Source: Parvibaculaceae bacterium
Lineage (GTDB): Bacteria; Pseudomonadota; Alphaproteobacteria; Parvibaculales; Parvibaculaceae
Direction of reading: 5' to 3'
Assembly: GCA_028283765.1 (NCBI GenBank)
Contig: JAPWJY010000001.1
Span: 66,357 to 130,356, forward strand
DNA length: 64,000 nucleotides
Below the pieces are notes generated by a model. It was not told the origin of the DNA and made no database searches. It saw nothing but the letters and a program-made list of their open reading frames with translations. The translations under genes were made by a program, and so were the position numbers. Below, one piece after another: positions 1 to 64,000 of this stretch (position 1 is its first letter; every line of letters begins with the position of its first letter).

Positions 1-477
1 GGATTGCGTGGGCGCATCCGGCATGCGCGCCTTGATCATATCCACATTGTAGGTAAAGCCGGTTGTTCCCCACATATAGGGAACGCCATAATTTCCACCC
101 GCATCATAGGCCGCATAAGCCTTCATGATCTTGGGGTCCAGATTTTTCAGGTTCGGGATTTTCGACTTGTCGAGCTTGAGGAAGATGCCCGCCTTGATGT
201 TCTGGGGACCATAGCTCGATGCCGAATGGACCACGACATCATACCCCGTGTGTCCCGCCATCAGCTTGGCCTGAACGGTCTCGGAGGAGTCATAGGTGTC
301 ATAGACCACCTTGATGCCCGTCGCCTTGGTGAAATCGGCGATGGTGGTCTCGCCGATATAATCCGCCCAGTTATAGATATAGAGCGTCTTTGCATCATCG
401 TCGGCCCGTGCGGGCATGGAGGCGAAAGCGCCGACAGCCATACCGAACGCGAGCGTACATAGTCCAAGCTTCTTCAT
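1..477 (-). CDS. Polyamine-type ABC transporter substrate-binding protein, partial (N-terminal 159 residues)
   Basis: This is the N-terminal part of a periplasmic binding protein of the spermidine/putrescine (PotD/PotF) family; the rest lies beyond the left edge. The frame opens at an ATG (475-477) and stays open to base 1. It starts MKKLGLCTLAFGMAVGAF with a signal peptide ending near the A-R-A-D site at about residue 26. The family hallmarks follow: LYIYNWADYIGE, then a VVYDTYDSSE segment and a GYDVVV strand. It is clearly paralogous to the complete binding protein at 13465-14514, which has the matching IYNWTDY and VDTYDSNE segments. No permease or ATPase is adjacent in the window, so it may be an orphan or use the importer at 14.5-17.3 kb. 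Ligand unknown; cationic amines are the family norm. Confidence 0.9.
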   Translation of the reverse strand, partial: MKKLGLCTLAFGMAVGAFASMPARADDDAKTLYIYNWADYIGETTIADFTKATGIKVVYDTYDSSETVQAKLMAGHTGYDVVVHSASSYGPQNIKAGIFLKLDKSKIPNLKNLDPKIMKAYAAYDAGGNYGVPYMWGTTGFTYNVDMIKARMPDAPTQS

Positions 478-790
478 CTTGTCTCTCCGTATCGGGATGA
501 TAGGCGGCAAAGCGCGCATTCCCTATGAACTTGTTGAGCCAGACAACGTCTCTTCCAGAACACTAGCAATATACGTACCAAACGCGTCACCACGGACGAA
601 GAAGCTTTCCACACGAACAGATTCAGCACCTACAGGCTGAAAGATGGCATGAGTCGAGCACCTCTCCTGCACAACGATTTCGTTGAACACTCCCCTTACA
701 ATCAAAGATGAGCGCCGCGACTACGCAACAAGATCCATAATAACCGTACAAGGATCACATTGCGGCCACGGCGATATTCTGCCTTCGGCT
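478..790. other. Intergenic stretch, no gene seen
   Basis: These 313 bases separate the binding-protein start from the acyl-CoA dehydrogenase stop, both on the minus strand. The frames here lack convincing starts or family features. The stretch should hold the promoter of the binding protein. I saw no strong hairpin with a T-tract that would end the upstream dehydrogenase transcript. Confidence 0.5.
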
Positions 791-1969
791 CTAGAGGGCC
801 GTCGTACCCTCGATTCCACGCTTCAGCAGCGAGCGCGCAATGATGATACGCTGAATTTCACTGGTCCCCTCCCAGATCCGGTCTACACGCACCTCGCGAT
901 AAAACCGCTCGGCCACGTTTTCACGCATGTAGCCCCGCCCACCAAAAATCTGCACGGCACGGTCGGCGACACGGCCGACCATTTCGGATGCATAGAGCTT
1001 CGTCATTGAACAAAGCGCATGCAAGCTCTTTGTATCTTCGCCGCGATCATGTGCGGCTGCACAATTATAGGTCATCAGACGAGCCGCCCAGAGCTCCGTG
1101 ATCGAATCAGCCAGCATGAACTGGATCGCCTGATATTCCGCAATCGGCTGACCGGAAATCACGCGCGCCTTGGCGAAGGCCATGGCCTCGTCAATGAGGC
1201 GCTGGGCCGCGCCGCAGGAGCGCGCCGCGATCATCAGCCGCTCACGCCGGAACCAGGTGTGGGTGAACTGCATGCCAGCCCCCTCCTCGCCGATCAGATT
1301 TTCGGCAGGGACAAAGACATTGTTAAAGCGATAGATCGGATGCTCGTCATTATAGGTGTGCGTATATCTGGGAATGCGGACCAGCTCGATGCCCTCGCTG
1401 TCCTTGTCGATAAAGAAGAGCGCGTGCGTGCCTGCGTTGGGGCCTTCCGCGATCTTGGCCTGAAGGACGAAAAAATCCGCGAGATTGGCGCTGGTAACGT
1501 GCCACTTCTCTCCCGTAATGCGATAACCGTTCCCGTCCCGGCGCGCGCTCGTCACGATGTCATCGACATCGGAGCCAGCCCCCTCTTCCGTGATGGCATA
1601 GGCCTCCTGCTTTTCGTTGCGCATGATCGGGATGATGTATTTCCGAAGCTGCTCAGGCGTGCAGGCGTCAAAAAACCATTTGTGCGATTCACCGAAACAC
1701 CAGCCGAGCGCATTGGTGCAACGGCCGATCTGCTCATAGATCGCCACCTGCGCCATGTTGGGAAGCGCAAGCCCGCCATATTCCTTCGGCGCATCCATCC
1801 CGGCCAGACCCATCTCAACCGCCATGCGGCGATGACGCTGGCGCTTTTCCTCGGGCAGCGTCCCGCCATTCATCTCGGCTTCAACTTCGTTGGGGATCAA
1901 CTCCTCATCGACAAAGGTGCGCATGCGGTTGCTCCATTCGAGCGCCTCGCCGGTGAGAGGAAGTGACAT
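791..1969 (-). CDS. Acyl-CoA dehydrogenase family flavoprotein
   Basis: A 392-residue protein of normal length for the acyl-CoA dehydrogenase family, which oxidises acyl-CoA at the alpha-beta bond with FAD and passes electrons to ETF. It shows the mid-domain signature around AITEEGAGSDV (about residue 127), the GEKWHVTSA strand, and the C-terminal RIWEGTSEIQR motif (about residue 368), whose Glu is the position of the catalytic base in several family members. The C-terminal helical domain contains IFGGRGYM. A GGAG ribosome site lies about 10 nt upstream of the ATG. It begins 12 nt after the TetR gene stop, so the two probably share a transcript. With a CoA ligase across the divergent promoter it could act on a CoA ester made by this locus; that link is inference. 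Confidence 0.93.
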   Translation of the reverse strand: MSLPLTGEALEWSNRMRTFVDEELIPNEVEAEMNGGTLPEEKRQRHRRMAVEMGLAGMDAPKEYGGLALPNMAQVAIYEQIGRCTNALGWCFGESHKWFFDACTPEQLRKYIIPIMRNEKQEAYAITEEGAGSDVDDIVTSARRDGNGYRITGEKWHVTSANLADFFVLQAKIAEGPNAGTHALFFIDKDSEGIELVRIPRYTHTYNDEHPIYRFNNVFVPAENLIGEEGAGMQFTHTWFRRERLMIAARSCGAAQRLIDEAMAFAKARVISGQPIAEYQAIQFMLADSITELWAARLMTYNCAAAHDRGEDTKSLHALCSMTKLYASEMVGRVADRAVQIFGGRGYMRENVAERFYREVRVDRIWEGTSEIQRIIIARSLLKRGIEGTTAL

Positions 1970-1981
1970 GCCGAACTCCGT

Positions 1982-2704
1982 TTATTGAGGTGACTGATCG
2001 TCAGGTGAAAAATGGCGCGGGAAGAAAGCCGCCAGAAAGGTGCGCGTGGTGCGCCGCATGCCGGCGCGGTCGATATGGCCGGGCGTGAACAGAAGATCGA
2101 GCCAGAGGCCGTCCGTCATGGCGCTCAATCCCGTCGCCACCCGGTCGGGATCAAGCGCGCCATAGCCTCCTTCCTCGATCAGCGCCTTGCAGAGCGCCGA
2201 GAGGTGGACAAGCTGCTCACGCTCGCGCGCCGAACAATGCCGCTTGACCGTGGGCCGGGCTTTCGCCTCGCCATAAAATGAATGCCATGCGGCGATTTTG
2301 CGCCGGGTGCAGACCATCGGGTCGAAATCCGCCATCATCATGGCTTCGAGCCTGGAGGCCGGATCGTCCGCCGCCGCTGCGGACGCCTGCGTCCAGCAGG
2401 CGCGATATTCCTCGGTCAGATATTCCAGCGTGTCAGTGAGCAACTGGTCTTTCGTCGCGAAATGAAAATTGACCGTGCCGACGGCCAGCCCCGCCTCCCG
2501 CGCCACATCAGACAAGGTGAGACTGCCGAGCCCCTTTTCAGCAATCGCGGTGATGGTCGCCTCGATCAGCTGCTGACGGCGAACCTCGCGGCTCGCGGTG
2601 CGGTCTCCGGCGCGAACGCTCTCCGTCGCCTCGCCTGAATCGACAGGCCTGAGACGGACACGGCCACCGCGCGGAACAGCCTTTTCGGCCCTGGCGTCGG
2701 TCAT
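1982..2704 (-). CDS. TetR-family regulator, BetI-like
   Basis: A one-component repressor-type regulator. The N-terminal helix-turn-helix covers SLTLSDVAREAGLAVGTVNF, ending in HFATKDQLL as in BetI-type TetR proteins. The C-terminal ligand domain ends in RTFLAAFFP. An upstream in-frame ATG would add 10 residues (to 2734), but the ATG at 2702-2704 has a good GAGGGAG ribosome site and is preferred. The protein is paralogous to the TetR half of the fusion at 10907-12796 over its full length. It is divergent from the aminotransferase operon, with a 20-bp inverted repeat between them (2806-2825), and probably controls both that operon and the acyl-CoA dehydrogenase behind it. BetI senses choline in known cases; the ligand here is not known. 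Confidence 0.9.
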   Translation of the reverse strand: MTDARAEKAVPRGGRVRLRPVDSGEATESVRAGDRTASREVRRQQLIEATITAIAEKGLGSLTLSDVAREAGLAVGTVNFHFATKDQLLTDTLEYLTEEYRACWTQASAAAADDPASRLEAMMMADFDPMVCTRRKIAAWHSFYGEAKARPTVKRHCSAREREQLVHLSALCKALIEEGGYGALDPDRVATGLSAMTDGLWLDLLFTPGHIDRAGMRRTTRTFLAAFFPRHFSPDDQSPQ

Positions 2705-2805
2705 TTCAGCGGATTCTCCCTCATTCCATCTCACTATAGTTCAAATAATTTAATATAACAAATTCTATTTTTATCATTAAATACAGCAAGTTAACCAGTT
2801 TAAAT

Positions 2806-2825
2806 GACTGAACCATCATTCAGTC
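2806..2825. promoter_or_regulatory. Inverted repeat, likely TetR operator
   Basis: GACTGAA, six bases, TTCAGTC: a perfect 7-bp-arm inverted repeat in the AT-rich divergent gap, about 100 nt upstream of the TetR start and 71 nt upstream of the aminotransferase ATG. Size and position fit a dimeric TetR site controlling both directions. The assignment to this regulator is inferred from position. Confidence 0.6.
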
Positions 2826-2833
2826 GCTGGACA

Positions 2834-2852
2834 AGCCTCGCGAGGCGAGGCT
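2834..2852 (+). other. Stem-loop in the aminotransferase leader
   Basis: AGCCTCG, five bases, CGAGGCT form a perfect 7-bp stem between the inverted repeat and the aminotransferase start. It contains the palindrome GCCTCGCGAGGC. It could be a leader hairpin or a second protein-binding site. No T-tract follows, so it is not a convincing terminator. Confidence 0.35.
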
Positions 2853-2896
2853 AAGCTTCATTCAGCAAAATATTCCCATCCCAAAGATTGAAGCCC

Positions 2897-4270
2897 ATGA
2901 CCTCGCTCCAGACGGCCCCCAATCCAGTCCTTCCCAATGCCCGTCCACGCAAGCTGACGCGCTCCAACGCGCAGTTCAAACTGGCGCGCACGAAGATGCC
3001 GCTCGGCGTTTCCTCCAACTTCCGCTACTGGGGCGACGAAAAGACGATCTACATCAAGGAAGGCAAGGGCGGCCGTCTTCGCGATCTCGACGACAATGTG
3101 TATGTGGACTATCGCCTCGCCTATGGTCCGGCAATTTTGGGCTATGCCGATCCCCGCGTGGATGAGGCGGCGATGGAAGGCATGAAGGTCGGCGGCGTCT
3201 TCGCGCTCGCCACCGAAAAGGAATATGAAGTCGCGGCCCGCATGTCGAAGATGGTGCCCGCGCTCGAACTGGTGCGCTTCTCCAACTCCGGCACGGAAGC
3301 GGTAATGGCAGCGCTGCGCGTCGCCCGCGCCTTCACCGGGCGGGATTCGTATGCGATCGTCGAAGGCAGCTACCACGGCCTGTTCGACGCCGTGCTCTGG
3401 CAGACCGACATGGAAGGCTGGGACGGCGAAACCGGCGAGCCGGAACTCCTGCCCTACAGCGAGGGCGTACCCAGGCTTCTGCGCGGGCTGGTGCATCTCA
3501 CGCCGCTCAATGACATCAACAGGCTGGAAGATCTGTTCAGGAAGAACGGCCACAAGATGGCCGCCTTTCTGATCGAGCCGATCATGGGCAATTGCTGCGC
3601 GCTGACGGCTGAACCGGAATTCCTGAAGGTCGCGCGCGAGCTTTGCGACCGCCACGGCGTGGTCATGATCATCGACGAGGTGAAAACCGGTTTCCGTGTC
3701 GCCAAAGGCGGCGTGCAGGAACTGTTCGGCATCAAGGCCGATCTTTGCACCTTCGCCAAGGCCATGGGCAACGGCTATCCCATCGCGGCCTTCGGCGGGC
3801 GCGAAGACATCATGCGCATCATCGAGACCCGCGTCGCCCACGGCGGCACCTATACCGGCCACTCCGTATCGCTGGCGGCGGCGGCCCGCACCCTGCAGAT
3901 CCTCGATGAAACCGACGCTCTGGCCACCATTCGCGACTATGGCGCCGCCATGCAGCAGGGCATGTCGAAAATCCTCACGGAAAAGAACATTCCCCACTGC
4001 TTCACCGGTTCGCCCGCCATGGGCGGCCTGTTCTTCCGGGAACAGCCGCCGACGAATTATCGCGACTGGAAAACCAGCGACTATGAATTCTATGACGAGC
4101 TGGCGCAGCATCTGCATGAGTATGGCGTGCTGTGCGAACCGGATTCACGCGAGCCCTGGTTCATCTGCGCGGCGCATGATGCCGGTTGCCTGAGCGATAC
4201 GCTGACCGGTTTCCGGGCGGCGGTGGAAGATACGATCGAGGCGCTCGAAGGCCGAGAGAAGACAGCGTAA
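2897..4270 (+). CDS. Class-III PLP aminotransferase (glutamate-1-semialdehyde aminomutase-like)
   Basis: A 457-residue fold-type-I PLP enzyme. The conserved PLP-ring aspartate sits in VVMIIDEVKTGF, and the Schiff-base lysine in CTFAKAMGNGYP. SNSGTEAVMAALR is the phosphate-binding segment. The GTYTGHSVS region replaces the usual GTFSGNP of glutamate-semialdehyde aminomutase, which it otherwise resembles. The frame extends to a TTG at 2888, but the ATG at 2897 is a more usual start. It is the first gene of a plus-strand operon (aminotransferase, two FAD oxidoreductases, GcvT-like protein, CoA ligase) opposite the BetI-like regulator. It probably moves an amino group from a pathway amine or amino acid to or from a keto acid. 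A haem-pathway role is unlikely in this context. Confidence 0.9.
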   Translation: MTSLQTAPNPVLPNARPRKLTRSNAQFKLARTKMPLGVSSNFRYWGDEKTIYIKEGKGGRLRDLDDNVYVDYRLAYGPAILGYADPRVDEAAMEGMKVGGVFALATEKEYEVAARMSKMVPALELVRFSNSGTEAVMAALRVARAFTGRDSYAIVEGSYHGLFDAVLWQTDMEGWDGETGEPELLPYSEGVPRLLRGLVHLTPLNDINRLEDLFRKNGHKMAAFLIEPIMGNCCALTAEPEFLKVARELCDRHGVVMIIDEVKTGFRVAKGGVQELFGIKADLCTFAKAMGNGYPIAAFGGREDIMRIIETRVAHGGTYTGHSVSLAAAARTLQILDETDALATIRDYGAAMQQGMSKILTEKNIPHCFTGSPAMGGLFFREQPPTNYRDWKTSDYEFYDELAQHLHEYGVLCEPDSREPWFICAAHDAGCLSDTLTGFRAAVEDTIEALEGREKTA

Positions 4271-4293
4271 AGATATTTGTGAAGGCGGGGCAT

Positions 4294-5928
4294 ATGGCTG
4301 AACGGGCGGACAAGACAAGAGATGTGATCGTGATCGGGGCGGGGCATAACGGCCTCGTCAATGCCGCCTATCTGGCGCGCGCCGGTCTCGATGTGCTGGT
4401 GCTGGAAAAGAATGACCATATCGGCGGCGCGGCCGTCAGCAGCGTCATGTATGAAGGCTGGACCTATTCCAACTGCTCCTATGTGTGCAGCCTGCTGCGT
4501 CCCGAAATCATGCGCGACCTTGAACTGCCGCGCCACGGGCTTCAGGTCATCCCCTATGAAGGGGGCGCGACCATGATGCGCAACGGCGATCACTTCGCCA
4601 CCTATTACGATCATGACGTCTTCCGCGAGGAGATGCGCCGCCACTCGCGCAAGGATGCGGAAGCCTACGACCATTATTCCACCGCCGTGATGAAACAGTG
4701 CCGCTGGATCAAGCCGCTGCTGCTGCGTACACCCCCGGACCCGACATCGTTCCGCCCGCGCGATCTTCAGGAACTGCTTTATCTGGGCAAGCATTTCGCC
4801 AGCCTCGGCGAACGCGACATGGGCGAGCTGATCCGTTTCTTCACGCTCTCCATCGCGGATTTTCTGGACGAATATTTCGAGAGCGATGTAGTCAAGGCCC
4901 ATTTCGCGGGCTCCGGCATCATCGGCACGGCGCTTGGCCCCTATTCGCCGGGCACGGCCTATGTGCTGCTGCATCACTATATGGGCGACATCGACGGCTC
5001 GGTCGGCGCCTGGGGCTTCGCCCGTGGCGGCATGGGCTCGGTATCCAGCGCCATCGCCGCCTCGCTGCTCTCCTACAAGGGCGAAATCCGGGTCAACTCG
5101 GAAGTCGCCCAGGTGCTGGTGGAAAACGGCAAGGCCACGGGCGTGGTGCTCGCCAACGGCGACATCATCCGCGCGCGCAAGGTCGTCTCCAACCTCGACG
5201 TCAAGCGCACCTTCACCAAGATCACGGACCCGAAGGACCTGCCCGGCGATTTCCTCGAGCGGGTCACGAAGTTCAAGATTCGCGGCTCCTCCGGCAAGCT
5301 CAATATCTCGCTCGACGGCATGCCGACCTTCAACAATGTTCCCGCCGGCCATTCGAGCCTGCGCGGCGATCTCCACTTCACCGACAGCATGGAGCGCATG
5401 GAGCGCGCCTATGACGACTGGAAGGCCGGCGACTGGTCGCGCGATCCTTATGTCGACATGCTGCTGCCGACACAGATCGACCCGACCATGGCCCCGCCCG
5501 GCAAGCATTACATGAGCGTGTTCGTGCAATATGCGCCGCCCACGCTTTCAGGCGGGCGCGACTGGGACGGCCCCGCGCGCCAGCAGTTCGCCGATACGGT
5601 GATCAACCAGATCGCGGCGTGCAGCCCGAACTTCAAGGACCTCATCAACCATTATGAGGTGCGCACGCCATGGGACATTGAAAATGAGGTGGGCCTGACC
5701 GAAGGCAATATCTTCCAGGGCGAGCTGACCATGGATCAGCTGATCTTCAACCGCCCCGTGCCCGGCTATGCGCAATACAAGGCCCCCATCGCCAACATGT
5801 ATATGTGCGGATCGAGCACGCACCCCGGCGGCGGCGTCATGGGCGCACCCGGCGCGAACGCGGCGCGCGAGATTCTGCGCGACCTGCGCATCCACGGCAT
5901 GGACCCCCGGCAGGAGATCGAACTGTGA
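4294..5928 (+). CDS. FAD-dependent oxidoreductase, phytoene-desaturase-like (first of a tandem pair)
   Basis: A 544-residue flavoprotein of the COG1233 type (phytoene desaturase/retinol saturase-like). The N-terminal dinucleotide-binding motif is VIGAGHNGLVNAAYLARAG, followed by VLVLEKNDHIGGAA. The C-terminal FAD motif is STHPGGGVMGAPGANAAREI. The frame extends upstream to 4186, but the ATG at 4294 has a GAAGG/GGGG ribosome site and directly precedes the FAD motif. It starts 23 nt after the aminotransferase stop. It is paralogous to the next gene, which overlaps it by 4 nt, suggesting the two flavoproteins work as a pair or heterodimer. In an amine operon an oxidation of a C-N bond is plausible, but the reaction cannot be read from sequence. 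A carotenoid role is unlikely because no other carotenoid gene is nearby. Confidence 0.9.
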   Translation: MAERADKTRDVIVIGAGHNGLVNAAYLARAGLDVLVLEKNDHIGGAAVSSVMYEGWTYSNCSYVCSLLRPEIMRDLELPRHGLQVIPYEGGATMMRNGDHFATYYDHDVFREEMRRHSRKDAEAYDHYSTAVMKQCRWIKPLLLRTPPDPTSFRPRDLQELLYLGKHFASLGERDMGELIRFFTLSIADFLDEYFESDVVKAHFAGSGIIGTALGPYSPGTAYVLLHHYMGDIDGSVGAWGFARGGMGSVSSAIAASLLSYKGEIRVNSEVAQVLVENGKATGVVLANGDIIRARKVVSNLDVKRTFTKITDPKDLPGDFLERVTKFKIRGSSGKLNISLDGMPTFNNVPAGHSSLRGDLHFTDSMERMERAYDDWKAGDWSRDPYVDMLLPTQIDPTMAPPGKHYMSVFVQYAPPTLSGGRDWDGPARQQFADTVINQIAACSPNFKDLINHYEVRTPWDIENEVGLTEGNIFQGELTMDQLIFNRPVPGYAQYKAPIANMYMCGSSTHPGGGVMGAPGANAAREILRDLRIHGMDPRQEIEL

Positions 5929-7502
5929 CGAAAAGCTACGATCATATCGTCATCGGCGCAGGGCATAACGGCCTGACGGCGGCCGCCTATCTTGCAAAAG
6001 CGGGTGGCCGGGTGCTGGTGCTTGAAGCGCGCGACGCCATCGGCGGCGCATCCGCCACGGCGGAAATCGCCCCCGGCTACAAGGTCTCGACCTGCGCGCA
6101 CCTTCTCAACCAGCTTCACCCCAGGGTGGCGAAGGACCTCGGGCTTGCAAGCCACGGGCTGAAATTCGCCGGCACCGATCTCCCGACGACCGTGCTGGGT
6201 GCAAGCGGGGCCGTGCTCCGCGCGCAGGGCGACAATGTGGAGGGCGCCATCTCACCCGCCGACAGGGCGAAATATGCAGCCTTCCGCAAGAAGCTGCTGA
6301 AGTTCTCGAAGCGCCTGCAACCGATGCTGCTGACGACGCCACCCCGCCTGCTCAATCGCGACTTCAAGCAGAACATGGACCTGCTGAAGCTCGGCTGGGC
6401 GATCCGCAGCCTCGGGCGCACGGACATGCGCGAATTCCTGCGGGTCGCGGGCATGAATGTCTATGATCTGGTCCGGGACGATTTCGAGTCCGATCTGGTG
6501 CAGGTGCTGTTCGCCAACGATGCGGTGCTCGGCACCAGCATGGGGCCGCGCTCGCCGGGCACGGTGCTGACGCTGCTCTATCGCCTCACCGGCGAAATTG
6601 CCGGCCGTCAGGGCGCGCTGGCCCTGCCGCAAGGCGGCATGGGCGCGGTGGCCGATGCGCTGGCGGCGGCGGCAACCAAAGCGGGAGCGGAAATCCGCAC
6701 CGCCGCGCCGGTTGCCCGCATCCTGATCGAGAACGACCGGGCCGTAGGCGTGGTTCTGTCCTCCGGCGAGGAAATCCGCGCCGGTCACATTCTCTCCAAT
6801 GCCGATCCGCGCACGACCTTCGTCAAGCTCGTCGGCGCGCGCCACCTCGATGCCGGTTTCCAGCGCGACGTGACCAAGATCCGCACCAAGGGCATGGCGG
6901 CGAAGCTCAACCTCGCGCTCGACAGCCTCCCCGCCTTTACCGGCCTCAACCAGAGCGATCTGGCGGGACGGGTGATCCTGTCTGAATCGATCGAGCAGAT
7001 CGAAAACGCCTTCAACCCGGCGAAATACGGCGAGTATTCACCGACGCCCCTGATCGAACTGACCATTCCTTCGGTCGCGGACCCTTCGCTCACCGGCCCC
7101 GGCAAGCATGTGCTCTCGGCCATCGTCCAGTACGCGCCCTATCATCTCAAGGCGGGCTGGGATGCGGCCCGCGAGGATTTCCTCAAGACCATCATGGCGC
7201 GGCTTGAAAATTTCGCGCCGGGCATCGGCAAGCAGGTCGTCGCCTCGCAATTGCTGACGCCGCTCGATCTTGAACGCGAATATGGCTTGCCCGGCGGCCA
7301 CTGGCATCATGGCGAACTGGCCATCGACCAGTTGCTGATGCTGCGCCCGGTCGCGGCCGCCTCGCGCTATGAAGGCCCGATCGCAGGGCTTTATCTTTGT
7401 GGCGCGGGCGCTCATCCCGGCGGCGGCGTCATGGGGGCGGCAGGACACAATGCGGCGCGCACGGTGCTTGAAGCGCGCAAAAGCGGGGAGAAGGCAGCAT
7501 GA
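5925..7502 (+). CDS. FAD-dependent oxidoreductase, phytoene-desaturase-like (second of pair)
   Basis: A 525-residue paralogue of the preceding gene. It has the same N-terminal FAD motif (VIGAGHNGLTAAAYLAKAG, then VLVLEARDAIGGAS) and the same C-terminal GAHPGGGVMGAAGHNAAR motif. The likely start is the GTG at 5925, which overlaps the TGA of the first copy (GTGA) and has CAGGAGAT upstream. A longer frame from 5805 is possible but would run through the end of the upstream gene. Its own stop overlaps the next gene by ATGA, so translation of three consecutive genes looks coupled. Tandem duplication and coupling suggest equal amounts of two related subunits. Confidence 0.9.
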   Translation: MTKSYDHIVIGAGHNGLTAAAYLAKAGGRVLVLEARDAIGGASATAEIAPGYKVSTCAHLLNQLHPRVAKDLGLASHGLKFAGTDLPTTVLGASGAVLRAQGDNVEGAISPADRAKYAAFRKKLLKFSKRLQPMLLTTPPRLLNRDFKQNMDLLKLGWAIRSLGRTDMREFLRVAGMNVYDLVRDDFESDLVQVLFANDAVLGTSMGPRSPGTVLTLLYRLTGEIAGRQGALALPQGGMGAVADALAAAATKAGAEIRTAAPVARILIENDRAVGVVLSSGEEIRAGHILSNADPRTTFVKLVGARHLDAGFQRDVTKIRTKGMAAKLNLALDSLPAFTGLNQSDLAGRVILSESIEQIENAFNPAKYGEYSPTPLIELTIPSVADPSLTGPGKHVLSAIVQYAPYHLKAGWDAAREDFLKTIMARLENFAPGIGKQVVASQLLTPLDLEREYGLPGGHWHHGELAIDQLLMLRPVAAASRYEGPIAGLYLCGAGAHPGGGVMGAAGHNAARTVLEARKSGEKAA

Positions 7503-8701
7503 ACGCGCCAGTGACGAAACCGATCCATGTCGGCCTGAAGCCCACACCGTTCATCGAACGGCTGCGCCCGCTCAACAAGTTCGAGAGCCTTGAATACTGG
7601 AAGGGCTACTGGTCGCCCGCCGACTATGGCAATGCGGAGCGGGAATATTTCGCGATCCGCAATACATCGAGCGTGTTCGACCTGTCGCCCATGACCAAAT
7701 ACCGGATCACCGGGCCGGATACCGTCGCCTTCCTGCAACGCATGGTCACGCGCGACGTCTCCAAGATCAAGGTTGGCCGGGTCGGCTATACGGTCTGGTG
7801 CAATGATGAAGGCAAGGTCATCGACGATGGCACGCTGTTCCGCCTTGGCGAAAATCACTTCCGGCTCTGCTGTCAGGAAAACCAGCTTTTCTGGCTCAGC
7901 CATTCCGCCGAAGGCTTCGACGTGAACATCTACGACGAAACCGACGAGGTGACCGGCCTTTCGCTTCAGGGGCCCACAAGCTGCTCCGTGCTGAAGGCGC
8001 TTGGCTGCGAAGGCATCGAAACGCTGAAGCCCTTCGAGATGCGCGCCTTCCCGTTCGCGGGTGGCGAGGTCGTGGTGTCGCGCACCGGCTTCACCGGCGA
8101 CCTGGGCTATGAATTGTGGATCGATCCCTCGCTCGCCCTGCCCCTGTGGGATGGCTTGCAGGAGGCGGGAAAGCCGTTCAGCGGCGTGGAGCCCATCGGC
8201 TCGCACGCGCTCGACATGGTGCGCATCGAAGCGGGTTTCATTGCCGCGCAGGTCGATTTCGTGCCCGCCGACCAGGCGATCCGGGCCGACCGGGCGCGCT
8301 CGCCGTTCGAGCTCAATCTCGGCTGGCTGGTCGCGATGGACAAGGGCCACTTCACCGGGCGGCGCGCCCTGCTGGAGGAGCAGAAGAACGGCTCGAAATA
8401 TTGCCTCGTCGCGGTCGATATAGACGGCAAATATCCAGCCGACGGCTCGATCATCTATCACCACAAGGAAACGGAAGTCGGGCACATCACCTCCGGTATC
8501 TGGTCGCCCACCGCGAAACGCAATATCGGACTGGCCTCCCTGCTGGTGCCCTTCGGCAAGACCATGCTCGATGATCTCTGGGTCGAAATCTACGTCATGC
8601 GCGAGCTGAAGTGGGAAAAGCTGATGGTGAAATGCACCGTGGTGAAGGCGCCGTTCTTTGAGCCGGCCCGGCGCCGGGCAACACCGCCGCTGACCTATTA
8701 A
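7499..8701 (+). CDS. GcvT-family aminomethyltransferase/demethylase-like protein
   Basis: A 400-residue protein of the glycine-cleavage T-protein fold, a family whose members accept a one-carbon group on tetrahydrofolate (GcvT, DmdA, the C-terminal half of dimethylglycine and sarcosine dehydrogenases, LigM/DesA O-demethylases). Visible hallmarks are VFDLSPMTKYRITGPDT near the N-terminus, the conserved Asp region GKVIDDGTL, RTGFTGDLGYELW in the middle and the C-terminal GRRALLEEQ segment. It overlaps the FAD oxidoreductase stop by ATGA. There is no full glycine-cleavage system here (no P or H protein), so a stand-alone role taking a methyl group from a pathway compound is more likely. The methyl donor is unknown; N-methyl is favoured by the Rieske and BetI-like neighbours. 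Confidence 0.88.
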   Translation: MNAPVTKPIHVGLKPTPFIERLRPLNKFESLEYWKGYWSPADYGNAEREYFAIRNTSSVFDLSPMTKYRITGPDTVAFLQRMVTRDVSKIKVGRVGYTVWCNDEGKVIDDGTLFRLGENHFRLCCQENQLFWLSHSAEGFDVNIYDETDEVTGLSLQGPTSCSVLKALGCEGIETLKPFEMRAFPFAGGEVVVSRTGFTGDLGYELWIDPSLALPLWDGLQEAGKPFSGVEPIGSHALDMVRIEAGFIAAQVDFVPADQAIRADRARSPFELNLGWLVAMDKGHFTGRRALLEEQKNGSKYCLVAVDIDGKYPADGSIIYHHKETEVGHITSGIWSPTAKRNIGLASLLVPFGKTMLDDLWVEIYVMRELKWEKLMVKCTVVKAPFFEPARRRATPPLTY

Positions 8702-8720
8702 CCGGATCACGCTTTCCTGT

Positions 8721-8762
8721 CCCCTCCCTCCCTTCGGCCCTGTGCCGGAAGGGGGAAGAGGG
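8721..8762 (+). terminator. GC-rich hairpin after the GcvT-like gene
   Basis: A run of CCCTCCCTCCCTTCGGC is followed after a short loop by GCCGGAAGGGGGAAGAGGG, forming an imperfect stem of about 15 bp between the GcvT-like stop and the CoA ligase start. No T-tract follows, so it may only attenuate, or may stabilise the upstream message. Confidence 0.4.
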
Positions 8763-8797
8763 ATTCCTGAACGGTCTCTCCCTTTGAAGGCCCCGCC

Positions 8798-10896
8798 ATG
8801 TCTCATCGCCTCACCCCGTTATTGTCGCCCTCATCCGTCGCCATCATGGGCGCCAGCGCCACGCCCGGCAGCGTCGGCAACACGCTCGCACGGCAGATAC
8901 TGGCGGGCGGCTTTGCCGGGACATCTATTTCATCAACCCGAAGGGCGGCGAGATAGAAGGACGGACCGCTTTCCGCTCATTGGATGAACTTCCCGCCCCG
9001 CCGGAACATGTGGTGTTCGCGCTGGCGGATAGCCGCATGGAAGCCTCTTTCGATGATGCCCTTCGTGTTGGCGCAAAAGCCGCTACTATTCTTTCGCCCC
9101 TGATGATCGAGGGCGAAACCGGCTCGCTGCTGAAGGACCGGGTTCGCGACAAGGCCAATGCAGCAGGCATGGTGCTCTGCGGCGCGAACTGCATGGGTTT
9201 TTACAATTTTCTCGACGGGGTCCGGCTCTGCGGGTTCGAGACGCGGGAGAACCTGCGCCCCGGCCCCATCGCGCTGATGACTCATTCCGGCTCGATCTTC
9301 GGCGCCCTGATCGATTGCGAGGAGCGGCTGGATTTCTCGATCGCCGTGTCCTCAGGCCAGGAACTCAATGTCACCCTTGCCGATTATATCGACTATGCGC
9401 TGACCCGGCCTGAAACGCGGGTGATCGGCCTCTTCATGGAAGCCGCCCGCGATGGCGCGGGCTTCCGCAAGGCGCTGGCCAAGGCCGCCGCCCGGAACAT
9501 ACCGGTTGTCGCGCTCAAGGTCGGCCGCACCGGCAAGAGCGCCGAACTCGCCGTCAGCCATTCCGGCGCGCTGGTCGGCGACGATGGCGCCTATGAGGCT
9601 GTGTTCGACGCCTATGGCGTCCACCGCGTGCATTCGGTCGAGGAGCTTGCCTTCACCCTGATGATGTTTGCGCAAGGACGCGAGGCCGCAGCGGGCGGTC
9701 TCGTCAGCATCCATGATTCCGGCGGCGAGCGCGGGCTGATGCTCGACCTTGCCGATGACGCGAACGTTCCCTTCGCCGAACTTGCGCCGGAAACCCTGCA
9801 GATGCTGGCCGATACGCTCGACCCCGGCCTGCCGCCGGTCAATCCGCTCGACGCCTGGGGCACCGGGCACGATTACGAGCGGATATTCTCGGACTGTTTC
9901 AGCGCCATGATGCACGATCCCGCGACCGCGCTCGGGGCCGTGGTGGTGGACCGGGCGATGAAAGGCGCGGTCCCTTACCAATATTCGAACATCCTTTACG
10001 GACACGCGGCTGAAAGCGGCAAGCCGATGTTTCTGGTCTCCAACCATCAGGGATCGGGAGAAAGCACGGACGCCGTGCGCCTGACCCGCGACGGCTACCC
10101 GGTGATCGACAGCGTGCCGGGCTTCCTGCGCGGCGCACGCGCGCTGCTCGACCATCGCGACCGCCAGTCACGCCCGGCAGGTACACCACCCCAGCCGCCG
10201 GCGCGCGCCGTGGCGGACTGGACGGAAAGGCTGAAGACGCCTGCCCCCTTCGATGAAGCCGAGGGCCTTGCCCTTCTGGATTCTTTCAGCGTGCCCGTTG
10301 TCGCCAGCCGCAAGGCGCGCACGGTCCCTGAAGTGCTCGACGCCGCCAGCAGGCTCGGCTATCCGCTGGTGCTGAAAACCGCGATGCCGGGCATCGCCCA
10401 CAAATCCGATGTGGGTGGCGTGCGCGTGGGCATCGACAACGAGGCCGCATTGCTCGACGCCTATGCCGACATGTCCGCGCGGCTGGGTCCGCTCGTGCTG
10501 CTGGCCCCGATGGTCGGCGGCCCGAAGGTGGAAATGCTGCTCGGCATGGTGGCCGACGCCCAGTTCGGCCCCATCGTCACCATCGCCATGGGCGGCGTTC
10601 ACGCCGAACTGCTGCATGACCGGGTGACGGCCCTGCCGCCCTTCTCATCGGGTGAAGCGCTGCGCCTCATCGGCAAGCTCAAGCTGCGCAAATTGCTCGA
10701 TGGTCTGCGTGGAGAACCGGCCCTCGACATTGCCGCCTTGTGCGAAGCCGCCTCGAACTTCTCCGTTCTGGCGGCCGCGCTTGGGGGCACCGGCCCGGGG
10801 CAGATCGCCGCCATCGACGTCAACCCCGTGATCGTGCGGCCATCTGGCGTTGTCGCGGTCGACGCGCTGGTCGAGATCGCCCGGCCTTCAGAATAG
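8798..10896 (+). pseudogene. ADP-forming acyl-CoA synthetase, frameshifted near 8920
   Basis: The gene encodes an NDP-forming acyl-CoA synthetase (acetate-CoA ligase type) of about 700 residues: CoA-binding domain, succinyl-CoA-synthetase-like domains, then an ATP-grasp domain. The N-terminus starts at an ATG at 8798 with GAAGG upstream and reads SVAIMGASATPGSVGN, the Rossmann CoA motif. At about 8917-8921 the frame fails: it ends at a stop about 30 nt later, while the -1 frame continues at once as DIYFINPKGGEIEGRTAF and stays open to 10896. Restoring one base in the CCGGGAC stretch would rejoin them. Downstream are the SHSGALVG segment, whose His is the expected phosphorylated residue, and the ATP-grasp segment AHKSDVGGVRVG. 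Either a recent inactivation or a sequencing or assembly error. The 638-codon remainder from 8980 lacks the N-terminal CoA-binding strand. It is convergent with the TetR-Rieske gene, 10 nt away. Confidence 0.85.
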
Positions 10897-10906
10897 ACTG
10901 GCGCGG

Positions 10907-12796
10907 TTACTTCCGCGCCAGCTCCTTGTTGATGCGCCCGAGCGTGCCTTTTTCCGGCGCGTGAGCCAGACGCGCGGCGGGAATGCTGCGGCGGACCCAG
11001 TTCTGGAAATTGTGCACGATCACTTCCTTTTCCGACAGGATGCCCGCGACATAGGAGTCCGACGTCAGGCCGTGCTGGACTGAATCGACCAGGCTGTCGT
11101 CCTCGGACTGGACCTGCCAGTTGATGCGCCAGTTGAGCCAGCGCGCGGCATTGTCGCGGCGGTTGTCCTGCTCCGGCAGCCGGTAATTGCGATAGCGGAG
11201 CTGCGAGCGGCCCGGCGAGATCGGGATGACCTGGAACGTGCCCATGACTTCGGGATAAACGTCGAAGGAGAGCAGCGGATACATGAAGAAATAGCTCCAG
11301 TTCGTCTGCATGTCTTCCGGCAGATGGGCCTGCGGCTGGAGGATCTTCTGGTACATGCGGCCGGACCATGAGGTTGCCGGCTTGTCGCGCAGGCTGTGGC
11401 CCAGACGCGCAACCCGCTCATCGGGGGCCGCCTCGATGTCATAGCGCTGGCCGGTGAGGCCATAGAGTCCCGGGTGCCCGATGGCGAAATGATAGCCTTC
11501 GAGATAATTGTCCCAGACATTCTTCCAGTCCGCGCCCGTCTCGTTGAAGGTGTGCCCCTCCCCCATCGGGATCAGATCCTCGAAACGGTATTTCGCCATT
11601 TCCTCCGCATAAGGCGCAAACCGCTCCGCGACCGAAGGACCGTCGCCGCCGAAGCGGATATAGACGAAGCCCATATGCACTTCTGTCTCGACCGGCGGCA
11701 GGCCGAAATCGAGATGCTCGAATTCATTGAAGGTGTGCGGCGCGGAAACGACTTCCAGCTTGCCGTCGAGCCCATAGACCCAGCCATGATAGGGGCAGGT
11801 GATGCCCTTCTTCGGGCATGTGCCGCTTTGCCCGGTGACGAGCGCATGGGCGCGGTGGCGGCAGACATTGTGGAAACCGCCAATCCCGCCGTTCGCGCCG
11901 CGCACCACGAAGACGCGCTGGCCGAGCAGTTCGAAGGTGCTGTAGTCGCCGACATTGGGGATTTCATTGACGTGGCAGACGACATGCCACTCCTTCATGA
12001 AAATCTCCTGCTTTTCCAGCTCGAAGAATTCATCGTTGGTATAGATCCAGGCGGGCAACGTGTGCGGCGGGCCTTCGGGATCGTCCGGCAGCAATTCGTA
12101 GCCATCGCCGGTCACCGGAAAAGGCAGCACCGACCGCGCGGTCCTGGCCGGAGCGGCGGAGGGCAGGACCGCCGTGGCCGTAGCGGGCAGGACGGCGGCG
12201 AGGAAAGTCCGGCAATCGCGTTTGGCCTTTTCGCGATCGAGCGTCTCCCCGACGAACAGCAGATCCTGCCAATAGGTGTCGAGCAGACCGGCAAAGGCGC
12301 GCGCCAGCACATGGGCTTTGTCCTTCTCCTCGATCAGGGCCTCGAACAGGCTTTCGATAGCATCGAAATAGACCTTGTCGCGCTCGCCGCACAATGTCGT
12401 GTAGCTGTCGCGCCAGCGGCTCTCGCTGTGGAAGGCGAACCAGACGGCGACCCGGTCGGGCTGGGAGAGCAGCGGATCGAAGGTGAGATCGACAAGAGCG
12501 TGAAGCCCGGCCACCGGATCACCCCGGGTTTCCGCCATGGCGGCCGTCAGGGCATCGGCAAATTCGTCCGCAAGGTGGCGCAGCGTCTCGGTGAGCAGGC
12601 TTTCCTTGGTGTCGAAATGATGATTGACGATCCCCGCCGACAGCCCCGCCTCGCTCGCCACCCTTGCGAGCGTGGTGCCCGCCAGCCCGTGAAAGGCGAC
12701 CACGCCGATGGTCGCCTCGATCAGTTCGCGCCGGCGGCCATCGCGCGTCCCGCGCAAAATCTGTTCACCCGCCTCAATCCGGTCCACGGCTGCCAT
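10907..12796 (-). CDS. BetI/TetR regulator fused to a Rieske non-haem iron oxygenase alpha subunit
   Basis: One uninterrupted 629-codon frame joins two normally separate proteins. Residues 1 to about 205 are a BetI-like TetR protein: HTH around TTLARVASEAGLSAGIVNHH at residues 41-60, then a ligand domain ending RTFLAAVLP. A Pro/Ala-rich linker (about 205-225) leads to a full Rieske oxygenase. The [2Fe-2S] ligands are Cys312-x-His314 and Cys334-x2-His337 (CPYHGW). The mononuclear iron site has His436 and His441 (NYLEGYHFAIGH), with an Asp near 566 as third ligand. Glu433 stands where most ring dioxygenases have the bridging Asp, as in the quaternary-amine oxygenase CntA. The ATG (12796) has a GAGGG ribosome site and a 22-bp palindrome just upstream, suggesting autoregulation. 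No reductase partner is in the window. An internal GTG start for the oxygenase half near 12150 is possible but has no good ribosome site. Confidence 0.92.
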   Translation of the reverse strand: MAAVDRIEAGEQILRGTRDGRRRELIEATIGVVAFHGLAGTTLARVASEAGLSAGIVNHHFDTKESLLTETLRHLADEFADALTAAMAETRGDPVAGLHALVDLTFDPLLSQPDRVAVWFAFHSESRWRDSYTTLCGERDKVYFDAIESLFEALIEEKDKAHVLARAFAGLLDTYWQDLLFVGETLDREKAKRDCRTFLAAVLPATATAVLPSAAPARTARSVLPFPVTGDGYELLPDDPEGPPHTLPAWIYTNDEFFELEKQEIFMKEWHVVCHVNEIPNVGDYSTFELLGQRVFVVRGANGGIGGFHNVCRHRAHALVTGQSGTCPKKGITCPYHGWVYGLDGKLEVVSAPHTFNEFEHLDFGLPPVETEVHMGFVYIRFGGDGPSVAERFAPYAEEMAKYRFEDLIPMGEGHTFNETGADWKNVWDNYLEGYHFAIGHPGLYGLTGQRYDIEAAPDERVARLGHSLRDKPATSWSGRMYQKILQPQAHLPEDMQTNWSYFFMYPLLSFDVYPEVMGTFQVIPISPGRSQLRYRNYRLPEQDNRRDNAARWLNWRINWQVQSEDDSLVDSVQHGLTSDSYVAGILSEKEVIVHNFQNWVRRSIPAARLAHAPEKGTLGRINKELARK

Positions 12797-12806
12797 GACG
12801 CCCTCA

Positions 12807-12828
12807 CTGTTAAATGATCATATAACAG
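12807..12828. promoter_or_regulatory. 22-bp palindrome upstream of the TetR-Rieske gene
   Basis: CTGTTA, then ten bases centred on TGATCA, then TAACAG: 20 of 22 positions are symmetric. It lies 10 nt upstream of the TetR-Rieske start codon, immediately before the ribosome site, the expected place for an autorepressing TetR operator. Confidence 0.6.
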
Positions 12829-12892
12829 TTTAGTCCCTGTTTTTGGCCGGGCGCAAGACACTATTAAATGGATATTCAGCAAAAATTGAATC

Positions 12893-12922
12893 ATGAACCA
12901 GTCCCTCACGGGACCGGTTCAT
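12893..12922 (-). terminator. Terminator-like hairpin after the MAPEG gene
   Basis: ATGAACCAGTCCC and GGGACCGGTTCAT pair in a 13-bp stem with one mismatch and a TCAC loop. It lies just past the MAPEG stop, and on the minus strand a TTTTT run follows about 8 nt later. It would separate the MAPEG transcript from the TetR-Rieske promoter. Confidence 0.6.
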
Positions 12923-12929
12923 CACGTTG

Positions 12930-13331
12930 TCAGATTCCGGTGATCGAAATGGCCCGGATTATGCCCACAAGCGCGCCCAGCAGCAGGACGGCGGTGGCGA
13001 GACCCTGAATGCCAAAGCCGAGGCTGCGCGACGAGGGCTCCTTCACATAGGAGACCGCATAGATGACGCGGCCGATGACCCAGAGCACGCCAAGCGCCGC
13101 GGCCAGCCGGTTGTCGACATAAAAGCCGAACAGCCAGAGCGACGGCAGATAGATGATCAGCCCTTCGAGCGTATTCATCTGGACACGAAAATGGCGCTCG
13201 AAGACCGCATGGCCCGTGGTGGCGGGCGCGGCAACCCCGAACGCTTCCCTCGCCCGGCCGACCCGGAGAAACATCCAGACGAAGACCAGCAGGGACACGA
13301 CCGTAACCAGCGAGACAAGATGCACAGACAT
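12930..13331 (-). CDS. MAPEG-family membrane protein
   Basis: A 133-residue integral membrane protein of the MAPEG type (membrane-associated eicosanoid/glutathione metabolism family). It has about four hydrophobic helices: VSLVTVVSLLVFVWMFL at the N-terminus, one around GLIIYLPSLWLFGFYV, one around ALGVLWVIGRVIYAVSY, and a C-terminal one. The ERHFRVQMNTLEG segment between helices 1 and 2 is the family hallmark (E-R-x-x-R-x-x-x-N-x-x-E). The ATG at 13331 with AAGGGGGA upstream is chosen; the frame extends to 13436, but that extension runs into the terminator hairpin of the ABC operon. It sits between two terminators and so is probably transcribed alone. Members without a known substrate are common, and no role in the surrounding pathway can be shown. 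Confidence 0.85.
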   Translation of the reverse strand: MSVHLVSLVTVVSLLVFVWMFLRVGRAREAFGVAAPATTGHAVFERHFRVQMNTLEGLIIYLPSLWLFGFYVDNRLAAALGVLWVIGRVIYAVSYVKEPSSRSLGFGIQGLATAVLLLGALVGIIRAISITGI

Positions 13332-13405
13332 TGAGAATTTCCCCCTTGTTGTTTGTTTCTTTCGGATTCCCTTGTGCCAGATAATTCCTGTAGCGGCCAT
13401 CCATA

Positions 13406-13436
13406 GAAAATGCCGCCGGGGAGGCCCCGGCGGCAT
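13406..13436 (-). terminator. Intrinsic terminator of the ABC transporter operon
   Basis: ATGCCGCCGGGG and CCCCGGCGGCAT form a perfect 12-bp stem with a 3-nt loop. On the minus strand a TTTT run follows directly. It lies 28 nt after the binding-protein stop and closes the operon that starts near 20.1 kb. Confidence 0.85.
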
Positions 13437-13464
13437 CAGGATCGGGAAGGGAAAACCGGCCAGA

Positions 13465-14514
13465 TTACTGGCGCAGCTTGGTCCAGATCAGATCGTAGGC
13501 CTTGATCGCCTTGGGCGAGCAGGACGGCGCGAAGGTGATCTTGAGGTCTGCGGGCGGATTGAACTCAGGAGCCTTGGCAAGCTTGTCCTCAAGGAACTTC
13601 TCGCTGCCGGTAACCGCATTCTGATAGCCCGAGAAGGTGGACTGGAGCGCGACATTTTCAGGCCGCATCATGAAGTCGAAGAACTTCTTGGCATTCTCGA
13701 CGTTCTTGGCGCCCGTGGGCACGGCGATATTGTCCATCCAGCCGATGGCGCCTTCCTTGGGGTACACATACTTGACGGTCGAGCGCGCCCAGCGGGCACG
13801 CAGCGCGCCACCGGACCACTGCTCATGCATCGAGGTTTCGCCCGAACCCATGCGCTCGATGATGCCGTCCGAGTTGTAGACCTTGACGAAGGGCTTCTGC
13901 GCTTCGAGCAGGGCGTTCAACTGCTTGAGGTCAGCCGGGTTGGTGTTGCACTGGGGCTTGTTCAGATAGACGAGCGCCAGCGAAATCACTTCCGTCGGCG
14001 AACCGAACATGCCGATCTTGCCCTTCATGGAGGCATCGGGCTCGAACAGTGACTTCAGCGTATCGGTTGGCCCCTTGTAGACGGCGGTATCGACCGAATA
14101 GGAGGTCGTGCCCCACACCCACGGCACCGTGTACTTGGCGTCCACGTCCCACTCGCGCTTCTGCCACTTGGGATCGAGGTTCTTGAAGGACGGCATTGTG
14201 CTCGCATCGACTTCCTGGACAAGCCCTTCCTTGACGAAGATCGGCACGAAGTCGCTCGACACGACGACGATGTCGTAGCCGCCGCCGCCGGACTTCAGCT
14301 TGGCCAACAGCGTCTCGTTGGAGTCATAGGTGTCGACCTTGACCTTGACGCCGGTTTCCTTCTCGAACTTCGCAATCAGGTCCGGCGAGGTGTAGTCGGT
14401 CCAGTTATAGATGTTCAGCTCACCCGCATCCGCGGCAAAGGCGGCAGTCGGCAGCAGTGTGGCGAGTGCCACGCCTGCCAGCTTGGAGAGCATGCGTTTT
14501 GAGATCCAGCTCAT
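13465..14514 (-). CDS. Polyamine-type ABC transporter substrate-binding protein
   Basis: A 349-residue periplasmic binding protein of the PotD/PotF family. It starts MSWISKRMLSKLAGVALATL with a Sec signal peptide cleaved near AAFAADAG. The family segments are LNIYNWTDYTSPDLIAKFE, VKVDTYDSNETL, GYDIVVVSSDF and VPWVWGTTS. The C-terminus ends IKAYDLIWTKLRQ. The frame extends to 14637, but the ATG at 14514 has AAGGGAAAG upstream and opens directly on the signal peptide. It is last in the order ATPase, permease, permease, binding protein. The related orphan binding protein at 1-477 may use the same membrane complex. Ligands in this family are usually putrescine, spermidine or related cations; here a betaine or other amine is equally possible. 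Confidence 0.94.
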   Translation of the reverse strand: MSWISKRMLSKLAGVALATLLPTAAFAADAGELNIYNWTDYTSPDLIAKFEKETGVKVKVDTYDSNETLLAKLKSGGGGYDIVVVSSDFVPIFVKEGLVQEVDASTMPSFKNLDPKWQKREWDVDAKYTVPWVWGTTSYSVDTAVYKGPTDTLKSLFEPDASMKGKIGMFGSPTEVISLALVYLNKPQCNTNPADLKQLNALLEAQKPFVKVYNSDGIIERMGSGETSMHEQWSGGALRARWARSTVKYVYPKEGAIGWMDNIAVPTGAKNVENAKKFFDFMMRPENVALQSTFSGYQNAVTGSEKFLEDKLAKAPEFNPPADLKITFAPSCSPKAIKAYDLIWTKLRQ

Positions 14515-14548
14515 TCTTTCCCTTCTCTTTCCGGGGTCCTCACAACCC

Positions 14549-15376
14549 CTAATCGCGGCTGCGTGCGCGGCGCCCAAGCAGCAGTGCCAGTACAACCAGT
14601 GAAACAGACAAAACAAGCAACAGCGTAGAGATGGCATTGACCTCGGGCGTTACCCCCAGACGCATCATGCCGTAGACATAGACAGGCAAGGTGGTGGTGC
14701 CGGGACCCGACACCATCAGGCTGATGAGAAAATCATCGAGCGACGTAACGAAAGCGAGAATGCCGCCCGCGCCGATGGCGGGAGCAATGAGCGGCAGGGT
14801 GACGCGGCGAAACAGGCGCCATTCATCGGCGTAAAGATCACGCCCCGCCTCTTCATAGGCCCCGCCCATATCCTTCAGCCGCGCCCGGATCGGCAGCACC
14901 GCAAACGGAATGCAGAAAACCGTGTGCGCGATGATGAGATTCCCGAGACCAAGATTGAGACCGATGGAGGAGAAGAAGATCAGCGTCGTGATCGCGACCA
15001 CGACCTCGGGCACTACCAGCGGCAGGGAGATCAGCCCGTTCACCGTGCCGAAACCACGGAAATTCCGCCCCCGCTCCAGGGCCAGCGCGGCCGCCGTCGC
15101 CAGCAGGGTGGACAAGATTGTGGCGACCACCGCGATGACGAGGCTGTTGATGGCCGCATCGCGGATGTCCGGGTTGTGGAGAACCTTGACGAACCAGCGC
15201 AGGCTGAAGCCCGTCCAGATCGTGACCAGATTGTTGGCGTTGAACGAATAAACGACAAGCACGAACAACGGCATGTAGAGAAAGGCGAGGAAAACCCAGG
15301 TGGCCACCCCCAACCCTGGCGTCTTGCGCCAGTCGAACCCCTGAATCGGCCTCTGAACTGGTGTGCCCCCGCTCAT
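14549..15376 (-). CDS. Polyamine-type ABC transporter permease (PotC/PotI-like)
   Basis: A 275-residue inner-membrane permease with about six transmembrane helices. The first spans residues 25-45 (VATWVFLAFLYMPLFVLVVY). The cytoplasmic EAA coupling loop is visible as EEAGRDLYADEWRLFRRVTLP. The FVTSLDDFLISLMVSGPG segment is typical of PotC-type permeases. Its ATG overlaps the stop of the upstream permease (ATGA), so the two subunits are translated together and probably form the heterodimeric channel. Confidence 0.94.
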   Translation of the reverse strand: MSGGTPVQRPIQGFDWRKTPGLGVATWVFLAFLYMPLFVLVVYSFNANNLVTIWTGFSLRWFVKVLHNPDIRDAAINSLVIAVVATILSTLLATAAALALERGRNFRGFGTVNGLISLPLVVPEVVVAITTLIFFSSIGLNLGLGNLIIAHTVFCIPFAVLPIRARLKDMGGAYEEAGRDLYADEWRLFRRVTLPLIAPAIGAGGILAFVTSLDDFLISLMVSGPGTTTLPVYVYGMMRLGVTPEVNAISTLLLVLSVSLVVLALLLGRRARSRD

Positions 15377-16248
15377 ATCCGCACCTCGCCAACCTTGTTG
15401 CGACGGCTCGAAATAATCAGCGTCAGGATCACTGTCGCCGTGACCAGCACGGCCAGCGCCGAGCCGAACGCCCAGTTGCGCGATGAGGTGAACTGCATCT
15501 GGATCAGGCTGCCGATCAGCAGCTTCTTGCCGCCGCCCAGCAGATCCGGCGCAAGGAAGGAGCCGAGCGCGGGCGCGAAGATGAGGATCGAACCGGCAAC
15601 GATACCGGGCTTGGCCAGCGGCCAGATCACCCGGCGGAACACCTGCCAGCGTCCCGCATAAAGATCGTGCGCCGCCTCGATCAGCCGCGTATCGACCCTT
15701 TCCAGCGTGGAATAGATCGGCAGCACCATGAACGGCACGAACGTGTAGACGAGACCGAGCAGGATCGAGCCGTCATTATAGAGCAGTGGCAGCGGATCCA
15801 TGATGAGTCCGAGATTGCGCAGGGTCATGTTGATCAGCCCCTGGTCGCGCAGGATCAGCACCCAGCAATAGGTGCGGATCAGCGTGTTGATCCAGAACGG
15901 CATGGTCACGAGAAACAGCAGGAATTTGCGGCGGCTGGCGTTCTGGCAAACGATGTGCCAGGCAACCGGCAAGCCGATGATGAGGCAAAGCAGCGTTGTC
16001 GCGACGGCCAGTTCGATCGAGCGCAGGATGATGAACAGATAGTCCGTGCTGAAGATCAGCGAGCCGTCGAAATCTTGCTGGTAGAGCAACTGGATATAGG
16101 CGTCGAACGTGGCGGGCGCCGTCACGCCGCCATAGGAATCCGACGTCATGAAGGAATAAACCAGCGCGATCATCAGCGGTATCAGCATGAAGATGCTGAT
16201 GAACAGCACTGCCGGCAGAATCAGGAAAAGTGTCCGCTTCATGCTCAC
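15373..16248 (-). CDS. Polyamine-type ABC transporter permease (PotB/PotH-like)
   Basis: A 291-residue permease, partner of the following gene. The hydrophobic N-terminal helix TLFLILPAVLFISIFMLIP and about five further helices are visible. The EAA loop reads EAAHDLYAGRWQVFRRVIWPLA. The LLIGSLIQMQFTSSRNWAFGSA segment near the C-terminus matches PotB/PotH proteins. The first codon used is a GTG (16248) 10 nt after AGGGGAG; an ATG two codons later is the alternative. It lies 42 nt after the ATPase gene in the same operon. Confidence 0.94.
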   Translation of the reverse strand: MSMKRTLFLILPAVLFISIFMLIPLMIALVYSFMTSDSYGGVTAPATFDAYIQLLYQQDFDGSLIFSTDYLFIILRSIELAVATTLLCLIIGLPVAWHIVCQNASRRKFLLFLVTMPFWINTLIRTYCWVLILRDQGLINMTLRNLGLIMDPLPLLYNDGSILLGLVYTFVPFMVLPIYSTLERVDTRLIEAAHDLYAGRWQVFRRVIWPLAKPGIVAGSILIFAPALGSFLAPDLLGGGKKLLIGSLIQMQFTSSRNWAFGSALAVLVTATVILTLIISSRRNKVGEVRI

Positions 16249-16290
16249 TTGAAACTTGCTCCCCTGAACGGTTTCAGTCGACTGAAATGA

Positions 16291-17289
16291 CTAGCTGGCA
16301 AGTTCCCGCTCCGCTTCATCGGGCCAATGGACCGTGACGGGTTCCTCGGCGTGGAAACGGCCCCGGTCGCCGCGCACCCGGGCGCGCATTCGGGTGCCAT
16401 CCTTGAGGCCGATGTCGTAGAGCGTGTCGGGGCCGATGAAGGTGACCTCCGCCACGGTGCCCGCAATGCGCGCAGCAGGCGCGTCGCCCGGCCCGACCGT
16501 GACGCGCTCGGGGCGGATGGTGACGATGTTCACATTGGCCCGTCCGAGCAGCGCACCGGGGATAAGATTGGCCTCGCCGATGAAATCCGCGACGAAGCAG
16601 CAGTTGGGATCATCGTAGATGTCTTCCGGCCGGCCAATCTGGAGCACATGGCCCGCGCTCATCACCGCGATCCGGTCCGACATCGCCAGCGCTTCTTCCT
16701 GGTCATGGGTGACGAGGACGAAGGTGATGCCGGTTTCGCGCTGGAGGCGCTTCAGTTCCACCTGCATGCCCTTGCGCAGCTTGAGATCGAGCGCCGAAAG
16801 AGGCTCGTCGAGCAGAAGCACGCTCGGCCGTGGCGCAAGTGCACGCGCCAGCGCCACGCGCTGCTGCTGGCCGCCTGAAAGCTGGGCGGCATTGCGCTCG
16901 CCATAGCCTTCCAGACGGACAAGCGCGAGCATCTCCTTCACCCGCACATCGATATCGGCCTTCGACCATTTGAGCATCTCAAGCCCGAAGGCGATGTTCT
17001 GGGCGATGGTCAGGTGAGGAAACAGCGCATAGCTCTGGAAAACCGTGTTCACCCGCCGCTTGTGAGGCGGCAAACCCGCCACATCCACGCCATCGATGCG
17101 GATTTCGCCGGTGCTGGGCGTCTCGAAACCGCCGATCAGACGGAGCAGGGTAGTCTTGCCGCAGCCCGATGGCCCAAGCAGGGTGAAAAACTCATTGTCG
17201 TTGATGGTCAGGCTGACTTCAGCCAATGCCGTGACCGTACCTATATCCATGGTCGTGAAAACTTTGGAGACGTGACGCACTTCAATCAT
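16291..17289 (-). CDS. Polyamine-type ABC transporter ATP-binding protein (PotA/PotG-like)
   Basis: A 332-residue ABC ATPase that energises the importer. Walker A is [11 protein letters not shown] (from residue 39), the Q-loop is [13 protein letters not shown], the signature is [15 protein letters not shown], Walker B is [12 protein letters not shown] and the H-loop is VTHDQEEAL. The C-terminal part (from about residue 240) is the TOBE domain found in polyamine and sugar importers: [11 protein letters not shown], then [15 protein letters not shown]. It is the first gene of the transport block. It follows the V4R-like gene after 108 nt on the same strand, with no clear terminator between, so catabolic and transport genes may share one message. 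Confidence 0.95.
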
Positions 17290-17397
17290 GACCGTATCGC
17301 CTCTTTACCGGATAGACCTGCAACGCCAACCATCCTTGATTTGCTCATTCTTTGTGCATGTCCTGGAGACTATAGATTGCGCCCAACCTGACAATCA

Positions 17398-17958
17398 CTA
17401 TTCAAGCCCTTCCCCGAACACGAAACGGCACCTGTCATGGCTTCCGTCCGCCGCGCATTCCATTTCGGCACACCCGACATGAACGCCTGCCTCCGCCAGT
17501 CCGGAAGGTGCAATTTGCGGGCCACTCCCGAGCAGATAACGAAACGCGCCCGTCATGAAGCCTTCGAACATATAGCAAACGCACCGATTTTCTTGCGGAC
17601 CGTATTCCAGCGCGAAGATCGAGTTTTCAAGCGTTATTATGCCTCTCTTTTTGGCAATATCGAGAGATTCGACCGTGAAGCGCCCCCAGCCGCGCTGGGA
17701 CAGCCGCCTGAAATAATGATGGAAAGTGTCCAGCGGGGAGAAGCCGTGGGTGCGGGATTCAACCTCGCACCAGTGCACCGCCGATTTATCGGTCGCGCCC
17801 CTCAGCATGGCCCGATAGGGTTCGATGCCGAGAGCCGCCTCCGTCGCCCTGTGATTATTCACCAGAAAATGGCGCGGCAGATAGACCATCGGCAGGCCGT
17901 CTGTCCGCCAGATGCCGGTATCGCTGTCCACGTCGATGGGCACTTCCGGCATCGCCAT
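17398..17958 (-). CDS. V4R-like small protein (DUF5943-type)
   Basis: A 186-residue soluble protein that I place with the V4R/DUF5943-type small proteins from pattern memory only. The N-terminal part reads MPEVPIDVDSDTGIWRTDGL and PRHFLVNNH. The C-terminal part carries the V4R-style cysteine pattern: CVCYMFEGFMTGAFRYLLG, then GCAEMECAADGSHDRCRFVFGEG. V4R domains bind small hydrophobic ligands or metals in other proteins. I recall similar small proteins near dimethylglycine/betaine catabolic genes of Pseudomonas, but could not check this. It begins 3 nt downstream of the amidohydrolase stop, so it is co-transcribed with it. A second ATG two codons in is an equal start candidate. Function unknown. 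Confidence 0.7.
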   Translation of the reverse strand: MAMPEVPIDVDSDTGIWRTDGLPMVYLPRHFLVNNHRATEAALGIEPYRAMLRGATDKSAVHWCEVESRTHGFSPLDTFHHYFRRLSQRGWGRFTVESLDIAKKRGIITLENSIFALEYGPQENRCVCYMFEGFMTGAFRYLLGSGPQIAPSGLAEAGVHVGCAEMECAADGSHDRCRFVFGEGLE

Positions 17959-17961
17959 CGC

Positions 17962-19239
17962 CTACTCCGCCGCCTCGGACCGGGCGTGGGCAATACTGGC
18001 CGACTGGTCCTTGTAGAGGCCGCCGTCCTTCATGATGACCAGCAGGTTCTTTTCATGAACCATGATGTCGAGATCATCGAGCGGGTTGCCGTCGACCAGC
18101 AGAAGGTCCGCGATATAGCCTTCCTTCACCTGACCCAGTTCTCCCTTGAGGCCCATGACCTCGCCGCCATTGCGGGTGCCGCACTGAAGGGCCTCGCTCG
18201 GCGAATAACCGAGGAAATCGACGAAATGCTTGAGGTCTCGGGCATTGGTGCCCTGCGGACTCTGAATGAAGCCATAGTCGCCCCCGATCAGCACGCGGAC
18301 GCCGCGCTTGCGCAGGCCGGTATAGACCTCATAGCTGCTGTCCATCACCCGCTGCATGGTCTGGCCCATTTCCGATTCCGGCGTCCAGCCCCATTGCGCG
18401 CCCTCATAGAGCGTGCCGTAGATGACGCCGATTGCGGGACCGACAAAAATCCTGTCTTTCACGCTTTCCATCATGTCGAGAGCCTCCTCATCGGCCGACT
18501 CGCAATGATAGAGCACGTCGACGCCGCAGCGCACCGCGCGCTTGACCGATTCCGCCGCCCGGGTATGGGCGTTGATCTTCTTGCCGAAATCGCGCGCCAC
18601 CTCGACCGCGGTGCGCACCTCGTTTTCACGCATCACCGTGGTGCCGCCGCCCGCAAGCGGGCCCAGATCGTCGCCGGAAATATTGATCTTGATATTATCC
18701 ACGCCTTCGCGCGCGAAAAGCCGGACCGCCTTGGCGATCTCGACCTCGCCATCGGCGATCATGCCGAAGCTCTCGTAATACATGTGGTTCTTGCGCTCGT
18801 CGCCGAGACCGCCGGTAACCGTGATCTCAAGGCTCGACGCCCGCATGCGCGGCCCGGGCAAGCGCCCCGCATTGATCTCATTGCGGATCACGACATCGAG
18901 ACGCAGTTTCGAGGTCGCGGCGCTGTAGGCGCTGGTGAACCCGTGATCGATCAGGGTCTTGGCGTTGCGCATGGTCAGCAGCAGATGTTCCTCGGGCGGA
19001 ATGTTGCCGAGGTCTGAATCATGCACCGCGCCGCCAAACGAGAGATGGGCATGGCCCTCGACCAGACCCGGCATCAGGGTGCGGCCATGACACTCGATCA
19101 CCTGCGCGCCCGCGACGGCGAGTTCACCGGGCTTTGCCACCGCCTTGATGCGCTCGCCCTCGACCAGTACGTCGGCGGGGAAGGGAGCGGCACCCGATCC
19201 GTCCCAGACCATGGCCCCCCGGAAAAGAATCGGATTCAT
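17962..19239 (-). CDS. Amidohydrolase-superfamily metal-dependent hydrolase (imidazolonepropionase/prolidase-like)
   Basis: A 425-residue TIM-barrel hydrolase with all expected metal-centre elements in order: HAH after the first strand (LVEGHAHLS), a lysine in VDNIKINISG that may be carboxylated to bridge two metals, His in KINAHTRA, His in VLYHCESA, and the catalytic Asp in LIGGDYGF. The small beta-sandwich flanks the barrel at both ends (LFRGAMVWDG; YIADLLLVDGNPLDD). This pattern fits the group containing cytoplasmic prolyl dipeptidases and imidazolonepropionase-like enzymes, so the substrate probably has a C-N bond in a ring or amide. Its ATG overlaps the FAH-family gene stop by 1 nt (TGATG). 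Substrate unknown. Confidence 0.9.
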   Translation of the reverse strand: MNPILFRGAMVWDGSGAAPFPADVLVEGERIKAVAKPGELAVAGAQVIECHGRTLMPGLVEGHAHLSFGGAVHDSDLGNIPPEEHLLLTMRNAKTLIDHGFTSAYSAATSKLRLDVVIRNEINAGRLPGPRMRASSLEITVTGGLGDERKNHMYYESFGMIADGEVEIAKAVRLFAREGVDNIKINISGDDLGPLAGGGTTVMRENEVRTAVEVARDFGKKINAHTRAAESVKRAVRCGVDVLYHCESADEEALDMMESVKDRIFVGPAIGVIYGTLYEGAQWGWTPESEMGQTMQRVMDSSYEVYTGLRKRGVRVLIGGDYGFIQSPQGTNARDLKHFVDFLGYSPSEALQCGTRNGGEVMGLKGELGQVKEGYIADLLLVDGNPLDDLDIMVHEKNLLVIMKDGGLYKDQSASIAHARSEAAE

Positions 19240-20141
19240 CAGCGCGCTCCTTCCGTTGCGGGCGAAAGCCCGGTTGTGACGGTTTTTTCATCCTCGATCC
19301 GGTTGCGCAGCACCCCCACGCCCTCCAGCTCGATCTCGCATATGTCGCCAGCTTTCATGAAGACCGGCGGCACCCGCGCCACGCCGACGCCGGACGGCGT
19401 GCCCGAAACGATGATGTCACCCGCCTCAAGCGTCATTGCCGCGCTCAGGATCGAAACCAGCGAGGCCACATCGAAAATCATGTCGTCGGTCGAGGCGCTC
19501 TGCATGACCTTGCCATTGAGCCGGGTTTCGATGTGAAGACCCTTGCAGCCCGCAGGCAATTCATCCGCCGTGACGAAAACCGGGCCAAAAGCGCCTGTGC
19601 CGTCGAAATTCTTGCCGACCGTCCATTGCGGCGTGCGCTTCTGATAATCGCGGATCGACCCATCGTTGAAGATGGAATAGCCCACGATGTGATCGAGCGC
19701 GTCCTCTTTGGAGATATGGCGTCCGCCCTTGCCGATGACAGCAACCATTTCACCTTCATAATCGAGCTGGATGGAGGCCTCAGGCCGTATCAGCGGCGCG
19801 CCATGGCCAATCAGGCTTGAAGGAAAGCGGACGAAGACGGTGGGATAGTCCGGCGGCGTGAAACCGCTTTCGAGGGAGTGATCCACATAGTTGAGGCCAA
19901 CGCACAGGATCTTGCCCGGGCGCGGCAGCGGCGGCAGGAGCGTAACCGCATCGAGATCGACAGGCTCGCCCTTGAGGAGCGTCGCCGCTCCCGCCTTGAG
20001 CGCAGCATCTCCCCCCACGATCAGTTCCGCCAAAGTCCCGGGGAAATTCGGATCGGAGGCGAACAGACCATGAAAACGCCCGTCCGCATCCGCTGCGGCG
20101 AGCCCCTCGCCCTTGTTGGTTCTGAAAGCGGCGAACCGCAT
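19239..20141 (-). CDS. Fumarylacetoacetate hydrolase (FAH)-family protein
   Basis: A 300-residue member of the FAH superfamily, whose enzymes hydrolyse or hydrate beta-diketo or 2-oxo acids using Mg2+. The hallmark segments are KILCVGLNYVDHSLESG, the metal-binding LDYEGEMVAVIGKG, YSIFNDGSIRDYQ, TVGKNFDGTGAFGPVFV, and the C-terminal GDIIVSGTPSGVGVAR. The frame extends to 20222; the ATG at 20141 is chosen because it has AAGGGAGAG upstream and starts the family's usual MRFAAF strand. It is the first gene of the minus-strand operon that runs through the amidohydrolase to the ABC importer, opposite a GntR regulator. It may finish breakdown of an oxo acid formed upstream. Exact substrate not known. 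Confidence 0.92.
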   Translation of the reverse strand: MRFAAFRTNKGEGLAAADADGRFHGLFASDPNFPGTLAELIVGGDAALKAGAATLLKGEPVDLDAVTLLPPLPRPGKILCVGLNYVDHSLESGFTPPDYPTVFVRFPSSLIGHGAPLIRPEASIQLDYEGEMVAVIGKGGRHISKEDALDHIVGYSIFNDGSIRDYQKRTPQWTVGKNFDGTGAFGPVFVTADELPAGCKGLHIETRLNGKVMQSASTDDMIFDVASLVSILSAAMTLEAGDIIVSGTPSGVGVARVPPVFMKAGDICEIELEGVGVLRNRIEDEKTVTTGLSPATEGAR

Positions 20142-20333
20142 CTGGACTCTCCCTTGACTGTCTTGCTGCCCGGCCGCCTGCCTGCATGATGTGCATGCCC
20201 GTTTCAGTGGCGATGGAAGCATCGCACCATGAAATTATATTCGTCAATAAATAATATATTTTTTTATAACAGCGCAGCACAATCCATATAATATATTATC
20301 AAACGACTCGGACTTTCAGCAGGGCAACAAGAC
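20142..20333. promoter_or_regulatory. Divergent promoter gap with an AT-rich palindrome
   Basis: The 192-bp gap between the FAH-family gene and the GntR gene becomes very AT-rich from about 20230. It contains the 12-bp perfect palindrome ATAATATATTAT (20288-20299). Such a site 35 nt before the GntR start could be an operator, but AT-rich palindromes arise by chance. The divergent layout supports control of both directions by the GntR protein. Confidence 0.4.
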
Positions 20334-21053
20334 ATGGCGAGAGTGACCCCGCTTAACCTTACCCAGGGCGCCTATGAGGGCCTGCGCGCGGACCTTCTTG
20401 CCTGCCGCATCCTGCCCGGCAGCCGGCTGAAAATTCAGGAACTGTGCGAACGCTTCTCGGTCAGCCCGGGGGCCGTGCGCGAAGCCCTGTCGCGGCTCAC
20501 CTCCGACGGGCTGGTGGTCGCGGAACCCCAGCGCGGCTTCCGCGCCGCGCCGATCTCAGGGGCCGATCTTCAGGACCTGACCATGGTCCGCATCGAAGTG
20601 GAGGGGTTATGCCTGCGCCGCTCGATCGAGCTGGGGGATGTGAACTGGGAAGCCCGCCTTGTTTCGGCCTTTCACCGGCTGTCGCGCACGCCTGAGCGCG
20701 CGCCCGGCGACCCGATGCGCTCGAACGACGAATGGACCGGCGTTCATGCGGACTTTCACCTCGCTCTGGTCGAAGGCTGCGCCAGCCCCTGGCTGCTGCG
20801 CCTGCACAGCCAGCTCTACGCCCAGAGCGAACGCTACCGCCGCCTTTCCGTACCGCTGGACAATGGCGCAAAGCGCGAGGTCGGCAATGAACATCAGGCC
20901 CTGCTCGACGCCGCCCTCGCCCGCGACGCCGACCGGGCCGTCGCTCTCCTTGGCGCGCATCTGGGTGCGACCACCAATATCATCCTCGATGCGGAAATAA
21001 ACGGCGAGCGCTCGCTGCCCGGCGGCATCGACGATCTGGAAGACGTTTCCTGA
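20334..21053 (+). CDS. GntR-family regulator with FCD ligand domain
   Basis: A 239-residue transcription regulator. The N-terminal winged helix-turn-helix spans about residues 10-72: YEGLRADLLACRILPG, then LCERFSVSPGAVREALSRL and DGLVVAEPQRGFRAAPIS. The C-terminal FCD domain is all-helical, with metal-ligand candidates in HADFHLALVEG and NEHQALLDAAL. FadR/FCD proteins usually bind organic acids and repress neighbouring catabolic genes. It faces the FAH-amidohydrolase-ABC operon across an AT-rich gap and converges with the M20 deacylase 5 nt away. Control of the operon is inferred from position. Confidence 0.92.
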   Translation: MARVTPLNLTQGAYEGLRADLLACRILPGSRLKIQELCERFSVSPGAVREALSRLTSDGLVVAEPQRGFRAAPISGADLQDLTMVRIEVEGLCLRRSIELGDVNWEARLVSAFHRLSRTPERAPGDPMRSNDEWTGVHADFHLALVEGCASPWLLRLHSQLYAQSERYRRLSVPLDNGAKREVGNEHQALLDAALARDADRAVALLGAHLGATTNIILDAEINGERSLPGGIDDLEDVS

Positions 21054-21058
21054 AGGGC

Positions 21059-22186
21059 TCAGACGCCCATCCAGCGCCGTCCGATCTCGATATAGAGCGC
21101 CACCGCCTCGTCGATCTTCTCCACGAAGCAATATTCGTCCGTCTTGTGCGCCATGGCGGTTTCGCCGGGGCCCAGAATGAGCGTAGGTATGCCTCCCATC
21201 GCGGGGGCCAGCACCGAGGCGTCGGTGAAGAAGGGGGCGCCGCGCGGATCGACGCGCTTGCCCGACCGGCGCTCACAGAGGTCAAAGACACCACTGATCC
21301 ATTCGTTCTGGGGGCTGGTCGCGACCGCGCCGACATCGACGATGCGCGAGATTTCAGCCTCCTCGCCCAGCAGGTCACCGATCTCCCGGCAGATCGCCTC
21401 ATTGGACTGGCCCGGCAGGGTGCGGATGTCGAGCTGGATCTCGGCCCGGTCCGGCACGGAATTGACGTTGATGCCGCCGCTGAAGGTGCCGACATTGAGC
21501 GACGAGCCGCCGAGATGATGATGACGGGGCACATCGAACGCATGTTCCGACAGCAGCACAGTGCCGCGCGCCGCCTTGTAGATGGCGTTATCCCCCTGTT
21601 CGGGCATCGAGCCATGAGCGGTCACGCCCCGGAAAGCCGCCTTGAGCCAGAGCGCGCCCTTGTGCCCGATCAGCGGATCGTTGCCGGTCGGTTCGCCGAC
21701 TACCAGCGCCCCCGCCTTCGGCAGCACATGGCCGAGCCGGGCGAGCGAGCGGGCGCCGTCACAGCCGGTTTCCTCGCCCGCCGTGATCACCAGAACGAGG
21801 CCCGCCTTGCGCCCCGGCAGTCTCGCCAGTTCGACGGCCGCAGCAACCAGTGCCGCGACGCCGCTTTTCATGTCGCTTGAACCGCGGCCATAGAGCTTGT
21901 CGCCGTGTATCTCCGCCTTGAACGGATCGAAGCTCCAGGGCGCGGAGCCGAGCGGCACCGTATCCAGATGCCCGGTAAAGCAGATCGGCTCTTCACCCCC
22001 CTGCCCCTCCAGGGTCGCCACCACATTGGCGCGCCCTTCCGAGAGATCATGGTAAGCCACCTTGAAACCGGCATCGGACAGGAGCTTGCCCACCATTTCG
22101 GCGCAGGCCTGCTCATTGCCCGGCGGGTTGATGGACTTCTGCCGGATGAGAGCCTGGGTCAGACGCAAAGCATTTACGGAAGACAT
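21059..22186 (-). CDS. M20-family deacylase (acetylornithine/succinyl-diaminopimelate-type)
   Basis: A 375-residue zinc-dependent amidohydrolase of the ArgE/DapE group, which removes an acyl group from an amino nitrogen. Metal and catalytic residues are visible in order: FTGHLDTVPLG, YGRGSSDMKSG, the TAGEETGCDGA segment with the general-base Glu, VGEPTGNDP, and the C-terminal His in LGPGETAMAHKTDEY. The dimerisation insert with HGSMPEQGDNA follows. Its ATG directly abuts the TAG of the upstream FadL-type gene (TAGATG), so the two are surely co-transcribed. A catabolic role with the porin is more likely than arginine or lysine synthesis, since no such genes are near. Confidence 0.93.
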   Translation of the reverse strand: MSSVNALRLTQALIRQKSINPPGNEQACAEMVGKLLSDAGFKVAYHDLSEGRANVVATLEGQGGEEPICFTGHLDTVPLGSAPWSFDPFKAEIHGDKLYGRGSSDMKSGVAALVAAAVELARLPGRKAGLVLVITAGEETGCDGARSLARLGHVLPKAGALVVGEPTGNDPLIGHKGALWLKAAFRGVTAHGSMPEQGDNAIYKAARGTVLLSEHAFDVPRHHHLGGSSLNVGTFSGGINVNSVPDRAEIQLDIRTLPGQSNEAICREIGDLLGEEAEISRIVDVGAVATSPQNEWISGVFDLCERRSGKRVDPRGAPFFTDASVLAPAMGGIPTLILGPGETAMAHKTDEYCFVEKIDEAVALYIEIGRRWMGV

Positions 22187-23590
22187 CTAGAATTTCGCCT
22201 CAAAACCAAGACTTACAACATCGGCGGATGCCCTGTTGGATCCGTACATACTGCCGCGAAACTCGTTGCCGGCACCGGACGCCGACTGGGCGATGCTGCT
22301 GTCGGGCGCAAAAATATGGGTGTAGGCGGCATCGACCGTCAGCCATTTGGTAATGTCGTAGCCGCCACCCACCGAGGTCCAGTAGCGATCCGAATCCGGG
22401 ATGCGGGGCGTGCGGAACTGGGCGGATTCATCCACGCCCTGATCATAGGCGACGCCGGCCCTGAGCCGCCAGTCATCCGCAGGCTTGTAGGTTACACCCA
22501 GCGACACGAATATGCTGTTGCGCCAGTTTTCCTCGGTGAATGTGTCGGGCTGGACCGGGTTGGCATAGGTGACATTCAACTGGTTGAACCGCGACCAGTG
22601 CGTCCAGGCCAGTTCGCTCGCCACCGTCCATTCCGGCGAGAGGTCCTGGGTGATGCCCAGCGTTATGGTTTCCGGCAGGGTGACGGCGGCGCGCGCATCG
22701 GTGTTGACGAAAGCGCCCGAGACGTTCGACAGCACATTGCCCAGCGAGCTGTTGGTGAATTTCGCCGTTCCCTCGATGGCAACCTGCATTTTCGAGCGAT
22801 AGCCAAGACCGATGCGGGTGCCCGGGCGCGGCGTGATCAGCGCACCCAGCGTATAGCCATAGCTCCAGTCGCTGCCATGGAGGTCGCCATAGCCGTCGAG
22901 CGCCGGATTGGCGCCCTGAATGGGCACGCCGTTCGCCGCCGCGACGGTGCCATAGTCGATGGCGTTGGTGAGGCGCGCGTAGGTGTATTGCGCCTCGAAG
23001 CCAGCGCCGAGAGCGAGCCAGGGCGTCGCCTGCCAGGCCACCATGGGCGTGATGTCATAGGCCTCGATGTCGGAGGTGAGCGCATGGTAGCGGCCGACCC
23101 AGCCATCATCGCCCCCGGTCTTGAAGCCGAACGGGATCGTGACGGAAAGGCCGACATGCCAGTCGGGGCTCAACTGATAGGAGGCATAGAGGGAGGGCAC
23201 CATGACGTCCTGTGGAATATTGCCGCCGTCGCCGCCGGTGATGGGCGTACCCATCTCGTTGGCCGCGCCATATGAGCTGTAATGCACATTGGCGAAGACG
23301 CCCGCGAGCTGGTTGGAAATATGGCCGCCCTCAAGCAGCGCCAGCGTCGCAGGGTTATAGAAGGACGAGGAAAGCCCGCCTGAGCCGGCGCTTATGCCCG
23401 CATCCGCCATGCCCTGGGCCGCCGCCGACTGCTCACGCACGGCAAAGCCCGCCGCCTGCGCCTGCGTCCCGGAGAGCAGAGCGGCAACCCCGAGCGTGAG
23501 GACCGCGACCGCGGGGACGTGGCCTTCTCTTGCCTGTGTCCTTCCCCGGCAAGGGAAAGGAACAATGGCCATGAGCCGGTTTGTCTGCAT
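22187..23590 (-). CDS. FadL/OmpP1/TodX-family outer-membrane channel
   Basis: A 467-residue outer-membrane beta-barrel for hydrophobic or aromatic compounds. After a signal peptide (hydrophobic stretch VPAVAVLTLGVAALLSG, cleavage near AQA-AGFAVREQ) comes the family plug region AGFAVREQSAAAQGMADAG with SSSFYNPATLALLEGGH, the FadL NPA-type motif. The C-terminus ends with a barrel strand, VVSLGFEAKF, with terminal Phe. The frame opens at a GTG at 23599; the ATG at 23590 with AAAGGGAG upstream is preferred. It forms a two-gene unit with the M20 deacylase. A 17-bp inverted repeat lies about 150 nt upstream. Substrate not identifiable. Confidence 0.93.
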   Translation of the reverse strand: MQTNRLMAIVPFPCRGRTQAREGHVPAVAVLTLGVAALLSGTQAQAAGFAVREQSAAAQGMADAGISAGSGGLSSSFYNPATLALLEGGHISNQLAGVFANVHYSSYGAANEMGTPITGGDGGNIPQDVMVPSLYASYQLSPDWHVGLSVTIPFGFKTGGDDGWVGRYHALTSDIEAYDITPMVAWQATPWLALGAGFEAQYTYARLTNAIDYGTVAAANGVPIQGANPALDGYGDLHGSDWSYGYTLGALITPRPGTRIGLGYRSKMQVAIEGTAKFTNSSLGNVLSNVSGAFVNTDARAAVTLPETITLGITQDLSPEWTVASELAWTHWSRFNQLNVTYANPVQPDTFTEENWRNSIFVSLGVTYKPADDWRLRAGVAYDQGVDESAQFRTPRIPDSDRYWTSVGGGYDITKWLTVDAAYTHIFAPDSSIAQSASGAGNEFRGSMYGSNRASADVVSLGFEAKF

Positions 23591-23983
23591 GGTTTTCACT
23601 CCCTTTGGGCTATCTCCTTGATCAGGGATATGCCGCTTCGTCCTGCGAGGAGGACGGACAGGATGGATTGGGCACGCTACGCAGCCTTGGCGGCGGCTTC
23701 AAGGAAAGTTTCATGACGCAGGGGAAAGTAAGCCGTTTTATGCACCATAAAATATGCCGGCGAGGGCAGCTATCCGCCAATCCATTGCTTTTATTCGGAG
23801 TTTTTTGAACAGCCCATGGCTGCGATTAATTTTTATGCAGGGGGCTCATTCCTCAAAATGCCATGAAACAGCCCTAATAAACCAATAATCCGCCCCTTAT
23901 ATGAAATGAAGAAAATAAGCCGCTTGTTATGGATTGGTTTGCGTGATGGCACGCAAGCGCCCATAGGAACCCAAGGTGTCACC
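23591..23983. other. Divergent intergenic stretch between porin and repeat-protein genes
   Basis: About 390 bases with no convincing gene. It contains the inverted repeat at 23736-23752 and AT-rich segments near 23800-23930 that could hold promoters for both flanking genes. A frame from 23906 (MKKISRLLW) joins the repeat-protein gene but lacks a good ribosome site. Confidence 0.45.
23736..23752. promoter_or_regulatory. Inverted repeat upstream of the FadL-type gene
   Basis: TTTTATG, CAC, CATAAAA: perfect 7-bp arms with a 3-base centre, about 146 nt upstream of the porin start. The shape fits a dimeric regulator site. The regulator is unknown. Confidence 0.45.
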
Positions 23984-24391
23984 ATGGCCCATGGTCTTTT
24001 CACAAAAACCCCGATGCTGAAATCAGCAGCCGTCGCGCTTGTCGCGGGCAGCCTGATGATTCTCCCGAATGCCGCCAGTGCCGGCGGGTGGGGCGGTCGC
24101 GGCGGTTACCACGGAGGCGGCGGTCATTATTACAACAGCGGCCACTATTATGGCGGACACCGCGGCAACGGCAGCAATGGCGGCTGGCTTGCGGCCGGCC
24201 TGATCACCGGCGCAATCGCCGGAATGGTGCTGGCGCAACCGGCCTACGCCGCCCCGCCGCAGCCTGTCTATGTGGCCCCGCCTGTGGTGTACGCCCAGCC
24301 GGTTTATGCCGCTCCGCCCGTAGTCTATGCAGCGCCTCCACAACCGGTTTATGTGCAGCCCGGCTGGCGCTATGGCGGCATCGGCTTCTGA
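23984..24391 (+). CDS. Small secreted Gly-rich and Pro/Val/Tyr-repeat protein
   Basis: A 135-residue hypothetical protein. A signal peptide (KSAAVALVAGSLMILPNAASA) is followed by a Gly/His/Tyr-rich stretch, a hydrophobic Gly/Ala segment (LAAGLITGAIAGMVLAQPAYA) and a C-terminal tract built from PVY-V/A-APP-VVY-A repeats (about five units). Similar low-complexity exported proteins are common in alphaproteobacteria and have no assigned function. The ATG at 23984 is preferred because AAGG lies upstream and the signal peptide follows; 23906 would add 26 residues without a good ribosome site. It converges with the diguanylate cyclase gene 47 nt away. Confidence 0.75.
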   Translation: MAHGLFTKTPMLKSAAVALVAGSLMILPNAASAGGWGGRGGYHGGGGHYYNSGHYYGGHRGNGSNGGWLAAGLITGAIAGMVLAQPAYAAPPQPVYVAPPVVYAQPVYAAPPVVYAAPPQPVYVQPGWRYGGIGF

Positions 24392-24438
24392 TTTTTCTTC
24401 ATCCCCGGTTTTGGGCCTGAGCGGCCCGAAGCCGGAGG

Positions 24439-26184
24439 TCAGGCCTCGCTGCGCTTGCTGCGTTTGCCCAGATACATCAGCGCATCCGCCTGACGCAGGG
24501 CGGCCGTGATGGACCCGGCCTGCGCCACGGCGCAAAAACCGGCCGAGAGGTCCGTATCGGGAAATCCATTGGCCCGGGTCGCATCGGCCGCCTTCTGGCA
24601 TTTCGCGGCCAGTTCCTCGCTTGCCTCATCCACGCCCTGCCCGGGAACACATTCATAGACGACAATGAATTCGTCGCCGCCAACCCGGAACAGATTTTCT
24701 GGCTTGCGGAAAACCCGCTTCAGCGAATCCGCGACACAGATAAGCAACCGGTCTCCCCGCTCATGTCCCCGGAGATCGTTGATCTTCTTCAGACCATCCA
24801 CATCGATGAAGCCGACGATGATATGTCCATGCGGCATGGCTTCCAGCCGCTCGCGCAGACGCCCGAAAGCCGCGCGGTTGCCAAGCCCCGTCAATGCATC
24901 CGTCATGGCCTGACGGCGCGCAATCTGGCCCTCCAGATCGCTTTCCCTGAGCCGGACCATCGCACCGTAGGCAATCAGCACCACAGACAAGGTGCACAAC
25001 TGAAGGCAGATGAAGTGCGCCGTTACCGTGTCGATCGGCGCGCCAAGAATCTGCAGTCCGGCGACGCAGGTGGCCAGTCCCAGCAGCGCCCACGCAAACA
25101 TGAACGGCCATGTGCGCCGGCTGCCGCTTTGCCAGACTCTGTAAACGGACCTCACGTAGCTCCCGAAGGCCAGAATGAAGAGCAGCGCCAATCCGGGATA
25201 ACGCAGAACGTCCGGCAGCAGAGGCAAGGCTACCGCAGCCGTCAACCAGATCAAAGCATGTCTGAGACGGCCGCTTCTCGTGCCTCGTGGCAAGCTGGTC
25301 CACCGTCTCATGAACCTGTTGACAAGAATGGCACCAGAAAAAACTGCGCCCGCAAGCGCCACATAAACGGGCTGATAGATCGGGAGCTGAAGCCCCAGGA
25401 ATTTCTGCGGCACAAGATAAACCAGCACCCAGAACAGGGTCATGCAAAAGCAGAACGCCACAAACAGCCATTCATCATATTCGCCCCCGTCGCGCATCGC
25501 CGCGATGACGCCACCAATCAGAATCGCTGAAAAAATCCCTATGCATCCAAACAGCACCATTTCCCGCAGCGGGGTGGCGCGGATCGCCTGCGCATAGGGC
25601 AGAAGGCTGACCTGACGAACCTCGTCATAAGGAGCCGGCAGATTGTCGACCAGCACGGCCAGCGTGACCTGATGATCGCGCGGCAGGGAAACCGGCAAAG
25701 ACACCCCCAGCGAGGGCATCCAGCGCTGTCCGGGCGGCGCATCGATGCCGGTCTCGGTCATTTCGAGAATCTCTTCATGATCAAGAACCGTGACTGCCAG
25801 ATGGGAAATCATGTTCTCCCGCAAACTGACGGCATATTCGAGCGTCGGGTCATCATTGCGCACTTGCAGCACGAGCCAGTAACGGCCCTTGGGCCGCTCC
25901 GGAGCCCTGTTTCCGGCAGCCATCGCCATATGAACGACTTCAGACGCATCGGTGATCGTGAAGCGGCCTTCTTCATCCGCAAGAAAAAACGCGTCCGAAA
26001 AAAGGGGCAGGGGCTCCATATTCTGGGAAACGGGAAGAACAGGGAGCAAACCCGCGGCGCGAACCGGCGCTGCCCCCAAAACCGGCCCGCCGAGAAAAAA
26101 TAATGTCAAAATGACCCGAAGAGCCCATACCGGCCCTCCAGCCCCCCTCCCCGGCACTGGGAAAAAACCCCAAAATAGAATCAT
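24439..26184 (-). CDS. Membrane diguanylate cyclase with 7TM-DISM sensor and GGDEF domain
   Basis: A 581-residue signalling enzyme that makes cyclic di-GMP. An N-terminal signal or anchor (about 20-45) leads to a periplasmic DISMED2-like beta-domain (about 50-200, with GRYWLVLQVRNDDPTLEYAV). A seven-helix DISM membrane region follows (about 205-400), then a short linker (RRQAMTDALTGLGNRAAF) and the GGDEF domain with an intact FRVGGDEFIVV active-site loop. The usual inhibitory RxxD site just before it reads RKPE here, so product inhibition may be weaker. No EAL domain is present. It stands alone between convergent and divergent neighbours. Input signal unknown; 7TM-DISM sensors are thought to bind small extracellular ligands such as carbohydrates. 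Confidence 0.93.
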   Translation of the reverse strand: MILFWGFFPVPGRGAGGPVWALRVILTLFFLGGPVLGAAPVRAAGLLPVLPVSQNMEPLPLFSDAFFLADEEGRFTITDASEVVHMAMAAGNRAPERPKGRYWLVLQVRNDDPTLEYAVSLRENMISHLAVTVLDHEEILEMTETGIDAPPGQRWMPSLGVSLPVSLPRDHQVTLAVLVDNLPAPYDEVRQVSLLPYAQAIRATPLREMVLFGCIGIFSAILIGGVIAAMRDGGEYDEWLFVAFCFCMTLFWVLVYLVPQKFLGLQLPIYQPVYVALAGAVFSGAILVNRFMRRWTSLPRGTRSGRLRHALIWLTAAVALPLLPDVLRYPGLALLFILAFGSYVRSVYRVWQSGSRRTWPFMFAWALLGLATCVAGLQILGAPIDTVTAHFICLQLCTLSVVLIAYGAMVRLRESDLEGQIARRQAMTDALTGLGNRAAFGRLRERLEAMPHGHIIVGFIDVDGLKKINDLRGHERGDRLLICVADSLKRVFRKPENLFRVGGDEFIVVYECVPGQGVDEASEELAAKCQKAADATRANGFPDTDLSAGFCAVAQAGSITAALRQADALMYLGKRSKRSEA

Positions 26185-26905
26185 TATTTTACCAAGCTAT
26201 TCATCGCCCAGTCGAATGAGTCATTCCCAAGGCATCTCCGATCATTGCCATATGAAGGGACATTCGAAAATGAATCAATGTAAGCACCCACCAATAATAA
26301 AAAATTTACGTATAAATACTACGCGAATTATGCCCTGACACCGGCGAGTACTTTCCAGAGCGGGGACAAAACCGGCCTGTCCTGATGGTCTCCTCCGCAA
26401 GGCCATCACGAGAGCAAACCGTTTGCACTGCAAAAACACTGCGCAATAAATGCACCGCACACCGCGCCTTCTCCTCCAAAAGATCGCTGTCTGGTCCGGG
26501 ATTTTCCGATCAAGAATTATGCCAGATGCAAATCTTTACACGAACAAGACACAAGAGCTGACTGGCTTGTATCCAGTATCCCGCGGATGCCTCCAACGCG
26601 CGCGCCCGCAACATGCTGCATTGCGAAAATCATGCCGGGCACGAACCAAACCTGTTCCAAAAATCATTAGGATATAACGCCCTATGTTATTGAGCAGTAT
26701 AAAGATAATAAATACGAAGAAAAATATTCATCCGTGAATTTTCCATATTTTTATCCAAAGTTGACCTAGAAAAGTTGACTTACGGATAAATTTTGACGTC
26801 CACTGATCAAGGAGGGAAATGCATCGGGGGATGCAGCACCCTTCCTGCCGGATATGGCGGATAAAAAAACAATAAAATTCGATGCACTGAACCGGGAGGG
26901 GTTCC
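26185..26905. other. Long AT-rich divergent intergenic region
   Basis: About 720 bases between the diguanylate cyclase and DUF1302 genes with no convincing coding frame. AT content is much higher than in flanking genes, especially 26680-26800. It holds AAAGTTGAC direct repeats (26757-26779) and should carry both promoters. An unrecognised small RNA or short peptide cannot be excluded. Confidence 0.5.
26757..26797 (+). promoter_or_regulatory. Promoter-like region with AAAGTTGAC repeats
   Basis: AAAGTTGAC occurs at 26757 and again at 26771 (14-bp step), and TTTTGAC follows at 26791. TTGACC (26761-26766) and GATAAA (26785-26790) are 18 bp apart, like a sigma-70 promoter for the DUF1302 gene. 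The repeats could also be an activator site one and a half helical turns apart. Confidence 0.35.
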
Positions 26906-28816
26906 ATGAATGCCTATAATATCCGTACACTGCTCATATGCAGTGTAGCAGGACTTTTGTTTCTGGCTGGCGCTTCCAGCGCTCAAGCTATCGATTTCAA
27001 GACGGGCGCCATATCCGGGAAACTGGATACGACAATATCACTGCAAGCCGGCATCCGCACATCGAAGCAGGATTGCGCATTCATCAGCCAAGCGAACGGC
27101 GGGTGCCTGATGAACGCATCCGGCAACGGCCCCGGCTATGGCGGCGGCGTCAATGGCGACGACAGCGAAATCAACACCCGCCAGTGGCAACCCTATACAA
27201 CCCAGGTGCAGCTTTCCCAGGAATTGCAGCTCGACTGGCAGAACTACGGCGGTTTCTTTCGATGGAAGGGATATTATGACTACTGGGGCAGCAGGGAAGT
27301 CGGCACACGGAGCAGCAGTTACGGGCCCGTCGGCACGGGACTGGGATACCGCCGCCTCGACGACGGGCTGCGCGGCGACAGCGCCCGTGATTCGTTCAAT
27401 GGCGCGGGCTACGGCGCCCGGCTTCTCGACGCCTTCGTCTACGGGAAATGGGACTCCGGCGATTATTCCTATAACCTTCGCATCGGCAACCAGGTCGTCA
27501 ACTGGGGCGAAAGCCTGTTCATCCAGGGCGGCATCAACTCCTATCTGGGCTATGATATAACGGCCCTGCGCACACCCGGCTCCGAGCTTAAAAACGCTGT
27601 AACACCGATGCCTGCCGTCTATGCCTCGGTCGGCTTGCCCGGTGGCTGGAGCGTTGAGGGCTGGTATGAATTTCTGTGGAACCCGCTCCACCTCGATACC
27701 GTCGGCACCTTCTTCTCGGGCGCGGACTATTTCGGACCGGGCGGCGCCTATCAGATCATCCAGTCGGAATATGACACCGCCATACAGAACGCGGGCAGCA
27801 TTTCAGCCGCCGTGCAATCCGGCGCTTTCCTGTTGCGCGGCGACGACAACCAGCCGGGCAACCAGGGACAGTTCGGCGCCAAGCTCGGCTATTATGCCGA
27901 CTGGCTGAACGGCGGCACGGACCTTGGTCTTTATTATACCAATTTCCACTCCGCCTACCCCATTCTCGCCTTCACCGCGCCCACATCAACCCTGCTTCAA
28001 ACCGGCACCCTGGCCTTCGTGAGCCAGCGCTATCTGGCCCAATACCCCGCCAACATTCACCAGTTCGGCGCCAGCTTCAACACGACGGTCGAAAGCCTCC
28101 TGGGTGGCACTGCTCTTGCCGGCGAAGTCGCCTATTCGCCCAATATGCCGTTCCAGATTTCGCCCACCAATATTCTCGCACAGGATCTGGGCATCACCCT
28201 CAATGGCGATCCGCTGACCTCTCCGGGCGATATCATGCCAAGCTACAAGCGCAAGGCCGCCATTACAGGCCAGTTGCAGACAACGAGCACGCTCAGCACC
28301 TCCGACTTCTCGACGCGGATTATCGGGGCGGACCTGACGGTTCTGCTCGCCAATGTCGGCTTTCAGTATCTGCCGAATACCAATTCGTCCACCGACCAGC
28401 TGAACATCAATAATTCGACCGGCTACAGCACCAACAAGCTGGTCGATTCCATCATCGGCGCCAACCAGTGCCCGGGCGGATCGGCCACCTCAGCCACCTG
28501 TGATGGCGCCCGCTACGCCTCTTCCTTCTCATGGGGATACAGGATCGCGATCAGCCCCCAGTACAACAACGCCTTCGGCACACCACTCACCATCGCGCCG
28601 ATTCTGGTGTGGTCACATGATGTGACGGGCTATTCGGCAGGCCCCATCGGACCCGCCTTCATTGCCGGGGTGAAGAAGATTTCAGTCGGCTTCAACGCCT
28701 CCTATCTGGAAAACTGGAACCTCAACGTGCAGTGGACCTCCGCCTTCGGCAACAAATTCCGCAATCTCGAATATGACAAGGACTTCGCCAGCGCGACGCT
28801 GTCCTACGCTTTCTGA
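26906..28816 (+). CDS. DUF1302-family outer-membrane protein
   Basis: A 636-residue beta-rich exported protein. The signal peptide (LLICSVAGLLFLAGASSAQA) is cleaved before IDFKTGAISGKLDTTIS, the typical opening of DUF1302 proteins. The motif YNLRIGNQVVNWGESLFIQGGIN near residue 190 is the family signature, and the chain ends with a barrel strand with terminal Phe (SATLSYAF). DUF1302 proteins are predicted large outer-membrane channels, usually next to a DUF1329 gene; none is present here. A GGGAGGGG ribosome site precedes the ATG. It is followed by a strong terminator, so it is a single-gene unit. The tail is rich in Asn, Thr and Ser, as in related proteins. Confidence 0.9.
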   Translation: MNAYNIRTLLICSVAGLLFLAGASSAQAIDFKTGAISGKLDTTISLQAGIRTSKQDCAFISQANGGCLMNASGNGPGYGGGVNGDDSEINTRQWQPYTTQVQLSQELQLDWQNYGGFFRWKGYYDYWGSREVGTRSSSYGPVGTGLGYRRLDDGLRGDSARDSFNGAGYGARLLDAFVYGKWDSGDYSYNLRIGNQVVNWGESLFIQGGINSYLGYDITALRTPGSELKNAVTPMPAVYASVGLPGGWSVEGWYEFLWNPLHLDTVGTFFSGADYFGPGGAYQIIQSEYDTAIQNAGSISAAVQSGAFLLRGDDNQPGNQGQFGAKLGYYADWLNGGTDLGLYYTNFHSAYPILAFTAPTSTLLQTGTLAFVSQRYLAQYPANIHQFGASFNTTVESLLGGTALAGEVAYSPNMPFQISPTNILAQDLGITLNGDPLTSPGDIMPSYKRKAAITGQLQTTSTLSTSDFSTRIIGADLTVLLANVGFQYLPNTNSSTDQLNINNSTGYSTNKLVDSIIGANQCPGGSATSATCDGARYASSFSWGYRIAISPQYNNAFGTPLTIAPILVWSHDVTGYSAGPIGPAFIAGVKKISVGFNASYLENWNLNVQWTSAFGNKFRNLEYDKDFASATLSYAF

Positions 28817-28839
28817 GCGCTCCAATCGCTCTTCACGAC

Positions 28840-28868
28840 ACGGCCCGGCGAAGCATTCGCCGGGCCGT
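28840..28868 (+). terminator. Terminator hairpin after the DUF1302 gene
   Basis: ACGGCCCGGCGAA and TTCGCCGGGCCGT form a perfect 13-bp stem with a GCA loop, 23 nt after the stop codon. The following bases TGTGCTTG are only moderately T-rich. Confidence 0.75.
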
Positions 28869-28985
28869 TGTGCTTGACCTGACCGGTCCGATCTCTATCC
28901 TCCTGCGCAGATCGCGCGACGCCCCCGGCGGCATGCCGCTGTCGTCCACGAACCGCCCTGTACCCTTCGCCGGAGGAGAGTTCCC

Positions 28986-29816
28986 ATGACCGCGCAACCC
29001 TTGATCAATTTCAATGATGGCCACGCCATCCCGCAGGTCGGGCTCGGCGTCTGGCAGACCCCCAACGATGTCGCCGTGACAGCCGTCAAGACCGCGATCG
29101 ACGGCGGCTACCGGCATATCGATACGGCCGCCATCTATGAAAATGAAAAAGGCGTTGGCGAAGGCATTCGCGCCGCCAATATCGCCCGCGGCGACCTCTT
29201 CGTCACCACCAAGCTCTGGAATGCCGATCAGGGCTTCGACTCTGCGCTCAAGGCTGCCGATGAAAGCCTGAAGCGGCTGGGGCTCGATTATCTCGATCTT
29301 TACCTGATCCACTGGCCCGCGCCGAAGAAGGGGCTTTATGTCGATAGCTGGAAGGCGCTCGTCCGGCTGAAAGAGGAAGGCCGCGTCCGTTCGATCGGCG
29401 TTTCGAATTTCGAGGTGGACCATCTCGACCGCATCATCGGCGAGACCGGCGTCACGCCCGTGCTCAACCAGATCGAGTTGCACCCCAATTTCCAGCAGCG
29501 TGCCCTGCGCGATGCTCATGCGGCGCGCGGCATTGCCACCGAATCCTGGAGCCCGCTTGGCCAGGGCAAGCAACTGTCCGATCCGGTGATCGCATCGATC
29601 GGCAAAAAACATGGACGCACGCCCGCCCAGGTCATCATCCGCTGGCACATCGAGAATGGCCTGATCGTCATTCCGAAATCGGTAACCCCGAGCCGCATCA
29701 TCGAGAACTTCGATGTTTTCGGTTTCAGCCTCGATGAAGCCGACCTTGCCGCCATCGCAAAGCTCGATAATGCCGATGGCCGCATCGGACCCCACCCCGC
29801 GACGGCCACTTTCTGA
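28986..29816 (+). CDS. Aldo/keto reductase family oxidoreductase
   Basis: A 276-residue NADPH-dependent carbonyl reductase of the 2,5-diketo-D-gluconate-reductase type. The catalytic tetrad is visible: Asp in YRHIDTAAIYENE, Tyr in the same segment, Lys in LFVTTKLWN, and His in LYLIHWPAP. The cofactor-binding region reads VIPKSVTPSRIIENFDVF near the C-terminus, and IGVSNF is present. The length is normal. It has GGAGGAG upstream of the ATG and sits between two terminators, so it is a single-gene unit. Substrate unknown. Confidence 0.94.
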   Translation: MTAQPLINFNDGHAIPQVGLGVWQTPNDVAVTAVKTAIDGGYRHIDTAAIYENEKGVGEGIRAANIARGDLFVTTKLWNADQGFDSALKAADESLKRLGLDYLDLYLIHWPAPKKGLYVDSWKALVRLKEEGRVRSIGVSNFEVDHLDRIIGETGVTPVLNQIELHPNFQQRALRDAHAARGIATESWSPLGQGKQLSDPVIASIGKKHGRTPAQVIIRWHIENGLIVIPKSVTPSRIIENFDVFGFSLDEADLAAIAKLDNADGRIGPHPATATF

Positions 29817-29834
29817 CAGCCGCCAAAGAGCGCA

Positions 29835-29876
29835 CCCTTCACAGCCATCCATGACCGAAGATCCGGCTGTGAAGGG
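29835..29876. terminator. Shared bidirectional terminator
   Basis: CCCTTCACAGCC and GGCTGTGAAGGG pair in a perfect 12-bp stem with an 18-nt loop in the short gap between the convergent aldo/keto reductase and giant exoprotein genes. Outer GCGCAC and GTGCGC elements extend the pairing. Confidence 0.65.
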
Positions 29877-29894
29877 AAGCCCGGAGTGCGCCCT

Positions 29895-32800
29895 TTAGAG
29901 AGAAGAGCCGGGCTGATCGACAAGCCGGTCCAGCCTGCGTTTCTCCTGCACGGTCAGCTTGTCCTTCTGCGCCTCGCTCAACACGCCGTTGCCAAGCAGG
30001 TGAACCGCGCTGTCGGGATCGTAGCTCTGCCTGCCGTCGCCGCTCCGGCGTTTTCCATTCTGATCCTGCGACGTCCCCTGGGCCGGCGCGCCATCTCCAC
30101 CGCCATATCCGATAACCTCGACGGTGATGATCGAAGGCAGATCCTGCGTCGTCCGGTTGCTTTGCCCCATAGCTTGTGCGGCCTTCGTCGCTGCACCGGC
30201 AGCATTCGAGGCGGTGGTCAGCGCGCCGATGTTCGGCGACATCGCCCTTGGGATGCCTTGCGCCGTGCCGCCAACCTGTATGTTGAAGGCGTTGAGCACC
30301 TGCAGGGCGACGATGTCGAGGTTGCCGGCCACCCGGATGCCCGCAGCCCCTGCATCCACCGTCCCGTGCGGGGCGGCCAGGCTGACATTGCTGAGGGCGG
30401 GATTCTGCCCCGCCACGGTCAGCAGCGCGCCGATGCCTGCCCCCGTCACCAGCCCGGCAGGACTGACACGGCAATAACCATCTACGTCGCAGATCAGTTG
30501 CAGCGGGGGATAGGCAGCCGAAGACTTCGGTCCCTTGCCGGCGTTCAGGTCGCCGTTGGCGCTGAACAGGTCCACGTCGCCGCCCTGCTCGGTGAAGATG
30601 CGGCTCTGGAACACTTGCACATCGCCATCGACATAGGCCCGTACGCTGCCACCTTGCAGAGTCAGAATACCTTCCTGATTGGGACTGATCTTGTCGGCCT
30701 GGTTGTAGCCGACGGTGATCGAACCGCCGGGACCCAGTATGTTGATATCGCCGCCGGTCTGGGTCTCGATCCGCGAACGGGCCATGACCAGATCGCCGGT
30801 GTGCGCCGTGGTCGAGGCACCGTTGCTCTCGCCGGTGTTGTTGTTCGTATAGCCGGAACTGGCCGGGAACAGCGTGGCGATGGTGTCGTAAGCCCGCGCA
30901 TACTGGTTGTGATACGGACTGTTCGCATCGCCGTAATCGGTGGAGACCTGGGTCAGGAAGTCCAGGAACGCCCGGTCGACCAGCAACTGCTGCTTCTGCG
31001 CCGGCAATGCCTGGAACGCCGCCCAGGCCGCGTCCGGTGATAGGCCCATATAGCCCGCAATCTCAGGCAGGTAGTTGATGCCCTGCGCCGCCCCCGCACC
31101 CGCCGGATCGACGTAAGCGGAAACCGCCGCCGCATAATCGACACCGCCACCGACACCGAACAGGGTGGTGATGTCGGCACCCTCCACCGGCAGATAGGGA
31201 ATGATCCCTGACGTTGCGATACCCTGGAAGTTCAGGATTTTGCCGATACTGGAGCCGTTGCCCAGTGCGAAGATGCCACCGCCCGTATCCGAATAAGGGG
31301 ATGCCAGGAACGGCCCAAGATTGCGCCCGGCCGTTACCTCGAACTGCCCAGGACCATAGAGCATCAGCACCGTGGAGCCCTTTGGCTGGAGATAGCTGAT
31401 GATGTTGCCGGGACTCGGCGCTCCATTGCCCAGGATATAGGTCACGCCGTCGATCACATTGGTCGCGCGGATGTCGCGGCCGGCGATGACCGAGGTCACG
31501 TCGCTGGCACTGTTGTTCTGGCCCGTGAAGCCGGTGTTGAGGATGTCTCGGCCCGCTTCCACCCGCGCCGGCTTGATCAGGCTGAAGTCGCCGATGATGT
31601 CCTGGCCGGCATAGATCAGCACCGGATCGGGATCACCAGCGTGCAGCGGAGCCGGCAGTGTCGCCGGCGTCGGCGCTCCCAGCATGCTGTACAGGTTCAC
31701 CCCGCCGGAGACGGTGGCGTCGGCCATCTGGATGGAGTTCAACTCGAAAACAGAGGAACCACCATTATTGAAGCCTGGGATCGTGAAGGCAGTGGACAGG
31801 TTTTGGCCCGCCGCCAGGATCAGGGTTCCATCGATTGAGGGGTACAGGAAGTAAGGAAACCCATTGTTGGCACGGTCCCCGATGGTCAGGTCACCGGCCA
31901 CCGAAATCGCCTTCAGGTTCGGCGGCAGCAGGTTGTCCGAGGTCCGTTGGGTTAGGGCGAAATCACTGGTAAGGGTTGCCGGGAAGGCGTCGACCATGCT
32001 CACGTCACCGCCGGCAGCTATCAGACTGACGCCGCTGTTCGGCCCATAGCTGTCGAATCCCCCTACACCCGCCGGCAGTTCACTCAGGGGGAAATAGGGA
32101 TAGTTGGCGAGGATCAGCCGCGTCGGCTGGAACACACCGCCCAGATCGAGCGATCCGCCCGCCTGCACGGTGATGTATCCGTCCTGTTCGGCCAACAGCA
32201 ACGGAAGCGGCGTGGGACTGAATATTGAGGCGATGGGGGTTGGGCCGCCGAACTGAATCGGATAGACGGCAGTTGCCTGGCCTGTGACCGGATTGGCGGG
32301 ATCGGTCAGCACTGAACCGCTGACCCGCACCGTACCACTGCCGCGCCCGACATAGAAGGCGCCGCTGTAGAGATCGCCGCCGACCGTCACCGACAGGTCG
32401 CCGCCGCCGAAATAATGCGCCGCCGATGCGCTGTCACCCGCGAAGCGCCCGCCGTTGACCTGGATGGTTTCAGGCAACGAGACCGACAGATCGTAGGTGT
32501 TGCGTCCCGACGTCACCGTGACATTGCCGCCGCCCAGCGCACCGACGCCCTGAAAGAAGGTGCCGTAATTGACATAGGCACTGTTCTGCACGCCGCCTTC
32601 GGCCACATTGAACGGTGCCGCTGCCTCACCCGTCGTGTCGCCCAGGGGGATGTACCAGACGCTCCAGAACTGGGCCATGGACGGCGAATTGCTGCCCAGG
32701 GTCTGGGCGCCGACCACCCCGGAAGCGGTCACCTGCGTTTCGCTGTCCACCGGCGTTTCGATGCCGATGATATCGCGTCCCGCCGACAGGATCACCGCCC

Positions 32801-35800
32801 CGCCGCCAGTCGCCCAGGTGGGCGTGGTGGCGAAATCGTTGATAGTCACGCTATTGGTATAGCTGGACGGCAGCGTCGGCGCGGTGAAGTCGTCAGCGTT
32901 CGGCGCCACCGTCCCTGCCGTATAGACGGCGGCAGGCGACAGGGGATCAAGCCATTCGATATCGCCAGAGGCCACCATGTCGATGGTGCCGGTGCCGGTG
33001 CGGATGATGGTAGGCACATCGACTTGCGGATGATAGGTCGCGCCGCCAGTTGCGATCGAAATCGCTGTGTTCGACACGGAGATATGGCCGTCGAGCGTGA
33101 CATTGCCGGTCACGCCGCTGCCCAGCGCCGCCAGCAATACCACCGCTTCCGGATTGACCGGCGCGGGCGCCGCCGGGGCCGCGAACTGTGCCCCCGCGAC
33201 AAAGCGATAGCTCGAACTGCTGGCCTCCGCCGCCAGGTCCATGCCGCTGATCGGCGACTGGTCTGTCGTTGTCTTGACCGGCGCTGGGTCGTTATTCACC
33301 AGCGGCGCGATTGTGCCGATCGCTGGCGGCGGCAGAGGCGCGACGGGTAGCGTCGCGGGACTGGTAAAACCTGCCCAATCGTAATATGCGCTCAGATAAA
33401 GATCATAGGCCGCAATATAAGATGAATAGCCGGAGAGGCTGTTTGCGTTGTAACTGAGTGTCGCGGTGTTGAGCAAATCGGTGACGTTACTGGGCTGCGG
33501 TTCACCGCCATCGCTCTCGCTCAGGAAAAAACCATCATTGAAGATAATCCCGTTCTGAAAGAACAAGTCCCACTCGGCTGCATACTGCCGGTATAGGGCA
33601 TAATAGCTCATGACCGTTTCTGAAGATGCGCCAGAGAAAACGGTTGGAGCGCCCAGTGCCATGCCGTTGGGATTCAGCGGCGTAGCCGTATCCGTCAGGT
33701 CTGTCGCGAGTCCGCCGTAATTGATACCCGACAACATGTCGGCATTGTCGTAGTTCTGATAGACACCGATGACTGTGTTGTAGCTGTCCGTCCCCGTCGG
33801 CGGATTGTATCCCCCCACCGTCGGGTTTTTCTGAAAGAAACCGTCGGTGATGCTGGCATTGAGGTTGACGTTGTTGGCGGCGCGCAGCACCAGGGTCGGC
33901 GCCCAGCCATTGTCGCGATAATACAGTGAGGCCGGATTGCCGTCCGGGCCCGCCACGCCCGCGCCCAGGTTCCAGGCGGTCGCCACCGTGATGTCGCCGT
34001 TGTTGACACTGCTTAATGGATTGACCAGATCGACTTCCGGGCTGACATGCAGCATTGAAGCAGAGTTGAGCGAAACCGGCATGCCATCCTGGCCGATCTG
34101 TATCTTCCCGCCGGAAAGTCCGGCCAGCGCCGCGGCGTCATTCCCCGCGAACGGATTCTGGATGAAGCTCATCAGCGTGCCCGCAGCACCGTTCGCCGGG
34201 TTCAGGCCATAAAAGGTTTCGTGCGCGATCCTGCTAGCGTCCGTGCTGGCCGCTGTCGGCGTGAAATAATCATCGACCAGGAACTGGTTCACCACGCTTT
34301 GCGGGAAAGTGACCAGGGAATTCCACGAACCCGATACCGCGCTTCCGTCGCCCGTAGTGGAGGCGACATTGAGGACCAGAGCGCCCGTCGTCGCATCATA
34401 GGACGTGATGCTGCCCATCATCGAACCACCGGACGGGCCGGTATCTGTCAGCGTAATGGCTTCGCCGGCCGTATAGGACTTCCCGGTGGCGATGGTCAGA
34501 ACCTTGGTACCCGTGCCGATGGTGAACGGCTGGGGCGATGCCGTGTGCACACTCGCGCCGACGCCGGGGACGGCAAACAACAGATTGGCGTAAAAGTCAT
34601 TGTAAGCGCTGTTGTAAAGGTTATTTGCTATATCGCTGGTCAGGCCCGGCAGATAAACATCAATGCCCCCTAGAGAGGAGGTGGTGTGCGCGCCCATGAC
34701 CGTACCGGTATATTGGACAACGCCCAGCGCGCCATAGATCTCCACGGTAATGACACTTCCGGGCGTCAGTGATTCTGCGCTCGTTGGAATATTTCGCAGC
34801 CAAAAATATTGTATTCCGTTGGAGTCGAGGTCACCCCGTTTAATCAGTAGGCCCCATTCGCACAAGGCAAGCCCCGTTGTCGGGAGAAGAGTTCCGTTGT
34901 TTGCAGAATAGACGGTCGCGCCAGAAAAGTCCGTAGCAGTGGTAGTGCCTTGCGTAATGTTCATGACCAGCGCGCCGGTGCGGCTGTCGTAAGAGACAAC
35001 TGTGCCAACAATATCCTGCAAAAGCGTGCCATGCGCTCCGGGGTGTGTAGGGCTACCCGGTATCGTGAGCACGATGGTCTCGCCGGGGCTGAGATCGAGG
35101 CCAGGCTGTATGGTCATCACTTGCGTGCCGAGGTTCGACAGCAACGGCTGCGACGACACAGGGCTGAAGCTGGAGTCGCCGTTGCCGCTCCAGGTTGAGA
35201 CAACATTGCCCGACGCATCCTTGAACGTGCCCGCCAGAAGAACGCCACCTGAGGAATACCATCCCGCTGGATCGATGATGCCGTCGAAGTATTTGGTTGT
35301 ATCGGATTGTTGGTCGGCGGTTGACCAGGTGGCATAGGGTTCGAGCACCAGGCCTTTGCCGGAAGGGTTACCGTTGGCGTCGGCATTTGTGATGAGGGTA
35401 CCGCTGAAGGAGACGTTGACGGATCGGTTTGTTCCGTCGGCATTCTCCACGATGGGCGCGCGCAGATAGACGGTGCCACCGGTGTTGGCGATGTTGGCGC
35501 CGCCGGGGCCGCCCGAAACGTCGAAGGTTGCGCCGTTGGCGACGGTGATGGAGCCGGACTGGGTGGGCAGGACGATCTCGTAGCCCTGGATGGGGTCGAG
35601 GTTTGTGGTGGAGCCGATGCCGGAGGTGCCCAGGATGATGGTGCCGCCGTTCTGGACTAGGGCTGATGTGCCGTTGGCGTTGGCGGGGTCGTTTGCGTCG
35701 TCTGGGGCGTAGCGGGCGATGAGTTGGGCGGTGGCGCCGATGTTCACACCGCCGGTGACGGTGGCGCTGTTGTTGGCGCCTGCGCCGTAGAGCTGGATGG

Positions 35801-38800
35801 TGCCGCCGGAGGGGCCTGAGGCATCGAGGGTGCCGTTGACGGTGACGCTGCCGTTGTTGGCGACAAGCTGGATGGTGCCGGACGAGATGGTCTGTCCGGC
35901 ATCGACCAGGATGTCGCCCTGGCCGAGGGTGACGGCATAGGTGCCGCTGAAGCTGGCGCCTTGCGGCAGGCTGCCGGAGAGTTGGCTGGCGTTGAGGATG
36001 AAGGTGCCGCCCAGGTCCTTGTAGGCGGCGCTGCCCAGCAGGGTGCCGCCCAAGGTGGCGGTGCCGTTTGCGGCGGCGATGGAAAGCGTGCCGGCATAGC
36101 CGTTGCCCGCGGCGGAGACATCGACGGTGGCGCCGGACGCGATGGCGACATTGCCGGTGTCGGCGGTCAGCCTGACCGATCCTGCGGCGACGTCTTCGTT
36201 GAGGCCAAATAGGGTGATGCGGCTGCCTTGGGCGGCGATGTTCGCGCCGGAGGCGAGGTTGAGATCGCCGCTGGTGGCTTCGAGGGTGATGGCGCCGCCG
36301 GGCGCCAGGATGGCATTGGCGACACTGATGCTGGCGCCGGTCAGCGCGATCTTGCCGCCCAGCATGGTGGGGACAAGCGTGGGCAGCGCGCCGCCGGTGG
36401 GGGTGAGCGTGAGGGCGCCGGTAGTGGTCAGCGCTTGCGATGCGCCGGTATCGGCGAGAATGGCGGGCGCGGTGAGGGTGATGTTGGCGGCTCCGGCGTT
36501 GAGCGATCCGCTGCCGCTGAACAATATCTCGGCGGCGCCGGTCAGGGCGGCTTGCGCGAAGCCGCTCCAGGTCTGGCTCCCCTGCCCCATGGTGATGGTG
36601 CCGGTGGCGGCGATGTCGAGGGTGCCGCCCGATCCGGTGGTATGGGCGCCGGCGGCGCTGGGCGTGGCCTCGCTGTCGAGGATCGTGACATTGCCGGCGG
36701 TAACGCTGACCGTGCCGCCGTCGCTGTAGAAGCCGCTGCCGTCGAACACCAGGGTGCCGATGGGCGCGCTCGCGGCACCGAAGGTTTCGGACCTGTAGAG
36801 ATTGAACACCGAGTAGCTGTGTAGGGTCACCGACTGTGCGCCTGCAAAGCGGGTCAGGGCGTCCGGCGAAAGGGTCAGGCCGCTGGGGTTATGCCCACCC
36901 AGGTTGATCAGGCTGCCCGCGAGGGTGTAGTGCGCGGCCTGCAGGCTGGCGGCAGGAGCCAGAATGTTGGTTCCGCTGGAGTCCAGAATGATGGACGAGC
37001 CCTGAAGCATGGCCGCACCGATGGCAAGGCCTCCTTCCGGCGCCGCCGGCACCGGCCCGAATGCGGCCGGCAAGGTCGAGGCGTCATAAATTCCTGGCAC
37101 GAAGGCGCGGCTGACGGCGATGTCATCGCCATTGGAGACGCGCAGCAGTGAGCCGTCGCCGCTGACGCCGGGGATATAGCTGGTAACGGCACCGGTGGCG
37201 GTGTCGGTCGCCGTGACCACGGGATTGGCGCCGATGGTGATGGCCTGGCTGGAACCGGCAGGCACGGTGCCCTTGGCCTGAACAACGCTGCCGTCGGCAA
37301 CGACCAGACCCGTGCCGAGGCCAGGCGTGGCGATCAGCACGGTAGCCCCGCCGATCTGGCCGGAGCCACCGGCGCTGGCGCCGGTGAAGCCGAGCACACC
37401 CGTCGCCGGGTCGTAGGACGTCACCGTGCCCTGGACCCAGTTCAGCGGACTGGCAGGGTTGTAGAGCGTGATCCCGGTCCCCGGCGTGATGCCGGAAAGC
37501 CCCTGGGCGACGGTCGTGGTCTGGGCACCGGAGGCGGCATTGACCTGGGCTGTGGCAGTGGTGCGGGTGATCGAGCCGCCGGTGGCCAGAATCAGGTCCG
37601 GGGCGGTCAGCGGATGGGCCGCATCGGTGGCGACCGTCAGACTGACGGCGGCGGGGGCGACAGAGACGCCCGAGGTGGTTGTGGTGCGCACGCCACCCAC
37701 CAGCAGGCTCACGACCCCGAGATTGCTGAGCTGATCGGCGTCCAGGAGGGTTGCCCCCTGATAGGCGGGATTGGCGGCGTAGGCGGCAGCCTGATCAGCA
37801 GCGACGACCAGAAGGTTGCTGCCGGTAACGTCGGCAAGGCCTCCACGGCCGGTGAGGGTCACGCCCGACGCGACCGTGACCGAGCCGATGGCGAAGTTGT
37901 CGGTGGCGTTGAAGTCCAGAGCGCCGGTAGCGGCCAGGATCAGGTGGCCTGCGTCTATCGGCAGGCGCGGGACGGCCAGGCCGTCAGCCAGGGCCGTCCC
38001 GGTGAATGCGCTGTTGGCCGAGGAAATATCGATCTCGGTGTATTTCGACCAGACCGCGTTCGGCTGGATCTCAAGCATGGCACTGAGCGGGGCGGTCGCG
38101 CCGCTGATGGCATTGCCAAGGACGCCCGTGGTGTAGATCGAGCCATCGGCGGCGGTGAAGGAGGAGCGGTTGCCCGAAGTCGCGGCGGTGGAAGAGACCA
38201 CCACGCGGTAGGCCCCCGGCAGGGTGGCATACATCGCTGGCATCAGGACATAGGTCCCGGCCGCCACGCCCGAACCGCCCGGAAGGGTCACGGTCTGGCC
38301 CAGGGGCGTGGAGAAGGCGGACGCCGCATCGGCCCCGCCCTGGCCCCAGGAGGTCAGGTTGTAGCCGCCTGTCGGGAAAGGTGTGGAGACAGTGGCCTCG
38401 TAGCCCGGCACAAGGGCATAGACCGTTTGCGATGAGGTGGTCAGGAGATTGCGGCTGCCGCCGGTGCCGGCGACAAACTCGGTGGCATAGACGTCTCCGC
38501 CGCCGGAGAGGTCGAGGATCGCACCCGCTTGAGTGCTCACGTTGGCCCCTGCGAGAATCACCTGCTTCTCGGGCAAGGCGGCAGTCTGCCAGGTTCCGTT
38601 GATGGTGTAGCCGAAGGGGATATCCTGCCCGGCGATGGAGCCGGAGGTCAGGCTGCCCGAGCCGAGGACCACGCTGTTGGTGGCCGGCGCAGCCCCGACG
38701 AGCGACAGGCTGGAGCCAACCGGCTCGCTGGCGCTGACGCCGAGCTGGATCGAACCCAGCGGCGCAAAGAGGGCGCCATTCTGGACGATGGCCGGTGCAT

Positions 38801-41800
38801 CGACCAGAAGGCTGCCACCGGCCGAGAGCGGCATGGTGGGTGTGGCGCCATTGGAGGCGATGGTGATGGTGTTGCCAGTTCCCAGGCCAAGGGACAGAAG
38901 GGCAGCCTGCGTGCTTGTAGCGACATAGACCTCGCGCGCGGTGAGCGACAGGCTGTCCGGCACGTTCAGACTGGTGGTGCTGAGCGCGGGCGCGGCAACC
39001 GTGCTGCCGTCGGCCTGAATCGGGAAGTCGATGAGCGGCTGGGAAAGAACGCTGCCATCGGCCCAGATCAGGCGGATATCGCCGCCGCTTGCGAGATTGA
39101 CGCTGGCCGCGCCGGAGACGCTGACCGCGCCCTCGATGTCAATCTGGGATGCTGCGTTGAGGTTGAGCGTCCCATCGCCCAGCGTCGGCGTGGTGGGCCC
39201 ATAGCCCAGCAGGCGGATATAGTTCGCATCGAGATTGACGACTGCGCCGCCGGTGGATGGCAGCACGACCGGGCCGATCAGGTCGAGTTCGCCAAGGCCC
39301 GGCATCGAGACGTTGCCGGCGATCTTGATCTGGCCGCCATTGAGGACGGCCGTGGAGAAACCGCTGTGCGAAAGCATGTCGGCGGTAACGTAAGCACTGC
39401 CGCTCGAGGCCTGCGCCTGTGACAGCAGCGCCGACAGATCCGATGCCGTTCCCGGCGCCGAAGCCCCGTCGAAGGGCGCGGCCGGGCTCGCGCTCTGCGT
39501 CAGGACGACGGACCCGTAATTGTTGTTGATGAGATTGTTGGCCGCCCGGGACGTTCCGCTGACATTGCCCACGACAATGGCCCCGCCGGCCGCCCGGCTT
39601 GCACCACCGGAAGCGTCGATTGTCCCACCGAGAAAGAGGTTGGTCCCGCCGTTGAACACCAGCGATCCACCATCGCTCCAGATCGGCTGAAAGGAGAGGC
39701 CCGGGCCCCTCTGCAGGCTGCCCGAGGCCGGAGGGACCTGGATCATGGCCTGGCCGCCGGCCAGATCGAGCACGGCGCCGTCCTGCACGATCACCGCGCC
39801 ATTGCCACTGTAGCCTATGCGGGTCGCGAACTGGGTCAGGCCGAAAATGATCGACCCGCCGGAGAGTTCGGTCCCGGTCGAGTAGTCGATGACATCGGGA
39901 TTGGGAACGAAGGCCCCGCTCACGTCGATGGTCGCGCCCGAGCCGATCCAGCTGTCCAGGGCACCGGCCAGAGTGACCACGCCGCCATGATCAGCGATGG
40001 AACCGAGGATATCGACCGAGCGGCCGGAGATGAAGGTGATCGAGGCGCCCGGATCGGTGACGATCGAGGCCCCGGCGCTGAGCACGACGCCAGCCGTCGT
40101 GGCGGGATCGCCGGCCTGACCGAAAGCGAAGGGCAGTTCGGTTGCCGAAAGGCTTGCGGCGTGGCGTTGGCCGTCGGGAGCGAAGCCGAGCGCGGCGAAG
40201 CTGTCCAGAGCGGCGCCGGTCGCAGGCAAGCTGGCGGGGAGATCGAGCTGGTAGCTTTGCTGCTCCAGCCGCACCGTCGTGCCCGATGCGACCGTCACGC
40301 TGCCATAAGTGCTGGTGAGGCTGAAGGACGAGAAGCCGTTCTGGAAGAAACTCGCCGGCAGGGTGACCGTCCCGTCGGACAAACCGGAGGTGGATGAGGA
40401 GACTGTGCTCGCGGCCCCGTCAACGACGATGGCCGGAGCCTGCAAGGTGAAGGCACCCCCGGTGGAGAAGCCTCCGGCCCGGATTGTCCCGTCCATGATC
40501 ACGGTAGCGGCGGTCGGGGCGGCGGGTGCGTACTGGTTACTGTTCTGATCGTAGAGGTTGTCCAGCGTCGTGTCTGAAATCCATCCGGCCGTATAGGCAT
40601 AGGCAGCCAGCGACAGGTTGCCGCCAGTGCCGCTCGGCAGGCCGTCCGTGCCCGTGGCGAGCTTGCCGCTGGTCTCCACATAGCCGCCGCTCGACACGTC
40701 GATCAGGCTGCCAGACTCAAGCACGATCGAGGCAGTGCCATCGGCGGCGTCCACAGTAGTGATACCGCTTGTCGAGGACGTGCCCACAGAATGGCTGAGC
40801 GCATAGGTCGTCAGCAAGACTGATCCGCCGTTGGTGAAGGCCTTGCCGAGCATGGACGCGGCACTGGCGCCAGTGTCGTTGACCCAGAGGCCCGAGACAT
40901 CGAGCGTGGCATGCCCCCCCAGGACGAGGTTCTCGTAATCCACCGGGAATACATAAGCTGTGGGATTGCCGTTGGTGCTAATGGCGGTGGGCTGGAAGCC
41001 GGAGATGGCGATGGTCCCGCCATGGGCCACGATGGTCCCGTCGATGGTCGTGGCATTACCAAGCGTGACGGAGCCACCCGGGCGCACGGTCAGTGTCGCA
41101 TCCTGCTGCATGGACAGGCGGGAGGCGCCCTTGATGCTGATCGAGCCCAGTCCATCTGCCGACAGCTGGGCAGTGGAGTAGGTAATCACGGGCAGGTGGA
41201 AGGCGTCGGTGGGCAATATCCCACTCAGCGGAGCGGCCAATGGCCCCGCGCCGTTCAGGAAATTGGACGTCAGGTAATTGAAGCCGGCCGGCAGAAGCTC
41301 GGGCGCGGTATCGGCGAGAATAACCTCATCGGCCACGGTGCCGCCGCCAATCAGATTAATGGCGAGGGAAGCGCCCAGAGGCAGTTCGTCCGGAGTCGCC
41401 TGGGTGCCATTCGCGCCGGTTCCCGCCTGAGCCAGATTACGCTGGTGTTGGCCGATCAGAACATCGCCTTCGACTGTTCCTTCGAGGATTGGATTGATTG
41501 CCGTAAGACTGACGCTGCCGGCGCTGATGCCGTCGATATAGCCGGGATTATAATACCCGCCTGACAGCAGCCCGCTGACATAGGTCTCCTTCACACCCCA
41601 GGCCTTGTGATCGACGGTGAACTGGCCAGCGAAGCCCTGATAGGGGATGGATGGGTCGGCGTTGCCAATGTCGTAAAGATGCCCGTCCGCACCGAGAAGT
41701 CTAGTGGTCTGGATGGCAGCACCAGAGAACTGGATCGCCCCGCCGGAGACGTTGATCAGCGAGCCCGGCTCCTGGATGACATCGGAGAAGCCATGCCCCT

Positions 41801-43733
41801 GAGCGACAGTGAAGGAGCCCCCCTTCGACAATAGCTGGTCAATCGACTGGGGGATGTCACCGAGGTAGCCGTTGCCGCTCGATGCGAAGAGCGGTGAGCC
41901 GACCCACGCCTTCCCGTCAGCCCTCGTGCCCGAGAGCAGCAGGTTGATGGTAACCGTCTGGCCGATCAGGCTCTGCGCCAGAGGGGCATCGGCCACATCA
42001 TTGGCTGTAACCTTGAAGGTGTAGAGATATTGCGAGAGCGAAGCCACCGCAGTGGTCCCGGACAGATCGATGATGCTGTCCGGCTCAAGGAGTACACGGC
42101 CAAAGGTACTGGAGGAATTGGCATAGATACCGCCGACGGTGAAGGCCGCGCCAGGCGCCTCGATGAGCGAACCAGACTGGAAGTCGACGCCGGCAGCGTT
42201 GATCACCGAGATTCTGGGCGCCGTGAATGCGCTGAGCGAATTGGTCGGGATGGTTTCGCCGTTTTCGTCGGGCAGGATCGAGGTGAGGCTGTCCGGACCG
42301 AAGATCACGGATCCCAGAGCCGACCCCGGCGCTGTGGCGATCAGGCTCGGCGCGCCTACGGCTTGCAGCACGACCGAGCCGGCACGGGTAATGCTGGTGG
42401 TGACGGCAATGTCGCCGAGTTGCTGGACAGTGTCACCGACGATCGTGACATTACCGCGGTCCGACGACAGCACCCCGCCCAAAGAATTGGCGGCTACGCC
42501 GCCGAGGTCACCCAAATCATCGATCGACGTCCAGATCAGCGTGTTGAAACCAAGCTCAAGGCTCGGGCCCGGAATGACGGTAAGGTTGACGCCGCCGCTG
42601 ACCGGTTCGGAAAGGCCGAGGTTGGCTCCGGCTGCCAGCACGATCTGCCCGGCCGACGCCGCGATGCTGCCCGCATTGCTCACCTGTGGTCCCGCCAGCA
42701 CCACCAGGCCGCCATTGTCGAAGCCGCTGACATTGGTCGAGATCGAGGCCCCCGCCTGAACCTCGACGCCCGCATTTGTCTGGTTCGCGACAGAGGGCGC
42801 GGAAAGAACCAGGGTTCCGCCCGTGCTGGCGGATGCACCATTGATGAAGAGGCCGCTGGTGAGGAAAGCGACATTGCCGCTGTCCTCGTTGGCGGGCGCG
42901 AGAAGGGCCGCGCCGCTCGATGCCGTCTGGGCCAGACCGTTCACCGTGATCGGCGCATAGCCGCCGCTGGCGTTGAAGACGCCCACATTGGCGGCACCGG
43001 CGTTGCCGTAACTGTTGATATCGAGCGATGAGGCGATCAGCGAGTGGACGTTGACCTGCGACGAGCCCGAAAAGACGATCCCGTTGGGATTGATCAGCAG
43101 CACCGTCCCCTCGGCCCGGATCCGGCCCTCGATCTGGCTTGGGCGTCCGCTCGCATCGATCCGGTTCAGCGCAACCCAGCTGTTGCCGTTGGCCGAATTG
43201 CCCCCGCTCTGGTCATAATAGAGCGTCGTCTCCCGGCCGACATTGAACTCCTGCCACGTCATCACCGCGCGTTCGGCCGTCTGTTTGACCGTCACCACCG
43301 TCTGGCCGGAGCCAGAGGACGACGCCACCGGCTGGCCCGCATTGCTCCACAGGTTCGGGTCGCTCCCCGCCGCAACGCGGGGGTCGACCACCAGTCCCCC
43401 TGCCCCCAGACCGTTGGGGACCGTGCCCGGCGCCGACAGCGCGATATTGCGCGCCGCCGTCTGCGCCGCCCGCATCGCCGTCAGCGCCTGCGTCACCCGC
43501 GCCAGCGCATTCTGCGAGCGCTGCGCCATCGCCGCCGCCTGTAGCGACCCCGCCTGTGCCGCCGCTACCGCCGCCAAACTCGGACTCGAAACCGGCGCAC
43601 CAACCAACGGACGCGAAAACACAACAGAACTCACAGAAAGCAACGCCGCCATGCTCACCGTGGTGAAAAGACCTGCACGGAGAAAAAAGCCGGGGCGACG
43701 GGAAAAATGAACAGCAGCATGATCAACGGGCAT
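29895..43733 (-). CDS. Giant filamentous-haemagglutinin-like exoprotein (4612 residues)
   Basis: A very large secreted, beta-helix-type adhesin. After an extended signal region (hydrophobic TTVSMAALLSVSSVVF, residues 23-39) and an Ala/Gln-rich helix (50-100) comes the two-partner-secretion domain (about 110-260) with the NPNG motif at residue 215 in VLLINPNGIVFSGSSQVNV. Thousands of residues of imperfect Gly/Ser/Ala/Thr beta-solenoid repeats follow, with many LxVxAGGxI-type rungs and GGxVDLFSANGDLNAGKG near the end. The tail has TTASNAAGAATKAAQ, then DLPSIITVEVIGYGGG, and a charged end. The same tail closes the paralogue at 55.4 kb. Three phage-tail-like SYD-TG-L modules lie inside (about 2078-3141). 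It is the last gene after STN-sigma-FecR on the same strand. No TpsB transporter is seen. The start has only a weak ribosome site. Confidence 0.92.
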   Translation of the reverse strand: MPVDHAAVHFSRRPGFFLRAGLFTTVSMAALLSVSSVVFSRPLVGAPVSSPSLAAVAAAQAGSLQAAAMAQRSQNALARVTQALTAMRAAQTAARNIALSAPGTVPNGLGAGGLVVDPRVAAGSDPNLWSNAGQPVASSSGSGQTVVTVKQTAERAVMTWQEFNVGRETTLYYDQSGGNSANGNSWVALNRIDASGRPSQIEGRIRAEGTVLLINPNGIVFSGSSQVNVHSLIASSLDINSYGNAGAANVGVFNASGGYAPITVNGLAQTASSGAALLAPANEDSGNVAFLTSGLFINGASASTGGTLVLSAPSVANQTNAGVEVQAGASISTNVSGFDNGGLVVLAGPQVSNAGSIAASAGQIVLAAGANLGLSEPVSGGVNLTVIPGPSLELGFNTLIWTSIDDLGDLGGVAANSLGGVLSSDRGNVTIVGDTVQQLGDIAVTTSITRAGSVVLQAVGAPSLIATAPGSALGSVIFGPDSLTSILPDENGETIPTNSLSAFTAPRISVINAAGVDFQSGSLIEAPGAAFTVGGIYANSSSTFGRVLLEPDSIIDLSGTTAVASLSQYLYTFKVTANDVADAPLAQSLIGQTVTINLLLSGTRADGKAWVGSPLFASSGNGYLGDIPQSIDQLLSKGGSFTVAQGHGFSDVIQEPGSLINVSGGAIQFSGAAIQTTRLLGADGHLYDIGNADPSIPYQGFAGQFTVDHKAWGVKETYVSGLLSGGYYNPGYIDGISAGSVSLTAINPILEGTVEGDVLIGQHQRNLAQAGTGANGTQATPDELPLGASLAINLIGGGTVADEVILADTAPELLPAGFNYLTSNFLNGAGPLAAPLSGILPTDAFHLPVITYSTAQLSADGLGSISIKGASRLSMQQDATLTVRPGGSVTLGNATTIDGTIVAHGGTIAISGFQPTAISTNGNPTAYVFPVDYENLVLGGHATLDVSGLWVNDTGASAASMLGKAFTNGGSVLLTTYALSHSVGTSSTSGITTVDAADGTASIVLESGSLIDVSSGGYVETSGKLATGTDGLPSGTGGNLSLAAYAYTAGWISDTTLDNLYDQNSNQYAPAAPTAATVIMDGTIRAGGFSTGGAFTLQAPAIVVDGAASTVSSSTSGLSDGTVTLPASFFQNGFSSFSLTSTYGSVTVASGTTVRLEQQSYQLDLPASLPATGAALDSFAALGFAPDGQRHAASLSATELPFAFGQAGDPATTAGVVLSAGASIVTDPGASITFISGRSVDILGSIADHGGVVTLAGALDSWIGSGATIDVSGAFVPNPDVIDYSTGTELSGGSIIFGLTQFATRIGYSGNGAVIVQDGAVLDLAGGQAMIQVPPASGSLQRGPGLSFQPIWSDGGSLVFNGGTNLFLGGTIDASGGASRAAGGAIVVGNVSGTSRAANNLINNNYGSVVLTQSASPAAPFDGASAPGTASDLSALLSQAQASSGSAYVTADMLSHSGFSTAVLNGGQIKIAGNVSMPGLGELDLIGPVVLPSTGGAVVNLDANYIRLLGYGPTTPTLGDGTLNLNAASQIDIEGAVSVSGAASVNLASGGDIRLIWADGSVLSQPLIDFPIQADGSTVAAPALSTTSLNVPDSLSLTAREVYVATSTQAALLSLGLGTGNTITIASNGATPTMPLSAGGSLLVDAPAIVQNGALFAPLGSIQLGVSASEPVGSSLSLVGAAPATNSVVLGSGSLTSGSIAGQDIPFGYTINGTWQTAALPEKQVILAGANVSTQAGAILDLSGGGDVYATEFVAGTGGSRNLLTTSSQTVYALVPGYEATVSTPFPTGGYNLTSWGQGGADAASAFSTPLGQTVTLPGGSGVAAGTYVLMPAMYATLPGAYRVVVSSTAATSGNRSSFTAADGSIYTTGVLGNAISGATAPLSAMLEIQPNAVWSKYTEIDISSANSAFTGTALADGLAVPRLPIDAGHLILAATGALDFNATDNFAIGSVTVASGVTLTGRGGLADVTGSNLLVVAADQAAAYAANPAYQGATLLDADQLSNLGVVSLLVGGVRTTTTSGVSVAPAAVSLTVATDAAHPLTAPDLILATGGSITRTTATAQVNAASGAQTTTVAQGLSGITPGTGITLYNPASPLNWVQGTVTSYDPATGVLGFTGASAGGSGQIGGATVLIATPGLGTGLVVADGSVVQAKGTVPAGSSQAITIGANPVVTATDTATGAVTSYIPGVSGDGSLLRVSNGDDIAVSRAFVPGIYDASTLPAAFGPVPAAPEGGLAIGAAMLQGSSIILDSSGTNILAPAASLQAAHYTLAGSLINLGGHNPSGLTLSPDALTRFAGAQSVTLHSYSVFNLYRSETFGAASAPIGTLVFDGSGFYSDGGTVSVTAGNVTILDSEATPSAAGAHTTGSGGTLDIAATGTITMGQGSQTWSGFAQAALTGAAEILFSGSGSLNAGAANITLTAPAILADTGASQALTTTGALTLTPTGGALPTLVPTMLGGKIALTGASISVANAILAPGGAITLEATSGDLNLASGANIAAQGSRITLFGLNEDVAAGSVRLTADTGNVAIASGATVDVSAAGNGYAGTLSIAAANGTATLGGTLLGSAAYKDLGGTFILNASQLSGSLPQGASFSGTYAVTLGQGDILVDAGQTISSGTIQLVANNGSVTVNGTLDASGPSGGTIQLYGAGANNSATVTGGVNIGATAQLIARYAPDDANDPANANGTSALVQNGGTIILGTSGIGSTTNLDPIQGYEIVLPTQSGSITVANGATFDVSGGPGGANIANTGGTVYLRAPIVENADGTNRSVNVSFSGTLITNADANGNPSGKGLVLEPYATWSTADQQSDTTKYFDGIIDPAGWYSSGGVLLAGTFKDASGNVVSTWSGNGDSSFSPVSSQPLLSNLGTQVMTIQPGLDLSPGETIVLTIPGSPTHPGAHGTLLQDIVGTVVSYDSRTGALVMNITQGTTTATDFSGATVYSANNGTLLPTTGLALCEWGLLIKRGDLDSNGIQYFWLRNIPTSAESLTPGSVITVEIYGALGVVQYTGTVMGAHTTSSLGGIDVYLPGLTSDIANNLYNSAYNDFYANLLFAVPGVGASVHTASPQPFTIGTGTKVLTIATGKSYTAGEAITLTDTGPSGGSMMGSITSYDATTGALVLNVASTTGDGSAVSGSWNSLVTFPQSVVNQFLVDDYFTPTAASTDASRIAHETFYGLNPANGAAGTLMSFIQNPFAGNDAAALAGLSGGKIQIGQDGMPVSLNSASMLHVSPEVDLVNPLSSVNNGDITVATAWNLGAGVAGPDGNPASLYYRDNGWAPTLVLRAANNVNLNASITDGFFQKNPTVGGYNPPTGTDSYNTVIGVYQNYDNADMLSGINYGGLATDLTDTATPLNPNGMALGAPTVFSGASSETVMSYYALYRQYAAEWDLFFQNGIIFNDGFFLSESDGGEPQPSNVTDLLNTATLSYNANSLSGYSSYIAAYDLYLSAYYDWAGFTSPATLPVAPLPPPAIGTIAPLVNNDPAPVKTTTDQSPISGMDLAAEASSSSYRFVAGAQFAAPAAPAPVNPEAVVLLAALGSGVTGNVTLDGHISVSNTAISIATGGATYHPQVDVPTIIRTGTGTIDMVASGDIEWLDPLSPAAVYTAGTVAPNADDFTAPTLPSSYTNSVTINDFATTPTWATGGGAVILSAGRDIIGIETPVDSETQVTASGVVGAQTLGSNSPSMAQFWSVWYIPLGDTTGEAAAPFNVAEGGVQNSAYVNYGTFFQGVGALGGGNVTVTSGRNTYDLSVSLPETIQVNGGRFAGDSASAAHYFGGGDLSVTVGGDLYSGAFYVGRGSGTVRVSGSVLTDPANPVTGQATAVYPIQFGGPTPIASIFSPTPLPLLLAEQDGYITVQAGGSLDLGGVFQPTRLILANYPYFPLSELPAGVGGFDSYGPNSGVSLIAAGGDVSMVDAFPATLTSDFALTQRTSDNLLPPNLKAISVAGDLTIGDRANNGFPYFLYPSIDGTLILAAGQNLSTAFTIPGFNNGGSSVFELNSIQMADATVSGGVNLYSMLGAPTPATLPAPLHAGDPDPVLIYAGQDIIGDFSLIKPARVEAGRDILNTGFTGQNNSASDVTSVIAGRDIRATNVIDGVTYILGNGAPSPGNIISYLQPKGSTVLMLYGPGQFEVTAGRNLGPFLASPYSDTGGGIFALGNGSSIGKILNFQGIATSGIIPYLPVEGADITTLFGVGGGVDYAAAVSAYVDPAGAGAAQGINYLPEIAGYMGLSPDAAWAAFQALPAQKQQLLVDRAFLDFLTQVSTDYGDANSPYHNQYARAYDTIATLFPASSGYTNNNTGESNGASTTAHTGDLVMARSRIETQTGGDINILGPGGSITVGYNQADKISPNQEGILTLQGGSVRAYVDGDVQVFQSRIFTEQGGDVDLFSANGDLNAGKGPKSSAAYPPLQLICDVDGYCRVSPAGLVTGAGIGALLTVAGQNPALSNVSLAAPHGTVDAGAAGIRVAGNLDIVALQVLNAFNIQVGGTAQGIPRAMSPNIGALTTASNAAGAATKAAQAMGQSNRTTQDLPSIITVEVIGYGGGDGAPAQGTSQDQNGKRRSGDGRQSYDPDSAVHLLGNGVLSEAQKDKLTVQEKRRLDRLVDQPGSSL

Positions 43734-43892
43734 GAACAGGCTCTCGGTACGAGGTCAGACCAGAGCATCGATCCTGCCTCTCCGGGGAGAAGGCACGATT
43801 GGTGTCTCACTAAGCTGACAACCGCCCGCAGACGAATCTGAACCAAAAACATGATGACAGTTTCGTGTACCTGCGCAGGCGCCCGGAATTTC
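43734..43892 (-). promoter_or_regulatory. Leader between FecR and the giant exoprotein
   Basis: A 159-nt gap on the minus strand. It may hold a promoter for the sigma factor encoded upstream, or a long leader. A 10-bp palindrome CCTGCGCAGG lies at 43870-43879 close after the FecR stop. I could not identify a sure -35/-10 pair. Confidence 0.3.
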
Positions 43893-44867
43893 TCAGCTCA
43901 GCAGAACAACCCCGCCCGGCAACGACCGTGAGCGCGCACCGGCCACCTGCCCGATCCAGACAAGGACCTCATCGATCCGGTCGATCCGGAAACGGCCACT
44001 GACGGTTTTCCGGCCCAGCGCTTCATCCAGCAGGATGACCCTGCCGGGCCTGTAGCGGTTGACCTCGGCGACGGCGGCGGAGAGCGGCGTATAGCGAAAC
44101 ACGATGAAGCCATCCTGCCAGGACGTGGCCTCGGCAAGGTTGGTCGCCAGAACCCGCCCAAGGCCGCTCCCGTCATAGCTGAGTTGCTGGCCCGCACCGA
44201 TCATCGCGACCTGGGCGCCCTGCTCGACCTGCACCTGCCCCTCCAGGCAGGTCACACAGACATTCGCCGCGATATTACGCACCTCGAAGCGGGCACGGCT
44301 CGCCACCGCCCGGCCGCCACCGGCAAGGATCATGAGCGGTCTGCCCGACTGCTGCGGCATGGTGAATGCCGCTTCTCCGGCAATCAGCTTCACACGATCG
44401 ACGGCTCCCTCTTCCCGGGGAACCGCGATGCTGGTCTGCGTATTCATCTGGACCACGATATCGGCCACGGTCAGGTGACGCTGCTCGCCGGTCCCGGTCC
44501 TGTAATCCGCATTCAACTCGTCAAAGGAGAGCCACAGATCGGCCGGCGGATCGACGATCACATAGGCAGCCGCTGCGGCCGCAAGCGCCGCCGTGCCGCC
44601 CAGAAACGCCCTCCGGCTCACCTGCATGGTCTGCCCCGACCAGACCGGCATGCCGTGCCTGCCAATAAATGCCCGTCCACCAGAACCGAGGCTCTTCCAT
44701 AAACGGACCGCCTCGACAAAAGCCGCCTCATGCGCCGAACTTTGCTGCCGCCAAAGCCGGACGGCTTCCGCATCCGCGGTTGTCGCCTCGCCGGACGCAA
44801 GTTGCCTCACCCAGCGGCGGGCATCGCGCTTCAGGGGGTCTAGCTGGCTGTTGCGATCGTCGGTCAT
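43893..44867 (-). CDS. FecR-family sigma-factor regulator (Tat-type)
   Basis: A 324-residue inner-membrane anti-sigma/sigma-regulator. The N-terminal cytosolic part (RRWVRQLASGEATTADAEAVRLWRQQSSAHEAAF) is the usual DUF4880-like segment that binds the sigma factor. A single membrane segment (FLGGTAALAAAAAAYVIV) is preceded by a twin-arginine SRRAFLGG motif, as expected for Tat-exported FecR proteins. The periplasmic FecR domain (about 125-240) includes VKLIAGEAAFTMP and RFEVRNIAANVCVTCLEGQVQVEQG. The C-terminal STN-like end is SAAVAEVNRYRPGRVILLDE. Its ATG overlaps the sigma stop by ATGA. It probably relays an outer-membrane signal to the sigma factor that controls the giant exoprotein. Confidence 0.93.
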   Translation of the reverse strand: MTDDRNSQLDPLKRDARRWVRQLASGEATTADAEAVRLWRQQSSAHEAAFVEAVRLWKSLGSGGRAFIGRHGMPVWSGQTMQVSRRAFLGGTAALAAAAAAYVIVDPPADLWLSFDELNADYRTGTGEQRHLTVADIVVQMNTQTSIAVPREEGAVDRVKLIAGEAAFTMPQQSGRPLMILAGGGRAVASRARFEVRNIAANVCVTCLEGQVQVEQGAQVAMIGAGQQLSYDGSGLGRVLATNLAEATSWQDGFIVFRYTPLSAAVAEVNRYRPGRVILLDEALGRKTVSGRFRIDRIDEVLVWIGQVAGARSRSLPGGVVLLS

Positions 44868-45472
44868 TCTTCGGCACTATCCGGTCGTGTCGATTTCCCC
44901 TTGGCCCTTTCAGAAGGCTTCTGACCAGTTGACGCTTCTCGCGCCCCTGATGTGAACCTTTCCCGGGAAAGTTCCTCGGAGCGCCGGGCGCAATAATCAT
45001 GAGCCGCCTGCAGTTCCCGCTGAACAAACCGCTCCGAAACCGCAAAACGCCGGGCGATGTCCCGGCGGGGCGTACCCTCGATACGCGCGGCCAGCAGAAT
45101 GGCCTGCTGGCGCACGGGAAGCTCCCCGATGATCGCCACGACGGACTCCAGCTCTGAACGCGCCGCCATGATGCGCTCCGCATCCGGTGTTTCATCAGCA
45201 ATTTCAAACAATGTCTCGACTTCGGACATGGTGAGACGCCGTTTTTCCGCCCGCTGGCGGTTACGGGCGATATTGATCGCCATGCTGTAGAGATAGTTGT
45301 CCGGGCTGCGCACGGCGCTCAGCTCACCGCCGCGCTCAAGACGCAACCAGGTGTCCTGAAGCGCATCGCCGGCAAGATCCGCAGAGCCCAGATAGTGAGT
45401 CAGCCGTCTCTTGAAGTCCTTGTACCGCAACAGCAGACGCTGTTGAAGCTCGGCCCAGGCTGCCTGCGTCAT
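44864..45472 (-). CDS. ECF sigma factor (FecI-like)
   Basis: A 202-residue extracytoplasmic-function sigma factor. Region 2 includes LLLRYKDFKRRLTHYLG, then AGDALQDTWLRLERGG and the promoter-melting segment NYLYSMAINIARNRQRAEKRR. Region 4 carries ELPVRQQAILLAARIEGTPRRDIARRFAVSERFVQRELQAAHDYC, the -35-binding helix-turn-helix. The frame extends far upstream, but the ATG at 45472 matches the family N-terminus and overlaps the stop of the STN protein (ATGA). A charged, proline-containing tail of about 30 residues follows region 4. With the STN protein and FecR it forms a cell-surface-signalling set, presumably directing transcription of the exoprotein genes. Confidence 0.93.
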   Translation of the reverse strand: MTQAAWAELQQRLLLRYKDFKRRLTHYLGSADLAGDALQDTWLRLERGGELSAVRSPDNYLYSMAINIARNRQRAEKRRLTMSEVETLFEIADETPDAERIMAARSELESVVAIIGELPVRQQAILLAARIEGTPRRDIARRFAVSERFVQRELQAAHDYCARRSEELSRERFTSGAREASTGQKPSERAKGKSTRPDSAEE

Positions 45473-46275
45473 TGGCCGGCCCCTGCCGGCTGCACCGGGC
45501 TGCCCGTCTCGCCACATTGGCTGACAAGGTCCGGCGTCACCAGAAGGACGACGGGCTGGGCAAATCCGATGGGAGGCGGCCCACCGAAGGCGGCCATTTG
45601 CACCGCATGCTGGAAAGACGCATCGACATCGGCCCGCCCCGTGGACCCGAGCAGAGCCGCCCGCGTAACCGACCCCGATGGCCCGATCCAGAACCCGATT
45701 GCGATCCGGTAAGCCCCCGATCGCAGTTGCGGTGCCGCGCACAAGGCCTGTTTCAACCCCTCCTGAAGGCGGCCGTAATAGCCGCCGAAGGGCGATTGCG
45801 CATCATCGGCCATCTCGCGCCGGGCATTCCTGGCGGCCGGATCGGGAACCAGCATGACACCGTCAGCCGCCATGTATTTCACCATGAGGCCAGTGCCGGC
45901 AAGCAGCGTCCGCAAGGCGGCCACGGGCGTGAATTCGCCTGTAACGGGGGTGGAACGGCGCTCATTGGCGAGACTGGCATCATAGATGACCTGCCAGCCC
46001 GAGGCGACGCTGTAGCCTTCCAGCGCGGACACCAGAGGCTGTGCGGGAAGATCGAACCGGATCGATCGGCCGGGCTCAATGGCCCCTTTGCGTGGATCTG
46101 CGGCGGCCCGGCCTGACACCCCCATACTGACGACAACCCCGATACAAATGGCCAGCAAGAAGCCCCGAACCGGGGTCAGAAGAACCAAATCCGCGCGCCA
46201 GGAACATCGACCGAAAATACATCCAGGCATGGCCCCGGTCCGCCTCTGCAATCGCCATCCCGGAATCCTCAGCAT
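45469..46275 (-). CDS. STN-domain protein with TonB-C-like end
   Basis: A protein of up to 268 residues. A hydrophobic signal or anchor (LVLLTPVRGFLLAICIGVVVSMG) is followed by an STN domain (about 70-145): RFDLPAQPLVSALEGYSVASGWQVIYD, then TGEFTPVAALRTLLAGTGLMVKYM. STN domains are the signalling modules of TonB-dependent transducers and secretins. The C-terminal half (about 165-255) resembles a TonB C-terminal domain: YRIAIGFWIGPSGSVTRAALLGSTG, then FGGPPPIGFAQPVVLLV. The pairing in one small protein, coupled by ATGA to the sigma gene, suggests a dedicated signal relay. Start uncertain: ATGs at 46275 and 46230 both lack strong ribosome sites. Confidence 0.8.
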   Translation of the reverse strand: MLRIPGWRLQRRTGAMPGCIFGRCSWRADLVLLTPVRGFLLAICIGVVVSMGVSGRAAADPRKGAIEPGRSIRFDLPAQPLVSALEGYSVASGWQVIYDASLANERRSTPVTGEFTPVAALRTLLAGTGLMVKYMAADGVMLVPDPAARNARREMADDAQSPFGGYYGRLQEGLKQALCAAPQLRSGAYRIAIGFWIGPSGSVTRAALLGSTGRADVDASFQHAVQMAAFGGPPPIGFAQPVVLLVTPDLVSQCGETGSPVQPAGAGQ

Positions 46276-46644
46276 GGCTCATGAACGGGACAGCATACGG
46301 GTGACATCAAGCGCGGTTCCGGAACATAGGAGGCAAGCATGACAATCATGTGTCGCTGTCATGCCATGACAGATATCCGGGCTCTTCCGCTGCAGCGCAT
46401 GGCGGGCCGGGAGGGAACGCCGGGTTGACCGGCCGATTGGCTCCCCGGCGAGGCATTGTCGCCTCACAAGATACAGAGCGTCGCTGTTTACCCTGTTTAT
46501 CGAAGCGGGCATGACCCTCATTTTGCCTTCCAGAAGATGCCGTGAAGCGAGGCCAGACCCGAACAGTCCGGCACACCCCGCATCAGCCGCGCATCGACAG
46601 GCATCAAATCATCCCCTGCGCCACCGGCGTGATCGAGGAACACC
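46276..46644. other. Divergent intergenic region between STN and efflux operons
   Basis: About 370 bases with no supported gene. It contains the 17-bp perfect inverted repeat at 46356-46372 and should hold the promoters of both the STN-sigma-FecR unit and the RND efflux operon. Confidence 0.5.
46356..46372. promoter_or_regulatory. 17-bp perfect inverted repeat
   Basis: CTGTCATG, C, CATGACAG: perfect 8-bp arms around one base. A further ATGACA half-site lies about 16 nt to the left. It is a good candidate operator for the efflux operon (possibly for the LysR proteins encoded at its end) or for the STN unit. Assignment is by position only. Confidence 0.55.
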
Positions 46645-47883
46645 ATGACGATCTCCACCTTCGAGAAGCCCGAGACCCGCCGTTCCCGCCTCGCAGGCGG
46701 CCACGGCAAAACCCTGCTCCTTCTTTTCACCGTGCTGGCGACCGCCGGCGGGGGGACAATGCTGTTGCACTCCAGCCCCGCGACGCCCGCCGCACCGCCC
46801 CCTCTGGTCACCGTCGCAACGCCGCTTGAACGGCAGGTGAACCAGTGGGACGAATATGTGGGCCGGTTCGCGGCCAGCAAATCGGTCGAGATTCGCCCGC
46901 GCGTGTCCGGCCCCGTCACGGAAATTCATTTCAGCGACGGCCAGATGGTCGCGCAGGGGCAACTCCTCTTCACCATCGATCCACGGCCCTATGCCGCCGC
47001 GCTCGACGAGGCCAGGGCCGGCGTCAGCAACGCCGCGAGCACGCTGGCGCTGGCGCGGTCCGACTATGCCCGGGCGGCCCGGCTGCGCGGCGACGACGCC
47101 GTCTCGGCAAGCGAGATCGATGCCCTGCATACGCGCGTCGAGGCTGCCGGAGCCGCGCTGGCGGCGGCCAAAGCACGCGTGGAAGCCCGCGCGCTCGACG
47201 TCGAATTCACCCAGGTCAGGGCCCCGATTGCCGGGCGCATCTCCGACAGGCGCATAGACGCGGGCAATCTGGTTGCCGGGGGCGAAGGCGCCGCCGCGAC
47301 CCTGCTGACCACCATCAATGCGCTTGATCCGATCTATTTCACCTTCGACGCATCTGAAGCCCTCTACCTGAAAGCAAGGCGTGAGGGGCTGGGTGACGGC
47401 GCCCCGGTCGAGGTGCGGCTCCAGGACGAAACCGGCTATGCCTGGAAGGGCAAGCTCGACTTCACCGACAATGGCATGGACCCGCGTTCGGGCACGGTCC
47501 GGGGGCGCGCGACCATCGCCAATCCCCGGCTGCTGCTGACGCCCGGCATGTTCGGCAACATGCGGATGGAAAGCGGAACGGGGCGGGCCCTGCTAATACC
47601 CGACACCGCCGTGCAGACGGATCAGGCCGACAAGTCCGTTCTCGTTCTTGGACCGAACGACATCGTTTCGACCCGCCCCGTAAAACTCGGACCCTCCATC
47701 GACGGTCTTCGTATCGTCACCGCCGGTCTCCGGCCAGACGACCGCGTGATCATCGGGGGGTCCCTCTCGGCCGTGCCGGGCACGAAAGTCCAGGCTCAAT
47801 CCGGCACGATTGCCGCCCTTGCGGATTCCACGGTCTCGCCAGCCACGCCCGTCGCCGCGGCCGCGACCTTCGCCGCGAACTGA
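46645..47883 (+). CDS. RND efflux periplasmic adaptor (membrane-fusion protein)
   Basis: A 412-residue AcrA/MexE-type adaptor linking the inner-membrane pump to the outer-membrane channel. A single N-terminal hydrophobic anchor (KTLLLLFTVLATAGGGTMLL) has no lipobox. The barrel-sandwich (lipoyl) halves are VEIRPRVSGPVTEIHFSDGQMVAQGQLLFTI and the mirrored VRAPIAGRISDRRIDAGNLV, flanking a coiled-coil hairpin (about 115-175). Beta-barrel and membrane-proximal domains follow, with VRGRATIANPRLLLTPGMFG. It has a GAGGAA ribosome site and is 24 nt ahead of the pump gene. Substrates not predictable; the MexEF-type appearance suggests small toxic compounds. Confidence 0.95.
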   Translation: MTISTFEKPETRRSRLAGGHGKTLLLLFTVLATAGGGTMLLHSSPATPAAPPPLVTVATPLERQVNQWDEYVGRFAASKSVEIRPRVSGPVTEIHFSDGQMVAQGQLLFTIDPRPYAAALDEARAGVSNAASTLALARSDYARAARLRGDDAVSASEIDALHTRVEAAGAALAAAKARVEARALDVEFTQVRAPIAGRISDRRIDAGNLVAGGEGAAATLLTTINALDPIYFTFDASEALYLKARREGLGDGAPVEVRLQDETGYAWKGKLDFTDNGMDPRSGTVRGRATIANPRLLLTPGMFGNMRMESGTGRALLIPDTAVQTDQADKSVLVLGPNDIVSTRPVKLGPSIDGLRIVTAGLRPDDRVIIGGSLSAVPGTKVQAQSGTIAALADSTVSPATPVAAAATFAAN

Positions 47884-47907
47884 AGCTCATCATCAAGGAA
47901 CGCACCC

Positions 47908-50900
47908 ATGCGCCTCTCCCGCTTCTTCATCGACCGGCCTATCTTCGCCGGCGTCCTGTCGCTGGCCATCGCCATCGTGGGAGCCATCGCCTACGCGGCG
48001 CTGCCCGTATCGCAGTATCCCAACATCGTGCCCCCCACGGTCACCATCACCGCCAGCTATCCCGGCGCGAACGCGCAAACCGTCGCCGAGACGGTCGCCG
48101 CACCGATCGAGCAGGCCATCAACGGCGTTGACGACATGCTCTACCAGTCGTCCCAGTCAACCGGCGACGGCAAGCTGACGATCACGGTCACCTTCAAGGT
48201 CGGCACCGATCCCGACAAGGCGCAGGTGCTGGTGCAGAACCGCGTTGCGACCGCGCTGCCCCGCCTGCCCGAAGAGGTTCAACGGCTCGGCATCGAGACA
48301 AAGAAGATCACGCCCGCCATCCTCATGGCCGTCAACCTGATCTCGCCCGACAAGTCCCGCGACGCGGAATACATCCTCAATTACGCCCGTGCGCAGGTGC
48401 GCGATCCGCTGAGCCTCGTCGATGGCGTCGGCGACGTGGACCTGATGGCCGGCGGCCGCGACTATTCGATGCGGGTCTGGATCGACCCCAATCGCGCCGC
48501 CGCGATGGATCTGACGGCGGGCGAGATCGTAGGCGCGCTCCGCAGCCAGAACGTTCAGGTCGCAGCCGGGAAGCTCGGCCAGGCCCCGGCCGGACCCGAC
48601 GACGCCTTTCAGGTGAATGTCCGCACCCAGGGACGCCTGACGACACCGGAGGAATTCAGCCGGATCGTCATCCGCACCGATCCCGACGGCCGGCAGGTGC
48701 GCGTCTCCGACGTCGCCCGCGTCGAACTCGGCACCGACAACTATAATGCCATTACCTATCTGAACGGCGAGCCGACCGCCATCCTCAACATCCTTGCGCG
48801 TCCCGGCGGCGATTCGGTGAAGGCGCGCGCCGGCATCTACGCGGCGATGGAACAGCTATCGAAATCCTTCCCGCCCGGAATCGGATACCGGATCGCCTAC
48901 GACCCCACCAAATTCGTCGTCGATTCCATCGATGCCAGCCTCCATACGCTCTTTGAGGCGACTGTCCTCGTCGTGCTGGTGATCATCGTCTTCCTGCAGA
49001 AATGGCGGGCGACGATCATCCCCGTCATCGCGATCCCCGTATCCGTGCTCGGCACATGCGCCGTGCTGCTGGCGATGGGCTATTCGATCAACAACCTGTC
49101 GCTCTTCGGCATCGTGCTGGCCATCGGCATCGTCGTCGATGACGCGATCGTCGTGGTCGAGAATGTCGAGCGCAACCTTGAGAACGGCATGTCGCCTCTC
49201 CAGGCGGCGCGAACCTCCATGGACGAAGTCTCCACCGCCCTCGTCGCCATCGTGCTGGTGCTGTGCGCCGTGTTCGTGCCGACCATCTTCATCACCGGAT
49301 TGTCGGGCGAGTTCTACAAGCAGTTCGCCGTGACCATCGCCACCGCAACGATCTTTTCTCTCTTCCTGTCCCTCACCCTCTCCCCGGCTCTGGCTGCGCT
49401 CATGCTGAAGCCGTCTCACCGGCCCGACAATGTGCGCGGCCTCCGCCGTCATGCGCATCGGTGGGCAGATGCCTTCAATGACGGCTTCGAGCGGCTGAGC
49501 GAAGGTTACGCCCGCCTTACCCATCGCCTGGTCCTGATGCCCAGGCGGATGATGGCAATCTATGCCGCCCTGATCGCACTGACGGTTGGCGTTTTCTGGT
49601 TCACGCCGGTTGGCTTCGTACCCTTGCAGGATCAGGGCTATTTCGCCGTGCTGGTGCAATTGCCGCCGGGTTCCTCCCTCCAGCGCACCGATGCGGTGGT
49701 CAAGGAAGTCGCCGAACGCACCCTGAAGATCGAAGGCGTCGCCCATGCCGAAATGTTCGTTGGCATGGACGGCCTGTCGTCCACGCTCGCACCCAATTCA
49801 GGCGTCGTCTTCCTCCCGCTGAAATCCTTTCAGGATCGTGACGCGCACAACCGGACGATGACAGCCATCATGGCCGACACGAACAAGGCCCTTGCCAGCA
49901 TCACGGATGCGCGGCTGCTCGTGGTGCCGCCGCCGGTCATTCAGGGTATCGGAGGCAACGCCGCCACCGGCTACCGCATGATGGTGCAGGACCGCAACGG
50001 CCATGGCTATGCCGACATGGGCCGCGTCGCGTCCTCACTGATCGACAAGGCCAACAAGACGCCGGGCCTGTCTTCCATCTTCACTTTCTACAACACCTCC
50101 TCGCCGAGCCTCTATGTCGACATAGACCGCGCCAAGGCGGACATGCTCGGCGTGCCGCCCTCGCGGGTCTTCGAGACCATGCAGGTCTATCTCGGTTCGA
50201 TGTTCGTCAACGACTTCAACCTGCTCGGCCGCACGTTCCACGTCACCGCGCAGGCGGATGCGCCCTTTCGCCGGACGACAGCCGACATCGCCAATCTGCG
50301 CACCAGATCGAACAATGGCGGAATGGTACCAATTGGCAGCGTGGCCACCTTCCACGATGAATCCGAACCCTATCGCGTCGTCCGTTACAATCTGTTCCCA
50401 GCGGTCGAGATCGACGGCGACACGGCGGCTGGATACTCCTCGGGCCATTCGCTGGCGGCGATGGAGCAGGTAGCGGCGGAAACGCTTCCGCAGGGCTACG
50501 GCTATGAATGGACTGGCATCGCTTACCAGCAGAAAACCGTGGGCAACACCGCCGGCATCGTGTTCGTCCTGGCAATCGTCTTCATCTTTCTGGTGCTAGC
50601 TGCCCAGTTCGAAAGCCTGTCGCTGCCGCTGTCCATTGTGCTCATTCTGCCGATGTGCCTGCTTGCCGCCATGATCGGCGTCAATCTGCGCGGCTTCGAC
50701 AACAATGTGCTGACCCAGATCGGACTCATCGTGCTGATCGCCCTCGCCGCGAAGAACGCCATTCTGGTCGTCGAGTTCGCCCGGCACGCCGAGAACGAAG
50801 GGCTTTCGCCCGCCGATGCGGCGGTCAAGGCGGCGCGCATGCGGCTGAGGCCGATCCTGATGACGAGCTTCGCCTTCATCCTGGGCGCCGTGCCGCTCGC

Positions 50901-51090
50901 TCTGGCGCATGGCGCGGGCGCCGAGTTGCGGACCGCGCTCGGAACCGCGGTGTGCTTCGGCATGCTCGGCGTCACCGGGTTCGGCCTGCTCTTTACACCA
51001 ACCTTCTACGTCGTCTGCCGCACGCTGGGCCGCAAGATCGCCCGGACGCAGACCCGTCAACCCGACGCCGCATCGCAACCGGCCGAATGA
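47908..51090 (+). CDS. RND efflux pump, inner-membrane transporter (HAE1 type)
   Basis: A 1060-residue proton-driven pump of normal family length. It starts MRLSRFFIDRPIFAGVLSLAI, the usual first helix. Two halves each have a large periplasmic loop and six membrane helices. TM4 carries the proton-relay Asp pair in GIVLAIGIVVDDAIVVVENVERN, and the second half has the family segment VLTQIGLIVLIALAAKNAILVVEFA. The docking and porter segments include PGANAQTVAETVAAPIEQAINGV at the usual place. It is followed after 10 nt by the outer-membrane component, giving a full tripartite operon. Confidence 0.97.
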   Translation: MRLSRFFIDRPIFAGVLSLAIAIVGAIAYAALPVSQYPNIVPPTVTITASYPGANAQTVAETVAAPIEQAINGVDDMLYQSSQSTGDGKLTITVTFKVGTDPDKAQVLVQNRVATALPRLPEEVQRLGIETKKITPAILMAVNLISPDKSRDAEYILNYARAQVRDPLSLVDGVGDVDLMAGGRDYSMRVWIDPNRAAAMDLTAGEIVGALRSQNVQVAAGKLGQAPAGPDDAFQVNVRTQGRLTTPEEFSRIVIRTDPDGRQVRVSDVARVELGTDNYNAITYLNGEPTAILNILARPGGDSVKARAGIYAAMEQLSKSFPPGIGYRIAYDPTKFVVDSIDASLHTLFEATVLVVLVIIVFLQKWRATIIPVIAIPVSVLGTCAVLLAMGYSINNLSLFGIVLAIGIVVDDAIVVVENVERNLENGMSPLQAARTSMDEVSTALVAIVLVLCAVFVPTIFITGLSGEFYKQFAVTIATATIFSLFLSLTLSPALAALMLKPSHRPDNVRGLRRHAHRWADAFNDGFERLSEGYARLTHRLVLMPRRMMAIYAALIALTVGVFWFTPVGFVPLQDQGYFAVLVQLPPGSSLQRTDAVVKEVAERTLKIEGVAHAEMFVGMDGLSSTLAPNSGVVFLPLKSFQDRDAHNRTMTAIMADTNKALASITDARLLVVPPPVIQGIGGNAATGYRMMVQDRNGHGYADMGRVASSLIDKANKTPGLSSIFTFYNTSSPSLYVDIDRAKADMLGVPPSRVFETMQVYLGSMFVNDFNLLGRTFHVTAQADAPFRRTTADIANLRTRSNNGGMVPIGSVATFHDESEPYRVVRYNLFPAVEIDGDTAAGYSSGHSLAAMEQVAAETLPQGYGYEWTGIAYQQKTVGNTAGIVFVLAIVFIFLVLAAQFESLSLPLSIVLILPMCLLAAMIGVNLRGFDNNVLTQIGLIVLIALAAKNAILVVEFARHAENEGLSPADAAVKAARMRLRPILMTSFAFILGAVPLALAHGAGAELRTALGTAVCFGMLGVTGFGLLFTPTFYVVCRTLGRKIARTQTRQPDAASQPAE

Positions 51091-51100
51091 GGAGAATGCC

Positions 51101-52579
51101 ATGCGTATGAAAATGCTTCTCGCCGCAATGCTGGTGCTCGCCGGCTGCGCAAGCGGACCCGATTACAGTGCGCCGGCGGCCCCTGCCCATTCGGGCGGAC
51201 CGCTGCTGGGAGCCACATCGGCGGCGGTCTCCACCGCCCGGCCGGAAAACGACTGGTGGCGGCTCTACAACGACCCGGTGCTCGACAAGCTCGTGACCGA
51301 CGCGCTGGCCGCCAACACCGACATTCGCGTGGCGGTCGCCCGGCTCGAACGCGCCCGCGCATCGCTCGACGCGGCCCGTGCGGACCGTTTGCCCCGGACA
51401 TCGATCAGCGCAGGCGGCGGCTATGAGCGGATGCCCGAGATGAATACGCTGCCCGGTCAGGACCGTGACACATGGGTCGCGGATGGCGGACTTTCGGTCA
51501 GTTACGAGCTTGACCTCTTCGGCCGCGTCAAGCGCTCGATCGAAGCGGCGAACGGCGATGCGGCGGCGGCGGCATCCGACGCCGATGCCGTCCGCGTCGT
51601 GGTCGTAGCCGACACCACGCGCGCCTATGTGAATGCCGCTGCCGCGGCCGAGAAGCTTTCGGTCGCCCGCCACAGCCTCGATCTGCTCGACCAGTCGCTG
51701 CGCGTCACTTCAAGGCGTTACGACGCCGGTCGCGCTGCGAAGCTCGATGTGCTGCGGATTGCCGCCCTGCGGGATCGTCAGGCGTCGCGCATCCCGGATA
51801 TAGCTGCCGAGCGTCAGGCCGCCCTGTTCCGTCTGGCCATGCTGACCGGCCGCACGCCACGGGAGTTGCCCGCGATTGCCGCGTCCCGGCAGATGCCTCC
51901 CATTCTGGAGAGGCCCATCCCCGTCGGCGACGGCACGGCGCTTCTCGAACGGCGTCCCGATATCCGCGCGGCAGAGAGGCGGCTTGCCGCCGACACGGCC
52001 CGCATCGGGGTCGCTACCGCCGATCTTTATCCCCGGATCACGCTGGGTGGTTCGATCGGGCAGACGAGCCCCGGCCTTGACGATCTGTTCGGCGGCGGTC
52101 CTTTACGCTTCATGCTGGGGCCGCTTATCGACTGGTCGTTTCCCAACCAGTCCGCGGCGCGCGCAAGGATCGCGGCCTCCCATGCGGATGCCGATGCCTC
52201 GCTTGCACAATTCGACGGCACCGTCCTGAAAGCGCTGCAGGAGACGGAAACGGCGCTCTCCTCCTATGCCGGGATTCTCGACTGGCGCAGGTCGCTGCAA
52301 GCGGCGCGCGAGCAGGCCGATGCGGCGGTGCGCATCGTGCGGGCGCGCCAGCGTGAAGGGCAGGTCGATTTTCTCGATGTGCTCGATGCAGAGCGGACCG
52401 CCGCCGAGGCGGAGTCGGAAGTCGCGGCGGCCGACGGACGTGTCGCCGACGCGCAGATCGACCTTTTCAGAGCCCTTGGCGGCGGCTGGCAACCTGAGGC
52501 CGAGATCAGGAGCGCTGCGTCCGTCACAGAGACAGGCACCCATGCGCCCTGGGACAAACCGGAGACAAATCATGATTGA
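51101..52579 (+). CDS. RND efflux outer-membrane channel lipoprotein (NodT/OprM-type)
   Basis: A 492-residue outer-membrane factor of the tripartite pump. A lipoprotein signal peptide ends in the lipobox LAGC at Cys16. The NodT-type N-terminal segment ENDWWRLYNDPVLDKLVTDALAAN is present, followed by two repeats of long helices (AANTDIRVAVARLERARA; TARIGVATADLYPRITLGG), as in the TolC fold. The ATG at 51101 with GAGGAGA upstream is chosen over a long upstream extension that overlaps the pump gene. Its end overlaps the LysR start by 8 nt. Confidence 0.95.
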   Translation: MRMKMLLAAMLVLAGCASGPDYSAPAAPAHSGGPLLGATSAAVSTARPENDWWRLYNDPVLDKLVTDALAANTDIRVAVARLERARASLDAARADRLPRTSISAGGGYERMPEMNTLPGQDRDTWVADGGLSVSYELDLFGRVKRSIEAANGDAAAAASDADAVRVVVVADTTRAYVNAAAAAEKLSVARHSLDLLDQSLRVTSRRYDAGRAAKLDVLRIAALRDRQASRIPDIAAERQAALFRLAMLTGRTPRELPAIAASRQMPPILERPIPVGDGTALLERRPDIRAAERRLAADTARIGVATADLYPRITLGGSIGQTSPGLDDLFGGGPLRFMLGPLIDWSFPNQSAARARIAASHADADASLAQFDGTVLKALQETETALSSYAGILDWRRSLQAAREQADAAVRIVRARQREGQVDFLDVLDAERTAAEAESEVAAADGRVADAQIDLFRALGGGWQPEAEIRSAASVTETGTHAPWDKPETNHD

Positions 52580-53525
52580 GCATGAAGTGCCCGGCGTCGA
52601 GGACATAGCCGTATTTGTCGCCGTGGCGGATCACGGCAGCTTCACGCGGGCGGCGGAACGGCTGGGCACCGGCAAATCGAGCGCGGGGAAGGCCGTCCAG
52701 CGGCTGGAAGCCCAGTTGGGCACCCGCCTCTTCCAGCGGACGACCCGGGCGGTCCGCCTGACGGAAGACGGTGAGACATACCTTCAGGCGGCCCGCGCCG
52801 CCCTTGAGGGTCTGGCCGACGCCGAACGCGCCCTTGCGGCCAGGCGCGACGAACCTGTCGGCCGCGTCCGCCTCGCCCTCCCGGTTGGCCTCGGCAGACT
52901 ACTGCTCCCCACCCTCGCCTCTCTGCGGGAAAAGCACCCGAAGGTCACGCTGGAAATATCGCTGAGCGACCGCCGCTCGGATGCCGTCGCGGAGGGCTGG
53001 GATCTTGTGGTCCGCATCGGCGAGCTTCCCGATGAAGGCGAGATGACGGTGCGCAAGCTGTGCAGCACACGAGAGGGCCTCTATGCCTCACCGGAATATC
53101 TGGGGCGCCGAGGGCCGGTGAGCGCCATACACGAACTCCACGATCATGATGCAGCCATCTTCAGGGGATATTCCGGCGCCCTGAGACCCTGGAAGCTCAA
53201 CGATGGCGGGCGCATCGTGGAAGTGGTCCCGAGATCGCCGGCCATCATCCTGTCGGATGGCCAGGCGCTGCTGGATGCAGCGGTCTCCGGCCTCGGCATC
53301 GCCCAGATGCTCGACAAGTTCGCCCAGCCCCACGTCTGCTCGGGCAGGCTGCGCGAGGTCCTGCCGGACACCGGCATAAAGGGCCCGCCGATACATGCGC
53401 TGGTTCCGCTTGGCCGCCGCATTCCCTGCAAGACCCGCGTCGTTCTCGAGCATCTGGCAGAAGTGCTGAAACGGCCGGCACCGATGGGAGATGCTCCCGC
53501 CGTCAAACCGGCAGGGGCGACTTGA
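52572..53525 (+). CDS. LysR-family regulator at the end of the efflux operon
   Basis: A 317-residue LysR-type regulator. The N-terminal winged helix-turn-helix reads DIAVFVAVADHGSFTRAAERLG, then KAVQRLEAQLGTRLFQRTTRAVRLT. The effector domain includes VRLALPVGLGRLLLPTLASL and the AVSGLGIAQML hinge. Its ATG lies inside the last codons of the outer-membrane factor (8-nt overlap), so it is translated with the operon, unusual for a family normally transcribed divergently. Feedback on the efflux operon is inferred. It is strongly similar to the convergent LysR that follows, and their 3' ends overlap by 23 nt. Confidence 0.93.
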   Translation: MIEHEVPGVEDIAVFVAVADHGSFTRAAERLGTGKSSAGKAVQRLEAQLGTRLFQRTTRAVRLTEDGETYLQAARAALEGLADAERALAARRDEPVGRVRLALPVGLGRLLLPTLASLREKHPKVTLEISLSDRRSDAVAEGWDLVVRIGELPDEGEMTVRKLCSTREGLYASPEYLGRRGPVSAIHELHDHDAAIFRGYSGALRPWKLNDGGRIVEVVPRSPAIILSDGQALLDAAVSGLGIAQMLDKFAQPHVCSGRLREVLPDTGIKGPPIHALVPLGRRIPCKTRVVLEHLAEVLKRPAPMGDAPAVKPAGAT

Positions 53526-54414
53526 GAGCCTCCACGAGATGATCGAGAACGACGCGTGTCTTGGGCGGCATCCGGCGACCGAGTGGGATCAGAGCATGTA
53601 CCGGAGGACCCTCGACATCGGCTTCCGGCAGCACGCGCTGCAACTCGCCGGATAGGATGTGGGGATAAGAGACGCGGTCGAACAGTTGCGCGATGCCGAA
53701 TCCGGCAATCGCGGCATCGATCATCCCGCGCCCGTCGCTCAGGATCAAACTCGCCCTGGGAGAAATTTCAGTCGTGCTTCCCGCCTCGAAAACCGTCCAT
53801 GGACGAAGCTGGCCCGAGCCCGCGCGAAAGATGATCGCTTCCTGATTCCACAGATCCTTCACGGCGGCAATAGGCTCACGCTTCCGCAGATAATCCGCCG
53901 AAGCATATAAGCCCAGACGCAGATTGCAGAGCTTGCGCACGGTCATGTCGCCACCGGCCGGCAGCGCGCCAATGCGCACCACGATATCCCAGCCTTCGCC
54001 AACGGCGTCGGACTGCCGGTCGCTCAGGGAAAGCTCCAGCATGACCTTGGGATATCGCTCCCTCACCGATACGAACATCGGAAAGAGCAGCCGCCCGAAA
54101 CCGAGTGGCGCGTCGATCCTGACACGGCCCGCAGGTTCCTCGCGGCGGGCGGCCAGCGCGGTTTCCGCTTCGCCGAGGCCGTCCAGCGCGGCGCGCGCCG
54201 CCTCAAGATAGGTCTGGCCCTCCTCCGTGAGACGCACGGCGCGCGTGGTCCGCTGGAAAAGGCGCGTCCCCAGCCTGCCTTCAAGACGCTGCACCGCCTT
54301 GCCCACATTCGACTTGCTCGTGCCGAGCTGTTCCGCCGCCCGGGTAAAGCTGGCGTGTTCGGCCACCGCGACAAAGGTGGCGATGTCGTGTATCGGCGGC
54401 GTATTCCGGGTCAT
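53503..54414 (-). CDS. LysR-family regulator, paralogue of the upstream one
   Basis: A 303-residue LysR-type regulator, closely similar throughout to the gene at 52572-53525. It shares the segments SFTRAAEQLGTSKSNVGKAVQ, RLFQRTTRAVRLTEEGQTYL and DMTVRKLCNLRLGLYASADY. It is convergent with that gene with overlapping 3' ends, an inverted paralogous pair. The ATG at 54414 with GGAG upstream is preferred; the frame extends 22 codons further. Its promoter faces the ChaC gene, which starts about 230 nt away in the other direction. Targets unknown. Confidence 0.93.
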   Translation of the reverse strand: MTRNTPPIHDIATFVAVAEHASFTRAAEQLGTSKSNVGKAVQRLEGRLGTRLFQRTTRAVRLTEEGQTYLEAARAALDGLGEAETALAARREEPAGRVRIDAPLGFGRLLFPMFVSVRERYPKVMLELSLSDRQSDAVGEGWDIVVRIGALPAGGDMTVRKLCNLRLGLYASADYLRKREPIAAVKDLWNQEAIIFRAGSGQLRPWTVFEAGSTTEISPRASLILSDGRGMIDAAIAGFGIAQLFDRVSYPHILSGELQRVLPEADVEGPPVHALIPLGRRMPPKTRVVLDHLVEALKSPLPV

Positions 54415-54648
54415 CAATGCACTCCACGACGACAAAGCGGCGATAGAGCGAGATTTTATCACCGAAGCAGCGTCAGTCATACCGCACCATCAGGCGTTCA
54501 GTGCCTGTGCCAGAAATCTGGATACCGGTTTGGCCCTGACAGATTGTCCCCTCCTGGACGACAGACTATCGCCGCTCCACAGGTTTATCTCCCGAAGCGG
54601 GCACGCCATAAAAGCCGGGAAACGAAACCGGATATGGGAAGAGCAATC

Positions 54649-55413
54649 ATGCAGACATGCGACCTTTGCCCGTCATCGGCCGACAGCGCGGAAGCCGCAC
54701 CGCTATCGTCCCCCGATGCCCCGCTGCTCTCCCGCGCTTTCATTGAGACGGGAAGCCTCAAGGCCTCCTTTGCCCGAGAAGCACCAAACCTGCGGCTCCT
54801 CAGCGACGCCGAACGTGCCGCCTCCCTGCGCATGACCCTTGACACAAGGCCACCGGGCAGCATCTGGCTGTTCGCCTATGGATCGCTGATCTGGAATCCG
54901 ACCATACGAAGCGCCGAACAGTGCATCGCGCGAATCGAGGGATGGCATCGCACCTTCTGCCTCTCCACCATCGCCGGGCGTGGCTCGGTAGACAGACCAG
55001 GACTGGTTCTGGCGCTCGATGCCGGCGGTACCTGCCAAGGCGTCGCCTACCGGCTTGCCGAGACCGAAGCCGAAAGCGAACTGGCCTTGCTGTGGCGCCG
55101 GGAAATGGTGACGGCGGCCTATATACCGCGCTGGATCGACATTTTCGACGAACAAGACAACGCCTTCGGTAAGGCAATCGCCTTCACCATCAACCCCGCC
55201 AGTCCTCACTACGCCCGCAACCTTGAAACCTCAGCCACCGTGCACCGGCTGGCCACAGGCGTAGGCAGCCTTGGAAGCTCGGCGGAATATCTCTTCCGGA
55301 CCAGGGATGGCTTGCGCACCTGCGGCATTCCCGACCCGGAACTGGAACAGCTCGCCGCAGAGGTCGAGGCTGCCATAACCGCGAAAGCGCTTCACGAAAA
55401 TGAGAGCCTCTAA
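54649..55413 (+). CDS. ChaC-type gamma-glutamylcyclotransferase
   Basis: A 254-residue cytosolic enzyme of the ChaC family, which cleaves the gamma-glutamyl group of glutathione to 5-oxoproline and Cys-Gly. The defining N-terminal strand is IWLFAYGSLIWNP, followed by the family segments IEGWHRTFCLSTIAGRGS and DRPGLVLALDAGG, and LWRREMVTAAYIPRW. The chain fits the usual 180-250 residues with an N-terminal addition of about 65 residues. The ATG at 54649 has GGAAGAG upstream and is preferred to 54634; the frame itself reaches back to 54355 into the LysR gene. It converges with the second giant exoprotein gene 23 nt away. Confidence 0.92.
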   Translation: MQTCDLCPSSADSAEAAPLSSPDAPLLSRAFIETGSLKASFAREAPNLRLLSDAERAASLRMTLDTRPPGSIWLFAYGSLIWNPTIRSAEQCIARIEGWHRTFCLSTIAGRGSVDRPGLVLALDAGGTCQGVAYRLAETEAESELALLWRREMVTAAYIPRWIDIFDEQDNAFGKAIAFTINPASPHYARNLETSATVHRLATGVGSLGSSAEYLFRTRDGLRTCGIPDPELEQLAAEVEAAITAKALHENESL

Positions 55414-55414
55414 T

Positions 55415-55448
55415 GCCGGGCGAGGGCTGAAAATCCTCAGCGCCCGGC
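55415..55448. terminator. Hairpin between ChaC and second giant exoprotein
   Basis: GCCGGGCG and CGCCCGGC form a perfect 8-bp stem, with CTGA/TCAG inner pairing and AAATCC at the tip. It spans the gap between the convergent ChaC and exoprotein stops and overlaps the last codons of the latter. T-tracts are weak. Confidence 0.4.
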
Positions 55449-58400
55449 GAGCTTTTGCCGCTCCTCTATCGTCAGATACCGGCTTTCCGCATTGTCCAGC
55501 CTGCCCGCGCCCAGAATTTGAACGGCGCTTCCGGTATCGTAACTCGCGGTCTTGTAGGGATCGGACACTTCTGACCGCCGCTCGTTATTCTGGTTCCGTT
55601 TCTGCGGCTGCGTGTCCTCACCGCCGCCATATCCGATGACCTCGACGGTGATGATGGAGGGGAGGTCCTGTCCGGTGTTGGCCTGACGCCCGGCATTGCC
55701 CGCCGCCGCCGCCGCGGCACCAGCCGCGTTCGACGCCGTGGTCAACGCCCCGATGTTGGGTACCGCCGCCGTCGGAATGCCCGCCGACGTCCCCTGCACC
55801 TTGATGTTGGCCGCATTGACGACATGGAGCGCGGCAATGTTGATGTTGCCGCTGACCCGGATGCCCGCCTCGCCCGCATCCACCGTGCCCAGAGGCGCGA
55901 TCAGGTCGATGTCTCCCGGGGGCACGTCCGGGATCGGGTTGAGGGTCGCGATGCCCGCACCCGTCGAGGGCACCTGCGGCGCGAGCGCAACATTGCCATA
56001 GATGTCATAGGTCCGTTTGGGCGGGGTATAGATCACCGTCGTCTTGCTGCCCCGACCGGCATTGATGTCGCCTTCCGCCGACCAGGCGAGGATATCGCCC
56101 CCGAACGTCGTCATGATGCGCGACAGGCCAAGCAGCAGGCTGTTCTGCGAATAGATCTGGATATTGCCCTCGCCCTGGGTGATGAGACCGGCATCGGCTC
56201 CCGGCGCCAGCCCTTCGGTGCCGACGGTGACGCCGCCGCCCGGGGCAAGGAACTGGATATCCCCGCCGAAGTCGGTGTGGACATAGCCGCTGTTGATCGT
56301 GGCATTGGCTCCGCTTCCGGACGAGGCCGAGAACATGGTGATGTCGCCCTGATAGGCGTCTTGGTTCGGGAACAGCGCCGCTATGGCGTTGCGGCCACGC
56401 AGATAGCTACCGTAACGCGGGCCGTTGACGTCATTGTATTCGCGTCCGCCCGCCGTCAGTTCGGCGTAATAGACCTGCCGCAGGAAGACCCGCTGCTGGG
56501 CGGCTGGTAGCGCAAGGAAGTAGGCCAGCGCATCCTGCGCCGAACCGGAATAGCCAAACCTGCTCTTGAGCCAGTCGATGAGTTCACTGTCGTAAGTCTT
56601 TGCGACCTTGCCGGGCTGGCCGGCGAGGGGACCGTCACCGGCGAGATTGGCCGGATCGAGATAGAGCTTGGCGAAATCCGTCCAGTCCACCTGCCCGACA
56701 CCGGGCGTACCCGCGCCGACACCGGCCTGCATCACCACGCTGGCCCCCGGACGGGTATCGCCCGACACCAGAGCGCCGATGCTCTCCACACTCGCCGTCG
56801 AGCCCTGATAGATGTTCTTGCCTGCCGTCATCTCCAGCGTGCCCGGACCCGCGATCTGAATACCGGCATAGATATAGCCGTCACTTCTCCTCGTGTTCGG
56901 GCCCGCATAGATAATATTGCCCCCGGCCGCGATCACCGACACATCGGCTGGATCGTTTTGCAGGATCGTCGCGTTGAGATTGACGACATCCCCACCAGCC
57001 ATGATCTGCACTGGCTTCACCGCACGATAGAAATTATAATTGTCATATCCCGGAGAATTGAAAATTCGATAGAGAAAAACCGAACCGTAAGACAGATCGA
57101 GAATATCGCCTGTCACAGCGTAGATGTGGGATATGACGCCGGGATTAGCTGCTGAACTCGCATCCGTCACGGTGTTCGGGCCGAACACAAATGGATTGCC
57201 ACCCAGCCCACCATATCCAAAAAAGCTATCGTAATTATAACTGTAGGCTTTCCAATTCGAATCGCTGTCGGAGACCTTATTAAGGTCTTTGTTCGGATCT
57301 CCCCAATAATTCGACGACAAGATCAATCCGTCAGGCGAGGCGAACACCGCCCACCCCGGTTTGAAAGGAGTGGCAAGGCTGTCCATCGATGCGGAGAGAG
57401 GCCCGATTTCTGGAGTATTTATATCATGAACGATCATGCCCTCGGCAAGCAGATCAAGTTGCCCTGACGGAGACGGCAACATCAAACTTGAGCCACCGCC
57501 GCCCCCTGCATCGGTCAGGAAGATGTTTCCGCTCGACGCGGTCACGCGAAGGATGGGCGGCAGATAAAGCGTGGCCGCCTCATTATTGACATTTGAATCG
57601 ATTGGAGAGACATCGCCGCCCGCGGAGAAGAGGTCGAGCGCCGTCTGCGGCGTCCACAGGTCGAACCAGCTTACACTCTGTCCGCCGCTGGTGGCGACAT
57701 TCTGGGCCAGGCCGACACGACCCGGATCCTGGACCATACCCATGGCAAGATCGCCGCGTACACGCAGATCGATCGAGCCGTCGCCCGGCGCGAAGGAGCC
57801 CCCCGGCTGCGCCGTCGCCGCATATGCCTTCAACGGGTCGAGCGGCTGTGGATCGCCTTGCTGATGACCGAAATTGATCGGCGACAGCGTGCCAAAGGAA
57901 CCGGCCTGGACGATCGTGCCGCCGCGCAGGTTGACGAACTGGTTGCCGCCAGTGCCAATACTGCCACCAGCTGTCACTGAAAGTGTGCCGCCGCCGGTCT
58001 GGACCAGTTGATCGCCAATTACCCGGCCGCTGCCAGCGACCGCAGCGAGAATGCCGTGGCCGGCATCGCCGATGTCTCCGCCCGCATCGAGCGAGACGTT
58101 GCCGCCGCCAAGTGCGCCGATACCGGCGAATACTGAAAACTGCAGATGCGAGCCGACGTCGGCAGTATAAGAACCGAAATTGATGCCCCATGCCACCGGC
58201 TGGCCATCTCCACCCTGCCGCCACAGCCAGTTGCCGATCTGGTCCGCACCCGCCGGCATCGTACCATCGATATCGCCCTGCGCCCGCACCAGCACGTCGC
58301 CACCGTGCTCGGTGTAATACATGAATTGCGAACCGAACATGCTTTCGTATGCCGCGTTGGCCGCCCCCAGCACAGTGCCGTCCGGCATCAGGGCACGGGC

Positions 58401-61400
58401 CGGATCGTAGAGCGCGTTGGCGGCCGTGCCGGTCGCTGCAATCGGGGTACCGGCGGTGTAGACGCCGAAGGGCGAATCCTGCCGGAAATCACCACCCGCC
58501 AGCAAGTCGAGGTCGCCGGTGCCGGTGCGCAGCACACTGGGAATCGGATTGCCATTTGCATCGGCATTGGACGGACTGCTCAGTACAAGGTTTCCATTGC
58601 CGTCAAGGAGGCTTTGCATCGTCAAGACACTGCTGGAAGCGGCAGCGAGGTCCGCCCCCGCAACCAGACGGATGGAGGCCGACATCGAACCGGGGTGCAG
58701 CGGCGTGGACGAAGCCATCCCCGGCGATGCGGGGGTGCCGGCGCTGACGAGCGTCATCGCTACGCCCGGAAGGGGATAGCCGTCCTCAAACGCAATTCCC
58801 CAACTGGCATCAAGCTGGGTGCCGGCGGGGATTGTACTGCCCGGAGCATAGGGGGTGCCGCTGGTGCTCTGTTGTCCCCCGTAGGAGCTATAGAAATCAT
58901 CATTCGGAATTGTCCAGTCCTCGGTCAAATACAAGTTCTGGGTTGTATCGAAGTATCCTGCTCCGGGGCCCCATGGATTACTCCCATGCGAGAACAGCGA
59001 GTTGGTCGCAATATCCACCAGACCATCAAACACCGAAGGTGTCGCCGGTACGCGCGCCTCTCCCGGGGTGAAACCATCCGAAATGCTCCCTTTCACCGTG
59101 AGGTCGCCGCCCGCGCGGAAGGTCAGCGCCATCGGCTCCCCCGCACCGTAGCTCGAAGACTCCGCATTGCGATCGGCGCCCGGTCCATAGCGATAACCCG
59201 CCAGATCGATGTCGCCGGAGGTTGAGAGATTGCCGTCAGGCGTCCTGCTCTGCACCTCAACGCCCGGGCGGACGTGGAAGACGGAGCTATATCTGGCGTC
59301 CAGCAGACCCGTGATCCTGCCTTGCAGATCGCCGGTCAACTGGCCTCCCGCGACGTTGCCGCCGTAGATGTTGCCGATGAAGGCCTGGCTGTCCTGATCG
59401 ACCAGATCAAGCCAGTTCTGATCGATGATCTGGCCGTTGGCGTCGTCCGGATCGGCGGGGGCGTTCCTGTAGATGGCAAAGGCGCTCAGCGCGATGCTGG
59501 AGGCACCCTCGATGTTCAGTGGTCCCGCCGCGGAGATCGCGATGCTGTCACCGGTCGCGTTGGCCGGTGCGTCGCTGCCGGTCGCGCTGGCGGCCGAAGC
59601 CGTGCCGGTACGCGGGGCATTGAGTTCGAGATGACCGTAGGAAATGGCATTCGCCGGATCGGTGACGCGCATGTCAATGGTCGCACCCGGGGACAGGGTC
59701 AGCGTGCCGCTGGCCGTCGTCAGCGAGACATGAGCGGTGTTGTCGGCCTCGACCGGCGCGCCGTAGCTGTCGGTCTGCAACATGGTGCTGTGGGCATCGA
59801 GCACGGCAGTTGAAGAGAGTGTGAGATTATCCCGCGCCGCGAGCGTGATGCTGCCCGGCGTCGCGCCGCTGGCGTCGATAGCACCGTTCACCGTCAGGCT
59901 GCCGCCATCGACCGAGATGGTGACGATATGGGCCTTCACCTCGTTGCCGACGACAAGACCGCCCTGCTTGAGGTCGAACGAGCGCGCGCCGAAGAAACCT
60001 GCATCATTGAGCTTGTTGTTCAATGCGGCGAAGTCGCCGAAGCTTTGCGTCGTGATGCTGATCTGGCCACTGTCGTAACCGCCGGTCGCCGTTCCCTTCA
60101 GCGCGCCGTCAAAAGCCACGATACCGTTTGCCGCATCGGCCGCCATCGCCGAGATGGTCCCCGCGACATTGTTCTGCGCTGATACGTCGATCACCGAGCC
60201 TGCCGACTGGGTGATGTTGCCGTCCGCGCTTTCCAGCACGAGATCGCCGCCCCAGCTATATTTGGTGACATCATAGAAGGCGATGCCCCGGCCGGACAGA
60301 TCGATCACCGAGTTATCGCCGAGAGTGACATCGCCCGCTGCATTGAGCGTCAGCCTGCCGCTCGGCAGCGCGACCGCCGTATCGACGAACACGCTGTCGC
60401 CACTGAGCGAAATAGTGCCGCCCGTTCCTCCGATGTTCGATGTATTTGCAAGACCGGTGGCCGGGGCGATAACCTGGAGCGTACCGCCAGCCTCGACGGC
60501 CAGGACCGCATCGCCAACAGCCGTCAGCAGCGGGGTCGAGAGCGTCAGATTGCCGTCGGCAAGCGCGCCAGCGCCATCCAGACTTTTCCCGACCGACAAC
60601 GTGCTGTCGTCGTTCGTCGTAATCCGGTCGCTCGCGCTGAGGACGACGTTACCAAACCCGAGCACGCGGCGATCGAGAGCCGTTCCGCCGGTCGACCGGG
60701 TATGATCGGCATCATAGCCAAGTATGATCTGCTGGGCTGAGATGATCAGTGAACCGGCGCCGGTCCCTGGACCGTTCAGTGAAACCGCTGCCGGCGGCAA
60801 GCTGCCGTAAGGACTGGCCGCACTGCCGTTACCGGTGCGAACGCCATTCCATACCAGCATATCCGCCGTGATGCTGGCAGCATCGCCGGAGCCGCCAAGC
60901 CCATAGATCGAAGGCGTATTGAGGACTAACCGGACATCCGATGCGCTTTCAGACTGGCTTCTCGCATCGAGTGAAACGCTATCGATCAGATTCAACTGGC
61001 CGGTCGTCAAAGTGAGTTCTTCCAGGGCTGGCAGTCCCGAGCTTGACGATGGATGCAGCAGAACGTCGAGGGCATTCTGCGTCAGATTCCACCCGGCCGG
61101 GAGCTGCCCGGCCGCCTGCGCTGCGGCAAGCGACGCATCGGTTCCGGCATTGATCACGTTCTGCGAAACGGTGAGGTACTTCGCGCCGAGATCGACGTCT
61201 CCCATGGTGAGCGAACCCGCGGCCGCAAGCACGATGCTGCCGTCCGACCAGAGCCTGGCCCCACTGTCGATATTGATCGAGGCTGCACCGGCGACCGGAA
61301 GAAAATTGAACCATCCGTTTGCGACAGCCAGAACTGCTGGGCCCTGCGGCTGAGAGATTTCGGAAGACGTATTGCCGTAGACATAGCCGAGCGTTGAGTC

Positions 61401-64000
61401 GACGCTGTTGTTTTCATAACCACGGGTGTCGATGATTGCTCCACCGTCAATATTAATACTGCTTCCAACCAGGAATATCTGGCTGGCATGCAGGACCGCG
61501 CCATCATGCACGTTGACTGTGGAACCGCCACTGAAGTAGATGCGGGCACCAAGTCCGCTGGAATCGCCCACCGTATATGTCGTCGTTCCTCCGATTAGCA
61601 ATGTGGGGGCATTGAACGCGTTGATATCCTCGCTCGATATAGAGCTATGGCCTGCGATCGGCGCCGCATCTGGCGCGAGGATGTCGAGTGTCGCGCCCGA
61701 CGTCGGCTGTAAAATCAGCGCCCCCCCGATGCCATCACCCTCACCGTTGAACAACGCAGTTCCCGCGAAGACCAGTGGTTTCGAGCCCTGGTTCGAAGTA
61801 CCGAGCTTGAACTCTATGATCCCGGCGTCTTCGGGCAGGCGCGGCCTCACCGCGCCGAATACCGCCGCCTGGCTGGTCGCGAAATCGGCGAAACTTGTCT
61901 CGTTATATTGCGAATAGGTTCGTGTGGCTGTGCCCGATGTCAGAATCAGTTGCGTCGGCGATGCATCGGCGATGCCGGTATTGGCGATGCCGAGATAGCC
62001 GGACGCAATGATGGACCCGTTCGGCAGGCCGACCGGTGGAATGACGTTCGTTCCGGTCTTGCCGAGTTCGACGCGATAGGCACCCGGCAGCAGCGCATAG
62101 CTTGAAGGGAGCAGCGTGTAGGTACCGGCAGGAAGTCCCGGCACACCGGCCGGAATCGTGATCTGCTGGCCGATGGCCGGATCGCCAGCATCATTGGTCG
62201 CGATGACCGGCGCGTAACTGGACGCATAGACTGGCAAGATCGCGTAAACCTTGTCGCCAGCAGAGCTGATGTTCGCATAACGCGGGTTGGCGTTGGCCAG
62301 CGGTGTCTTCAATATATCGACCGAGCCGCCGCGGCCGGAGATGAAGCCCGCGCCGGTCAGATCGCCGCCGCCGGACACATCGAGCACCGCGCCCTTCTCG
62401 CCGACAACGGTCGTTCCATTAATCGAGATACCGCTCTCAATCCTAGAGAACCCACCGGCGTTGACCGACGTTGATCCGAGATCGTTCAGGGTCCCGATGC
62501 CATCGTAGGCGACACCATCGGATGTCCCGCCAAACGGCATGATCAATCCACCAGCGCTGGTCGAGGTAATGCTTCCGGACTGGAACGTGGTCTGGATTGT
62601 CTTCGGCACTCCCGCAACATTGCCCTGGATGCTGTTGAAGAAGATGGTGCCCAACGGGGCGCGAACAACGCCGTCCTGATCGATCGTCGGCGCGACGAGA
62701 GACAGGCTGCCGAACACCGAGGCCGGCACCAAAGGCGCAGGCCCACCATTACCGATAATCGTCAGCACAGCATCGGGATCATACACGGCAACCCCGTTCC
62801 CGTTCGAAGGCTGGTACGTACCTACATTGATCGCTGCGGCGGCACCGCTCAATGGATAGATTTGATCCGCTTGAAGCGTCAGATATTTGTGTATCGTAGT
62901 GGTGCCGTTACCAAGCCGGATGTCGCCTGAACTGTGAAGAAAGACGTGATTGAAACCCGGAACTGTGATGAAAACGCGCGGAACCTGCTGGTTGTGAAGC
63001 GGCGTCAGATTAAGAAAGCCACTGCCCTCCAGGCTTTGAACACCGAAAATCACCATACCTGAGACGTCGACAAGATCAGCGGCGACTGTAAAGCTGCTGT
63101 CGTCTGACGTCGCACCATCAACACGAACATCGTTCAGGCCGGAATAATAATTGGCAGACACCGTGTTTGTGCTATTCCAGCCTGTCAAATTGACATAAGG
63201 CGCGGCCACATTGACCTGAATATCCGGCGTATCCGGAGATGCTACAAAAACACCACCGGAAAACATGACGCTGCGGTTTACGGTCAGATCGGCATCACCC
63301 CTGAAGATAATCATGTCGCGCGTCCCGAACGCGACTGAATCGAACCCGCCAGCATGGATCTGATTGACGCCGATGACGGCATTGCCGAATTGCAATGTGG
63401 GGTTGGACTCTCCGGGCACGAGGTCACTCGCCAACCCGCTTCCCGGGCTGTCTTGGATGATGGTGATATCACGCGGTTTTTTTATGTCGTCAGGAACAAT
63501 ACCGATACCGTAAGGAGCTCCTGGAGCAGGCGGCAACGGAATGAATTGGTGATTGACATCATTCAGGCTGAGCGTGCCACCGGATGCGCCCGCGCCTCCC
63601 GCTGCCGCGCGCAGCGTGCCGTCGATGTAGAGGCCACTTGATGAATAAAGCGCGATCGTGCCGCCGTCACCCGCACCCTGTACCGGCTGCACGGCCTGAC
63701 CGTTGAGAATGTCGAGCGTCGTCGCCGGCGCGCCAGACGCGTCGAGCACTGCGCCGGGCCGGATGATATCGAAGGCATCGCTGGCGATGATATAGCCGTC
63801 GCCATCCGTTGCGCCGGTGCCGCCGAGCAGAATGCTGCCGCCGTCCTGCACCACGCCATAGCTGCGGCTGTGAATATCCTGCGCGGCATAGGCGATGCCG
63901 GAGACGTCGAGCGCCGTGCCGTCACCGATCCAGATGGATCGCGTGAGCGAGAACAGGCCGTAGCCGCTGTTGTAGCGGCCATCGCCGAGCGAAGGATCCT
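55437..64000 (-). CDS. Second giant filamentous-haemagglutinin-like exoprotein, partial (C-terminal 2853 residues)
   Basis: The C-terminal part of another giant secreted beta-helix protein. The frame is open through the right edge; in the last 146 bases it reads SGYGLFSLTRSIWIGDGTALDVSG, in keeping with the repeats. A GTG at 63854 is internal, not a start. The visible part has the same Gly/Ser/Ala/Asp repeat style, including ALDVSGIAY, VLDVSGGGDLTGAG and ISISGDSVFVD-like rungs, a less repetitive section near 57.0-57.5 kb, and GGDILAWSAEGDINAGRGSK near the end. The tail PNIGALTTASNAAGAAAAAAG, DLPSIITVEVIGYGGG and a charged end match the 4612-residue paralogue. The N-terminal secretion domain must lie outside the window. 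Its transporter is not visible either. Confidence 0.92.
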   Translation of the reverse strand, partial: DPSLGDGRYNSGYGLFSLTRSIWIGDGTALDVSGIAYAAQDIHSRSYGVVQDGGSILLGGTGATDGDGYIIASDAFDIIRPGAVLDASGAPATTLDILNGQAVQPVQGAGDGGTIALYSSSGLYIDGTLRAAAGGAGASGGTLSLNDVNHQFIPLPPAPGAPYGIGIVPDDIKKPRDITIIQDSPGSGLASDLVPGESNPTLQFGNAVIGVNQIHAGGFDSVAFGTRDMIIFRGDADLTVNRSVMFSGGVFVASPDTPDIQVNVAAPYVNLTGWNSTNTVSANYYSGLNDVRVDGATSDDSSFTVAADLVDVSGMVIFGVQSLEGSGFLNLTPLHNQQVPRVFITVPGFNHVFLHSSGDIRLGNGTTTIHKYLTLQADQIYPLSGAAAAINVGTYQPSNGNGVAVYDPDAVLTIIGNGGPAPLVPASVFGSLSLVAPTIDQDGVVRAPLGTIFFNSIQGNVAGVPKTIQTTFQSGSITSTSAGGLIMPFGGTSDGVAYDGIGTLNDLGSTSVNAGGFSRIESGISINGTTVVGEKGAVLDVSGGGDLTGAGFISGRGGSVDILKTPLANANPRYANISSAGDKVYAILPVYASSYAPVIATNDAGDPAIGQQITIPAGVPGLPAGTYTLLPSSYALLPGAYRVELGKTGTNVIPPVGLPNGSIIASGYLGIANTGIADASPTQLILTSGTATRTYSQYNETSFADFATSQAAVFGAVRPRLPEDAGIIEFKLGTSNQGSKPLVFAGTALFNGEGDGIGGALILQPTSGATLDILAPDAAPIAGHSSISSEDINAFNAPTLLIGGTTTYTVGDSSGLGARIYFSGGSTVNVHDGAVLHASQIFLVGSSINIDGGAIIDTRGYENNSVDSTLGYVYGNTSSEISQPQGPAVLAVANGWFNFLPVAGAASINIDSGARLWSDGSIVLAAAGSLTMGDVDLGAKYLTVSQNVINAGTDASLAAAQAAGQLPAGWNLTQNALDVLLHPSSSSGLPALEELTLTTGQLNLIDSVSLDARSQSESASDVRLVLNTPSIYGLGGSGDAASITADMLVWNGVRTGNGSAASPYGSLPPAAVSLNGPGTGAGSLIISAQQIILGYDADHTRSTGGTALDRRVLGFGNVVLSASDRITTNDDSTLSVGKSLDGAGALADGNLTLSTPLLTAVGDAVLAVEAGGTLQVIAPATGLANTSNIGGTGGTISLSGDSVFVDTAVALPSGRLTLNAAGDVTLGDNSVIDLSGRGIAFYDVTKYSWGGDLVLESADGNITQSAGSVIDVSAQNNVAGTISAMAADAANGIVAFDGALKGTATGGYDSGQISITTQSFGDFAALNNKLNDAGFFGARSFDLKQGGLVVGNEVKAHIVTISVDGGSLTVNGAIDASGATPGSITLAARDNLTLSSTAVLDAHSTMLQTDSYGAPVEADNTAHVSLTTASGTLTLSPGATIDMRVTDPANAISYGHLELNAPRTGTASAASATGSDAPANATGDSIAISAAGPLNIEGASSIALSAFAIYRNAPADPDDANGQIIDQNWLDLVDQDSQAFIGNIYGGNVAGGQLTGDLQGRITGLLDARYSSVFHVRPGVEVQSRTPDGNLSTSGDIDLAGYRYGPGADRNAESSSYGAGEPMALTFRAGGDLTVKGSISDGFTPGEARVPATPSVFDGLVDIATNSLFSHGSNPWGPGAGYFDTTQNLYLTEDWTIPNDDFYSSYGGQQSTSGTPYAPGSTIPAGTQLDASWGIAFEDGYPLPGVAMTLVSAGTPASPGMASSTPLHPGSMSASIRLVAGADLAAASSSVLTMQSLLDGNGNLVLSSPSNADANGNPIPSVLRTGTGDLDLLAGGDFRQDSPFGVYTAGTPIAATGTAANALYDPARALMPDGTVLGAANAAYESMFGSQFMYYTEHGGDVLVRAQGDIDGTMPAGADQIGNWLWRQGGDGQPVAWGINFGSYTADVGSHLQFSVFAGIGALGGGNVSLDAGGDIGDAGHGILAAVAGSGRVIGDQLVQTGGGTLSVTAGGSIGTGGNQFVNLRGGTIVQAGSFGTLSPINFGHQQGDPQPLDPLKAYAATAQPGGSFAPGDGSIDLRVRGDLAMGMVQDPGRVGLAQNVATSGGQSVSWFDLWTPQTALDLFSAGGDVSPIDSNVNNEAATLYLPPILRVTASSGNIFLTDAGGGGGSSLMLPSPSGQLDLLAEGMIVHDINTPEIGPLSASMDSLATPFKPGWAVFASPDGLILSSNYWGDPNKDLNKVSDSDSNWKAYSYNYDSFFGYGGLGGNPFVFGPNTVTDASSAANPGVISHIYAVTGDILDLSYGSVFLYRIFNSPGYDNYNFYRAVKPVQIMAGGDVVNLNATILQNDPADVSVIAAGGNIIYAGPNTRRSDGYIYAGIQIAGPGTLEMTAGKNIYQGSTASVESIGALVSGDTRPGASVVMQAGVGAGTPGVGQVDWTDFAKLYLDPANLAGDGPLAGQPGKVAKTYDSELIDWLKSRFGYSGSAQDALAYFLALPAAQQRVFLRQVYYAELTAGGREYNDVNGPRYGSYLRGRNAIAALFPNQDAYQGDITMFSASSGSGANATINSGYVHTDFGGDIQFLAPGGGVTVGTEGLAPGADAGLITQGEGNIQIYSQNSLLLGLSRIMTTFGGDILAWSAEGDINAGRGSKTTVIYTPPKRTYDIYGNVALAPQVPSTGAGIATLNPIPDVPPGDIDLIAPLGTVDAGEAGIRVSGNINIAALHVVNAANIKVQGTSAGIPTAAVPNIGALTTASNAAGAAAAAAGNAGRQANTGQDLPSIITVEVIGYGGGEDTQPQKRNQNNERRSEVSDPYKTASYDTGSAVQILGAGRLDNAESRYLTIEERQKLAGR

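Follow-up and report, generated by a model that had tools for sequence, protein, structure and literature searches.

A fused regulator and oxygenase in one open frame

The window analysed here, a 64,000-nucleotide stretch of Parvibaculaceae DNA, contains a gene that joins a BetI-type TetR regulator to a Rieske oxygenase, and at least 16 genomes (groups A and B, below) carry such a TetR-Rieske fusion. The sequences directly support one open frame, retention of the fusion, full ligand sets and a conserved upstream motif. On comparison of these sequences, we lean towards the view that the protein is a bifunctional autoregulatory trigger enzyme, that is, a quaternary- or N-methylated-amine-type oxygenase that would repress its own gene.

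An earlier reading of the sequence alone (the sequence-only reading) had claimed a single frame of 629 codons, and this was borne out: one unbroken ATG-to-stop frame runs from 12796 to 10907 on the minus strand and encodes 629 aa. The features of the gene, with the evidence for each, are as follows:

10907..12796, minus strand: fused TetR(BetI-type)-Rieske oxygenase gene, 629 aa (single frame, Pfam, full-length fused homologues)
12182..12739, minus strand: TetR half, with the HTH at residues ~20-70 and the BetI-type C-terminal ligand/dimer domain to ~205 (Pfam, invariant residues, dN/dS)
12044..12181, minus strand: flexible Pro/Ala linker, residues 206-251 (AlphaFold2 pLDDT, variability among fusions)
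10910..12067, minus strand: Rieske oxygenase half, residues 244-629 (Pfam, ligand conservation, CntA 6y8j alignment, Foldseek)

Four Pfam matches, all exceeding their gathering cut-offs, were found in the order TetR_N (25-70), TetR_C_6 (95-203), Rieske (269-359) and Ring_hydroxyl_A (421-605). Together with the alignments, they agree with the previously claimed layout of TetR DNA-binding and ligand domains, a linker and a complete Rieske oxygenase. The AlphaFold2 model, built from 11 sequences (mean pLDDT 72), showed two folded regions separated by the linker (pLDDT < 50), which differs in length and sequence from fusion to fusion. The dN/dS values between the window fusion and that of the sister species were 0.14 for the HTH, 0.11 for the ligand domain, 0.06 for the linker and 0.08 for the Rieske region; these estimates indicate that purifying selection acts on both halves.

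The fusion recurs in independent genomes

A second species of the genus carries a full-length single-frame fusion with 95% identity. Nine more genomes with full-length fusions at 42-59% identity were identified by a scan of genome contigs, each being checked as one open frame; one of the nine (L033) runs to the end of its contig. Group A comprises 11 fusion genomes, including that of the window, while group B comprises 5, all of another family (that of genome G200). In a class-wide scan of 385 genomes, fusions were detected in G000, G200 and G373, and within G200's family 5 of the 16 scanned genomes carry one. A phylum draw of 399 genomes revealed no additional fusion.

Because the same in-frame fusion recurs in independent genomes, the sequence comparison indicates that the TetR-Rieske fusion is genuine and not an assembly artefact. 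The continuity of the frame at the junction was upheld by both the sister-species fusion and the nine more divergent ones. Related genomes do have unfused neighbouring TetR/Rieske pairs, as would be expected if a missing stop or a frameshift, arising from sequencing or assembly error, had merged two adjacent genes. However, the in-frame fusion is present in 15 other genomes, which rules such an error out, and the low linker dN/dS against the sister species also speaks against it; we give this explanation practically no weight. A plasmid- or phage-borne origin was likewise rejected, as no full-length match was found among PLSDB or phage records. One fusion (L037, 7968-9746) lies in a record titled 'Mycobacterium sp. 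KBS0706' and groups with the alphaproteobacterial fusions; the record may bear a wrong name, or the gene may have been transferred.

The Rieske half retains all cluster and iron ligands

The Rieske half contains the [2Fe-2S] ligands C312, H314, C334 and H337, the iron ligands H436, H441 and D566, the bridging residue E433, and Y431. It has the CxH...CxxH pattern, the 2-His-1-carboxylate set and the bridging carboxylate of a Rieske oxygenase alpha subunit. All Rieske and iron ligands are invariant across the 11 aligned fusions of group A, including the six that the sequence-only reading had named (every one of these ligands except D566), and the two group-B fusions that were compared have them as well.

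HMMER alignment to CntA (6y8j), with numbering corrected for the CntA construct, which is offset by 20 residues, matched Y431-L-E433 with Y203-M-E205 and D566 with Asp323. In CntA, E205 serves inter-subunit electron transfer and Y203 serves quaternary ammonium binding (PMC7948474). Y431 is invariant in group A, and these fusions thus resemble group Va, in which the residue aligned with CntA Y203 is aromatic. Among solved structures, CntA and stachydrine demethylase came closest to the Rieske half, both by sequence and by Foldseek; the best sequence and fold matches were CntA (6y8j, 6zgp) and Stc2 (3vca, 4qup), group V quaternary-ammonium oxygenases that share the ligand set, the bridging Glu and the Tyr at the Y203 position with the fusion. 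In contrast to the fusion, the CntA and Stc2 chains have no DNA-binding domain, and their identity to the Rieske half is low (about 25%).

The glycine betaine monooxygenase model (GbcA, NF058607) scored 141.5 bits against a curated cut-off of 670, and a GbcA identity was rejected. The sequence evidence favours quaternary or N-methylated amines as the substrate class, without naming a single compound. The next best Rieske matches in the window genome were about 30-32% identical, and no second close member of the clade was found in that genome. No reductase gene was found beside the fusion or on the window's contig; the genome has three FAD_binding_6 matches, none on this contig, and one of the three lies near a different Rieske gene.

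The TetR half is BetI-type but does not pass as BetI

Ten HTH residues are invariant in the group-A alignment (R21, R22, T42, V46, N58, H60, F61, K64, L67 and L68), and the TetR half combines TetR_N with the BetI-type C-terminal domain TetR_C_6, both above gathering cut-offs. Against the BetI model TIGR03384, it scored 105.1 bits, under the curated equivalog cut-off of 201.3, and a BetI identity was rejected. The palindromic motif of the fusion family, TTRAAYGATCATTYAA, is also unlike the reported BetI box, ATTGACG*CGTCAAT (PMC12442346). The fusion thus resembles BetI, a choline-responsive TetR repressor, in having TetR_N, TetR_C_6 and a palindrome near the start of its own gene, but differs from it in its score, its motif and the attached enzyme. 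Since the fusion falls short of both curated cut-offs, BetI and GbcA, the label 'choline sensor' is not supported by its sequence, and the earlier claim of choline/BetI sensing is weakened by both the missed BetI cut-off and the dissimilar motif.

A conserved palindrome precedes the fused genes of group A

A 16-bp palindrome (approximately the motif given above) precedes every group-A gene tested, often in two copies about 21 bp apart. The following elements were found upstream of the window fusion:

12806..12829, unstranded: inverted repeat ACTGTTATATGATCATTTAACAGT, separated from the ATG by 9 nt; within it, 12810-12825 is the core and matches the motif better than any other site in the 64-kb window
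12864..12879, unstranded: another motif match, TTAAATGGATATTCAG, outscored in the window by the 12810-12825 core alone (motif scan)
12893..12922, minus strand: terminator-like hairpin separating the motif sites from the upstream MAPEG gene (1 found vs 0.3 expected in shuffles)

A palindrome had previously been placed at 12807-12828; it is real, at slightly wider limits, and the motif core lies inside it. In a leave-one-out scan of group-A loci (3.6-64 kb), the top site lay upstream of the fused gene, no more than 150 bp away, in 10 of 10. De novo discovery, unseeded and across all upstream parts, recovered the same sites with a score of 197, compared with 86-98 in 12 nulls that were matched for composition and not restricted to promoters. 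A strong upstream site was present for 2 of the 5 group-B fusions (G200 and G784), and no good motif match was found upstream of the G373, G781 and G783 fusions or of the unfused Acidisoma TetRs.

The motif also occurs ahead of a number of unfused Rieske genes, within TetR/Rieske divergons and within BetI-like/aminotransferase divergons (window 2808-2823 and L032), and its presence at unfused Rieske genes and BetI-like divergons therefore ties the regulator subfamily to the oxygenase clade. A relaxed form of the motif was not enriched genome-wide (11 forward matches vs 15 for the reversed control), and a genome-wide regulon was rejected on that basis. A consensus promoter scan upstream of the fusion identified no promoter. 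Because the terminator-like hairpin lies between the MAPEG gene and the motif sites, the sequence suggests that the fusion gene is transcribed as a separate unit. A second BetI-type TetR gene (1982-2734, minus strand) is divergent from a class-III aminotransferase gene, with the 2808-2823 match between them. The two BetI-type proteins of the window have similar candidate sites, and therefore either could act at the motif, so that cross-talk is possible.

A proposed self-repressing enzyme and its alternatives

PutA is a trigger enzyme that joins a ribbon-helix-helix domain to flavoenzymes, and to our knowledge self-repressing enzymes are few, each mostly a special case. The fusion resembles PutA in having catalytic and DNA-binding domains in one polypeptide, for which sensing, self-repression and catalysis are likewise proposed; it differs in joining a TetR regulator, with its own ligand domain, to a Rieske oxygenase, and its DNA binding is a prediction. 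The sequence-only reading had already put forward a PutA-like trigger enzyme. This idea gains strong comparative support from the HTH, the catalytic ligands and the upstream site, all conserved across divergent fusions, although its choline/BetI part is weaker.

In the mechanism that we propose, the BetI-type TetR half would bind the 16-bp palindrome, mostly 10-60 bp before its own gene, and block expression, and the Rieske half would oxidise a small N-methylated or quaternary amine in the manner of CntA or stachydrine demethylase, with a reductase supplied from elsewhere in the genome. A pathway compound in the TetR pocket would lift the repression, and the newly made protein would use up that compound until repression was restored. 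As repressor and enzyme share one polypeptide, they would therefore be held at a fixed 1:1 ratio. We infer DNA binding at the site, repression, catalysis, the substrate class and the coupling of the halves by ligand from the comparisons described above. More tentatively, the Rieske/iron site, through its occupancy or its redox state, might, together with the TetR pocket, directly set DNA binding, and the fusions would then be recurrently evolved self-repressing oxygenases; if true, such control would make them single-gene sense-and-consume circuits.

Several other explanations were weighed against the self-repressing enzyme. The two halves may both be active and tethered without coupling, the fusion merely co-producing them, with the TetR ligand controlling transcription and the Rieske half working independently. 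The disordered, variable linker and the split versions found as adjacent genes in related genomes fit this account, which we regard as possible though rather improbable. The fusion has been kept at 42-59% identity and has probably arisen twice, and this deep retention and probable double origin therefore suggest a benefit beyond co-expression, without being decisive. The Rieske half could also be a sensor of oxygen, redox state or substrate and not a working enzyme, by analogy with MocR/GabR. These regulators (PMC5320631, PMC4944035) carry a GntR DNA-binding domain and an aminotransferase-like sensory domain; they are likewise transcription factors fused to a metabolic-enzyme fold, and they show that regulators with enzyme-derived sensory domains exist. 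The DNA-binding and enzyme domains of MocR/GabR belong to other families, and the TetR-Rieske fusion, unlike them, fully keeps its catalytic ligands and has a separate TetR ligand domain. A sensor would be consistent with the missing linked reductase and with the group-B fusions of G200 (L073, 8139-11311) and G784 (contig C67), each of which directly precedes an unfused Rieske paralogue that is possibly the working enzyme. However, every cluster and iron ligand and the bridging carboxylate are retained, and no other close clade member that could perform the chemistry was found in the window genome, so we consider a pure sensor unlikely.

The gene could, finally, yield two separate proteins through an internal start or proteolysis. 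The linker does contain weak in-frame GTG/TTG codons, and AGGAGA precedes an ATG at spacing 5, but this ATG lies 21 codons inside the Rieske domain; moreover, the fusions share no internal start codon at a conserved position. An internal start was accordingly rejected, and separate products are very improbable.

Regulator-enzyme fusions are already known in kind (PutA, MocR). No description of a TetR-Rieske fusion was found in the open-access literature searched, a scope that covered few subscription papers, and the sequence-only reading had known of none; annotated but undiscussed examples may be present in databases. This architecture, spread across several bacterial families, offers a small and testable case of feedback through a single gene, and it connects a regulator and a motif with a clade of quaternary-amine-type Rieske oxygenases that is still uncharacterised. 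It is also a natural protein in which TetR dimerisation must fit with Rieske trimerisation, the latter by analogy with CntA.

Evolutionary origin of the fusion

The TetR-half tree rejected a joint clade of all fusions (AU p 0.0002), also after addition of the Acidisoma TetRs (p 0.001), whereas the Rieske-half tree did not reject a joint clade of groups A and B (AU p 0.137). In the Rieske tree, group A forms one clade that includes one unfused, long-branched member (L092), and group B is separate; in the TetR tree, group B branches among TetRs whose genes either adjoin an unfused Rieske gene or lie away from one. Given that only the TetR-half trees reject a single clade, two independent fusion events are likely, being the simpler reading of these trees, but unproven; an old fusion that was later split in some lineages could also account for them.

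Unfused clade members adjoin a BetI-like TetR gene in G075, G202, G212, G299, G307 and G375, all genomes of the same class. These pairs belong to the same families as the fusion and have a related site before the Rieske gene, but, unlike the fusion, are two separate proteins. Acidisoma cellulosilyticum and A. silvae carry a group-A TetR without the Rieske half. The BrkB-type gene downstream of this TetR is the one that also comes after the fusion in Acidisoma sp. L85, and in A. cellulosilyticum and A. silvae the enzyme half was likely lost from a fusion. Acidisoma TetRs at L040 7905-8555 and L041 7788-8558 are closely related to the fused TetR halves and have neither a Rieske half nor an upstream motif.

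Gene neighbourhood

The neighbours of the fusion in the window include a class-III aminotransferase gene, two FAD amine-oxidoreductase-type genes, a GcvT-like gene, an ADP-forming acyl-CoA synthetase, the second BetI-type regulator, an acyl-CoA dehydrogenase and a polyamine-type ABC transporter. Some of these genes are found again at L032, L034 and L035 and near unfused relatives, whereas the L036, L038 and L042 neighbourhoods have little in common with the window. The substrate is uncertain because the neighbourhoods differ between fusions. A FadH/old-yellow-enzyme-type flavoprotein (~690 aa) recurs near members of the Rieske clade (L038, L077, L078, L087, L088 and L091). Elsewhere in the window, two very large filamentous-haemagglutinin-type ORFs lie on the minus strand, one of 4612 aa with a TPS secretion domain and DUF3739 (29895-43733) and one of 2853 aa with DUF3739 (55437-63998), and an HlyD-type adaptor gene followed by an AcrB-type RND pump gene lies on the plus strand (46645-51090).
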